Source: Bolinopsis microptera
Taxonomy: Eukaryota; Ctenophora; Tentaculata; Lobata; Bolinopsidae
NCBI RefSeq assembly: GCF_026151205.1
Contig: NC_087073.1
Span: 22,700,987-22,764,986, forward strand
Reading direction: 5' to 3'
DNA length: 64,000 bases
Shown: one piece after another, positions 1 through 64,000 of the stretch
How positions within the stretch are numbered: the stretch's first letter is position 1
How the letters are laid out: each line of letters begins with the position of its first letter
Program-made: the position numbers and the translations under genes
The notes under the pieces: generated by a model
Seen by the model: only the letters and a program-made list of their open reading frames with translations
Told to the model about the DNA's origin: nothing
The model's database searches: none

Positions 1-3000
1 ATACCCTCAATACGTGCTGTGAAGGATAGTCTCAAGTTGGCACATACTCCTCAATACGTGCTGTGAAGGATAGTCTCAAGTTGGCACATACTCCTCAATA
101 CGTGCTGTGAAGGATAGTCTCAAGTTGGCACATACCCGTCAATACGTGCTGTGAAGGATAGTGTCAAGTTGGCACATACTCCTCAATACGTGCTGTGAAG
201 GATAGTCTCAAGTTAGCAGATACTCCTCAATACGTGCTGTGAAGGATAGTCTCAAGTTGGCACATACTCCTCAATACGTGCTGTGAAGGATAGTCTCAAG
301 TTGGCACATACTCCTCAATACGTGCTGTGAAGGATAGTCTCAAGTTGGCACATACTCCTCAATACGTGATGTGAAGGATAGTCTCAAGTTGGCACATACT
401 CCTCAATACGTGCTGTGAAGGATAGTCTCAAGTTGGCACATACTCCTCAATACGTGCTGTGAAGGATAGTCTCAAGTTGGCACATACTCCTCAATACGTG
501 CTGTGAAGGACAGTCTCAAGTTGGCACATACCCCTCAATACGTGCTGTGAAGGATAGTCTCAAGTTGGCACATACTCCTCAATACGTGCTGTGAAGGATA
601 GTCTCAAGTTGGCACATACTCCTCAATACGTGCTGTGAAGGATAGTCTCAAGTTGGCACATACTCCTCAATACGTGCTGTGAAGGATAGTCTCAAGTTGG
701 CACATACTCCTCAATACGTGCTGTGAAGGATAGTCTCAAGTTGGCACATACTCCTCAATACGTGATGTGAAGGATAGTCTCAAGTTGGCACATACTCCTC
801 AATACGTGCTGTGAAGGATAGTCTCAAGTTGGCACATACTCCTCAATACGTGCTGTGAAGGATAGTCTCAAGTTGGCACATACTCCTCAATACGTGCTGT
901 GAAGGATAGTCTCAAGTTGGCACATACTCCTCAATACGTGCTGTGAAGGATAGTCTCAAGTTGGCACATACCCTCAATACGTGCTGTGAAGGATAGTCTC
1001 AAGTTGGCACATACTCCTCAATACGTGCTGTGAAGGATAGTCTCAAGTTGGCACATACTCCTCAATACGTGCTGTGAAGGATAGTATCAAGTTGGCACAT
1101 ACTCCTCAATACGTGCTGTGAAGGATAGTATCAAGTTGGCACATACTCCTCAATACGTGCTGTGAAGGATAGTCTCAAGTTGGCACATACCCCTCAATAC
1201 GTGCTGTGAAGGATAGTCTCAAGTTGGCACATACTCCTCAATACGTGCTGTGAAGGATAGTCTCAAGTTGGCACATACTCCTCAATACGTGCTGTGAAGG
1301 ATAGTCTCAAGTTGGCACATACTCCTCAATACGTGCTGTGAAGGATAGTCTCAAGTTGGCACATACTCCTCAATACGTGCTGTGAAGGATAGTCTCAAGT
1401 TGGCACATACTCCTCAATACGTGCTGTGAAGGATAGTCTCAAGTTGGCACATACTCCTCAATACGTGCTGTGAAGGATAGTCTCAAGTTGGCACATACTC
1501 CTCAATACGTGCTGTGAAGGATAGTCTCAAGTTGGCACATACTCCTCAATACGTGCTGTGAAGGATAGTCTCAAGTAGGCACATACTCCTCAATACGTGC
1601 TGTGAAGGATAGTGTCAAGTTGGCACATACTCCTCAATACGTGCTGTGAAGGATAGTCTCAAGTTGGCACATACTCCTCAATACGTGCTGTGAAGGATAG
1701 TCTCAAGTTGGCACATACTCCTCAATACGTGCTGTGAAGGATAGTCTCAAGTTAGCAGATACTCCTCAATACGTGCTGTGAAGGATAGTCTCAAGTTGGC
1801 ACATACTCCTCAATACGTGCTGTGAAGGATAGTCTCAAGTTGGCACATACTCCTCAATACGTGCTGTGAAGGATAGTCTCAAGTTGGCACATACCCCTCA
1901 ATACGTGCTGTGAAGGATAGTCTCAAGTTGGCACATACCCCTCAATACGTGCTGTGAAGGATAGTCTCAAGTTGGCACATACCCCTCAATACGTGCTGTG
2001 AAGGATAGTCTCAAGTTGGCACATACTCCTCAATACGTGCTGTGAAGGATAGTCTCAAGTTGGCACATACTCCTCAATACGTGCTGTGAAGGATAGTGTC
2101 AAGTTGGCACATACTCCTCAATACGTGCTGTGAAGGATAGTCTCAAGTTAGCAGATACTCCTCAATACGTGCTGTGAAGGATAGTCTCAAGTTGGCACAT
2201 ACTCCTCAATACGTGCTGTGAAGGATAGTATCAAGTTGGCACATACTCCTCAATACGTGCTGTGAAGGATAGTCTCAAGTTGGCACATACTCCTCAATAC
2301 GTGCTGTGAAGGATAGTCTCAAGTTGGCACATACTCCTCAATACGTGCTGTGAAGGATAGTCTCAAGTTGGCACATACTCCTCAATACGTGCTGTGAAGG
2401 ATAGTCTCAAGTTGGCACATACTCCTCAATACGTGCTGTGAAGGATAGTCTCAAGTTGGCACATACTCCTCAATACGTGCTGTGAAGGATAGTGTCAAGT
2501 TGGCACATACTCCTCAATACGTGCTGTGAAGGATAGTCTCAAGTTAGCAGATACTCCTCAATACGTGCTGTGAAGGATAGTCTCAAGTTGGCACATACTC
2601 CTCAATACGTGCTGTGAAGGATAGTATCAAGTTGGCACATACTCCTCAATACGTGCTGTGAAGGATAGTCTCAAGTTGGCACATACTCCTCAATACGTGC
2701 TGTGAAGGATAGTCTCAAGTTGGCACATACTCCTCAATACGTGCTGTGAAGGATAGTCTCAAGTTGGCACATACCCCTCAATACGTGCTGTGAAGGATAG
2801 TCTCAAGTTGGCACATACCCCTCAATACGTGCTGTGAAGGATAGTCTCAAGTTGGCACATACTCCTCAATACGTGCTGTGAAGGATAGTCTCAAGTTGGC
2901 ACATACTCCTCAATACGTGCTGTGAAGGATAGTCTCAAGTTGGCACATACTCCTCAATACGTGCTGTGAAGGATAGTCTCAAGTTGGCACATACTCCTCA

Positions 3001-4057
3001 ATACGTGCTGTGAAGGATAGTCTCAAGTTGGCACATACTCCTCAATACGTGCTGTGAAGGATAGTCTCAAGTTGGCACATACTCCTCAATACGTGCTGTG
3101 AAGGATAGTCTCAAGTTGGCACATACTCCTCAATACGTGCTGTGAAGGATAGTCTCAAGTTGGCACATACTCCTCAATACGTGCTGTGAAGGATAGTCTC
3201 AAGTTGGCACATATTTCTCAATACGTGCTGTGAAGGATAGTCTCAAGTTGGCACATACTCCTCAATACGTGCTGTGAAGGATAGTCTCAAGTTGGCACAT
3301 ACTCGTCAATACGTGCTGTGAAGGATAGTCTCAAGTTGGCACATACTCTTCAATACGTGCTGTGAAGGATAGTCTCAAGTTGGCACATACTCCTCAATAC
3401 GTGCTGTGAAGGATAGTCTCAAGTTGGCACATACTCCTCAATACGTGCTGTGAAGGATAGTCTCAAGTTGGCACATACTCCTCAATACGTGCTGTGAAGG
3501 ATAGTATCAAGTTGGCACATACTCCTCAATACGTGCTGTGAAGGATAGTCTCAAGTTAGCAGATACTCCTCAATACGTGCTGTGAAGGATAGTCTCAAGT
3601 TGGCACATACTCCTCAATACGTGCTGTGAAGGATAGTCTCAAGTTGGCACATACTCCTCAATACGTGCTGTGAAGGATAGTCTCAAGTTGGCACATACTC
3701 TTCAATACGTGCTGTGAAGGATAGTCTCAAGTTGGCACATACCCTTCAATACGTGCTGTGAAGGATAGTCTCAAGTTGGCACATACTCCTCAATACGTGC
3801 TGTGAAGGATAGTCTCAAGTTGGCACATATTTCTCAATACGTGCTGTGAAGGATAGTCTCAAGTTGGCACATACTCCTCAATACGTGCTGTGAAGGATAG
3901 TCTCAAGTTGGCACATACTCCTCAATACGTGCTGTGAAGGATAGTCTCAAGTTGGCACATACTCCTCAATACGTGCTGTGAAGGATAGTCTCAAGTTGGC
4001 ACACACTCCTCAATACGTGCTGTGAAGAATAGTCTCAAGTTGGCACATACTCCTCAA
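1..4057. repeat. 44-bp tandem array (about 92 copies), open at the left edge
   Basis: A 44-bp unit with the core CAATACGTGCTGTGAAGG followed by CTCAAGTTGGCACATACTCC repeats with few substitutions. Units with the variant AGTTAGCAGA occur at about 211, 1750, 2146, 2542 and 3554. The 396-bp spacing of the middle three (9 x 44), with GTGTC and GTATC variants repeated at the same offset, marks a nine-unit higher-order repeat. No reading frame or RNA gene is seen. The array ends in unique AT-rich DNA at about 4058 and continues beyond the window on the left. Confidence 0.97.
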
Positions 4058-4377
4058 TAGTAAATAAGTCAATATGTAAATTTGTATTTTTTTTAAATAA
4101 CCAATAATCAGAAATGTTTAAAACCGTCACAGTCTCCTTAAACAGTCGTGTTTTGATTTTATTTGCATATTTGCATATTTGCGGTGTTCGTGACATACCA
4201 AACATGTTACTACACCCTGCTAAACATGTTTCCTGTGTTTTGAATTAAGACGGAAATATTTGACCATACTGTCGAAAATAGTTGCATAAAATTAAGATGC
4301 TTGGATGCATGTGATCTTATTATTATTCTGTACTTGTCAAATGTAGATTATTTTCAATGTTTAAGCCATTGCTTATA

Positions 4378-4582
4378 TCTGATTTTAGATATCTGTTTTT
4401 AGATATTTGATTTTAGATATCTGATTTTAGATATTTGATTTTAGATATCTGATTTTAGATATTTGATTTTAGATATCTGATTTTAGATATCTAATTTTAG
4501 ATATCTGAATTTAGATATAATTTGATTTTAGACATCTGATTTTAGATATCTGATTTTAAATATTTGATTTTAGATATCTAAA
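4378..4582. repeat. Degenerate GATTTTAGATATCT short tandem repeat
   Basis: About 14 diverged copies of a 12-16-bp word built on GATTTTAGATATCT lie in AT-rich DNA upstream of the small gene at 4735. The units contain the palindrome AGATATCT. No coding potential is seen. Confidence 0.85.
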
Positions 4583-4734
4583 ATATCGTGTTTTGATATT
4601 TCTTTCATTACTTATCCGCAAATAATGATATTCAATTTTTTTAATTAAAAAAAAAGAAGATTGTATCTACTATCAATTAGCCATTTTGATTTGATAATAA
4701 TAAAGGTGCGCTAATAAACTACAGGCAGGTAACC

Positions 4735-5271
4735 ATGGAAACAAGGAAAGGTCCCGCGCCGGAGCCGACTCCTTACAACATGAGGGCTGCAATTAGGAAG
4801 AACACTCAGATTAGGAGACAGTTGTCCAAGGTTAGAGTATCTTTGTCCACGGAGGAGAAGGAGGCCCACCAAGCCATTACTAGGGGAAATTTCAGACTTG
4901 TCGCCAAATTGAATCAGCTCAAGATAAAAGCTAAAGAAACTGTCGAATCTAAGCACGATGAAACAGAGAGCCATGATCAAATTGAAGAGTTAACAAAAGG
5001 CAGAAAGTTTGTTTCACAGGTTTCTATGGAGAAATTGGACAATAGATCTAAAACTCATCGTAACAAACTATACCGACAACCCACCATGTCCTCATTAGTT
5101 ACCCCTTTGGAAAAAGTTGTCACTTCAGGGGAACTAGATAGAGCTGAAGAGCAGCCGACCCCTGAACTCACCAAGTACCAGATCCCCAGTTGGCAGAGGG
5201 CGGAGAAGATAGCTAAACAGAACCAAGAGGCTATGATGAAACAAAAGATCTACGGCAAAAAACGACGATAA
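4735..5271 (+). CDS. Orphan basic, lysine-rich 178-residue protein
   Basis: An intronless open frame runs from an ATG in strong Kozak context (AACCATGG) to TAA. The 178-residue product is hydrophilic and highly charged, with no signal peptide or membrane segment. Residues about 20-75 are rich in K, R, E and Q and probably helical. The tail is very basic and ends KKRR, which would suit nuclear or RNA binding, but that is inference. I do not recognise a family. In its favour are ordinary codon usage, absence of internal repetition and the good start context. The sequence just upstream (CTACAGGCAG, ending at 4728) could be a 3' splice site, cis or trans, so a 5' untranslated exon is possible. 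A 14-bp RFX-like palindrome overlaps the ATG. No clear AATAAA follows in the next 600 bp. Confidence 0.6.
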   Translation: METRKGPAPEPTPYNMRAAIRKNTQIRRQLSKVRVSLSTEEKEAHQAITRGNFRLVAKLNQLKIKAKETVESKHDETESHDQIEELTKGRKFVSQVSMEKLDNRSKTHRNKLYRQPTMSSLVTPLEKVVTSGELDRAEEQPTPELTKYQIPSWQRAEKIAKQNQEAMMKQKIYGKKRR

Positions 5272-6567
5272 GTGACACGCCTAATATAACGCCTTATATA
5301 ACTGAAACAAAAGTGGAAACAAAATAACAGTCCTCAAAGGATCCTGACAGAAATGTTTTATGATGTTGCCATTGGCATGAGCTGAATGAAAGCACGCAGT
5401 CAACATGATGTAACCAACATGTAACGAACATGTAACCAACATGTAAACATCATGAGACGAACTGCGGGTTCCTTATTTCGAGCGTGTTTAGACTGGGAAT
5501 CAAGTAATAGTCATTACCTAATGAACTAGAAAAAGAACTAAAGAATTGAAGCTGGGCTCTGAGAGGCGTGTGACTCCGCATAATTAAGTTAGAGCATGTC
5601 AATTATTGTAACCATGGCAACAGTAGGACCAGCTGATTTGGAGGGATACTTAGCACTCAACGATAAACGCTAATCTTCATTTAACGACCTCTTACTCTTA
5701 TTCATAGTCGGAGAAATACAATTTATTCTTACGTTTTCCTTTAACATATATATTCCTATAACATGTTTAATATAGGAATAATTTATTGCTTTTTTCCTCG
5801 TTGTCAGCCATCTTATGTCCGTTAATCTGTTAATTTAATAATGTACTAGTTCCTGTGAGCAGGTCAGGGCTCGTACGAGTATCTGTTATCAGGGCTCATT
5901 TATTTTTAACACCCTATTAAAACTTAAACCTAACACGGCATCACGGGGTTACAAAGGTATATTATAAAGGAGCACGCATATTTGGGATTTTTTGGTTTTA
6001 GCACTGATCCTCAGTAGATGCTAAAATTTAGGTTAAATCGGTCTGGTAAATTGTTGGAGAGCGATTTAGACATTTGCTAAGTACTAAAGATATGTTATGT
6101 GTTACATTTATTTATCTGACGAGTTGTGCAAATATGGATATCCCAAATCTAAATATCATTTTATTAAGAAAAAAATTATTGGACATTAAATTTAAAGAGA
6201 CTTGATTTTGGTCATGCTGAGAATTAAGCAAAAAATTGTAAAATACATCGATTAACAATTACTAATGAGTTGCTCAAGTATTAATTTTAAATTTACAATA
6301 ATTATATTATAGCTAAAATTGTTACCTTAATCGTATGATGTTGATTGTTCATGCTATTTGCTATGTGTAAAGTTATGTGCAAAGTGTCGACTAAATGTGT
6401 TCAAAACTTAATTGTCGAGAAATTGTGACTTAATAAACATTAATGTTCCACTTTAATCAAAACGTACGATTGAAGACCGATAATTATGCCTTGATAAAAT
6501 ATTTATAAATTAGATAAAAAATGTAGGTTCAGATCTGAAAAATAAAAACATTATTGCTTCTACACAT
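5272..6567. other. AT-rich intergenic DNA, no gene seen
   Basis: Unique AT-rich sequence between the orphan gene and the 35/36-bp array. It contains a small cluster of AACATGTAAC words (5400-5455), an X-box-like site at 5608, and TTTATT at about 6160 (AATAAA on the - strand), the nearest candidate polyadenylation signal I saw downstream of the potassium channel stop. No open frame looks like a gene. Confidence 0.7.
5608..5621. promoter_or_regulatory. X-box-like RFX site
   Basis: GTAACCATGGCAAC is an imperfect palindrome close to the RFX X-box (GTTGCCATGGCAAC type). It lies 337 bp downstream of the orphan gene's stop. Related words occur at 4729, 46641, 46662 and 58057. Function is inferred from the motif only. 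Confidence 0.35.
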
Positions 6568-6570
6568 CAA

Positions 6571-9500
6571 CAGTCCTGGCAGATTTGGCAGCCTATTACA
6601 ATCAACAGCCCTGGCAGACTTGGTAGCCTATTACAATCAACAACCCTGGCAGACTTGGTAGCCTTTTACAATCAACAACCCTGGCAGACTTGGTAGCCTA
6701 TTACAATCAACAACCCTGGCAGACTTGGTAGCCTATTACAATCAACAGTCCTGGCAGACTTGGTAGCCTATTACAATCAACAGTCCTGGCAGACTTGGTA
6801 GCCTATTACAATCAACAGTCCTGGCAGACTTGGTAGCCTATTACAAATACAATCAACAGCCCTGGCAGACTTGGTAGCCTATTACACATCAACAACCCTG
6901 GCAGACTTGGTAGCCTATTACAATCAACAGTCCTGGCAGACTTGGAAGCCTATTACAATCAACAGCCCTGGCAGACTTGGTAGCCTATTACAATCAACAG
7001 TCCTGGCAGACTTGGTAGCCTATTACAATCAACAGTCCTGGCAGACTTGGTAGCCTATTACAATCAACAGTCCTGGCAGACTTGGTAGCCTATTATAACC
7101 CTGGCAGACTTGGTAGCCTATTACACATCAACAACCCTGGCAGACTTGGTAGCCTATTACAATCAACAGTCCTGGCAGACTTGGTAGCCTATAACAATCA
7201 ACAACCCTGGAAGACTTGGTAGCCTATTAAACATCAACAGTCCTGGCAGACTTGGTAGCCTATTACAATCAACAGTCCTGGCAGACTTGGTAGCCTATTA
7301 CAACCCTGGCAGACTTGGTAGCCTATTACACATCAACAACCCTGGCAGACTTGGTAGCCTATTACACATCAACAACCCTGGCAGACTTGGTAGCCTATTA
7401 CACATCAACAACCCTGGCAGACTTGGTAGCCCATTACAATCAACAGTCCTGGCAGACTTGGTAGCCTATTACAATCAACAGTCCTGGCAGACTTGGTAGC
7501 CTATAACAATCAACAACCTTGGAAGACTTGGTAGCCTATTACACATCAACAACCCTGGCAGATTTGGTAGCCTATTACACATCAACAACCCTGGCAGACT
7601 TGGTAGCCTATTACAATCAACAACCCTGGCAGATTTGGTAGCCTATTACAATCAACAGCCCTGGCAGACTTGGTAGCCTATTACACATCAACAACCCTGG
7701 CAGACTTGGTAGCCTATTACACATCAACAACCCTGGCAGACTTGGTAGCCCATTACAATCAACAGTCCTGGCAGACTTGGTAGCCTATTACAATCAACAG
7801 TCCTGGCAGACTTGGTAGCCTATAACAATCAACAACCTTGGAAGACTTGGTAGCCTATTACACATCAACAACCCTGGCAGACTTGGTAGCCTATTACACA
7901 TCAACAACCCTGGCAGACTTGGTAGCCTATTACAATCAACAACCCTGGCAGATTTGGTAGCCTATTACAATCAACAGCCCTGGCAGACTTGGTAGCCTAT
8001 TACACATCAACAACCCTGGCAGACTTGGTAGCCTATTACAATCAACAACCCTGGCAGATTTGGTAGCCTATTACAATCAACAGCCCTGGCAGACTTGGTA
8101 GCCTATTACAATCAACAGTCCTGGCAGACTTGGTAGCCTATTACAACCCTGGCATACTTGGTAGCCTATTACACATCAACAACCCTGGCAGACTTGGTAG
8201 CCTATTACAATCAACAGTCCTGGCAGACTTGGTAGCATATAACAATCAACAACCTTGGAAGCTGAAGACTTGGTAGCCTATTACACATCAACAACCCTGG
8301 CAGACTTGGTAGCCTATTACAATCAACAACCCTGGCAGATTTGGTAGCCTATTACAATCAACAGCCCTGGCAGACTTGGTAGCCTATTACACATCAACAA
8401 CCCTGGCAGACTTGGTAGCCTATTACACATCAACAACCCTGGCAGACTTGGTAGCCTATTACAATCAACAGTCCTGGCAGACTTGGTAGCCTATAACAAT
8501 CAACAACCTTGGAAGACTTGGTAGCCTATTACACATCAACAACCCTGGCAGACTTGGTAGCCTATTACACATCAACAACCCTGGCAGACTTGGTAGCCTA
8601 TTACAATCAACAACCCTGGCAGATTTGGTAGCCTATTACAATCAACAGCCCTGGCAGACTTGGTAGCCTATTACACATCAACAACCCTGGCAGACTTGGT
8701 AGCCTATTACACATCAACAACCCTGGCAGACTTGGTAGCCTATTACAATCAACAACCCTGGCAGACTTGGTAGCCTATTACACATCAACAACCCTGGCAG
8801 ACTTGGTAGCCTATTACAATCAACAACCCTGGCAGACTTAGTAGCCTATTACAATCAACAACCCTGGCAGACTTGGTAGCCTATTACAATCAACAGCCCT
8901 GGCAGACTTGGTAGCCTATTACACATCAACAACCCTGGCAGACTTGGTAGCCTATTACAATCAACAGTCCTGGCAGACTTGGTAGCCTATAACAATCAAC
9001 AACCTTGGAAGCTGAAGACTTGGTAGCCTATTACACATCAACAACCCTGGCAGACTTGGTAGCCTATTACAATCAACAACCCTGGCAGACTTGGTAGCCT
9101 ATTACAATCAACAACCCTGGCAGATTTGGTAGCCTATTACAATCAACAGCCCTGGCAGACTTGGTAGCCTATTACACATCAACAACCCTGGCAGACTTGG
9201 TAGCCTATTACACATCAACAACCCTGGCAGACTTGGTAGCTTATTACACATCAACAGTCCTGGCAGACTTGGTAGCCTATTACAATCAACAACCCTGGCA
9301 GACTTGGTAGCCTATTACAATCAACAGCCCTGGCAGACTTGGTAGCCTATTACACATCAACAACCCTGGCAGACTTGGTAGCCTATTACAATCAACAACC
9401 CTGGCAGACTTGGTAGCCTATTACAATCAACAACCCTGGCAGACTTGGTAGCCTTTTACACATCAACAACCCTGGCAGACTTAGTAGCATATTACAATCG

Positions 9501-10430
9501 ACAGCCTTGGCAGACTTGGTAGCCTATTACACATCAACAGTCCTGGCAGACTTGGTAGCCTATTACAATCAACAACCCTGGCAGACTTGGTAGCCTATTA
9601 CACATCAACAACCCTGGCAGACTTGGTAGCCTATTACAATCAACAACCCTGGCAGACTTAGTAGCCTATTACAATCAACAACCCTGGCAGACTTGGTAGC
9701 CTATTACAATCAACAGCCCTGGCAGACTTGGTAGCCTATTACACATCAACAACCCTGGCAGACTTGGTAGCCTATTACAATCAACAGTCCTGGCAGACTT
9801 GGTAGCCTATAACAATCAACAACCTTGGAAGCTGAAGACTTGGTAGCCTATTACACATCAACAACCCTGGCAGACTTGGTAGCCTATTACAATCAACAAC
9901 CCTGGCAGACTTGGTAGCCTATTACAATCAACAACCCTGGCAGATTTGGTAGCCTATTACAATCAACAGCCCTGGCAGACTTGGTAGCCTATTACACATC
10001 AACAACCCTGGCAGACTTGGTAGCCTATTACACATCAACAACCCTGGCAGACTTGGTAGCTTATTACACATCAACAGTCCTGGCAGACTTGGTAGCCTAT
10101 TACAATCAACAACCCTGGCAGACTTGGTAGCCTATTACAATCAACAGCCCTGGCAGACTTGGTAGCCTATTACACATCAACAACCCTGGCAGACTTGGTA
10201 GCCTATTACAATCAACAACCCTGGCAGACTTGGTAGCCTATTACAATCAACAACCCTGGCAGACTTGGTAGCCTTTTACACATCAACAACCCTGGCAGAC
10301 TTAGTAGCATATTACAATCGACAGCCTTGGCAGACTTGGTAGCCTATTACACATCAACAGTCCTGGCAGACTTGGTAGCCTATTACAATCAACAGCCCTG
10401 GCAGACTTGGTAGCCTATTACACATCAACA
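6571..10430. repeat. 35/36-bp tandem array, 3' flank of the potassium channel gene
   Basis: Units contain CTGGCAGACTTGGTAGCCTA followed by TTACAATCAACAGTC (35 bp) or TTACACATCAACAACC (36 bp). About 108 copies are present. Diagnostic variants recur exactly 820 bp apart: TTAGTAGCC near 8840 and 9660, GCTGAAGACT at 9011 and 9831, TTAGTAGCAT at 9481 and 10301. A block of about 0.8 kb has therefore been duplicated in tandem. A third GCTGAAGACT lies 750 bp upstream at 8261. The right edge overlaps the last codons and stop of the channel gene on the - strand. Confidence 0.97.
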
Positions 10431-10689
10431 GCCCTTGCAGACTTGGCAGCCCAGGCTGGTCCTGCATCATTCACTACGTCCTTCATGTACGCTTCAGTAT
10501 CAAAGAAGGGTCTGTCAAGATACATCTGCCACTTTGAGCTGAGCCGCTCAGTTTCCCCCTTGTTGTTCCTCCTCTCCATTCTCTTACAGTACCGCCTGTA
10601 GTACACGTCGAACTTCTGTGATATGATAGGCAGGGGGATGGCAATGAGTGGGACTCCGCTACAAGCGCAGCACGCTCCTATCACCTTAC
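10418..10689 (-). CDS. Potassium channel, last coding exon (S6 and C-tail)
   Basis: On the - strand the sequence CCCCGACAG is followed at 10689 by GTAAGGTGATAGG, a good 3' splice site. Joined in phase to the upstream exon it gives TSTVGKVIGACCACSGV, the normal selectivity-filter-to-S6 transition. S6 has the gating bend PLP (residues 475-477 of the joined protein) where Shaker channels have PVP. A basic cytoplasmic tail of about 65 residues follows and stops at TAA (10418-10420). The last six or seven codons and the stop are made of the first degenerate unit of the neighbouring 35/36-bp array. No tetrapeptide PDZ ligand is seen at the end. Confidence 0.85.
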
Positions 10690-11334
10690 CTGTCGGGGAG
10701 GTGCTGTTAGCTTTATAATATATAATTATATATATAACACTCTTATAACAACTAAACAATGAACATTTAGATGGTGCAAAATTCAACTCTGGGAAGTAGC
10801 TTGCTTTTCGATCACTTTTTCGTGACACAGCGTGATAAATATATTTTCAATAATTTAGATTGTTCTAACCTACAGTTGAGGTGGGCACCATGTCACCGTA
10901 CCCCACCGTTGTTATGGTAACAAGACTCCACCACATACAGCTAAACACACTATCAAACTTACCTACAGTTGAGGTGGGCACCATGTCACCGTACCCCACG
11001 GTTGTTATGGTAACAAGACTCCACCACATACAGCTAAACACACTATCAAACTTACCTACAGTTGAGGTGGGCACCATGTCACCGTACCCCACGGTTGTTA
11101 TGGTAACAAGACTCCACCACATACAGCTAAACACACTATCAAACTTACCTACAGTTGAGGTGGGCACCATGTCACCGTACCCCACGGTTGTTATGGTAAC
11201 AAGACTCCACCACATACAGCTAAACACACTATCAAACTTACCTACAGTTGAGGTGGGCACCATGTCACCGTACCCCACCGTTGTTATGGTAACAAGACTC
11301 CACCACATACAGCTAAACACACTATCAAACTTAC
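10690..11334 (-). other. Intron or alternative coding segment between P-loop and S6 exons
   Basis: If the first 5' splice site (AG|GTAAGT at 11335/11334) is used, this 645-bp stretch is an intron. It holds five further in-frame copies of the P-loop unit (10869-11333) and then 180 bp of AT-rich DNA up to the S6 acceptor. If splicing uses a later copy, part of it is coding. The last copy ends in a weaker GTTAGA donor at 10869. Confidence 0.7.
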
Positions 11335-11426
11335 CTACAGTTGAGGTGGGCACCATGTCACCGTACCCCACGGTTGTTATGGTAACAAGACTCCACCACA
11401 TACAGCTAAACACACTATCAAACTTG
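10869..11426 (-). repeat. Six in-frame tandem copies of the potassium channel pore loop
   Basis: A 93-bp unit (31 codons) is repeated six times, starting at 10869, 10962, 11055, 11148, 11241 and 11334. Each copy encodes the pore helix (FDSVFSCMWWSLV), the filter TVGYGD and MVPTSTVG. Each of the five internal junctions has CTGTAG|GTAAGT on the - strand, a strong 5' splice site preceded by an AG that could also serve as a 3' splice site. Copies differ at one silent-looking base (CCACCG or CCACGG on +), so they are not identical. Read straight through, the protein would have 612 residues before the splice. Confidence 0.93.
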
Positions 11427-12703
11427 GCGGACATGTCTGCATCCTCTGTCATGTTCAGAGCAACAGAGCAGTTCTCATCCAGCTGTAGGAATATGTTGTA
11501 GGAGCTGGAAGTGTTGGTCATAATGTTCCTCATGAACCTCACTGAAGTGCTGTTTGGACTGAGGTCCAGTAACCTTATGTTGGGGAATATGGTGCAGTTA
11601 TCCAGCACTAGAGAATAGGTCCCTGTGGTATTGACAAGGTGTCTGATGGTGGAGTCTGCGATGGTGTTTATGAGCTGAGTGTAAATTATCTTGTCTGATG
11701 AAGAGTTTGGAACACCATGGTGGTCTAAGCGGAAATCAAACTCCACCCAGAACATGATGGTGGCATAAGTCACTACGCAGAAGAAGATGAATATGAAGAT
11801 GACGAGGAGATCCGAGAAGCTGTTCTTGACGGCCATGCCAAGAGAGAAAAATAGCGCGTTATACCTGGCCAAGTTAAACACATGTACCATTCTGAATAGT
11901 TTGATCATCCTGAGACAGGCCATGACCCGGTAGATGTTGTAGATCCTGTGCTGGTCGTACTCCCCTCCTGACTGCTCTTCAAGGTACGCTTCTAGCTCAA
12001 ACAGTATCAGGGTCACGAAGTAGGACAGAACCACAAATGCGTCCATTATTGCCATGAACGACTTTGCAAACTTCTTCCTGTCCTCTGACCAATAAAACCT
12101 CATGATGAGAAAGGTGGTGATCCACAAAGTGCAGAGCGTCTCTACTGACATTATTATTTTTAAAGGAGTGTCTAGGTTCTTCCACGAGCCTGATAACTGT
12201 TGGAGTCTCTCCTGTGGGTTTTGGTCCCTAGCATTGGGCTGTATGATCTGCTCGCACACTACCGCCATCACGAACAGTATTGTCACGGCCAGGTCTATTA
12301 TCTGTATCCGCAACAGTTTCTGATAGTGCATGTACTCTGTGGGCTTCTGACTGAGTATTCGTTTTAGCCCCTTCACTTTGGGGTTGGTGGACTGCATCAC
12401 CCCGTTCTTGGTTCTGTGGTTTCTGATCTTGAAGAAGACCACTTCTCTGTTGAAAATCTCTTCGCTGACATTAGGGGGTTTCCTGAGCACTCCCCCTGAT
12501 TGAAAGTAGTAGAGAATTGAATCGAAAGACTGTCTGTCTCTGTAGAAGCAGTACATATTACGCTCCTTGTTGTAGTAAGTTTCCTTCTCATTAGAGCCCA
12601 GCAGTGTACCAGGGAACTGATTCAGGGTGCTGTGCCGGGTTTTGAAGATGTGTCCCGATATGTTTAGGTAGCAGAATACTGGGTCCTCGCAGATCTCGTC
12701 CAT
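11335..12703 (-). CDS. Voltage-gated potassium channel, Shaker-like, main exon (T1 to pore)
   Basis: This exon encodes residues 1-457 of a six-helix Kv alpha subunit. The T1 tetramerisation domain lies at about 9-96, with the Shaker-type motif FYRDRQSFDSILYYFQSGG and no HX5CX20CC zinc motif, which points to the Kv1/Shaker class. Predicted helices are S1 131-153, S2 182-203, S3 217-236, S4 255-276 and S5 296-320. S4 is weakly charged: R265, K268 and R271 at three-residue spacing, then H274. The S5-pore linker is about 105 residues, far longer than usual, with seven N-glycosylation sequons (N333, 358, 369, 384, 397, 411, 417) and two cysteines. The filter TVGYGD is at 444-449. The exon ends in phase 1 at AG|GTAAGT. 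Joined to 10418-10689 it gives 546 residues. The ATG is preceded by TGTGCAG|GA, so an upstream exon is possible. Confidence 0.92.
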
Positions 12704-12746
12704 TCCTGCACATTATATATATACATTACATGTTAAAATAAGAGAA

Positions 12747-12950
12747 TTATATACGCTAATTTAACTGCGTATAATTATATACGCTAATTTAACTGCGTAT
12801 AATTATATACGCTAATTTAACTGCGTATAATTATATACGCTAATTTAATTGCGTATAATTATATACGCTAATTTAACTGCGTATAATTATATACGCTAAT
12901 TTAACTGCATATAATTATATACGCTAATCTAACTGCGTATAATGCGATTA
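12747..12950. repeat. 28-bp tandem repeat, about 7 copies
   Basis: The unit contains ATATACGCTAATTTAACTGC, with periodic ACGCTAATTT at 12753, 12781 and 12809. The last, diverged copy merges into the left arm of the palindromic element at 12925, so the array looks like an expansion of that element's end. It lies just upstream of the potassium channel start. Confidence 0.9.
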
Positions 12951-13108
12951 CACTATTAATTATTGTATCAATTTGCACGAGGAGCAGCCGAGTGCAAATT
13001 GATACAATAATTGCACGAGGCGAAGCCGAGTTCGATTATTGCAGTTATTTCACGAGGCGCAGCCGAGTGTAATAACTGGTGTAATCGCATTATACGAACA
13101 GTTAGATT
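12925..13108. mobile_element. Palindromic MITE-like element with three nested hairpins
   Basis: The outer arms 12936-12953 (CGTATAATGCGATTACAC) and 13079-13096 are perfect inverted repeats. Similarity extends outward through CTAACTG to about 12925 and 13108. Inside are three hairpins with different stems but near-identical loops of the type GAGG(A/C)G(C/A)AGCCGAG: 12958-13012 (21-bp perfect stem), about 13004-13042, and about 13041-13079. No coding capacity. This is a non-autonomous foldback or MITE-like structure; the family is not identified. Confidence 0.75.
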
Positions 13109-13612
13109 TGCATATAACTCCACGTTTCTGATGTTATAATCAGTGCAATTAGTTTATAATCGCACCGACTAAAACAGTGTAATTGCACTGTTTTGAGAGC
13201 ACTGAGCAACTGATATTTTGATTTCTGGAGTGTACTCACCGTGTTACTGATAAGGAGACAAGTCCCCAACACCGTGATAAATCTGCCCTTGCATCATACT
13301 GTGCCATGTAATATCACATGATCTGATATCATGCCAAATTAGGCTCTAAACTATAAAGTGTAATAAAAATGGAACTGTTTGAGAAAATTTTCTATTTTAT
13401 TATAAGTATATTTGAAAATTAATCCGATCATTGCACTGTTGAACATAAACTACCCCAGGTTACTGATTTAAATCAATATTTAAATCAGTACCTCATAATA
13501 GTAGAGCAGCTGTTGAGAGGGCTCTAAAAAAGCAGTGCAATTAGTTTTGTTATCGCACTCCCTGGGAAAAAAGCCGGTATGATTATGAAAATAATACGTG
13601 GCCGTCAAATAG
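13109..13612. other. Unique AT-rich DNA with short inverted words, no gene
   Basis: The word AGTGCAATTAG recurs at about 13140 and 13534, and AATTGCACTG near 13182 is an inverted partner, so this may be more of the palindromic element family. No open frame of note. Confidence 0.5.
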
Positions 13613-14698
13613 GTCAAAAGTGGAGTTTGTAATACATGTATACTCTGACATCAGACGTGGAGTTTGTAATACATGTATACTCTGACATCAGACGTGGAGT
13701 TTGTAATACATGTATACTCTGACATCAGACGTGGAGTTTGTAATACATGTATACTCTGACATCAGACGTGGAGTTTGTAATACATGTATACTCTGACATC
13801 AGACGTGGAGTTTGTAATACATGTATACTCTGACATCAAAAGTGGAGTTTGTAATACATGTATACTCTGACATCAGACGTGGAGTTTGTAATACATGTAT
13901 ACTCTGACATCAGACGTGGAGTTTGTAATACATGTATACTCTGACATCAGACGTGGAGTTTGTAATACATGTATACTCTGACATCAGACGTGGAGTTTGT
14001 AATACATGTATACTCTGACATCAGACGTGGAGTTTGTAATACATGTATACTCTGACATCAGACGTGGAGTTTGTAATACATGTATACTCTGACATCAGAC
14101 GTGGAGTTTGTAATACATGTATACTCTGACATCAGACGTGGAGTTTGTAATACATGTATACTCTGACATCAGACGTGGAGTTTGTAATACATGTATACTC
14201 TGACATCAGACGTGGAGTTTGTAATACATGTATACTCTGACATCAGACGTGGAGTTTGTAATACATGTATACTCTGACATCAGACGTGGAGTTTGTAATA
14301 CATGTATACTCTGACATCAGACGTGGAGTTTGTAATACATGTATACTCTGACATCAGACGTGGAGTTTGTAATACATGTATACTCTGACATCAGACGTGG
14401 AGTTTGTAATACATGTATACTCTGACATCAGACGTGGAGTTTGTAATACATGTATACTCTGACATCAGACGTGGAGTTTGTAATACATGTATACTCTGAC
14501 ATCAAAAGTGGAGTTTGTAATACATGTATACTCTGACATCAGACGTGGAGTTTGTAATACATGTATACTCTGACATCAGACGTGGAGTTTGTAATACATG
14601 TATACTCTGACATCAGACGTGGAGTTTGTAATACATGTATACTCTGACATCAGAGTGGAGTTTGTAATACATGTATATTGTATACTCTGACATCAGAC
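13613..14698. repeat. 37-bp tandem array, about 29 copies
   Basis: The unit runs GTGGAGTTTGTAATACATGT then ATACTCTGACATCAGAC, spaced exactly 37 bp (13621, 13658 and so on). Two copies carry AAAAG instead of AGACG before TGGAG (near 13840 and 14506). The unit includes the palindrome TACATGTA. The last unit has a short internal duplication of TGTATA. Confidence 0.97.
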
Positions 14699-15706
14699 GC
14701 TTCAAACATGAAATTAATTTTAAGAACTTGCACCACATTAAACTGCCAGTTAACGATGTAAGGCGTAGTGTGGGCAGACCCTAAAGAACCTGAAATTACA
14801 TTTCTCAGACAAACTAAACTTTTACCGCATCATATAGATAGCGCTAGCAGGTGCTGATAAGACATGGGCTCAGTTATTCTTTTTTGTTTTAACCTCAAGT
14901 AGCTTATAAAACAGTGCGTGTGATCATCTGTCGTATCAAATCAAATTATTTGTCACTATATGTTAATAAATCATGATATACAAGTTTTAATTTTTAAAGT
15001 TTCTGTTTTTGTTTTTAATGAATAGACGTAATCAACATTTTCAATTTTCATATTCACGCATATTGAATAAAAGTATATTGTTATGTATTATATTATTTTG
15101 TAAACATTGGCCGGGTATAAAAAAACCGGTCCCCAAACAAACAACCGCCAACAGGACAAAACAAAATGGAAATCATGGCCAGTCAAATCAGAAAATCTCT
15201 TGAGAAAAGTCCAAAAGGAAGGCCGCACTACAAGGAATTCCAAAAAGAAACAGTTTGACCAACAGCATAGAACAGAACGTGATGTCAAGTGAGCTATCCT
15301 GAACCATAGCGTTGTTGAGTGAGTGTTTCGGAGGGATGGCTCCACACGGTCACTGTTAAATCAACAAACGGGAGGCCCCCCCTTTGTCGTGCAGCCCAAC
15401 AGACCCCCTCTCTAAAGTGACGTAAAGAGCAAGTATGTGTTACATTTCACCATTATTATAGAAAACAAGCACGGAGAAGCCAAGATCAGCTGATTCCTTA
15501 TTTGGGTGAGAAGTAGCTGGATTACTATGTAGCTTTTATAATTGAATAAACTTGCATTTGATCTTAATGTTCAAGAATAGAATGAGTAATATATAAATAC
15601 TAAATCATAATAAGACTACCTGATCACTGCCTCAATCATAGTAACTACCTGATCACTTACTAAATCTTTCATGGGCCATTACAACAATAAGCATTACTTC
15701 AAACAA
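14699..15706. other. Unique DNA, no convincing gene
   Basis: About 1 kb of mixed sequence. Short open frames on both strands around 15009-15345 overlap one another, lack similarity I can recognise, and have no splice or start context that makes them convincing. Part of this could be a decayed transposon. Confidence 0.5.
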
Positions 15707-15770
15707 AATCTCCGACCTATATAATTGTTATAGACCATGCAGGGTATAACGATTATATAGGTCGGAGATT
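15707..15770. repeat. Perfect 19-bp inverted repeat (hairpin)
   Basis: AATCTCCGACCTATATAAT at 15707-15725 is exactly inverted at 15752-15770. After one mismatch the stem continues with GTTATA, leaving a loop of about 12 bases. It stands immediately before the 16-bp array. It could be a tiny MITE or a hairpin at an array boundary. Confidence 0.85.
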
Positions 15771-15780
15771 GCTCATTATC

Positions 15781-17588
15781 AGCTAGTGAACTGCTGAGCT
15801 AGGGAACTGCTGAGCTAGTGAACTGCTGAGCTAGTGAACTGCTGAGCTAGTGAACTGCTGAGCTAGTGAACTGCTGAGCTAGTGAACTGCTGAGCTAGTG
15901 AACTGCTGAGCTAGGGAACTGCTGAGCTAGTGAACTGCTGAGCTAGGGAACTGCTGAGCTAGGGAACTGCTGAGCTAGTGAACTGCTGAGCTAGGGAACT
16001 GCTGAGCAAGTGAACTGCTGAGCTAGTGAACTGCTGAGCTAGTGAACTGCTGAGCTAGTGAACTGCTGAGCTAGGGAACTGCTGAGCTAGTGAACTGCTG
16101 AGCTAAGGAACTGCTGAGCTAGTGAACTGCTGAGCTAGGGAACTGCTGAGCTAGTGAACTGCTGAGCTAGTGAACTGCTGAGCTAGTGAACTGCTGAGCT
16201 AGGGAACTGCTGAGCTAGGGAACTGCTGAGCTAGTAAACTGCTGAGCTAGTGAACTGCTGAGCTAGTGAACTGCTGAGCTAGTGAACTGCTGAGCTAGTG
16301 AACTGCTGAGCTAGTGAACTGCTGAGCTAGTGAACTGCTGAGCTAGGGAACTGCTGAGCTAGTGAACTGCTGAGCTAGTGAACTGCTGAGCTAGGGAACT
16401 GCTGAGCTAGCGAACTGCTGAGCTAGGGAACTGCTGAGCTAGGGAACTGCTGAGCTAGTGAACTGCTGAGCTAGGGAACTGCTGAGCTAGTGAACTGCTG
16501 AGCTAATGAACTGCTGAGCTAGGGAACTGCTGAGCTAGCGAACTGCTGAGCTAGGGAACTGCTGAGCTAGGGAACTGCTGAGCTAGGGAACTGCTGAGCT
16601 AGGGAACTGCTGAGCTAGGGAACTGCTGAGCTAGGGAACTGCTGAGCTAGTAAACTGCTGAGCTAGTGAACTGCTGAGCTAGTGAACTGCTGAGCTAGTG
16701 AACTACTGAGCTTGTGAACTACTGAGCTTGTGAACTGCTGAGCTAGTGAACTGCTGAGCTAGTGAACTACTGAGCTTGTGAACTACTGAGCTTGTGAACT
16801 GCTGAGCTAGTGAACTGCTGAGCTAGTGAACTACTGAGCTAGTGAACTACTGAGCTAGGGAACTGCTGAGCTAGTGAACTGCTGAGCTAGGGAACTGCTG
16901 AGCTAATGAACTGCTGAGCTAGTGAACTGCTGAGCTAGGGAACTGCTGAGCTAGGGAACTGCTGAGCTAGTGAACTGCTGAGCTAGTGAACTGCTGAGCT
17001 AGTGAACTGCTGAGCTAGGGAACTGCTGAGCTAGGGAACTGCTGAGCTAGTGAACTGCTGAGCTAGTGAACTGCTGAGCTAGTGAACTGCTGAGCTAGTG
17101 AACTGCTGAGCTAGGGAACTGCTGAGCTAGTGAACTGCTGAGCTAGTGAACTGCTGAGCTAGGGAACTGCTGAGCTAGTGAACTGCTGAGCTAGTGAACT
17201 GCTGAGCTAGGGAACTGCTGAGCTAGTGAACTGCTGAGCTAGTGAACTGCTGAGCTAGTGAACTGCTGAGCTAGTGAACTGCTGAGCTAGGGAACTGCTG
17301 AGCTAGGGAACTGCTGAGCTAGTGAACTGCTAAGCTAGTGAACTACTGAGCTAGTGAACTGCTGAGCTAATGAACTGCTGAGCTAGTGAACTGCTGAGCT
17401 AGGGAACTGCTGAGCTAGTGAACTGCTAAGCTAGGGAACTGCTGAGCTAGTGAACTGCTGAGCTAGTGAACTGCTGAGCTAGGGAACTGCTGAGCTAGTG
17501 AACTGCTGAGCTAGGGAACTGCTGAGCTAGGGAACTGCTAAGCTAGTGGACTGCTGAGCTTGTGAACTGCTGAGCTAATGAACTGCTA
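15781..17588. repeat. 16-bp tandem array, about 112 copies
   Basis: The unit AGCTAGTGAACTGCTG repeats with a frequent T/G alternation (AGTGAACT or AGGGAACT) and rarer CTTGTGAACTACTG copies near 16700-16800. The register is very regular. No coding. Confidence 0.97.
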
Positions 17589-18024
17589 GCATTGCTAAAC
17601 TATTAGAACCTTCATTAGGTTATAAAAAGTACTGAGAAGTAATCGCATTTCAATTTATTTGTGAAAAGAAAACTGCAGACACCGAAGTTTGAAGGTAAAT
17701 GAATAAAGGTTGTGTATTAATTTATATCTTCCAAAAAAAATTGACAAGGAAGCAGTACAATATGAGAAGTAAGGGGGAGAAGTGAGGGGCACTGAGTGGA
17801 GTTACTAAGCCCCCTCTCCCACTGTGTCATGTCGGGTGACAGCCTCCAACAAACCCCATTAATGGAGACATAGTTTTATCTCATATGGACAAAAACATGT
17901 TCATCTATGGTTTCTATCTGTTGAATAGTTAGATTCACATCGTGTGATGAGGTTAGCTATTCAGTAAGTTAGACCCCCAATTTTCAGTTCAGCAATATTC
18001 TAATTCAACGTAACTGGAAATAAA
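17589..18024. other. Unique DNA between arrays, no gene seen
   Basis: A short spacer with mixed composition and a G-rich patch (AAGGGGGAGAAGTGAGGGG near 17772). No open frame or RNA gene recognised. Confidence 0.6.
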
Positions 18025-20831
18025 AGTGAGAGTGATTAGTGAGAGTGATTAGTGGGAGCGGTCCGGGACATTAGTGAGAGTGATTAGTGGGAGCGGTCCG
18101 GGACATTAGTGAGAGTGATTAGTGGGAGCGGTCCGGGACATTAGTGAGAGTGATTAGTGGGAGCGGTCCGGGACATTAGTGGGAGTGATTAGTGGGAGCG
18201 GTCCGGGACATTAGTGGGAGTGATTAGTGGGAGCGGTCCGGGACATTAGTGGGAGTGATTAGTGGGAGCAGTCCGGGACATTAGTGGGAGTGATTAGTGG
18301 GAGCGGTCCGGGACATTAGTGGGAGTGATTAGTGGGAGCGGTCCGGGACATTAGTGGGAGTGATTAGTGGGAGCGGTCCGGGACATTAGTGGGAGTGATT
18401 AGTGGGAGCGGTCCGGGACATTAGTGGGAGTGATTAGTGGGAGCAGTCCGGGACATTAGTGGGAGTGATTAGTGGGAGCGGTCCGGGACATTAGTGGGAG
18501 TGATTAGTGGGAGCGGTCCGGGACATTAGTGGGAGTGATTAGTGGGAGCGGTCCGGGACATTAGTGGGAGTGATTAGTGGGAGCAGTCCGAGACATTAGT
18601 GGGAGTGATTAGTGGGAGCGGTCCGGGACATTAGTGGGAGTGATTAGTGGGAGCGGTCCGGGACATTAGTGGGAGTGATTAGTGGGAGCAGTCCGGGACA
18701 TTAGTGGGAGTGATTAGTGGGAGCGGTCCGGGACATTAGTGGGAGTGATTAGTGGGAGCGGTCCGGGACATTAGTGGGAGTGATTAGTGGGAGCAGTCCG
18801 GGACATTAGTGGGAGTGATTAGTGGGAGCGGTCCGGGACATTAGTGGGAGTGATTAGTGGGAGCAGTCCGGGACATTAGTGGGAGTGATTAGTGGGAGCG
18901 GTCCGGGACATTAGTGGGAGTGATTAGTGGGAGCGGTCCGGGACATTAGTGGGAGTGATTAGTGGGAGCAGTCCGGGACATTAGTGGGAGTGATTAGTGG
19001 GAGCGGTCCGGGACATTAGTGGGAGTGATTAGTGGGAGCGGTCCGGGACATTAGTGGGAGTGATTAGTGGGAGCGGTCCGGGACATTAGTGGGAGTGATT
19101 AGTGGGAGCGGTCCGGGACATTAGTGGGAGTGATTAGTGGGAGCGGTCCGGGACATTAGTGGGAGTGATTAGTGGGAGCGGTCCGGGACATTAGTGGGAG
19201 TGATTAGTGGGAGCGGTCCGGGACATTAGTGGGAGTGATTAGTGGGAGCGGTCCGGGACATTAGTGGGAGTGATTAGTGGGAGCGGTCCGGGACATTAGT
19301 GGGAGTGATTAGTGGGAGCGGTCCGGGACATTAGTGGGAGTGATTAGTGGGAGCGGTCCGGGACATTAGTGGGAGTGATTAGTGGGAGCGGTCCGGGACA
19401 TTAGTGGGAGTGATTAGTGGGAGCGGTCCGGGACATTAGTGGGAGTGATTAGTGGGAGTGGTCCGGGACATTAGTGGGAGTGATTAGTGGGAGCAGTCCG
19501 GGACATTAGTGGGAGTGATTAGTGGGAGCGGTCCGGGACATTAGTGGGAGTGATTAGTGGGAGCGGTCCGGGACATTAGTGGGAGTGATTAGTGGGAGCG
19601 GTCCGGGACATTAGTGGGAGTGATTAGTGGGAGCGGTCCGGGACATTAGTGGGAGTGATTAGTGGGAGCGGTCCGGGACATTAGTGGGAGTGATTAGTGG
19701 GAGCGGTCCGGGACATTAGTGGGAGTGATTAGTGGGAGCGGTCCGGGACATTAGTGGGAGTGATTAGTGGGAGCGGTCCGGGACATTAGTGGGAGTGATT
19801 AGTGGGAGCGGTCCGGGACATTAGTGGGAGTGATTAGTGGGAGCGGTCCGGGACATTAGTGGGAGTGATTAGTGGGAGCGGTCCGGGACATTAGTGGGAG
19901 TGATTAGTGGGAGTGGTCCGGGACATTAGTGGGAGTGATTAGTGGGAGCAGTCCGGGACATTAGTGGGAGTGATTAGTGGGAGCGGTCCGGGACATTAGT
20001 GGGAGTGATTAGTGGGAGTGGTCCGGGACATTAGTGGGAGTGATTAGTGGGAGCGGTCCGGGACATTAGTGGGAGTGATTAGTGGGAGCGGTCCGGGACA
20101 TTAGTGGGAGTTATTAGTGGGAGCGGTCCGGGACATTAGTGGGAGTGATTAGTGGGAGCAGTCCGGGACATTAGTGGGAGTGATTAGTGGGAGCGGTCCG
20201 GGACATTAGTGGGAGTGATTAGTGGGAGTGGTCCGGGACATTAGTGGGAGTGATTAGTGGGAGTGGTCCGGGACATTAGTGGGAGTGATTAGTGGGAGCG
20301 GTCCGGGACATTAGTGGGAGTTATTAGTGGGAGCGGTCCGGGACATTAGTGGGAGTGATTAGTGGGAGCGGTCCGGGACATTAGTGGGAGTGATTAGTGG
20401 GAGTGGTCCGGGACATTAGTGGGAGTGATTAGTGGGAGCGGTCCGGGACATTAGTGGGAGTGATTAGTGGGAGTGGTCCGGGACATTAGTGGGAGTGATT
20501 AGTGGGAGTGGTCCGGGACATTAGTGGGAGTGATTAGTGGGAGCGGTCCGGGACATTAGTGGGAGTTATTAGTGGGAGCGGTCCGGGACATTAGTGGGAG
20601 TGATTAGTGGGAGCGGTCCGGGACATTAGTGGGAGTGATTAGTGGGAGTGGTCCGGGACATTAGTGGGAGTGATTAGTGGGAGCGGTCCGGGACATTAGT
20701 GGGAGTGATTAGTGGGAGTGGTCCGGGACATTAGTGGGAGTGATTAGTGGGAGCGGTCCGGGACATTAGTGGGAGTGATTAGTGGGAGCAGTCCGGGACA
20801 TTAGTGGGAGTAATTAGTGGGAGCAGTTTGG
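18025..20831. repeat. 35-bp tandem array, about 80 copies
   Basis: The unit is GGGAGTGATTAGTGGGAGCG then GTCCGGGACATTAGT. The first copies have GAGAGTGATT. Variants GAGCA, GAGTG and GAGTTATT are scattered; the rare TTATT variant recurs at 20111, 20321 and 20566 (210 and 245 bp, 6 and 7 units), showing recent block duplication near the right end. GC-rich compared with its flanks. Confidence 0.97.
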
Positions 20832-21514
20832 GATATAACGTCCCAGGAGGTGCGATAAGGAAACTAATAACAATATTAATTCAATGAATAATAATAATCA
20901 ATCGAGCAAGTTTGACGAGCAATTTGTTGTTGCCCTAGTCGTATTCCCAAGTAGTAGTAGTGTATTATACATCTGCAGAAACAAGTAGAAACATAACTAA
21001 CACAACCATTTTTAGTGGAACTATGTAAAAGGGGATCGTTGCTAGCGTCGAAACTGTTTTAACCCTACCTTAGTCAGTTGAAAGTCTGATAGCATATGTT
21101 CTGTTTGATTTGACCAAACTAATGCCTTTCATTGCTTTATAACTAACACAACCAACATAACTAACTAATTACTAACTAACCAATTACGAAACTAAATAAG
21201 TAGATATTAATAAAGACAATATAATATAGCAAACACAAACAAGTACTCCCTGCTCCAGTAGTAAGGAGTAAAGAAACTAATTCCAGTAAAACAATGTTCA
21301 GCATTATCCTGCTTAGAAAGCTGATTAATTTGTACTCGTATTACTAGTAGTACTCCAGAGTAGCAAGCAAGCTCTCACTGTAAATATAAGAAGTCGGCCA
21401 TGAATAATAATTGTCTCCAGTCGTAACAGGGACATTTGCAAGTTGGCATGCTCTTGTAGCAGGGTGATACAAACCTACTCAACTACTACCCTGCTACTGG
21501 AGTATTTGTAAGTA
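20832..21514. other. Unique DNA rich in ACTAAC and TAGTAGTACTCC words, no gene
   Basis: Spacer between the 35-bp and 32-bp arrays. AACTAAC-type words cluster at about 21140-21190, and CTCCAGTAG/CTACTGGAG inverted words are scattered from 21240 to 21510. No convincing open frame. Confidence 0.55.
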
Positions 21515-24500
21515 ACACAAACCTTTCTACTTCTACTAGACAGATGAGGAGAACCTTTCTACTTCTACTAGACAGATGAGGAGAACCTTTCTACTTCTAC
21601 TAGACAGATGAGGAGAACCTTTCTACTTCTACTAGACAGATGAGGAGAACCTTTCTACTTCTACTAGACAGCTGAGGAGAACCTTTCTACTTCTACTAGA
21701 CAGATGAGGAGAACCTTTCTACTTCTACTAGACAGATGAGGAGAACCTTTCTACTTCTACTAGACAGATGAGGAGAACCTTTCTACTTCTACTAGACAGA
21801 TGAGGAGAACCTTTCTACTTTTACTAGAAAGATGAGGAGAACCTTTCTACTTCTACTAGACAGATGAGGAGAACCTTTCTACTTCTACTGGACAGATGAG
21901 GAGAACCTTTCTACTTCTACTGGACAGATGAGGAGAACCTTTCTACTTCTACTGGACAGATGAGGAGAACCTTTCTACTTCTACTAGACAGATGAGGAGA
22001 ACCTTTCTACTTCTACTAGACAGATGAGGAGAACCTTTCTACTTCTACTAGACAGATGAGGACAACCTTTCTACTTCTACTGGACAGATGAGGACAACCT
22101 ACCTACTTCTACTGGACAGATGAGGAGAACCTTTCTACTTCTACTAGACAGATGAGGACAACCTTTCTACTTCTACTAGACAGATGAGGAGAACCTTTCT
22201 ACTTCTACTAGACAGATGAGGACAACCTTTCTACTTCTACTGGACAGATGAGGAGAACCTTTCTACTTCTACTAGACAGATGAGGACAACCTTTCTACTT
22301 CTACTGGACAGATGAGGAGAACCTTTTTACTTCTACTAGACAGATGAGGACAACCTTTCTACTTCTACTGGACAGATGAGGAGAACTTTTCTACTTCTAC
22401 TGGACAGATGAGGAGAACCTTTCTACTTCTACTGGACAGATGAGGAGAACCTTTCTACTTCTACTAGACAGATGAGGAGAACCTTTCTACTTCTACTAGA
22501 CAGATGAGGAGAACCTTTCTACTTCTACTAGACAGATGAGGAGAACATTTCTACTTCTACTAGACAGATGAGGAGAACCTTTCTACTTCTACTGGACAGA
22601 CGAGGAGAACCTTTCTACTTCTACTAGACAGATGAGGACAACCTTTCTACTTCTACTAGACAGATGAGGAGAACCTTTCTACTTCTACTAGACAGATGAG
22701 GACAACCTTTCTACTTCTACTGGACAGACGAGGAGAACCTTTCTACTTCTACTAGACAGATGAGGAGAACCTTTATACTTGTACTAGACAGATGAGGAGA
22801 ACCTTTCTACCTTTACTAGACAAATGAGGAGAACCTTTATACTTCTACTAGACAGATGAGGAGAACCTTTCTACTTCTACTGGACAGATGAGGAGAACCT
22901 TTCTACTTCTACTAGACAGATGAGGAGAACCTTTCTACTTCTACTGGACAGATGAGGAGAACCTTTCTACTTCTACTGGACAGACGAGGAGAACCTTTCT
23001 ACTTCTACTAGACAGATGAGGAGAACCTTTCTACTTCTACTAGACAGATGAGGAGAACCTTTCTACTTCTACTAGACAGATGAGGAGAACCTTTCTACTT
23101 CTACTAGACAGATGAGGAGAACCTTTCTACTTCTACTAGACAGATGAGGAGAACATTTCTACTTCTACTAGACAGATGAGGAGAACCTTTCTACTTCTAC
23201 TAGACAGATGAGGAGAACCTTTCTACTTCTACTAGACAGATGAGGAGAACCTTTCTACTTCTACTAGACAGATGAGGAGAACCTTTCTACTTCTACTAGA
23301 CAGATGAGGAGAACCTTTCTACTTCTACTAGACAGATGAGGACAACCTTTCTACTTCTACTAGACAGATGAGGAGAACCTTTCTACTTCTACTAGACAGA
23401 TGAGGACAACCTTTCTACTTCTACTGGACAGATGAGGAGAACCTTTCTACTTCTACTAGACAGATGAGGACAACCTTTCTACTTCTACTGGACAGATGAG
23501 GAGAACCTTTTTACTTCTACTAGACAGATGAGGACAACCTTTCTACTTCTACTGGACAGATGAGGAGAACTTTTCTACTTCTACTGGACAGATGAGGAGA
23601 ACCTTTCTACTTCTACTGGACAGATGAGGAGAACCTTTCTACTTCTACTAGACAGATGAGGAGAACCTTTCTACTTCTACTAGACAGATGAGGAGAACCT
23701 TTCTACTTCTACTAGACAGATGAGGAGAACATTTCTACTTCTACTAGACAGATGAGGAGAACCTTTCTACTTCTACTGGACAGACGAGGAGAACCTTTCT
23801 ACTTCTACTAGACAGATGAGGACAACCTTTCTACTTCTACTAGACAGATGAGGAGAACCTTTCTACTTCTACTAGACAGATGAGGACAACCTTTCTACTT
23901 CTACTGGACAGACGAGGAGAACCTTTCTACTTCTACTAGACAGATGAGGAGAACCTTTATACTTGTACTAGACAGATGAGGAGAACCTTTCTACCTTTAC
24001 TAGACAAATGAGGAGAACCTTTATACTTCTACTAGACAGATGAGGAGAACCTTTCTACTTCTACTGGACAGATGAGGAGAACCTTTCTACTTCTACTAGA
24101 CAGATGAGGAGAACCTTTCTACTTCTACTGGACAGATGAGGAGAACCTTTCTACTTCTACTGGACAGACGAGGAGAACCTTTCTACTTCTACTAGACAGA
24201 TGAGGAGAACCTTTCTACTTCTACTAGACAGATGAGGAGAACCTTTCTACTTCTACTAGACAGATGAGGAGAACCTTTCTACTTCTACTAGACAGATGAG
24301 GAGAACCTTTCTACTTCTACTAGACAGATGAGGAGAACATTTCTACTTCTACTAGACAGATGAGGAGAACCTTTCTACTTCTACTAGACAGATGAGGAGA
24401 ACCTTTCTACTTCTACTAGACAGATGAGGAGAACCTTTCTACTTCTACTAGACAGATGAGGAGAACCTTTCTACTTCTACTAGACAGATGAGGAGAACCT

Positions 24501-24530
24501 TTCTACTTCTATTAGACAGACGAGGAGAAT
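21515..24530. repeat. 32-bp tandem array, about 94 copies, with a 1184-bp duplication
   Basis: The unit is GAGAACCTTTCTACTTCTAC then TAGACAGATGAG. Rare variants recur exactly 1184 bp (37 units) apart: CTTTATACTTG at 22771 and 23955, GAGAACATTT at 22541 and 23725, and again at 23149 and 24333. More than a kilobase has therefore been duplicated in tandem within the array. Confidence 0.97.
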
Positions 24531-24638
24531 TACCGCTATTTCCATACTATAGATACCTCTTTACTCGGTCCTTCAGCAGATGTAGAAAATGCATTCATGT
24601 GAAGGTAATAGGTTTCTGTTTGTTTGGTAAACTGATCA

Positions 24639-25494
24639 GTGCAGGATAATGTAGGATAATGTAGGATAGTGTAGGATAGTGCAGGATATTGTAGGATATT
24701 GTAGGATAGTGTAGGATAGTGTAGGATAGTGTAGGATAGTGTAGGATAGTGTAGTATATTGTAGGATAGTGTAGGATATTGTAGGATAGTGTAGGATAGT
24801 GTAGGATAGTGTAGGATAGTGTAGTATATTGTAGGATAGTGTAGGATATTGTAGGATAGTGTAGGATATTGTAGGATAGTGTAGGATAGTGTAGGATAGT
24901 GTAGGATAGTGTAGTATATTGTAGGATAGTGTAGGATATTGTAGGATAGTGTAGGATAGTGTAGGATAGTGTAGGATAGTGTAGGATAGTGTAGGATAGT
25001 GTAGGATAGTGTAGGATAGTGTAGGATAGTGTAGGATATTGTAGGATAGTGTAGGATAGTGTAGGATAGTGTAGGATATTGTAGGATAGTGTAGGATAGT
25101 GTAGGATAGTGTAGGATAGTGTAGGATAGTGTAGTATATTGTAGGATAGTGTAGGATATTGTAGGATAGTGTAGGATATTGTAGGATAGTGTAGGATAGT
25201 GTAGGATAGTGTAGGATAGTGTAGTATATTGTAGGATAGTGTAGGATATTGTAGGATAGTGTAGGATATTGTAGGATAGTGTAGGATAGTGTAGGATAGT
25301 GTAGGATAGTGTAGTATATTGTAGGATAGTGTAGGATATTGTAGGATAGTGTAGGATAGTGTATGATAGTGTAGGATAGTGTAGGATAGTGTAGGATAGT
25401 GTAGGATAGTGTAGGATAGTGTAGGATATTGTAGGATAGTGTAGGATAGTGTATGATAGTGTAGGATAGTGTAGGATATCCTGCACTATCCTAC
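24639..25494 (-). repeat. 10-bp tandem array ending in an inverted copy
   Basis: GTAGGATAGT and its variants (GTAGGATATT, GTAGTATATT, GTATGATAGT) repeat about 83 times. The 10-bp period makes a long open frame on the - strand (YTILHYPTLS repeats), which I regard as non-coding. The right end folds back: 25461-25494 is a 34-bp palindrome centred on GATATC with two mismatches. Confidence 0.93.
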
Positions 25495-26711
<1,217 letters not shown>

Positions 26712-26803
26712 AAGGTTCTAGAATATAAAGGTTCTAGAATATAAAGGTTCTAGAATATAAAGGTTCTAGAATATAAAGGTTCTAGAATATAAAGGTTCTA
26801 GAA
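26712..26803. repeat. 16-bp tandem repeat, 6 copies
   Basis: Five perfect copies and one partial copy of AAGGTTCTAGAATATA. Each holds the palindrome TTCTAGAA, which also resembles an inverted pair of heat-shock-element half sites. No gene lies close by, so I do not assign a function. Confidence 0.9.
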
Positions 26804-26949
26804 AGTGAGGGTCCCATACAACCTGATATCCCCAACAATAGGGGCCTATATACCACCCTGTATTATATCTTGGGCGACACACAAGATGGGTCATTGGTAG
26901 ACGACACACACAGTGGTCAGCAATTACTCATGCAAACTATATTTGGTGC

Positions 26950-27707
26950 TTTGCACAATGGTTTGCTCTACTTGACACGTGGTTTGCTCTACGTGACACG
27001 TTGTTTGCTCTACTTGACACGTGGTTTGCTCAAAGTGACACGTGGTTTGCTCTACTTGACACGTGGTTTGCTCTAAGTGATACGTGGTTTGCTCTACTTG
27101 ACACGTGGTTTGCTCTACTTGACACGTGGTTTGCTCTACGTGTGAGACGTGATTTGCTCTACTTGACACGTGGTTTGCTCTACTTGACACGTGGTTTGCT
27201 CTACGTGTGAGACGTGGTTTGCTCTACTTGACACGTAGTTTGCTCTACTTGACACGTGGTTTGCTCTACTTGACACGTGGTTTGCTCTACTTGACACGTG
27301 GTTTGCTCTACGTGACACGTAGTTTGCTCTACTTGACACGTAGTTTGCTCTACTTAACACATGGTATGCTCTACGTGACACGTAGTTTGATCTACTTGAC
27401 ACGTGGTTTGCTCTACTTGACACGTGGTTTGCTCTAATTGACACCTGGTTTGTTCTACTTGACACGTAGTTTGCTCTACTTGACACGTGGTTTGCTCTAC
27501 TTGACACGTGGTTTGCTCTACTTGACACGTGGTTTGCTCTACTTGACACGTGGTTTGCTCTACTTGACACGTGGTTTGCTCTACTTGACACGTAGTTTGT
27601 TCTATTTGACACGTAGTTTGCTCTACTTGACACGTGGTTTGCTCTACTTGACACGTGGTTTGCTCTACTTGACACGTAGTTTGCTTTGCTTTACACGTGG
27701 TTTGTGA
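26950..27707. repeat. 21-bp tandem array with one CACGTG E-box per unit
   Basis: The unit is CACGTGGTTTGCTCTACTTGA, about 35 copies, with variants CACGTAG and CGTGTGAGACG. Most units keep the canonical CACGTG palindrome. The 21-bp period opens all frames on both strands (LLYLTRG on +, VSSRANH on -), which I treat as non-coding. Confidence 0.95.
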
Positions 27708-27745
27708 CACTTCTGAACGTTCGAAGTAAAGTATAGGGATTAACT

Positions 27746-27774
27746 ATACTAACTTAACTACACTGTATAGCAGG
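27746..27774 (+). repeat. Outlying diverged copy of the 39-bp unit
   Basis: ATACTAACTTAACTACACTG then TATAGCAGG matches the 39-bp family (ATACTAACTCAACTAAACAG, TATAGCAGG) and runs directly into the TTAGGG tract. Confidence 0.7.
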
Positions 27775-27796
27775 GTTAGGGTTAGGGTTAGGGTTA
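27773..27796 (+). repeat. Interstitial telomere-type TTAGGG repeat
   Basis: Four consecutive GGGTTA units, G-rich strand on +. It sits between an isolated copy of the 39-bp unit and the start of the main array. It is too short to be a telomere end, but its position at an array edge suggests a past break repair or a subtelomeric origin. Confidence 0.9.
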
Positions 27797-27836
27797 AAAT
27801 TGTATTAAATTATATTGTCGGGGGTCAATTGTCGCC

Positions 27837-30800
27837 CACCCAACTAAACCGTAGACTCTGAAGAGATACTAACTCAACTAAACCGTATAATAAGCTCTGA
27901 AGAGATACTAACTCAACTAAACAGTATAATAAGCTCTGAAGAGACACTACCTCAACTAAACAGTATAGCAGGCTCTGAAGAGATACTAACTCAACTAAAC
28001 CGTATAATAAGCTCTGAAGAGATACTAACTCAACTAAACAGTATAATAAGCTCTGAAGAGACACTACCTCAACTAAACAGTATAGCAGGCTCTGAAGAGA
28101 TACTAACTCAACTAAACCGTATAATAAGCTCTGAAGAGATACTAACTCAACTAAACCGTATAATAAGCTCTGAAGAGACACTACCTCAACTAAACAGTAT
28201 AGCAGGCTCTGAAGAGATACTAACTCAACTAAACCGTATAATAAGCTCTGAAGAGATACTAACTCAACTAAACCGTATAATAAGCTCTGAAGAGACACTA
28301 CCTCAACTAAACAGTATAGCAGGCTCTGAAGAGATACTAACTCAACTAAACCGTATAATAAGCTCTGAAGAGACACTACCTCAACTAAACAGTATAGCAG
28401 GCTCTGAAGAGATACTAACTCAACTAAACCGTATAATAAGCTCTGAAGAGATACTAACTCAACTAAACCGTATAATAAGCTCTGAAGAGATACTAACTCA
28501 ACTAAACAGTATAGCAGGCTCTGAAGAGATACTAACTCAACTAAACCGTATAATAAGCTCTGAAGAGATACTAACTTAACTAAACCGTATAATAAGCTCT
28601 GAAGAGATACTAACTCAACTAAACCGTATAATAAGCTCTGAAGAGACACTACCTCAACTAAACAGTATAGCAGGCTCTGAGAGATACTAACTCAACTAAA
28701 CCGTATAATAAGCTCTGAAGAGATACTAACTCAACTAAACCGTATAATAAGCTCTGAGAGATACTAACTCAACTAAACAGTATAGCAGGCTCTGAAGAGA
28801 TACTAACTCAACTAAACAGTATAGCAGGCTCTGAAGAGATACTAACTCAACTAAACAGTATAGCAGGCTCTGAAGAGATACTAACTCAACTAAACAGTAT
28901 AGCAGGCTCTGAAGAGATACTAACCCAACTAAACCGTAGACTCTGAAGAGATACTAACTCAACTAAACCGTATAATAAGCTCTGAAGAGACACTACCTCA
29001 ACTAAACAGTATAGCAGGCTCTGAAGAGATACTAACTCAACTAAACCGTATAATAAGCTCTGAAGAGACACTACCTCAACTAAACAGTATAGCAGGCTCT
29101 GAAGAGATACTAACTCAACTAAACCGTATAATAAGCTCTGAAGAGATACTAACTCAACTAAACAGTATAGCAGGCTCTGAAGAGATACTAACTCAACTAA
29201 ACAGTATAGCAGGCTCTGAAGAGATACTAACTCAACTAAACCGTATAATAAGCTCTGAAGAGACACTACCTCAACTAAACAGTATAGCAGGCTCTGAAGA
29301 GATACTAACTCAACTAAACCGTATAATAAGCTCTGAAGAGATACTAACTCAACTAAACAGTATAGCAGGCTCTGAAGAGATACTAACTCAACTAAACAGT
29401 ATAGCAGGCTCTGAAGAGATACTAACTCAACTAAACCGTATAATAAGCTCTGAAGAGACACTACCTCAACTAAACAGTATAGCAGGCTCTGAAGAGATAC
29501 TAACTCAACTAAACAGTATAGCAGGCTCTGAAGAGATACTAACTCAACTAAACAGTATAGCAGGCTCTGAAGAGATACTAACTCAACTAAACAGTATAGC
29601 AGGCTCTGAAGAGATACTAACTCAACTAAACCGTATAATAAGCTCTGAAGAGACACTACCTCAACTAAACAGTATAGCAGGCTCTGAAGAGATACTAACT
29701 CAACTAAACAGTATAGCAGGCTCTGAAGAGATACTAACTCAACTAAACCGTATAATAAGCTCTGAAGAGACACTACCTAAACTAAACAGTATAGCAGGCT
29801 CTGAAGAGATACTAACTCAACTAAACAGTATAGCAGGCTCTGAAGAGATACTAACTCAACTAAACCGTATAATAAGCTCTGAAGAGATACTAACTCAACT
29901 AAACCGTATGATAAGCTCTGAAGAGATACTAACTCAACTAAACAGTATAGCAGGCTCTGAAGAGATACTAACTCAACTAAACCGTATAATAAGCTCTGAA
30001 GAGATACTAACTCAACTAAACCGTATAATAAGTTCTGAAGAGATACTAACTCAACTAAACTGTATTATAAGTTCTGAAGAGATACTAACTCAACTAAACC
30101 GTATAATAAGCTCTGAAGAGATACTAACTCAACTAAACCGTATAATAAGCTCTGAAGAGATACTAACTCAACTAAACCGTACAATAAGCTCTGAAGAGAT
30201 ACTAACTCAACTAAACCGTATAATAAGCTCTGAAGAGATACTAACTCAACTAAACCGTACAATAAGTTCTGAAGAGATACTAACTCAACTAAACCGTATA
30301 ATAAGCTCTGAAGAGACACTAACTCAACTAAACCGTATAATAAGCTCTGAAGAGATACTAACTCAACTTAACCGTATAATAAGCTCTGAAGATATACTAA
30401 CTCAACTAAACCGTATAATAAGCTCTGAAGAGATACTAACTCAACTAAACAGTATAATAAGCTCTGAAGAGATACTAACTCAACTAAACCGTATAATAAG
30501 CTCTGAAGAGATACTAACTCAACTAAACCGTACAATAAGCTCTGAAGAGATACTAACTCAACTAAACCGTATAATAAGCTCTGAAGAGATACTAACTCAA
30601 CTAAACCGTATAATAAGCTCTGAAGAGATACTAACTCAACTAAACCGTACAATAAGCTCTGAAGAGATACTAACTCAACTAAACCGTATAATAAGCTCTG
30701 AAGAGATACTAACTCAACTAAACTGTATAATAAGTTCTGAAGAGATACTAACTCAACTAAACCGTATAATAAGCTCTGAAGAGACACTAACTCAACTAAA

Positions 30801-33800
30801 CCGTATAATAAGCTCTGAAGAGATACTAACTCAACTTAACCGTATAATAAGCTCTGAAGATATACTAACTCAACTAAACCGTATAATAAGCTCTGAAGAG
30901 ATACTAACTCAACTAAACAGTATAATAAGCTCTGAAGAGATACTAACTCAACTAAACCGAATAATAAGCTCTCAAGAGATACTAACTCAACTAAACCGTA
31001 TAATAAGCTCTGAAGAGATACTACCTCAACTAAACCGTATAATAAGCTCTGAAGAGATACTAACTCAACTAAACCGTATAATAAGCTCTGAAGAGATACT
31101 AACTCAACTAAACCGTATGATAAGCTCTGAAGAGATACTAACTCAACTAAACCGTATAATAAGCTCTGAAGAGATACTAAACTCAACTAAACCGTATAAT
31201 AAGCTCTGAAGAGATACTAACTCAACTAAACCGTATAATAAGCTCTGAAGAGATACTAACTCGACTAAACCGTATAATAAGCTCTGAAGAGATACTAACT
31301 CGACTAAACCGTATAATAAGCTCTGAAGAGACACTAACTCAACTAAACCGTATAATAAGCTCTGAAGAGATACTAACTCAACTAAACCGTATAATAAGCT
31401 CTGAGAGATACTAACTCAACTAAACCGTACAATAAGCTCTGAAGAGATACTAACTCAACTAAACCGTATAATAAGCTCTAAAGAGATACTAACTCAACTA
31501 AACCGTATAGCAGGCTCTGAAGAGATACTAACTCAACTAAACCGTATAATAAGCTCTAAAGAGATACTACCTCAACTTAACCGTATAGCAGGCTCTGAAG
31601 AGATACTAACTCAACTTAACCGTATAATAAGCTCTGAAGATATACTAACTCAACTAAACCGTATAATAAGCTCTGAAGAGATACTAACTCAACTAAACCG
31701 TATAATAAGCTCTGAAGAGATACTAACTCAACTAAACCGAATAATAAGCTCTCAAGAGATACTAACTCAACTAAACCGTATAATAAGCTCTGAAGAGACA
31801 CTAACTCAACTAAACCGTATAATAAGCTCTAAAGAGATACTAACTCAACTAAACCGTATAATAAGCTCTGAAGAGATACTTACTCAACTAAACCGTATAA
31901 TAAGCTCTGAAGAGACACTACCTCAACTAAACCGTATAATAAGCTCTGAAGAGATACTAACTCAACTAAACCGTATAATAAGCTCTGAAGAGATACTAAC
32001 TCAACTAAACCGTATAATAAGCTCTGAAGAGATACTAACTCAACTAAACCGTATAATAAGCTCTGAAGAGATACTAACTCAACTAAACCGTATAATAAGC
32101 TCTGAAGAGATACTAACTCAACTAAACCGTATAATAAGCTCTGAAGAGATACTAACTCAACTAAACCGTATAATAAGCTCTGAAGAGATACTAACTCAAC
32201 TAAACCGTATAATAAGCTCTGAAGAGATACTAACCCAACTAAACCGTATAATAAGCTCTGAAGAGATACTAACTCAACTAAACCGTATAATAAGCTCTGA
32301 AGAGATACTAACTCAACTAAACCGTATAATAAGCTCTGAAGAGATACTAACTCAACTAAACCGTATAATAAGCTCTGAAGAGATACTAACTCAACTAAAC
32401 CGTATAATAAGCTCTGAAGAGATACTAACTCAACTAAACCGTATAATAAGCTCTGAAGAGATACTAACTCAACTAAACCGTATAATAAGCTCTGAAGAGA
32501 TACTAACTCAACTAAACCGTATAATAAGCTCTGAAGAGATACTAACTCAACTAAACCGTATAATAAGCTCTGAAGAGATACTAACTCAACTAAACCGTAT
32601 AATAAGCTCTGAAGAGATACTAACTCAACTAAACCGTATAATAAGCTCTGAAGAGATACTAACTCAACTAAACCGTATAATAAGCTCTGAAGAGATACTA
32701 ACTCAACTAAACCGTATAATAAGCTCTGAAGAGATACTAACTCAACTAAACCGTATAATAAGCTCTGAAGAGATACTAACTCAACTAAACCGTATAATAA
32801 GCTCTGAAGAGATACTAACTCAACTAAACCGTATAATAAGCTCTGAAGAGATACTAACTCAACTAAACCGTATAATAAGCTCTGAAGAGATACTAACTCA
32901 ACTAAACCGTATAATAAGCTCTGAAGAGATACTAACTCAACTAAACCGTATAATAAGCTCTGAAGAGATACTAACTCAACTAAACCGTATAATAAGCTCT
33001 GAAGAGATACTAACTCAACTAAACCGTATAATAAGCTCTGAAGAGATACTAACTCAACTAAACCGTATAATAAGCTCTGAAGAGATACTAACTCAACTAA
33101 ACCGTATAATAAGCTCTGAAGAGATACTAACTCAACTAAACCGTATAATAAGCTCTGAAGAGATACTAACTCAACTAAACCGTATAATAAGCTCTGAAGA
33201 GATACTAACTCAACTAAACGTATATAAGCTCTGAAGAGATACTAACTCAACTAAACCGTATAATAAGCTCTGAAGAGATACTAACTCAACTAAACCGTAT
33301 AATAAGCTCTGAAGAGATACTAACTCAACTAAACCGTATAATAAGCTCTGAAGAGATACTAACTCAACTAAACCGTATAATAAGCTCTGAAGAGATACTA
33401 ACTCAACTAAACCGTATAATAAGCTCTGAAGAGATACTAACTAAACTAAACCGTATAATAAGCTCTGAAGAGATACTAACTCAACTAAACCGTATAGCAA
33501 GCTCTGAAGAGATACTAACTCAACTAAACCGTATAATAAGCTCTGAAGAGATACTAACTCAAGTAAACCGTATAATAAGCTCTGAAGAGATACTAACTCA
33601 ACTGAACCGTATAATAAGCTCTGAAGAGATACTAACTCAACTAAACCGTATAATAAGCTCTGAAGAGATACTAACTCAACTAAACCGTATAATAAGCTCT
33701 GAGAGATACTAACTCAACTAAACCGTATAATAAGCTCTGAAGAGATACTAACTCAACTAAACCGTATAATAAGCTCTGAAGAGATACTAACTCGACTAAA

Positions 33801-36800
33801 CCGTATAATAAGCCTCTGAAGAGATACTAACTCAACTAAACGTATATAAGCTCTGAAGAGATACTAACTCAACTAAACCGTATAATAAGCTCTGAAGAGA
33901 TACTAACTCAACTAAACCGTATAATAAGCTCTGAAGAGATACTAACTCAACTAAACCGTATAATAAGCTCTGAAGAGATACTAACTCAACTAAACCGTAT
34001 AATAAGCTCTGAAGAGATACTAACTCAACTAAACCGTATGATAAGCTCTGAAGAGATACTAACTAAACTAAACCGTATAATAAGCTCTGAAGAGATACTA
34101 ACTCAACTAAACCGTATGATAAGCTCTGAAGAGATACTAACTCAACTAAACGGTATGATAAGCTCTGAAGAGATACTAACTCAACTAAACTGTATAATAA
34201 GCTCTGAAGAGATACTAACTAAACTAAACCGTATAATAAGCTCTGAAGAGATACTAACTCAACTAAACCGTATAATAAGCTCTGAAGAGATACTAACTCA
34301 ACTAAACCGTATAATAAGCTCTGAAGAGATACTGACTCAACTAAACCGTATAATAAGCTCTGAAGAGATACTAACTAAACTAAAACCGTATAATAAGCTC
34401 TGAAGAGATACTAACTCAACTAAACCGTATAGCAAGCTCTGAAGAGATACTAACTCAACTAAACCGTAAATAAGCTCTGAAGAGATACTAACTTCAAGTA
34501 AACCGTATAATAAGCTCTGAAGAGATACTAACTCAACTGAACCGTATAATAAGCTCTGAAGAGATACTAACTCAACTAACCCGTATAATAAGCTCTGAAG
34601 AGATACTAACTCAACTAAAACCGTATAATAAGCTCTGAAGATATACTAACTCAACTAAACCGTATAATAAGCTCTGAAGAGATACTAACTCAACTAAACC
34701 GTATAATAAGCTCTAAGAGATACTACTCGACTAAACCGTATAATAAGCTCTGAAGAGATACTAACTCAACTAAACGTATAATAAGCTCTGAAGAGACACT
34801 AACTCAACTAAACCGTATAATAAGCTCTGAAGAGACACTAACTCAACTAAACCGTATAATAAGACTGAAGAGACACTAACTCAACTAAACCGTATAATAA
34901 GCTCTGAAGAGATACTAACTCAACTAAACCGTATAATAAGCTCTGAAGAGATACTAACTCAACCTAAACCGTATAATAAGCTCTGAAGAGATACTAACTC
35001 AACCTGAACCGTATAATAAGCTCTGAAGAGATACTAGCTCAACTAAACCGTATAATAAGCTCTGAGAGATACTAACTCAACTAAACCGTATAATAAGCTC
35101 TGAAGAGACACTACCTCAACTAAACCGTATAATAAGCTCTGAAGAGACACTACCTCAACTAAACAGTATAGCAGGCTCTGAAGAGACACTACCTCAACTA
35201 AACCGTATAATAAGCTCTGAAGAGATACTAACTCAACTAAACCGTATAATAAGCTCTGAAGAGATACTAACTCAACTAAACCGTATAATAAAGCTCTGAA
35301 AGATACTAACTCAACTAAACCGTATAATAGCTCTGAAGAGATACTAACTCAACTAAACCGTATAATAAGCACTAAAGAGATACTAACTCAACTAAACCGT
35401 ATAAAAGCTCTGAAGAGACACTACCTCAACTAAACCGTATAATAAGCTCTGAAGATATACTACTCAACTAAACCGTATAATAAGCTCTGAAGAGATACAA
35501 CTCAACTAAACCGTATAATAAGCTCTGAAGAGATACTAACTCAACTAAACCGTATAATAAGCTCTGAAGAGATACTAACTCAACTAAACCGTATAATAAG
35601 CTCTGAAGAGATACTAACTCAACTAAACCGTATAATAAGCTCTGAAGAGATACTAACTCAACTAAACCGTATAATAAGCTCTGAAGAGATACTAACTCAA
35701 CTAAACCGTATAGCAGGCTCTGAAGAGATACTAACTCAACTAAACCGTATAGTAAGCTCTGAAGAGATACTAACTCAACTAAACCGTATAATAAGCTCTG
35801 AAGAGATACTAACTCGACTAAACCGTATAATAAGCTCTGAAGAGATACTAACTCAACTAAACCGTATAATAAGCTCTGAAGAGATACTAACTCAACTGAA
35901 CCGTATAATAAGCTCTGAAGAGATACTAACTCAACTAAACCGTATAATAAGCTCTGAAGAGATACTAACTCAACTAAACCCGTATAATAAGCTCTGAAGA
36001 GATACTAACTCAACTAAACCGTATAATAGCTCTGAAGAGATACTAACTCAACTAAACCGTATAATAAGCTCTGAAGAGACACTACCTCAACTTAACCGTA
36101 TAGCAGGCTCTGAAGAGATACTAACTCAACTAAACAGTATGATAAGCTCTAAAGAGATACTAACTCAACTAAACCGTATAATAAGCTCTGAAGAGATACT
36201 AACTCAACTAAACCGTATAATAAGCTCTGAAGAGATACTAACTCAACTAAACCGTATAATAAGCTCTGAAGAGATACTAACTCAACTAAACCGTATAATA
36301 AGCTCTGAAGAGATACTAACTCAACTAAACCGTATAATAAGCTCTGAAGAGATACTAACTCAACTAAACCGTATAATAAGCTCTGAAGAGATACTAACTC
36401 AACTAAACCGTATAATAAGCTCTGAAGAGATACTAACTCAACTAAACCGTATAATAAGCTCTGAAGAGATACTACTCAACTAAACCGTATAATAAGCTCT
36501 GAAGAGATACTAACTCAACTAAACCGTATAATAAGCTCTGAAGAGATACTAACTCAACTAAACCGTATAATAAGCTCTGAAGAGATACTACTCAACTAAA
36601 CCGTATAATAAGCTCTGAAGAGATACTAACTCAACTAAACCGTATAATAAGCTCTGAAGAGATACTAACTCAACTAAACCGTATAATAAGCTCTGAAGAG
36701 ATACTAACTCAACTAAACCGTATAATAAGCTCTGAAGAGATACTAACTCAACTAAACCGTATAATAAGCTCTAAAGAGATACTAACTCAACTAAACCGTA

Positions 36801-39800
36801 TAATAAGCTCTGAAGAGATACTAACTCAACTAAACCGTATAATAAGCACTGAAGAGATACTAACTCAACTAAACCGTATAATAAGCTCTGAAGAGACACT
36901 ACCTCAACTAAACCGTATAATAAGCTCTGAAGAGATACTAACTCAACTAAACCGTATAATAAGCTCTGAAGAGATACTAACTCAACTAAACCGTATAATA
37001 AGCTCTGAAGAGATACTAACTCAACTAAACCGTATAATAAGCTCTGAAGAGATACTAACTCAACTAAACCGTATAATAAGCTCTGAAGAGATACTAACTC
37101 AACTAAACCGTATAATAAGCTCTGAAGAGATACTAACTCAACTAAACCGTATAATAAGCTCTGAAGAGATACTAACTCAACTAAACCGTATAATAAGCTC
37201 TGAAGAGATACTAACTCAACTAAACCGTATAATAAGCTCTGAAGAGATACTAACTCAACTAAACCGTATAGCAGGCTCTGAAGAGATACTAACTCAACTA
37301 AACCGTATAATAAGCTCTGAAGAGATACTAACTCAACTAAACCGTATAATAAGCTCTGAAGAGATACTAACTCAACTAAACCGTATAATAAGCTCTGAAG
37401 AGATACTAACTCAACTAAACCGTATAATAAGCTCTGAAGAGATACTAACTCAACTAAACCGTATAATAAGCTCTGAAGAGATACTAACTCAACTAAACCG
37501 TATAATAAGCTCTGAAGAGATACTAACTCAACTAAACCGTATAATAAGCTCTGAAGAGATACTAACTCAACTAAACCGTATAATAAGCTCTGAAGAGATA
37601 CTAACTCAACTAAACCGTATAATAAGCTCTGAAGAGATACTAACTCAACTAAACCGTATAATAAGCTCTGAAGAGATACTAACTCAACTAAACCGTATAT
37701 AAGCTCTGAAGAGATACTAACTCAACTAAACCGTATAATAAGCTCTGAAGAGATACTAACTCAACTAAACCGTATAATAAGCTCTGAAGAGATACTAACT
37801 CAACTAAACCGTATAATAAGCTCTGAAGAGATACTAACTCAACTAAACCGTATAATAAGCTCTGAAGAGATACTAACTCAACTAAACCGTATAATAAGCT
37901 CTGAAGAGATACTAACTCAACTAAACCGTATAATAAGCTCTGAAGAGATACTAACTCAACTAAACCGTATAATAAGCTCTGAAGAGATACTAACTCAACT
38001 AAACCGTATAATAAGCTCTGAAGAGATACTAACTCAACTAAACCGTATAATAAGCTCTGAAGAGATACTAACTCAACTAAACCGTATAATAAGCTCTGAA
38101 GAGATACTAACTCAACTAAACCGTATAATAAGCTCTGAAGAGATACTAACTCAACTAAACCGTATAATAAGCTCTGAAGAGATACTAACTCAACTAAACC
38201 GTATAATAAGCTCTGAAGAGATACTAACTCAACTAAACCGTATAATAAGCTCTGAAGAGATACTAACTCAACTAAACCGTATAATAAGCTCTGAAGAGAT
38301 ACTAACTCAACTAAACCGTATAATAAGCTCTGAAGAGATACTAACTCAACTAAACCGTATAATAAGCTCTGAAGAGATACTAACTCAACTAAACCGTATA
38401 ATAAGCTCTGAAGAGATACTAACTCAACTAAACCGTATAATAAGCTCTGAAGAGATACTAACTCAACTAAACCGTATAATAAGCTCTGAAGAGATACTAA
38501 CTCAACTAAACCGTATAATAAGCTCTGAAGAGATACTAACTCAACTAAACCGTATAATAAGCTCTGAAGAGATACTAACTCAACTAAACCGTATAATAAG
38601 CTCTGAAGAGATACTAACTCAACTAAACCGTATAATAAGCTCTGAAGAGATACTAACTCGACTAAACCGTATAATAAGCTCTGAAGAGATACTAACTCAA
38701 CTAAACGTATAATAAGCTCTGAAGAGATACTAACTCAACTAAACCGTATAATAAGCTCTGAAGAGATACTAACTCAACTAAACCGTATAATAAGCTCTGA
38801 AGAGATACTAACTCAACTAAACCGTATAATAAGTTCTGAAGAGATACTAACTCAACTAAACCGTATAATAAGCTCTGAAGAGACACTAACTCAACTAAAC
38901 CGTATAATAAGCTCTGAAGAGATACTAACTCAACTAAACCGTATATAAGCTCTGAAGAGATACTAACTCAACTAAACCGTATAATAAGCTCTGAAGAGAT
39001 ACTAACTCGACTAAACCGTATAATAAGCTCTGAAGAGATACTAACTCAACTAAACGTATAATAAGCTCTGAAGAGATCTAACTCAACTAAACCGTATAAT
39101 AAGCTCTGAAGAGATACTAACTCAACTAAACGTAAAATAAGCTCTGAAGAGATACTAACTCAACTAACCGTATAATAAGCTCTGAAGAGATACTAACTCA
39201 ACTAAACCGTATAATAAGCTCTGAAGAGATACTAACTCAACTAAACCGTATAATAAGCTCTGAAGAGATACTAACTCAACTAAACCGTATAATAAGCTCT
39301 GAAGAGATACTAACTCAACTAAACCGTATAATAGCTCTGAAGAGATACTAACTCAACTAAACCGTATAATAAGCTCTGAAGAGATACTAACTCAACTAAA
39401 CCGTCTAATAAGCTCTGAAGAGATACTAACTCAACTAAACCGTATAATAAGCTCTGAAGAGATACTAACTCAAACTAAACCGTATAATAAGCTCTGAAGA
39501 GATACTAACTCAACTAACCGTATAATAAGCTCTGAAGAGATACTAACTCAACTAAACCGTATAATAAGCTCTGAAGAGATACAAACTCAACTAAACCGTA
39601 TAATAAGCTCTGAAGAGATACTAACTCAACTAAACCGTCTAATAAGCTCTGAAGAGATACTAACTCAACTAAACCGTATAATAAGCTCTGAAGAGATACT
39701 AACTCAACTAAACCGTATAATAAGCTCTGAAGAGATACTAACTCAACTAAAACTGTATAATAAGCTCTGAAGAGATACTAACTCAACTAAACCGTATAAT

Positions 39801-42800
39801 AAGCTCTGAAGAGATAAAACCTAAAACTAAACCGCCCCTAAAAAGCCCTAAGAATACAAACCTCAACAAAAACCTTTAATAAGCTCTGAAGAGATACAAC
39901 TCAACTAAACCGTTTAAAAAGGGTTTGGGAATGAACTAACTCAACAAAACCGTAAAAAAGCCCCAAAAGAGTCCCAAAATCAATAAACCGTAAAATAGCT
40001 CTAAAGAGATACTAACTCAACTAAACCGTATAGCGGCTTGAAGAGATACAACCCCAACTAAACGAAAAATTAACTCTGAAGAGATACAAACTAAAACAAA
40101 AACCCGAAATAATAAGCCCCTGAAGGATACAACTCGACAAAAACCGTTTTATAAGTCTGAAAGAAATAACTAAATTTAAAACCCGTATAATAAGCTCTGA
40201 AGAATACAAAACTAAAACTAAACCCCGAAAAATAAGCTCTAAAGAGATACAAACTAAAATTAAAACCGTTTAATAAGCTCGAAGAGAAACAATAAAATGA
40301 ACCGTATAAAAGCTCTGAAGGAGATACAAACTCAACAAAACCGTATAAAAAGCTCTAAAGAGAAAAAAAAACTCAACAAAACCGGGTTAAAAAGCTCTGA
40401 AGAGCCCTCAAACCCCCCAATTTAAACCGAATAGCAGGCTTTTTAAGAGATACTAACCCCAACTAAAACAGTAGGGATAAGCTCTAAAGGATCCCTAACT
40501 CAACAAAAACCGTATAATAAGCTCTAAAGAGATACAAAATCAATTTAAACCGTTAATAAGCTCTGAAAAATTTTAAAAAACTCAACAAAACCCCCGGTTA
40601 AAAAAGCCTGAAGAGATACTAACTCAACAAAACCCGTAAATTTAAGCTCTAAAGGAAACAAAACTAAACAAAACCGGTTTAATAAGCTTGAAGAGATTCA
40701 AACCCCAAAAACAAAACCCGTAAAAATAAGCTCTGAAGAGATATTAACTCAACAAAACCGTTAATAACTCTGAAGAGATACTAACTAAAACAAAACCTTA
40801 TAATAACCCTTGAAAAAGGATACTAAAACTAACAAACCGTTTTAAAAGCTCTGAAGAAAAAACAAAACTCGACAAAAACCGAAACAATAAGCTTGAAGAA
40901 AAAAAAACCCTCAACTAAACCCGTATAAAGCTCTAAAGAGTTTTACAAAACTAAATTTAAACCGAAAAATTAAGCCAAAATTACCCTCCCTAAAACAAAA
41001 ACGTAAAAGCGGGCTCTAAAGGGGACCTCCCTTTAAACAAACCGAATAAAACCCTAAAGAAAATCCCTAAACTAAAGTATAAAAAAGCTCTGAAAGTACT
41101 AACTAAACTTAACTGTATAAAAACCTCTAAAAGAATACTAATCAATTTAAACCGTAAAATTAAGCTTTTAAGAGAAACAAAACTCAAAAAAACCAAAATA
41201 AAAAAAGCTCAAAAAGAGTTTACTAACTCAACAAAAACCCGTTAAAAGCTCTGGGGATACAAACCCAAACAAAACCGTATAAAAAGCCCCAAAGAGATAC
41301 AAAACCAATTAAACCGAATAAAAGCTCTAAAGGGAGTTTACTAATTTCAACAAAAACCGTAAAATAACTCTAAAAGAGATACAAACTCTTTTAAAACCCG
41401 AAAAAATAACTTAAAAAATTTTCAATAAAACTAAACCCGTAAAATAAGCTCTGAAGAGATACTAACTCAACTAAACCGTATAATAAGCTCTGAAGAGATA
41501 CTAACTCAACTAAACCGTATAATAAGCTCTGAAGAGACACTAACTCAACTAAACCGTATAATAAGCTCTGAAGAGATACTAACTCAACTAAACCGTATAA
41601 TAAGCTCTGAAGAGATACTAACTCAACTAAACCGTATAATAAGCTCTGAAGAGATACTAACTCAACTAAACCGTATAATAAGCTCTGAAGAGATACTAAC
41701 TCAACTAAACCGTATAATAAGCTCTGAAGAGATACTAACTCAACTAAACCGTATAATAAGCTCTGAAGAGATACTAACTCAACTAAACCGTATATAAGCT
41801 CTGAAGAGATACTAACTCAACTAAACCGTATAGCAGGCTCTGAAGAGATACTAACTCAACTTAACCGTATAATAAGCTCTGAAGAGATACTAACTCAACT
41901 AAACCGTATAATAAGCTCTGAAGAGATACTAACTCGACTAAACCGTATAATAAGCTCTGAAGAGATACTAACTCAATTAAACCGTATAATAAGCTCTGAA
42001 GAGATACTAACTCAACTGAACCGTATAATAAGCTCTGAAGAGATACTAACTCAACTAAACCGTATAATAAGCTCTGAAGAGATACTAACTCAACTAAACC
42101 GTATAATAAGCTCTGAAGAGACACTACCTCAACTTAAACAGTATAGCAGGCTCTGAAGAGACACTAACTCAACTTAACCGTATAATAAGCTCTGAAGAGA
42201 TACTAACTCAACTAAACCGTATAATAAGCTCTGAAGAGATACTAACTCAATTAAACCGTATAATAAGCTCTGAAGAGATACTAACTCAACTGAACCGTAT
42301 AATAAGCTCTGAAGAGATACTAACTCAACTGAACCGTATAATAAGCTCTGAAGAGATACTACTCAACTAAACCGTATAATAAGCTCTGAAGAGATACTAA
42401 CTCAACTAAACTGTATAATAAGCTCTGAAGAGATACTAACTCAACTAAACCGTATAATAAGCTCTGAAGAGATACTAACTCAACTAAACCGTATAATAAG
42501 CTCTAAAGAGATACTAACTCAACTAAACCGTATAATAAGCTCTGAAGAGATACTAACTCAACTAAACCGTATAATAAGCACTAAAGAGATACTAACTCAA
42601 TTAAACCGTATAATAAGCTCTGAAGAGATACTAACTCAACTAAACCGTATAATAAGCTCTGAAGAGATACTAACTCAACTAAACCGTATAATAAGCTCTG
42701 AAGAGATACTAACTCAACTAAACCGTATAATAAGCTCTGAAGAGATACTAACTCAACTAAACTGTATAATAAGCTCTGAAGAGATACTAACTCAACTAAA

Positions 42801-45800
42801 CCGTATAATAAGCTCTGAAGAGATACTAACTCAACTAAACCGTATAATAAGCTCTGAAGAGATACTAACTCAACTAAACCGTATAATAAGCTCTGAAGAG
42901 ATACTAACTCAACTAAACCGTATGATAAGCCCCGAAGAGATACTAACTCAACTAAACCGTATAATAAGCTCTGAAGAGATACTAACTCAACTAAACGGTA
43001 TGATAAGCTCTGAAGAGATACTAACTCAACTAAACCGTATAATAAGCTCTGAAGAGACACTAACTCAACTAAACCGTATAATAAGCTCTGAAGAGATACT
43101 AACTCAACTAAACCGTATAATAAGCTCTGAAGAGATACTAACTCAACTAAACCGTATAATAAGCTCTGAAGAGATACTAACTCAACTAAACCGTATAATA
43201 AGCTCTGAAGAGATACTAACTCAACTAAACCGTATAATAAGCTCTGAAGACATACTAACTCAACTAAACCGTATAGCAGGCTCTGAAGAGATACTAACTC
43301 AACTAAACCGTATAATAAGCTCTGAAGAGATACTAACTTAACTAAACCGTATAATAAGCTCTGAAGAGATACTAACTCAACTAAACCGTATAATAAGCTC
43401 TGAAGAGATACTAACTCAACTAAACCGTATAATAAGCTCTGAAGAGATACTAACTCAACTAAACCGTATAATAAGCTCTGAAGAGATACTAACTCAACTA
43501 AACCGTATAGCAGGCTCTGAAGAGATACTAACTCAACTTAACCGTATAATAAGCTCTGAAGAGATACTAACTCAACTAAACCGTATAATAAGCTCTGAAG
43601 AGATACTAACTCGACTAAACCGTATAATAAGCTCTGAAGAGATACTAACTCAATTAAACCGTATAATAAGCTCTGAAGAGATACTAACTCAACTGAACCG
43701 TATAATAAGCTCTGAAGAGATACTAACTCAACTAAACCGTATAATAAGCTCTGAAGAGATACTAACTCAACTAAACCGTATAATAAGCTCTGAAGAGACA
43801 CTACCTCAACTAAACAGTATAGCAGGCTCTGAAGAGACACTAACTCAACTTAACCGTATAATAAGCTCTGAAGAGATACTAACTCAACTAAACCGTATAA
43901 TAAGCTCTGAAGAGATACTAACTCAATTAAACCGTATAATAAGCTCTGAAGAGATACTAACTCAACTGAACCGTATAATAAGCTCTGAAGAGATACTAAC
44001 TCAACTGAACCGTATAATAAGCTCTGAAGAGATACTAACTCAACTAAACCGTATAATAAGCTCTGAAGAGATACTAACTCAACTAAACTGTATAATAAGC
44101 TCTGAAGAGATACTAACTCAACTAAACCGTATAATAAGCTCTGAAGAGATACTAACTCAACTAAACCGTATAATAAGCTCTGAAGAGATACTAACTCAAC
44201 TAAACCGTATAATAAGCTCTGAAGAGATACTAACTCAACTAAACCGTATAATAAGCACTAAGAGATACTAACTCAACTAAACCGTATAATAAGCTCTGAA
44301 GAGATACTAACTCAACTAAACCGTATAATAAGCTCTGAAGAGATACTAACTCAACTAAACCGTATAATAAGCTCTGAAGAGATACTAACTCAACTAAACC
44401 GTATAATAAGCTCTGAAGAGATACTAACTCAACTAAACCGTATAATAAGCTCTGAAGAGATACTAACTCAACTAAACCGTATAATAAGCTCTGAAGAGAT
44501 ACTAACTCAACTAAACCGTATAATAAGCTCTGAAGAGATACTAACTCAACTAAACCGTATAATAAGCTCTGAAGAGATACTAACTCAACTAAACCGTATA
44601 ATAAGCTCTGAAGAGATACTAACTCAACTAAACCGTATAATAAGCTCTGAAGAGATACTAACTCAACTAAACCGTATAATAAGCTCTGAAGAGATACTAA
44701 CTCAACTAAACCGTATAATAAGCTCTGAAGAGATACTAACTCAACTAAACCGTATAATAAGCTCTGAAGAGATACTAACTCAACTAAACCGTATAATAAG
44801 CTCTGAAGAGATACTAACTCAACTAAACCGTATAATAAGCTCTGAAGAGATACTAACTCAACTAAACCGTATAATAAGCTCTGAAGAGATACTAACTCAA
44901 CTAAACCGTATAGCAGGCTCTGAAGAGATACTAACTCAACTAAACCGTATAATAAGCTCTGAAGAGATACTAACTCAACTAAACCGTATAATAAGCTCTG
45001 AAGAGATACTAACTCAACTAAACCGTATAATAAGCTCTGAAGAGATACTAACTCAACTAAACCGTATATAAGCTCTGAAGAGATACTAACTCAACTAAAC
45101 CGTATAATAAGCTCTGAAGAGATACTAACTCAACTAAACCGTATAATAAGCTCTGAAGAGATACTAACTCAACTAAACCGTATAATAAGCTCTGAAGAGA
45201 TACTAACTCAACTAAACCGTATAGCAAGCTCTGAAGAGATACTAACTCAACTAAACCGTATAATAAGCTCTGAAGAGATACTAACTCAACTAAACCGTAT
45301 AATAAGCTCTGAAGAGATACTAACTCAACTAAACCGTATAATAAGCTCTGAAGAGATACTAACTCAACTAAACCGTATAATAAGCTCTGAAGAGATACTA
45401 ACTCAACTAAACCGTATAATAAGCTCTGAAGAGATACTAACTCAACTAAACTGTATAATAAGCTCTGAAGAGATACTAACTCAACTAAACCGTATAGCAG
45501 GCTCTGAAGAGATACTAACTCAACTAAACCGTATAATAAGCTCTGAAGAGATACTAACTCAACTAAACCGTATGATAAGCTCTGAAGAGATACTAACTCA
45601 ACTAAACCGTATAGCAGGCTCTGAAGAGATACTAACTCAACTAAACCGTATAATAAGCTCTGAAGAGATACTAACCCAACTAAACCGTATAATAAGCTCT
45701 GAAGAGATACTAACTCAACTAAACCGTATAATAAGCTCTGAAGAGATACTTACTCAACTAAACCGTATAATAAGCTCTGAAGAGATACTAACTCAACTAA

Positions 45801-46375
45801 ACCGTATAATAAGCTCTGAAGAGATACTAACTCAACTAAACCGTATAATAAGCTCTGAAGAGATACTAACTCAACTAAACCGTATAATAAGCTCTGAAGA
45901 GATACTAACTCAACTAAACCGTATAATAAGCTCTGAAGAGATACTAACTCAACTAAACCGTATAATAAGCTCTGAAGAGATACTTACTCAACTAAACCGT
46001 ATAATAAGCTCTGAAGAGATACTAACTCAACTAAACCGTATAATAAGCTCTGAAGAGATACTAACTCAACTAAACCGTATACTAAGCTCTGAAGAGATAC
46101 TAACTAAACTAAACCGTATAATAAGCTCTGAAGAGACACTACCTCAACTAAACCGTATAGCAGGCTCTGAAGAGATACTAACTCAACTAAACCGTATAAT
46201 AAGCTCTGAAGAGATACTAACTAAACTAAACCGTATAATAAGCTCTAAAGAGATACTAACTCAACTAAACCGTATAATAAGCCTTGAAGAGATACTAACT
46301 CAACTAAACCGTATAATAAGCTCTGAAGAGATACTAACTCAACTAAACCGTATAGCAGGCTCTGAAGAGATACGA
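27837..46375. repeat. Giant 39-bp tandem array, about 475 units
   Basis: The unit is GAAGAGATACTAACTCAACT then AAACCGTATAATAAGCTCT, with common variants GCAGGCTCT, ACAGTATA and GACACTACCTC concentrated before 29.9 kb. Because 39 is divisible by 3, long open frames appear on both strands (SSEEILTQLNRII on +, LQSLLYGLVELVS on -). They are broken by single-base indels wherever the sequence gets noisier, and I regard them as non-coding. Higher-order duplications include offsets of 468 bp (12 units, GAAGATATA at 30388 and 30856), 780 bp (30856 to 31636) and 1677 bp (43 units, 41936 and 43613). Sporadic indels start near 33.2 kb, and 39.8-41.4 kb is heavily corrupted. Confidence 0.97.
39810..41440. 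other. Corrupted, probably unpolished part of the 39-bp array
   Basis: The unit is still traceable (AAGCTCT, CTCAAC, AAACCG), but it is full of homopolymer gains and losses (AAAAA, CCCC, TTTT, GGG), dropped bases and random-looking insertions. The boundaries are abrupt: clean units lie on both sides. This is the signature of a low-quality long-read consensus rather than biological decay. Open frames here mean nothing. Confidence 0.8.
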
Positions 46376-46811
46376 ATTGACCAACAGCGATACACGTTAG
46401 GATAGCTGTCTTTGTTAGGTCGGTTAAAAAGTTAGAAACGATTTGCTTCCCGATTAGTACTTAGAGAAATTGATAGCCATAAAGCTGAGTGTACGTATGT
46501 AATTCTCCTTTATAATTAGACCAAACCACCAATTCTTCTGCTTAACTTAACCAATATTCAGACAGTTCAGAATCTTCACTCAAATTATTGGTCTTGTTCA
46601 GGACTAGAACCAGCTGCTAATACTTTAGTAACTACACACAGTTACCATAGTAACACTACTAGTTACCATAGTAATACTCTAGTAACTACACACACAGCTA
46701 CTAACCATTCCTTTTCAGTTACATTTGTTATCTGACGCAATAATTGATCTGCTACAGATACCATTTGGCAAATTGTTTCCTGCATCAATATACTTCTGTT
46801 TCTACTTCTCC
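46376..46811. other. Unique DNA between arrays with two X-box-like sites
   Basis: No open frame of interest. GTTACCATAGTAAC (46641-46654) and GTTACCATAGTAAT (46662-46675) stand 21 bp apart inside a diverged local repeat of AGTAACTACACACA-type words. Confidence 0.55.
46641..46675. promoter_or_regulatory. Pair of X-box-like RFX motifs
   Basis: GTTACCATAGTAAC fits the ciliary X-box pattern RYYNYYATRRNRAC exactly. A second copy 21 bp downstream differs only in its last base. No adjacent gene is evident, so the role is unknown; they may simply be part of a local tandem duplication. Confidence 0.35.
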
Positions 46812-47516
46812 ACTATAGAGAGTAAGAGTGTCCTGCAAAGTGGGAAAATATAGAGAGTAAGAGGGTCCTGCAAAGTGGGAAAATATAGAGAGTAAGAGGG
46901 TCCTGCAAAGTGGGAAAATATAGAGAGTAAGAGGGGTCCTGCAAAGTGGGAAAATATAGAGAGTAAGAGGGTCCTGCAAAGTGGGAAAATATAAAGAGTA
47001 AGAGGGTCCTGCAAAGTGGGAAAATATAGAGAGTAAGAGGGTCCTGCAAAGTGGGAAAATATAGAGAGTAAGAGGGTCCTGCAAAGTGGGAAAATATAGA
47101 GAGTAAGAGGGTCCTGCAAAGTGGGAAAATATAGAGAGTAAGAGGGTCCTGCAAAGTGGGAAAATATAGAGAGTAAGAGGGTCCTGCAAAGTGGGAAAAT
47201 ATAGAGAGTAAGAGGGTCCTGCAAAGTGGGAAAATATAAAGAGTAAGAGGGTCCTGCAAAGTGGGAAAATATAGAGAGTAAGAGGGTCCTGCAAAGTGGG
47301 AAAATATAGAGAGTAAGAGGGTCCTTCAAAGTGGGAAAATATAGAGAGTAAGAGGGTCCTGCAAAGTGGGAAAATATAGAGAGTAAGAGGGTCCTGCAAA
47401 GTGGGAAAATATAGAGAGTAAGAGGGTCCTGCAAAGTAGAACAATATAGAGAGTAAGAGGGTCCTGCAAAGTGGGAAAATATAGAGAGTAAGAGGGTCCT
47501 GCAAAGAGGGAAAATA
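46812..47516. repeat. 35-bp tandem array, about 20 copies
   Basis: The unit is TATAGAGAGTAAGAGGGTCC then TGCAAAGTGGGAAAA. Several overlapping long frames on the - strand (SLYFPTLQDPLTL, CRTLLLSIFSHFAGP) arise from the repeat phase and are not genes. Confidence 0.95.
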
Positions 47517-47532
47517 TAAATAATATAAAATA

Positions 47533-47622
47533 AGCAGTGCAGATATGAAGCAGGTAGTAGGACTCTTTCTGCTACTTGCAAATCATAAGCAGTGCAGATA
47601 TGAAGCAGGTAGTAGGACTCTT
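47533..47622. repeat. Partial direct duplication, 55-bp offset
   Basis: AAGCAGTGCAGATATGAAGC, continuing AGGTAGTAGGACTCTT, occurs at 47532 and again 55 bp later, just before the (CCCT) array. Confidence 0.85.
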
Positions 47623-47941
47623 CCCTCCCTCCCTCCCTCCCTCCCTCCCTCCCTCCCTCCCTCCCTCCCTCCCTCCCTCCCTCCCTCCCTCCCTCCCTCC
47701 CTCCCTCCCTCCCTCCCTCCCTCCCTCCCTCCCTCCCTCCCTCCCTCCCTCCCTCCCTCCCTCCCTCCCTCCCTCCCTCCCTCCCTCCCTCCCTCCCTCC
47801 CTCCCTCCCTCCCTCCCTCCCTCCCTCCCTCCCTCCCTCCCTCCCTCCCTCCCTCCCTCCCTCCCTCCCTCCCTCCCTCCCTCCCTCCCTCCCTCCCTCC
47901 CTCCCTCCCTCCCTCCCTCCCTCCCTCCCTCCCTCCCTCCT
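47623..47941. repeat. (CCCT)n microsatellite, about 80 perfect copies
   Basis: Uninterrupted CCCT over nearly 320 bp. The - strand is (GGGA)n, which can form G-quadruplexes; the homopurine-homopyrimidine tract can form triplex DNA. Open frames (PSLP on +, GREG on -) are artefacts. Confidence 0.98.
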
Positions 47942-48542
<601 letters not shown>

Positions 48543-48944
48543 TCGTGTCCTATATATAAACACCTCGTATCCGGTCCCCTCACAGCCCCTGCCTTATAAT
48601 CATTTATTACAATATAGATTAAATCCGGAATCCTTCCACCTTTACCGTATAAAAATGATCCCTCACAATTAGTTTCATTCAGTTCGTGCTAGTTAGTTTC
48701 ATTCACCGCACTGGTTAGGTCCTCTTTCTGACGCTCCTCTCAACTTCTCGCCAATAATTAGAGTCCGCCGCGTGGTTCTTGGTCAGTGTGAGGTGTTAAT
48801 CAGTTAATCTAGGTTAATCAGTAATTGGAGATTACGCTTTGTTCCGCTACATTGTTATAAATATATATTGTTGGCTAATCTCGTTCATTGTTTGTTCGTC
48901 TGAAGCTTTATTAATTCAAGATGCCGAGTCTACAGGTTGCGTGG
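48543..48944. other. Unique DNA upstream of the 19-bp array and VWD gene
   Basis: Contains a short direct repeat (AGTTAGTTTCATTCA near 48668 and 48690). It could hold promoter sequence for the VWD-C8 gene, but I see no clear core promoter. Confidence 0.4.
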
Positions 48945-49253
48945 GTAGCGCAGTTCGTGCACAGTAGCGCAGTTCGTGCACAGTAGCGCAGTTCGTGCAC
49001 AGTAGCACAATTTGTGCACAGTAGCACAGTTCGTGCACAGTAGCGCAGTTCGAGCACAGTAGCACAGTTCGTGCACAGTAGCGCAGTTCGAGCACAGTAG
49101 CACAGTTCGTGCACAGTAGCGCAGTTCGTACACAGTAGCACAATTTGTTCACAGTAGCACAGTTCGTGCACAGTAGCACAATTTGTGCACAGTAGCACAG
49201 TTCGTGCACAGTAACGCAGTTCGTGCACAGTAGCGCAGTTCGTGCACAGTAGC
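48945..49253. repeat. 19-bp tandem array, about 16 copies
   Basis: GTAGCGCAGTTCGTGCACA with variants GTAGCACAATTTGTGCACA. The unit contains GTGCAC. It lies about 120 bp upstream of the predicted start of the VWD-C8 gene, so it may be in the promoter or 5' UTR. Confidence 0.95.
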
Positions 49254-49371
49254 GCCTTTGTTTAAGTTAACCTTTATACCACAACCGCTTTGGTGTCAGT
49301 TTATTTAAGTATTTGTACTTGGCTGACTATCATCTATGCCGAATTTAACTTACTTTTTTTAGTTTGCCAAC

Positions 49372-49402
49372 ATGATCACCTTTAACAATTTGTACTTCTC
49401 TC
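49372..49402 (+). CDS. VWD-C8 gene exon 1 (start and signal-peptide n-region)
   Basis: ATG at 49372 encodes MITFNNLYFS and ends in phase 1 at C|GTAAGT, a strong 5' splice site. Its single leftover base plus the TT of exon 2 makes a Leu codon, completing a signal peptide. I chose this start because it is the only short exon upstream that supplies both the phase and the missing N-terminus. Confidence 0.7.
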
Positions 49403-52400
49403 GTAAGTGCTAAAATTTCTTCTTCACTGCAGAAAATTTTTCATTTTATTCTTTCTTTCATATTTTATTTTTAACTTTTAATTAAAAAAAAAACACTCAA
49501 AGAATTTATCAATCCTGGTCCCATGAGACCTTAGTACGTATTTATAACAGTATAATATAATATTAGTAACTATAACCTTATATAATATATAGTATAAGTG
49601 ATTTTAGATTTTCAGTTGTCTTGTTGAACTGTGTCGTCTTGCTGGAACTAGTTGGGAGTACTGCGTTAGTTGCCGGTGGTGAAGTTAGACAACTTTCAAA
49701 CGATCTGTTCAATAACTTAGCGGAGGAAGAGGGTTATATTGGGAGCAACATGGTTACTTCTGCTGGTCTGGACAAGCTTCACACGTGCCAGGTAACTTAA
49801 CAGCTTTACACGTGCCAGGTAACTTAACACGTGCCAGGTAGTTTCATACGTGACAGGTAACTACACACGTGCCAGGTAGCTAAACACGTGCCAGGTAGCT
49901 AAACACGTGCCAGGTAGCTTCACACGTGCCAGGTAGCTAAACACGTGCCAGGTAGCTTCACACGTGCCAGGTAGTTTCACACATGCCAGGTAACTTAACA
50001 CGTGCCATGTAGCTTCACACGTACCAGGTAACTTAACACGTGCAATGTAGCTTCACACGTGCCAGGTAGCTTCACACGTGCCCGGTAGCTTCACACGTGC
50101 CAGGTAACTTAACACGTGCCAGGTAGTTTCACACGTGCCAGGTAACTTCACACGTGTCAGGTAGCTTCACACGTGCCAGGTAGCTTCACACGTGCCAGGT
50201 AGCTACACACGTGCCAGGTATGTGGCGACATTTAATTCTTAAAATAACGATATTCTTTCCGGTCACTTAAATATTAATTTGTAGTTTTACACCAATATAA
50301 TGATCACTATAAAGGTGTTTGGAGACTCGCACATTACCACATTTGACGGAAAAAGGTACTCAGTTTGGGCAGGGTCTGACTGCACGTATATTCTCGCTTT
50401 GGATTGCTACTACGCTTCGTGGTTTATATACGTTACCGTAAGTGTGTAGTCAGTGTAGCTTACTTATCTTTTGTACGTTACTGTAAGTCTGGAGGGGTTA
50501 TTTAAAGTACTGTTTTTCCCAATCCATGATTCAAGTGCAGCACAAAAAAGTTAAGGAAAAGAGTTAGCGAACAATATTTTTTTTGTATATGGTGAGTTGT
50601 GTCCGTCGCCCGTCGTCGTACGTACGTACGTGCCCGCGCGCACAGTTTTCGCCCACGTTCCTCACTCCGCAAAGTTATCTTTCACAATATTCTGAACCAA
50701 ATTATTGTTGGTGCGCGGCGCTGGACGGATCAAGTATCATTGTAGCCACTAATTTATGAAGCTGGAAGATATAATTTAGTGGAGGTCGTCGGATATGTGA
50801 ATTATTTTCACTGTATCTCGAGTTAGTATTATTATTATGCAAAAATCCTTGTAGTTGTCAGCTTGCATAAACAATAAACATAGGGTTACATAGAAATATA
50901 CGATATTTTCAAAAATCAATATGGAATTAACTGGGCGACGCTCGGCCTGTCACTCCACCATATCTGCATGCTTATAAATAGTGAAGCCTGGGGTCCCCAG
51001 ATTGTATGGAATATGATAAATACGCAATCACGGATCGGGAAATTGAGCGGCCATCCACAATAAAAAGAAAAGCGGCCGCATTTCTTGTTAATCTTCAAGT
51101 TTCTTCCTATACATATATTTATTAGATAATTTACCTACTTAATTTTGTCTTTACTTCTTTATCAGAAGTTGAGCTACTGCTCTGTTAATGTCAAAATTTC
51201 ATTCTACTCTTAACTTTCTAACGGATTGTTAAAGTTTGTCGCGAATTACAGTAGTTGTGGTATTTATTTGCTCCTTTATAATATCTACAGTTCGTGAAGT
51301 GTGGAGAAGCTAGTAAGAGCGTGTCCAGCGTGGTCCTCTTTAAACAGGATACTGTATTAATCCTCACCCGCGGCTGGCAAGTTAACACTGAAAAGGGAGA
51401 GGTAATGGCAGTTTACATATTAGATTAGAGTTGACATATTAGATTAGAGTTGACATATTAAATTAGAGTTTACATATTAAATTAAAGTTGGCATATTAAA
51501 TTAGAGTTTACATATTAAATTATAAAGTTTACACATTAAATCTGTTTTGGGAATTTATTCGATGTTTAACGTAAACATAATATATACATAATTTTCTCAA
51601 AGTAATCGTAGCATGTCATCTTATTCTTAACTTATCTATTTTTGGGTTTACCATTTTAGGATATTCGAATAAAATATTTTAATGCAAGACCACGGTTTTT
51701 GCAGGACCACTAACTGTCAGACTGTGGGAATAATATTTTCAGCTCTTAATTTAGTCCCTTTTTAAATAATTCCAACCTGGGAAAATATTCAATCGAGATG
51801 TTTCGAGTTTTAAAATATATATATAGGTATATACTATATATATATATACAACGGTGTTTCTTTCTCCTTTTATCAAAGTGCTCAACTAATTGAATAAGAG
51901 CTTTATAAGCGTGACAAAGTAAACGGTGTTTTCGTCAAACTAAAAGTTTCATGGATGTGCGAACAACAATCTTCAGTGACACTGATGATTGCGTTTGCAT
52001 GAAACTGTAAGTTTGTGGAATCGTTGTTTTTCTTGTATATATATATAGGAAGGAAAAACTGAAAGAACTGGTATCCCACATCTCAGAGCAGGATATCCTG
52101 TTGACACTGGTAGACAAGGGAGTTCAAGGACAATTCTTAACATGGGAAAACACCATGCAGCTAGACTTAGGTTGGAACAACCTTATTTACAACTACAAGA
52201 TGAGCCCTGCTCTTCTTAAGTTGCACCTCAATGCAACCCATGACGTTGCAAATACTCCAGCAAACATGAGCCTGTGGAACTATGCTGACACAGGACACTG
52301 TCCACTTTGCGGATGGAGACACTGCAACATTAAACACATTTTGGTAGCTTGCAACTTCTCGCTGAACAACAAACGATACAATTGGAGGCATGACAACGTG

Positions 52401-55400
52401 CTGCGGGTCATTGCGAAATCCCTACTGGATCAAATCGAGAAGTTCAACAACAAAGATTTTAAACTTGAAGTCCAGGACTGGACAGGCTTCAAGTCATCTA
52501 GCAGCTGTTACCAAAAACCGAAGACGAAGATGAAAAGAGAGAGCCCTTTTGAGAAAGACCAAGATTGGCAGATTATCTGGGACGAAGATGACCTCCCAGC
52601 ACAGTTCCCCCAGCACATCTACGGAACTGCAGAACGTCCCGATATTGTAGTCTGGTCTGATAAAGGAAAGGTGGTCATATTAGTAGAGTTGACAGTTGGT
52701 GATGAGAGTAACTTTAGTGACCAAGTAGAACGTAAACAAGCACGTTACAACAGAGAGCTTATTCCTGGGCTGCATGGCAGTGGGTGGAAAGCTCAGCTTT
52801 TTACGGTAGAGGTTGGGTGTAGAGGCTTCTGGCATCATACCTTACCAGCCCTACTAAACTACTTTGGTGTTACAAAGAGAGTAAAGAAAGCAGTGTTCCA
52901 AGAGGCGGCTTTGGTTGCTCTCAGATGTTCCTATGCAATCTGGTTAGCAAGAGAAAACAAGAAGTGGAGTCCCTGCTACAACATCGCACAAAGACCCACT
53001 GTTCTACCATCAACTGAGTGAGCTGAGTGTTGGGCCCTTAAAACATTGTTTAAAGCCACACCTGGAATCTCAAGTACCAGGATCAGTGATGGAAGCTAAG
53101 CAGATACATAGATGGAGTTGCTATCGAAAGATATAGAACTCAGGTATCCAACATCGTACCTTGATTATATTGTAGTATTTTCTCAATATATAGTAGTAAG
53201 ATATGTATTACTTATATTTTTAATATGTTTATAACCCCAGATCCGTATGCGCGAAGGAAGACCCCGACATTTGGGCAGCGGTGTATTTGTCCAACTTTTC
53301 CCAGAGCATCTCAGGTTACAAATTTTGTAAAACTAAATATTTTAAACGATTGTGAAATAAATTTTGATTAATATCTAACATATCAACACATTAATGTCAC
53401 ATTAACATACTATTACTACTAATTATACTAATCGATAACATACCAAGAAAAACTCGAAACATCTGCTTTTACTTTTAGCTTCTCATATTTTTACGATATA
53501 GTTACTTACCCCAATTCTACTTACCATATATTGTTTAATAACTTCATTATACCTCACTTTACCTTATTTTATCTCCATGTACCTCACTTTACCTCAATGT
53601 ACCTCACTTTACCTCACTTTATCTCCATGTACCTCACTTTACCTCAATGTACCTCACTTTACCTCACTGTACCTCATTTTATTTCCCTATACCTCCCTGT
53701 ACCTCACTGTACATCCCCTTACTATACCTCCCTGTGCCTCACTGTACATCCCCTTACTATACCTCCCTGTGCCTCACTGTACATCCCCTTACTATACCTC
53801 CCTGTGCCTCACTGTACATCCCCTTACTATACCTCCCTGTACCTCACTGTACATCCCCTTACTATACCTCCCTGTACCTCACTGTGCCTCACTGTACATC
53901 CCCTTACTATACCTCCCTGTACCTCACTGTACATCCCCTTACTATACCTCCCTGTACCTCACTGTACATCCCCTTACTATACCTCCCTGTACCTCACTGT
54001 ACATCCCCTTACTATACCTCCCTGTACCTCACTGTACATCCCCTTACTATACCTCCCTGTACCTCACTGTACATCCCCTTACTATACCTCCCTGTACCTC
54101 ACTGTACATCCCCTTACTATACCTCCCTGTACCTCACTGTACATCCCCTTACTATACCTCCCTGTACCTCACTGTACATCCCCTTACTATACCTCCCTGT
54201 ACCTCACTGTACATCCCCTTACTATACCTCCCTGTACCTCACTGTACATCCCCTTACTATACCTCCCTGTACCTCACTGTACATCCCCTTACTATACCTC
54301 CCTGTGCCTCACTGTACATCCCCTTACTATACCTCCCTGTGCCTCACTGTACATCCCCTTACTATACCTCCCTGTGCCTCACTGTACATCCCCTTACTAT
54401 ACCTCCCTGTACCTCACTGTACATCCCCTTACTATACCTCCCTGTACCTCACTGTACATCCCCTTACTATACCTCCCTGTACCTCACTGTACATCCCCTT
54501 ACTATACCTCCCTGTACCTCACTGTACATCCCCTTACGATACCTCCCTGTACCTCACTGTACATCCCCTTACTATACCTCCCTGTACCTCACTGTACATC
54601 CCCTTACTATACCTCCCTGTACCTCACTGTACATCCCCTTACTATACCTCACTGTACCTCACTGTACATCCCCTTACTATACCTCCCTGTACCTCACTGT
54701 ACATCCCCTTACTATACCTCCCTGTACCTCACTGTACATCCCCTTACTATACCTCCCTGTACCTCACTGTACATCCCCTTACTATACCTCCCTGTACCTC
54801 ACTGTACATCCCCTTACTATACCTCCCTGTACCTCACTGTACATCCCCTTACTATACCTCCCTGTACCTCACTGTACATCCCCTTACTATACCTCCCTGT
54901 ACCTCACTGTACATCCCCTTACTATACCTCCCTGTACCTCACTGTACATCCCCTTACTATACCTCCCTGTACCTCACTGTACATCCCCTTACTATACCTC
55001 CCTGTACCTCACTGTACATCCCCTTACTATACCTCCCTGTACCTCACTGTACATCCCCTTACTATACCTCCCTGTACCTCAATGTATCTCAGGGTAAATT
55101 TTCGAAGCTACAGAGAAGAGAAAATAACGTTGTTGTGGGATGGCTGGACCACAGTTACAGTGCAGACACAGGCTGAGGCAATCTGTGGTCTATGTGGAAA
55201 TAATAATGGAAACAATGCTGATGAGTTCTTCAACCTTTGGTTTCACGGAAAGGACCAAATGGGTACTTTATCTCCGTAATTGTATCTCACAACCACTAAC
55301 CGTATCTCACAACCACTAACCGTATCTCACAACCACTAACCGTATCTCACAACCACTAACCGTATCTCACAACCACTAACCGTATCTCACAACCACTAAC

Positions 55401-58400
55401 CGTATCTCACAACCACTAACCGTATCTCACAACCACTAACCGTATCTCACAACCACTAACCGTATCTCACAACCACTAACCGTATCTCACAACCACTAAC
55501 CGTATCTCACAACCACTAACCGTATCTCACAACCACTAACCGTATCTCACAACCACTAACCGTATCTCACAACCACTAACCGTATCTCACAACCACTAAC
55601 CGTATCTCACAACCACTAACCGTATCTCACAACCACTAACCGTATCTCACAACCACTAACCGTATCTCACAACCACTAACCGTATCTCACAACCACTAAC
55701 CGTATCTCACAACCACTAACCGTATCTCACAACCACTAACCGTATCTCACAACCACTAACCGTATCTCACAACCACTAACCGTATCTCACAACCACTAAC
55801 CGTATCTCACAACCACTAACCGTATCTCACAACCACTAACCGTATCTCACAACCACTAACCGTATCTCACAACCACTAACCGTATCTCACAACCACTAAC
55901 CGTATCTCACAACCACTAACCGTATCTCACAACCACTAACCGTATCTCACAACCACTAACCGTATCTCACAACCACTAACCGTATCTCACAACCACTAAC
56001 CGTATCTCACAACCACTAACCGTATCTCACAACCACTAACCGTATCTCACAACCACTAACCGTATCTCACAACCACTAACCGTATCTCACAACCACTAAC
56101 CGTATCTCACAACCACTAACCGTATCTCACAACCACTAACCGTATCTCACAACCACTAACCGTATCTCACAACCACTAACCGTATCTCACAACCACTAAC
56201 CGTATCTCACAACCACTAACCGTATCTCACAACCACTAACCGTATCTCACAACCACTAACCGTATCTCACAATCACTAACCGTATCTCACAACCACTAAC
56301 CGTATCTCACAACCACTAACCGTATCTCACAACCACTAACCGTATCTCACAACCACTAACCGTATCTCACAACCACTAACCGTATCTCACAACCAGATTT
56401 GCCGAGCGCATTTGTTTCTAGCTGGAATGTGGATGAAACTAACACGTGTAATGCGGTCGAGCAAATTAAGTCAAAGAATTGTTCGGACCCTGAAGTAGAT
56501 AGAGAAGCCAAGAGACGGTAAGTTTATCATTTGTAGTAGAGCCTGTCATTTCCCTTGCAGGGTTCTTCCTGACGACAATGATTTTTTACTTCGACATACT
56601 TTTACTGACACCACGTTTTTATTTTCCCAATTTTTAGAATCAAATTTTAAGAGTGAAGAGAGCATTTACAAATAAATTTCAAATTATAATCAATCCAAAA
56701 CAAATTTATAAAAAACAAAATCTCTGTTTAAATATTATCTGTCCAAAACCTCTGCGTAGACGACATTGTCAGTTTTTCCACTGTTGTCCAATAACAAAAC
56801 TCTGAGGGCGTCCTTTCCCCAAACCTGCTTTTCAAAGTTTGTCCTCGGGGTTTGGTGGAGGTGATCGCAAAACAGGGTATTAGAGGAAACTGTCGTCATG
56901 TCAACGGGAAACGTACCATCATCGTGTGATGTTACCATAGTTACACTGATGCGGGGGATGAATAGCTTTTTATTCTTAAAACCCTCCGGCAACCACAGAC
57001 TCTATTATTTTATCATGCAAGAGACTCAGTGGCGTAACGAAGGGCCCCGCTGACCCCGCTGGGGGGGGATCTTAGGGGGGCGCAAAATTGTCGTTTGAAT
57101 GTGGGACAATTTTGAAAAACTTAACTGGGGTACTAGCAAAACTGCGCGTTTTGATCTAGAAACACACTTTTTTAGAGATTTTATCGGCGTATACCGAAGT
57201 TAACTTCGTCAATTATAAGCACACGGCTGCTTCTTGTAACAACTTTCCAGTAGCAAATTCTTAGAAACGTTAATAACATACGTAATTTGATGATAGGTAT
57301 TTCACGAGGGAGAGGAGCAAGCTGGATAATGTGGCCCTCAAATTAATTTGACATAAGTTCAGGATATGAACCTGCACATGCAACAATGGGCCAACTAGTT
57401 TTTAGTGGTTTTGAGTTAAACGAAAAAAACTTTCCCATTTTTACAGGATATGTTGGATCATCAAAAAAATTTTTTCGTGGGTTAGGTATTCGGTTGGCCC
57501 ATTAGGCACATTAATTTTTTAAGCAAAATTGTAAATAGTTTCGTCTGCATCTGGCAAAAAGTTACATGGCTCGCTGATTTCCAATAAACTTATGTGGTCT
57601 ACATTACTTGGCTGAGTTGGCCCACCCATTCATATAAAAGGATATGGGCCATGTAACATAGACCAGCAACTATTTTTAATGGAAGTAATCTCATACCTAT
57701 GCAATAACGGGTCACATTAACTTGGCCCACCTTTACAGTAGATCGTGTCTTGCTAATATCTGTGTAATAACGGGCCATGTTAACTTGGCCCACCTGCGAA
57801 GAAGCACAGCTTAATTATTATCTCGGGCTATGTTAGCTAGCCCATTCTTGAACTGGATAACTTATATTGAAGTAGAGATCCACATTATATAGCCCACTAT
57901 TGAAAGGGCTGAATTTTCTAAAATGTTGTCCGATTTTGTTCAAAATTGACATGTAGATGCGTCTTGGCATCCTGATCACTTCTAGCAACAAAATAAAAAA
58001 CCGGGCCAAGTTACTTGGCCCATTGTTGCATGTGCAGGTTCATATCACCTACCTATGTAACCATGGTGACACAGTGTAAAATAACTTTCAGGTGTGATTA
58101 TCTGCTGGGTAACCCCGTCTTCACGACACAGTGTCTAGGAGCAGATCTGGAGTACTATCTAGAACAGTGTTATGTTGACCTGTGTTACCGCATGGACCTG
58201 GACAAGGAGTATCCCACAGAGTGCCAGGTGAGACACAGTACAGTATAACAGTACAGTACAGTACAGTACAGTACAGTACAGTACAGTACAGTACAGTACA
58301 GTACAGTACAGTACAGTACAGTACAGTACAGTACAGTACAGTACAGCACAGTACAGTACAGTACAGCACAGCACAGCACAGCACAGCACAGCACAGCACA

Positions 58401-58814
58401 GCACAGCACATTTGCATTTCAGACCGGTAATTCAAAATTCAAATAGATATCATTTCCTCTTGTTTGGTACCTATCCTACCTACCTACCTATCCTACCTAC
58501 CTACCTATCCTACCTACCTATCCTACCTACCAATCTACCTACCTACCTAAATTCCAAAACTACCCCTCCCTAGTCCCTATAATTATATTGCCGGCAGCCG
58601 AACGTTCTAAGTAGATAGTCCCTAACTTAACTAGCGTATATTTCAGATAGCAAGCTCGCTGGCAGAGTTGTGTGCGGCTAGAGGCGGAGTGTTCCGGGAC
58701 TGGAAGCGGAGACTGGGATGTCCTGAGTCCTGCTCAGTACGACAGGCTGTCTTCTCCACTGGATGTTCCTTGTCGCACTACCCCTGGAGGGAGAGGTGTC
58801 CAGCTCGCAACTAG
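49372..58814 (+). CDS. Secreted VWD-C8 protein, nine-exon gene (whole gene span)
   Basis: Joining 49372-49402, 49616-49791, 50285-50437, 51291-51401, 53241-53314, 55093-55262, 56397-56517, 58092-58227 and 58647-58814 gives 1140 nt: 379 residues and a stop. Every intron has GT/AG borders and every junction keeps phase. The protein has a signal peptide (about 1-30), a VWD domain (about 78-235; GDSH calcium-site motif at 82-85, CGLCGNNNG at 213-221), a linker and a C8 domain (about 280-345), and stops at the point where a TIL domain would normally begin (CPESC at 349-353). VWD-C8 units usually occur in large secreted, disulfide-linked proteins (mucins, otogelin/SCO-spondin type, zonadhesin); a single-unit protein is compact. 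The exact function is unknown. AATAAA follows at 59057-59062. Confidence 0.88.
49616..49791 (+). CDS. VWD-C8 gene exon 2 (signal peptide core and N-terminal segment)
   Basis: The acceptor is GATTTTCAG|TT. It encodes VLLNCVVLLELVGSTALVA, a hydrophobic signal-peptide core, then about 45 residues with no recognised domain. It ends in phase 0 at CACGTGCCAG|GTAACT. The intronic 19-bp array begins with this very junction sequence. Confidence 0.75.
49781..50222. repeat. 19-bp array seeded at the exon 2 donor site
   Basis: CACGTGCCAGGTAGCTTCA repeats about 23 times starting with the last 11 bases of exon 2 (ACACGTGCCAG) and its GTAACT donor. Almost every unit keeps CCAG|GT, so each could mimic a 5' splice site, and CACGTG, an E-box. 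It fills most of intron 2 up to about 70 bp before the exon 3 acceptor. Confidence 0.93.
50285..50437 (+). CDS. VWD-C8 gene exon 3 (start of the VWD domain)
   Basis: The acceptor is TAATTTGTAG|TTTTAC and the donor is ACC|GTAAGT; phase 0 on both sides, 51 codons. It encodes the hallmark beginning of a VWD domain, KVFGDSHITTFDGKRYSVW, followed by the conserved CTYILALDC. Confidence 0.9.
50438..51290 (+). other. VWD-C8 intron 3, no further feature
   Basis: An 853-bp intron of unique sequence. It contains a short ACGTACGTACGT run near 50619 and CG-rich patches. No transposon recognised. Confidence 0.65.
51291..51401 (+). CDS. VWD-C8 gene exon 4 (VWD domain)
   Basis: The acceptor is ATCTACAG|TTCGTG and the donor is GAG|GTAATG; 37 codons in phase 0. 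It encodes FVKCGEASKSVSSVVLF and LILTRGWQVN, which fit the middle strands of a VWD domain. Confidence 0.85.
51402..52046 (+). other. Intron 4, left part: short AT-rich repeats
   Basis: Several copies of a 17-19-bp word AGATTAGAGTTGACATATT lie at 51415-51535, directly after the donor. (TA)n tracts lie near 51820-51855 and 52034-52047, the latter at the left edge of the LINE remnant. Confidence 0.6.
52047..53021 (+). pseudogene. LINE ORF fragment: CCHC zinc finger and restriction-like endonuclease
   Basis: The frame is open from about 52047 (RKEKLKELVSHIS...) to the stop at 53021. It has a CX2CX8HX4C zinc knuckle (C67, C70, H79 and C84 counted from 52101) and then a PD-(D/E)XK-type endonuclease: RPD (179-181), the VVILVELT strand with E196, and downstream QVERKQARY. 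This order (reverse transcriptase, CCHC, restriction-like endonuclease) belongs to R2/NeSL/Hero-type LINEs, which lack an APE endonuclease. The reverse transcriptase itself is missing, so the element is dead, but the retained frame has no internal stop or frameshift, implying a fairly recent insertion. Confidence 0.82.
52047..53160 (+). mobile_element. 5'-truncated R2-type LINE remnant in intron 4
   Basis: Only the C-terminal part of the LINE polyprotein is left, inserted in sense orientation in the intron. The left edge abuts a (TA)n tract, typical of 5' truncation during target-primed reverse transcription. About 140 bp of 3' tail follow the stop and include a stretch resembling 5S rRNA (GGAAGCTAAGCAG at about 53091). 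No poly-A tail is evident. Confidence 0.8.
53241..53314 (+). CDS. VWD-C8 gene exon 5 (VWD domain)
   Basis: The acceptor is TAACCCCAG|ATCCGT and the donor is CTCAG|GTTACA; 24 codons plus two bases (phase 2). It encodes IRMREGRPRHLGSGVFVQLF. The sequence is less conserved than neighbouring exons, but the phase is what exon 6 requires and the spacing fits a VWD domain. Confidence 0.75.
53531..55090. repeat. 12-bp then 35-bp array in intron 5, ending at the acceptor
   Basis: Copies of the 12-bp word CACTTTACCTCA (53540-53690) grade into about 39 copies of a 35-bp unit, TGTACCTCACTGTACATCCC then CTTACTATACCTCCC. The last unit merges into the exon 6 acceptor (CCTCAATGTATCTCAG at 55077-55092). The array is pyrimidine-rich on +, so it may act as a very long polypyrimidine tract. 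Three overlapping long frames through it are artefacts. Confidence 0.95.
55093..55262 (+). CDS. VWD-C8 gene exon 6 (VWD core, CGLCG motif)
   Basis: The acceptor is TATCTCAG|GGTAAA; the donor is CAAATGG|GTACTT, a weaker 5' splice site. It encodes ITLLWDGWTTVTV and the diagnostic CGLCGNNNGNNADEF of VWD domains. Incoming phase 2, outgoing phase 1. Confidence 0.9.
55276..56396. repeat. 20-bp array filling intron 6, about 56 copies
   Basis: CGTATCTCACAACCACTAAC repeats with almost no variation (one AATCACTAAC near 56270). It starts about 15 bp after the exon 6 donor and ends as the exon 7 acceptor itself: the last unit reads CTCACAACCAG|ATTT instead of CTCACAACCACTAAC. Each unit carries ACTAAC, a near-consensus branch point. 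Confidence 0.97.
56397..56517 (+). CDS. VWD-C8 gene exon 7 (VWD-C8 linker)
   Basis: The acceptor is CACAACCAG|ATTTGC and the donor is ACG|GTAAGT. It encodes LPSAFVSSWNVDETNTC, the usual FGNSWKV-like linker after a VWD domain, and then a cysteine-containing stretch leading to C8. Incoming phase 1, outgoing phase 2. Confidence 0.88.
56735..56992 (-). pseudogene. Unidentified coding-like segment antisense in intron 7
   Basis: On the - strand an open stretch of 85 codons has a non-repetitive, protein-like composition (for example FIPRISVTMVTSHDDGTFPVD and WGKDALRVLLLDNS). It has no ATG start. An AG that could act as a 3' splice site lies just upstream (AATAATAG|AGTCTG), so it may be a terminal exon or a fragment of a displaced gene or transposon. 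I do not recognise the family. It ends in TAA. Confidence 0.35.
57029..57100. mobile_element. Possible DNA-transposon terminus
   Basis: CAGTGGCGTAACGAAGGGCC followed by a C/G-rich run (GCTGGGGGGGG) resembles the ends of hAT-type elements in many animals. No partner terminus was found in the intron, so this is a weak call. Confidence 0.25.
57363..58046. mobile_element. Non-autonomous DNA element with 32-bp perfect terminal inverted repeats
   Basis: Positions 57363-57394 (starting GATATGAACCTGCACATGCA) are exactly inverted at 58015-58046. The 684-bp body has no open frame of note but contains several TTAACTTGGCCCACC-like subrepeats. Inserted in intron 7, with its right end only 45 bp from the exon 8 acceptor. 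A clean target-site duplication is not obvious. Confidence 0.85.
58092..58227 (+). CDS. VWD-C8 gene exon 8 (C8 domain)
   Basis: The acceptor is ACTTTCAG|GTGTGA and the donor is TGCCAG|GTGAGA. It encodes CDYLLGNPVFTTQC and EQCYVDLCY, the first half of a C8 domain with its characteristic cysteine spacing. Outgoing phase 0. Confidence 0.9.
58236..58410. repeat. (ACAGT)n / (ACAGC)n pentamer array next to the exon 8 donor
   Basis: GTACA repeats begin within about 10 bp of the donor GTGAGACACAGTACAG and change to GCACA near 58366. The change from one pentamer to another by a single base suggests replication slippage of a mutated unit. Opposing open frames are artefacts. Confidence 0.95.
58468..58552. 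repeat. CTAC-rich degenerate tetramer repeat in intron 8
   Basis: CCTACCTACCTAT-type words repeat irregularly between the pentamer array and the exon 9 acceptor. Confidence 0.8.
58647..58814 (+). CDS. VWD-C8 gene exon 9 (end of C8, stop)
   Basis: The acceptor is GTATATTTCAG|ATAGCA. It encodes LAELCAARGGVFRDWKRRLG then CPESC, the second half of the C8 domain and the first cysteines of what is often a TIL domain, and stops at TAG (58812-58814) after CPARN. No TIL or further VWD unit follows in this window. Confidence 0.9.
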   Translation: MASSLAELCAARGGVFRDWKRRLGCPESCSVRQAVFSTGCSLSHYPWRERCPARN

Positions 58815-59056
58815 CAGACAGCTGCTTTATTGGGACTTTTCACGCGTGGTTATATCTTAAATCACTGATAACTTTCTAGATAGGATATATCTCAATTTTA
58901 ATTATATTTTGTTTTTGGATAATTGCAATTGTCGCAGCAGTCTAGTTGGGTACTGTACGTTGATTTTAAGAATTTAAAAATATTTTATTGATTTCAATTA
59001 TTAATAAGTGGGGTTAAGATACTGTAATTTACCCTAATTCCAAACTTTGGTATTTC

Positions 59057-59062
59057 AATAAA
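59057..59062 (+). terminator. Polyadenylation signal AATAAA for the VWD-C8 gene
   Basis: AATAAA stands 242 bp after the stop in AT-rich sequence, in the right place for the 3' end of the gene. Confidence 0.65.
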
Positions 59063-59190
59063 GACCTCTATAATTATATCATCATAGGTTTTCAAAATTT
59101 ACGTGACATGTTTAGGAATCTGTTGGCTGGAGAAATTCTGGTCGACAGTTTTAAACTTATATGACTACAACACAACAACAACAACTTAAA

Positions 59191-59260
59191 GTTAAAGTGG
59201 CTCAGTGGCTAAGTTGGTTAATCCGCTTGTTTACTGGCCTGCAGTTCGAATCCAAGATCT
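59191..59260 (+). mobile_element. tRNA-derived SINE head (A and B boxes)
   Basis: TGGCTCAGTGG at 59198 resembles a Pol III A box and AGTTCGAATCC at 59243 a B box. The D-arm region looks duplicated (GGCTAAGTTGGTTAA follows) and I could not close a full cloverleaf, so a SINE or tRNA relic is more likely than an active tRNA gene. Confidence 0.45.
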
Positions 59261-59352
59261 CAAAACTGAAGGGCTCACCAAACCATGGTGTGAATAATAG
59301 TGGCTTTCATTAGAGCTGCGAAATTAACACGAGTGTTATATAATGTGACAGG

Positions 59353-59478
59353 GACTCTACGGCGGCGCCGTACAAACCGGGACTCTACGGCGTGGGGTGT
59401 GAAAAAACAGGACTCTACGGCGGCAAATGTTATTTTTCCTATTCCCTGTCCCATTCTGTACAGCGCCGCCGTAGAGTC
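59353..59478. repeat. 22-bp GC-rich inverted repeat element
   Basis: Arms at 59353-59374 and 59457-59478 (GACTCTACGGCGGCGC...) are inverted with one mismatch. GACTCTACGGCG occurs two more times between them. It could form a strong hairpin or be a small foldback element. A GC-alternating run (CGCGCGCGCG) lies just beyond at about 59499. Confidence 0.8.
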
Positions 59479-59612
59479 TTAAATCACTGCTGCTGCTGTC
59501 GCGCGCGCGCCCATAGCAGTGAGCAGCAGTTAGCAGCAGTTTCTTTGCACTTTGCCCCTCCTGTGATATAAAATATGCCTGGGGTCGGTTGCGTCCGGAC
59601 TATGCTGCAATT

Positions 59613-59784
59613 GGAACAAATATTTTACGCGAGTATCACCCTTGTACTTGTAGTATAGCGCGTCAAATAATGTAATTGTATATCGATACCTTCAGTGGAT
59701 CAGCGAGATGCACCACTGGAGAGATGCAAATTATTGACATGTGACATCAAGTTAACGGGTGATACTCGTAAAATATTTGTTTCA
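59613..59784. mobile_element. MITE with TIRs shared by a solo end at 63216
   Basis: The left arm GAACAAATATTTTACGCGAG with TATCACCC is inverted at 59757-59783, with a 2-bp indel. A third copy of the arm, GGAACAAATATTTTACGAGT and ATCACCCGTTAAC, stands alone at 63216-63247. The body is about 170 bp and non-coding. Confidence 0.75.
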
Positions 59785-59867
59785 AATATGAAGACCATTG
59801 ACGAGAATGATTTCTGGGACATGTCCCGACCATTTCCTGTTAAAATTTAATCGCTTTGTTGCGAATT

Positions 59868-60898
59868 TTGTCGGTAACACGACTCCTGTCCGACAGCGAC
59901 ATCTGTCCGACAGCGACATCTGTCCGACAGCGACAACTGTCCGACTCAGGGTACCAGAAAAAAACGACATCTGTCCGAAATTGTGATCTGATTTCAATAC
60001 GACACATTTCCAATTAGAGACATGTTCCGAACTGTAACTTGCAAATTTGTTTCCGATTTGAGATATGATCTGAGCCGAGCCATAGTCTACTACCATAGTT
60101 TATTTTCATTTGATGTCGATAAATTGGACAATAGTTTAAATGTTATATTAATGTTCATAGGGTTGCTGCAGTTTTTATAATCATCTACAATTCTCTGAAG
60201 TTGTCGATCATAACGGATCCATTTGGGTGCACGTGGCTCAGGTAGTTCCCGCCCGTCTCTTTTGGTTTTCTTCACGTCTGTAAAGGCTTGTTCTGCTTTA
60301 AGGCAATCAAGGAACTTCCAAATTGCGGACTTCGAGCAGGAGAGCATTGAATGGATTCCGTGATGCCAACCTTCTGCGATATTGGATGCGGCTTCTATAG
60401 GAAGGAGGGGCTTCAGGTGCCCCCAGATTCGAGGGACGTCAGTCTCCGGTACGTATCGGAAGCCGTTCGGGACAGGGTTCTCAGAGCCTTGTTTGCGTCC
60501 AGGGGAGAACTGAAGATTGGTTGCCATTGTGGATTGCGATAACTGATCTCCGTACCGCTGTCCTATATGTACTCATGTAGGCTGTGTCCTGTGATGTGAT
60601 CGACAGCTTGTTATGAATACTAATAATGTTAGTGTACGGCTAGCACGCTCCCGTCCTCAACCAGTCAAACACGTATCGATGGATCAGATCTCAATGGATC
60701 ACACCAGCATTAGAACAATGGGAGCAACGTCACGAGATTACCCGTGAGCTTGTGAAATACGAATGTGAACCGAAATTACAATATGATCCGAAATTCGGAC
60801 AGATGTCGCCAAAAACGACTTCTGTCCGACAGCGACATCTGTCCGAAATCCCTAATTCGGCTGTCGGACAGATGTCGCCCAATCATTTTGTCCGACAA
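59868..60898. mobile_element. MULE-like DNA transposon remnant with inverted, internally repeated ends
   Basis: The left end (59868-59990) carries repeats of GACAGCGACATCTGTCC and then CGACATCTGTCCGAAATTGT. The right end (60768-60898) carries the same words, largely inverted (TTCGGACAGATGTCGCC). Between them lies a transposase fragment on the - strand. Long, internally repetitive inverted ends are typical of Mutator-like elements. Confidence 0.7.
60090..60527 (-). pseudogene. MULE/FLYWCH-type transposase, C-terminal fragment
   Basis: The translation has the pattern seen after the catalytic core in MULE-type transposases: IWGHLKPLL, then a residue run ending NIAEGWHHGIHSML (usual form NNSLEGWHN), IWKFLDCLKAEQ, and RYDRQLQRIVDDY. 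The N-terminal catalytic DDE part is absent, so it is a relic or the last exon of a degraded element. The ATG at 60527 is probably not the original start. It lies inside the inverted-repeat element 59868-60898. Confidence 0.65.
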
Positions 60899-61860
60899 AG
60901 GCTTTATACTTTTATAAATTAAGACGTATTATATTTGACTGTAATATGTATTTTTCACGGACAAATTAGCGTTTTTATTTTTTGAGCATGTTCAATGTTA
61001 TTCTCGTTCTAAGACTAAATTATTTGTCTATTGTTAATGGAATGGCCCGGCACGCGCTATACTTACTATTAGTACTAATACTACTTCGTACTCGTAGTCG
61101 TAGCATTTGCCTCGGGCTAGTGCTAACATTTCGAGAAAAAAGCGGCGCGTGCTACTTCGATAAAATTTAGACTTTTGGTGGAAATATAACCTGCGCCATT
61201 TGCTTTTTACGGAGAAAAAAAAATCGTTTTTGAGCTTGTTATTCTCTTTCAAAAGTATCCCAAGTGATTTATATAAGTGCATATAATTATATTGATTCTT
61301 AATACATTGAAATGAAAATCAAAAAGATTTTATCTCGATTCATGAAGTGTAAAACTAAAAGAAGTTACAATTTGGGGAGTGTGTTTTCAGAGGAGATCGC
61401 CTTAAGTACATGTAACGTGCACCCCAGCTACTTACATGTAATTTAAATTAATTATTGTAAATGGAAACTCGGTAATGTCGTTCCCGTTCGGATCCAAATA
61501 GCGCAGAAGTTAGGTCCGTGATAAGTTATACTGTTAGGAGATGACTTGTTCACACAGAGACATGTCAAATGGTAAACGTAGTTATCGCGAAATATCTGCA
61601 AACCAAATAACAGCTGAAATGATAACGCGGTCCTATACAGTGTATTATTGGGTTCACAGTTTCGGAGCCTCTGAAAGAACCATAGTCACACAACAGGGCC
61701 TTTTCACAAGAATCTTTTTTAATTTGGGCGATCAGCGATTTAGTGGGAGCGGTTGCTCTCCAGTGTAGATCGTACGCCTAACCAACTAGGGTAATCTGGA
61801 GATGCAGATTTGCAATATTTAAATTCGGCACCTTCAGCATGGGATACGATCTTAAGCCAC
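60899..61860. other. Unique DNA, no convincing gene
   Basis: Short open frames occur on both strands (for example 61541-61768 on +, 75 codons), but they show no domain I recognise. Nothing else stands out. Confidence 0.45.
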
Positions 61861-61867
61861 TGCACAC

Positions 61868-63006
61868 TGGGGCGACATTTAGTACAATTCTGAGAATAAA
61901 CCGGGGGCGAAATTTGTACAATTCTGAGAATAAACCGTGGGCGACATTTAGTACATTTCTGAGAATAAACCGTGGGCGACATTTATTACATTTCTGAGAA
62001 TAAACCGGGGGCGATATTTAGTACATTTCTGAGAATAAACTGTGGGCGACATTTAGTACAATTCTGAGAATAAACCGTGGGCGACATTTAGTACAATTCT
62101 GAGAATAAACCGGGGCGACATTTATTACAATTCTGAGAAGAAACCGGGGCGACATTTAGTACAATTCTGAGAATAAACCAGGTGCGACATTTATTACAAT
62201 TCTGAGAAGAAACCGGGGGTGACATTTAGTACAATTCTGAGAATAAACTGTGGGCGACATTTAGTACAATTCTGAGAAGAAACCGGGGGTGACATTTAGT
62301 ACAATTCTGAGAATAAACTGTGGGCGACATTCAGTACAATTCTGAGAAGAAACCGGGGGCGGCATTTAGTACAATTCTGAGAATAAACCGGGGGCGATAT
62401 TTGTACATTTCTGAGAATAAACTGTAAACCGTGGGCGACATTTAGTACAATTCTGAGAATAAACCGGGGGCGATATTTGTACATTTCTGAGAATAAACTG
62501 TAAACCGTGGGCGACATTTAGTACAATTCTGATAATAAACCGGGGGCAACATTTAGTACAATTCTGAGAATAAACCGGGGGCGATATTTGTACATTTCTG
62601 AGAATAAACCGGGGGCGAAATTTAGTACAATTCTGAGAATAAACCGGGGGCGATATTTGTACATTTCTGAGAATAAACCGGGGGCGATATTTGTACATTT
62701 CTGAGAATAAACCGGGGGCGAAATTTAGTACAATTCTGAGAATAAACCGGGGGCGATATTTGTACAATTCTGAGAATAAACCGGGGGCGATATTTGTACA
62801 TTTCTGAGAATAAACCGGGGGCGAAATTTAGTACAATTCTGAGAATAAACCGGGGGCGATATTTGTACAATTCTGAGAATAAACCGAGGGCGATATTTGT
62901 ACATTTCTGAGAATAAACCGGGGGCGAAATTTAGTACAATTCTGAGAATAAACCGGGGGCGATATTTGTACATTTCTGAGAATAAACCGGGGGCGATATT
63001 TGTACA
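61868..63006. repeat. 33/35-bp tandem array, about 33 copies
   Basis: The unit is ACAATTCTGAGAATAAACCG then GGGGCGACATTTAGT (35 bp) or GGGGCGATATTTGT (33-34 bp). Two places have an inserted CTGTAAACCGTGGG segment (near 62422 and 62496). The unit contains AATAAA on +. The - strand frames (PPVYSQNCTK) are artefacts. Confidence 0.95.
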
Positions 63007-63008
63007 AA

Positions 63009-63527
63009 TACAATTTTGCTGGAACACCTCCTCTGGAAACTTGTAAATAAATTTTTGTTTAAAAGCTATCTTCTTTAATACTTTGATAGAGTTTACGACT
63101 TGAGACCTTGTGATCTCCAATTCTTTCCAAAATAAATATGTAGCGGTTTAAATCGATAGATATGAGGTTAGCCATAAGTTTGTAGGTTTACAACCTACCA
63201 GGACGCGCGCCGAGTGGAACAAATATTTTACGAGTATCACCCGTTAACCATAAGTGCGCATAACAAAATTGTCAACAGTTAACTTCATAAAAAGAGATCA
63301 CATTAAGTTTAACTTTAACTACACTCCTTCTGTAAAATTCATAAATAAATTCATAAATAAATGATATCTAATCGCTCCCAATAAAATGTACATAATAAGA
63401 AGAAAATTGCATAGGTTTATGGTTCTGAACTTTGTTATCTCCAAACTCGTGGAAAGGAGAGAGAGGGTGAGCCTTACACTCCACCGGAACGGTGAAAACA
63501 TCCTTCAGGGGCTGAAATCAGGTTGAT
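63009..63527. other. Unique DNA with a solo MITE end
   Basis: Holds the solo TIR at 63216-63247. Short - strand frames at about 63030-63120 and 63319-63501 share the peptide word LEIT(R/K) but little else. No gene call. Confidence 0.4.
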
Positions 63528-63785
63528 AAATATGATGTATAAATTCATGAAGGATCGACTGGGACCGCTTTTTTGGCCGGGCCCGGGACTGATAAAAAGT
63601 ACCGCGCCGGGACCGGGAATAAGACTGGGACCGGGATTAGGCCGGGATTGAGACCGCCAATATGATGTATAAATTCAAGGATCGACTGGGACCGCTTTTT
63701 TGGCCGGGCCCGGGACTGATAAAAAGTACCGCGCCGGGACCGGGAATAAGACTGGGACCGGGATTAGGCCGGGATTGAGACCGGG
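63528..63785. repeat. 130-bp GC-rich direct duplication
   Basis: AATATGATGTATAAATTC, GATCGACTGGGACCGCTTTT and the GGGACCGGGA-rich stretch that follows occur at about 63529 and again at 63659, nearly identical apart from a short indel. The GGGACCGGGAATAAG words could fold into G-rich structures. Confidence 0.85.
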
Positions 63786-64000
63786 ATCGTAGATAACAAA
63801 CATTTTACTTTTAATATTCTTTGTGCAAAAAGTTGTTTGATAATTTAAGAAAATTAGCAAAAATAAATTTTAAAAACTTAAAATTGGTCCCGGTCAAAAT
63901 TCGGCATTTTAGCCGGGACCGGGATTCCCGGTCCCGGCCGATTTTTTACCAGGACCGGGATTAAGCCGGGATCCCGGTCGAACCTTGTCAGTATAATGTA
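63786..64000. mobile_element. Possible hAT-like end with CCGGGATCCCGG subterminal repeats
   Basis: AGCCGGGACCGGGATTCCCG and CCGGGATCCCGGTCGAACCT form dense palindromes at the window edge. Such CCGGGA/TCCCGG clusters are common near ends of some hAT-type elements. With no transposase or opposite end visible, this is tentative. Confidence 0.3.

Follow-up and report, generated by a model that had tools for sequence, protein, structure and literature searches.

The window, that is, the whole stretch of 64,000 nucleotides that was analyzed (C2:22,700,987–22,764,986 of the Bolinopsis microptera assembly; 264,652,675 bases, 232 contigs), carries on its minus strand a potassium channel gene with a tandem array at the end of its pore-coding exon. 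Exon 1 (12703–11335, minus strand), whose open frame begins with the ATG at 12703, encodes a T1/BTB domain, S1–S5, a long S5-P turret and the first P-loop copy, and ends in TAG| (phase 1). If the first donor is used, with splicing predicted from the relatives, it would be followed by a 645-nt intron (11334–10690) that ends in GCTAACAGCACCTCCCCGACAG. Exon 2 (10689–10418), for which P0002, P0005 and P0135 contain matching sequence, starts with GTAAGG directly after the acceptor CCCCGACAG|, encodes S6 (PLPIISQKF) and the C-terminus, and runs to ..AAKSARAVDV and the stop at 10418.

The domain and structure matches agree with the original prediction of a potassium channel. BTB_2 was matched at 3.3e-18 (66.3 bits vs. 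a cut-off of 21.4), and Ion_trans and Ion_trans_2, scored on the six-copy frame, at 3.4e-47 and 9.1e-50 (Pfam). With the one-copy exon as query, the best PDB sequence matches were Shaker chains (9oic, 7sip and others; 3.3e-41), and the TVGYGD filter is present in the translation. Having a T1/BTB_2 domain, a six-helix domain and TVGYGD, the gene is, judged by its translation, a ctenophore Shaker-type Kv channel. It has in common with Shaker-superfamily Kv channels what we take to be the T1 domain, the S1–S4 voltage sensor, the TVGYGD filter and the PxP motif in S6. Unlike them, it has an S5-P turret of ∼100 residues (by eye) and a repeated P-loop coding unit. The gene is single-copy in the genome, and the next paralog is 36% identical. 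P0002 (535 aa) is 94% identical to the channel, and Mnemiopsis leidyi P0005 (ACHWQZ_G012918), which is among the closest database proteins, is 79% identical. In the turret of another relative, P0003, a 15-residue insertion TEAARLTAAQVHLPV was observed in a sequence otherwise closely matching P0002, which lacks it; a polymorphism, a frame read-through or a small intron is suggested.

The 93-bp array

Analysis of the 64-kb window with TRF yielded a period of 93 bp, 6.0 copies and 99% matches at 10868–11425 (minus strand). The predicted array is real, and its original coordinates (10869–11426) were shifted by one base. Each unit (AAGTTT...CTGTAGGT on the minus strand) is made up of 91 bp of the pore exon, encoding the pore helix and the TVGYGD filter, and the GT of the donor. 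All six copies encode KFDSVFSCMWWSLVTITTVGYGDMVPTSTVG, and the frame is open across them, as had been claimed for a 93-bp in-frame unit. In mRNA order, copy 1 (11425–11333), which is expected in the normal mRNA, has TAG|GTAAGT with its GT at 11334–11333. Copies 2 (11332–11240), 3 (11239–11147), 4 (11146–11054) and 5 (11053–10961) have GTAAGT donors, and copy 6 (10960–10868) has TAG|GTTAGA, which is weaker by computed U1 pairing.

A copy-by-copy comparison revealed a sole difference, at unit position 54, which reads C,G,C,C,C,G (G in copies 2 and 6). The variant is synonymous (ACC or ACG, both Thr). At this single variable site copy 1 is identical to the inner copies 3–5, and copy 6 carries the variant of copy 2. 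AG|GT stands at the end of 6/6 units. The AAG that opens each unit follows directly on the donor GT of the unit before it, so that the junctions of copies 1–5 read CTGTAG|GTAAGT; copy 6 adjoins unique intron sequence and reads CTGTAG|GTTAGA. These are the six candidate donors originally proposed, five of one kind and one of the other.

The repetition is far beyond chance. At lag 93, exact self-matches run for up to 278 bases, against a maximum of 8 in 200 dinucleotide shuffles of 10418–12703; at any lag of 20–199, the longest match in 20 such shuffles was 12. All matches of the unit in the genome (6/6; 264.65 Mb, 232 contigs) fall within the array. A genome search with PF07885 gave 113 matches (150/166 candidates scored), among which inspection by eye found no other place where at least three fall inside 1 kb. 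Pairs of matches 384 bases apart were observed at two places on C1, near 9,639,189 and 9,711,087. At 41 other K-channel loci, some of which overlap, TRF detected a two-copy repeat with a period of at least 40 in 3 and a three-copy repeat of such period in none. Proteins with repeated P-loops were not found among the best 120 of 1114 matches (7985 candidates sharing most words scored), nor among the best 120 of 958 matches in a second search.

Age of the intron

P0002 has one P-loop and is joined exactly at the array boundary (...PTSTVG|KVIGACC). Mnemiopsis P0005, an annotated protein whose joint comes from the annotation, has one P-loop and the same joint (...PASTVG|KIIGACC). P0003, P0004, P0006, P0008 and P0012 likewise have one P-loop, and past the boundary they read GGN and then AAR or GAR, the expected read-through of a GTAAG or GTGAG donor. 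P0007, also with one P-loop, reads GGN and then stop, as GTTAG would give. These donor-like codons are read from protein, where codon third bases are not visible. We read the frames that run past the boundary (P0003, P0004, P0006, P0007, P0008 and P0012) as genomic. The exon-2 frame P0135 appears with intron read-through (..TARPAG|KVIG), and for it and for P0003 (exon 1) the longest contig is 2132 bases in each case, which suggests that one genomic contig holds both exons, separated by no more than about 480 bases (hand subtraction). The single-copy state in the relatives comes partly from short contigs, which can collapse arrays, and it has supportive weight.

Within the same genome, the paralogs L010, L016 and L046 have, as read from their sequence, a donor that agrees in codon and phase, and a fourth, L031, possibly shares the intron position. 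In L010, the closest paralog, the intron (about 2483–2567 of that locus) reads as 85 nt long with a GTTAGT donor. By these comparisons with the relatives' joints and the paralog introns, the array is younger than the intron; it would multiply an old donor and add no new intron position.

Donor choice and predicted products

Joining donor 1 to the acceptor CCCCGACAG| predicts a protein of 546 residues, the single-P-loop product originally proposed. Donors 2–6 would use introns of 552, 459, 366, 273 and 180 nt, and the predicted products have 577, 608, 639, 670 and 701 residues and contain 2 to 6 TVGYGD motifs. Pairing with what we take to be the U1 5′-end sequence was computed as −10.5 kcal/mol for donors 1–5 and −5.5 kcal/mol for donor 6; donor 6 is not equivalent to donors 1–5. 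Among the 186 GTs at 10400–12760, donors 1–5 rank directly below one other GT. Exon 2 begins with GTAAGG after CAG (10680–10692), so that AG|GTAAG is read at the real acceptor and again at the spliced junction; in its genomic context this GTAAGG is the top U1 match of the 186.

Two arguments were dropped. The first took the internal acceptors to be weak and thereby spoke against splicing within the array, but pyrimidine content is 0.62 for the internal CTGTAG acceptors and the real acceptor alike, and the AG-free stretch alone differs (54 vs. 12 nt). The second took a dead copy-6 donor as proof of donor 1 use, but GTTAGA need not be dead, because L010 has GTTAGT there.

We consider it probable that the donor end of the pore exon was caught up in a young minisatellite expansion, and that donor 1 is mainly used and the one-P-loop, 546-residue channel is made. 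Tandem duplication, followed by copy-number change and homogenization, would have multiplied the donor; the spliceosome would mainly pick the first one, and copies 2–6 would leave with the enlarged 645-nt intron. Initial cutting at donor 1 would lead, by whatever route through the internal AG|GT sites, to one and the same one-P-loop message. With initial cutting at a later donor, at least two P-loops would stay unless the array is respliced, and each retained copy would add 31 residues to what would be a minor or aberrant product. Donor 1 is expected to be dominant because the amphioxus mirages, ABCA7 and CBS 844ins68, in the available parts of the papers discussed below, behave in this way. 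We infer donor 1 use and the 546-residue product on this ground, and the alternative mentioned in the original prediction, that the extra copies are intronic, is counted as right, with splicing presumed to proceed from the first donor.

Donor 1 dominance has points against it, among them the GTTAG-type donor of L010 and the equal pyrimidine content of the internal and real acceptors. Donors 1–5 are identical in sequence and in U1 pairing. When identical donors compete, the one nearest the acceptor is often favored, which here would give five P-loops. Short introns seem workable in this family because L010 reads with an 85-nt intron, and the acceptor distance falls to 273 nt at donor 5. A reading that we regard as possible but unlikely builds in part on these points: later donors would be substantially used, giving messages with two to six P-loops, the additional ones lying between the first filter and S6, and products that would be mostly non-functional or dominant-negative, so that the array would lower channel output or mark a recent, perhaps heterozygous, loss-of-function allele. 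All six donors give open frames (546 to 701 residues), and the near identity of the copies suggests an array so young that selection has had no time to act on it. As far as the available sections report, ABCA7 shows one-unit retention and splicing that changes with VNTR length (PMC5954066), and 66% of the human repeat-driven intron modifications also have a transcript with the repeat kept in the exon (PMC2812944); both count against donor 1 dominance. Against substantial use of later donors, RT-PCR on the amphioxus mirages suggested that regular splicing was undisturbed (PMC3087553, in the part available), and the reading frame is intact elsewhere. No high-identity match over a copy-copy junction was found among the best 120 of 1114 matches or among the best 120 of 958, of which P0135–P0137 were examined, an absence that weighs little because the database was reduced by clustering at 90% and 93-bp repeats collapse in assemblies of short reads. 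In proteins with additional P-loops, several hydrophobic pore helices would come to lie between the filter and S6, and a normal pore would be unlikely.

It is improbable, in our estimate, that the array acts as a length-variable splice rheostat, in which identical competing donors would give graded messages with one to six P-loops, copy number, perhaps differing between individuals or cells, would set the amount of functional channel, and some long forms would be stable proteins with stacked pore loops.

We hold it quite improbable that one or a few true copies were expanded or homogenized by consensus and polishing. The available part of PMC10232365 describes a B. microptera assembly made with wtdbg on PacBio data with Illumina/pilon polishing (k-mer size about 254 Mb, 13 chromosome-scale scaffolds, Iso-Seq and RNA-seq in the annotation). 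If this is the assembly used here, such polishing can level out differences between repeat copies, and the copy number of a long-read consensus can be some units off. The array, however, is 558 bp, short vs. long reads, and longer arrays (18.5 kb and 4 kb) are present in the window; because arrays of up to 18.5 kb should put 558 bp within reach of the same reads, an artefact becomes less likely. The interleaved variant (C,G,C,C,C,G) is also unlike simple stuttering of one copy, and a second, single-copy haplotype of the locus was not found in the 232 contigs.

Intron gain in progress under the Rogers AGGT model, the reading first offered for this array, is rejected as hardly credible: TAG|GT is present in each unit, splicing between neighbors would remove exactly 93 nt, and a 24-bp AGGT tandem unit spanned by an intron is mentioned for fission yeast in the accessible text of PMC4974935, but the model places a new intron where relatives have none, whereas the P0002 and P0005 joints and the introns of three paralogs indicate one at this codon and phase that predates the array, and the AG|GT of the unit is the old exon-intron boundary and not an exonic proto-splice site.

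Tandem repeats around the gene and at other exon-intron boundaries

TRF arrays cover 45,021/64,000 bases of the window (70%), whose end lies ∼0.26 Mb from the end of C2. In 3-kb samples, TRF coverage had a mean of 37% and a median of 17% near chromosome ends (15 samples: 13 at about 0.25 Mb, and two at 0.18 and 0.43 Mb from the ends), vs. a mean of 16% and a median of 3% in chromosome interiors (20 samples). The enrichment is modest (one-sided Mann-Whitney p 0.033), and the tandem-repeat fraction was ≤0.15 in 7/15 end samples and 14/20 interior samples.

A 35/36-bp minisatellite of about 110 copies (TRF 109.9) occupies 6561–10451 (minus strand). Its first unit, GCTGCCAAGTCTGCAAGGGCTGTTGATGTGTAATAG, is the last codons of the channel with the stop, and its commonest later unit differs from the first at three bases. 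The C-terminal AKSxRAxxV is common to the channel, Mnemiopsis P0005 and P0002, and since it is kept in those two proteins this array most likely grew from coding sequence. Two arrays in one gene, both anchored in coding sequence, speak for a minisatellite process acting locally and not for selection in favor of additional pore loops. The pair suggests that coding sequence can be the starting point of minisatellites in this region, here on two occasions in a single gene, and it is relevant to the birth of such arrays and to their tolerance by genes.

Other features were observed in the window. An 18.5-kb array (27856–46373; 39-bp unit, 474 copies) has long open frames on both strands, up to 758 aa among those listed, because 39 bp is 13 codons; evidence of a gene is lacking there. 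A 336-aa open frame at 52011–53021 resembles a retroelement remnant by its weak zf-RVT match (22 bits vs. a cut-off of 27.5). A 35-bp array (53687–55086) adjoins a cysteine-rich region (55087–58250) whose translations resemble what are presumably VWD/TIL-type exons. Upstream of the channel gene, at 12973–13073, the repeat TTGCACGAGGCGCAGCCGAGTGCAAT.. (TRF period 37), with an interior that looks self-complementary, is perhaps a small mobile-element end. Neither Rfam (at gathering thresholds) nor a tRNA scan found a match in the window.

Among the papers listed in searches of the open-licence literature, no case of boundary-spanning minisatellites in ctenophores was found, and in the available parts of PMC11184263 and PMC12221973 nothing was found on tandem repeats. 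The comparisons that follow refer to those parts of each cited paper that were available. The closest likeness is to the amphioxus 'mirages' (Adh3; globins BflGb6 and BflGb9), minisatellite-like duplications across an exon-intron boundary with units of 150–160 bp (two haplotypes, of 6 and 3 units), AG/GT splice signals in many units and 81–100% copy identity in BflGb6 (PMC3087553). As in the mirages, the ctenophore array spans the boundary, which is fixed by relatives and paralogs, its units carry a splice signal, and its copies are similar; unit length and copy number are comparable. Mirages are also expected to have homogenized copies, with the cluster edges escaping homogenization; the one variable site of the ctenophore array groups copy 1 with copies 3–5 and copy 6 with copy 2. 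Unlike the mirages, it lies in a ctenophore host and on the donor side, with 91/93 bases exonic, and its unit is divisible by three and open, so that a retained unit would add a pore helix and filter.

In human ABCA7, a 25-bp VNTR includes the splice donor of an exon, and the first GT is the canonical donor (PMC5954066). There the units are intronic and one retained unit shifts the frame, whereas retention in the ctenophore gene would keep the frame and extend a core domain. A 31-bp VNTR of human CBS spans an exon-intron boundary (c.1444_1467+7), and in CBS 844ins68 an intron/exon junction is duplicated and normal mRNA is still made (PMC2630376). Internal tandem repeats in human duplicated genes include minisatellite expansions at exon-intron boundaries that alter splicing (PMC2812944); they vary between recent paralogs and involve novel introns, whereas the ctenophore gene is single-copy and its intron appears old. 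The fission yeast genes SPOG_01682 and SOCG_00815, cited in PMC4974935, resemble the ctenophore array in having tandem AGGT units (24 bp) and an intron that spans copies; their unit is described as exonic and in a context of intron gain, in contrast to the old ctenophore intron.

These comparisons suggest that (i) the ABCA7, CBS and other human boundary repeats take the class beyond amphioxus; (ii) boundary-spanning minisatellites, known in amphioxus and humans, now have a very clean ctenophore case; and (iii) specific to the ctenophore array are an in-frame unit that encodes a pore helix and filter in full, together with five identical tandem donors. The array can be regarded as a natural experiment on the choice of the spliceosome among identical donors placed at 93-nt steps, with the number of P-loops per message, direct from a long cDNA read, as the readout of donor choice.
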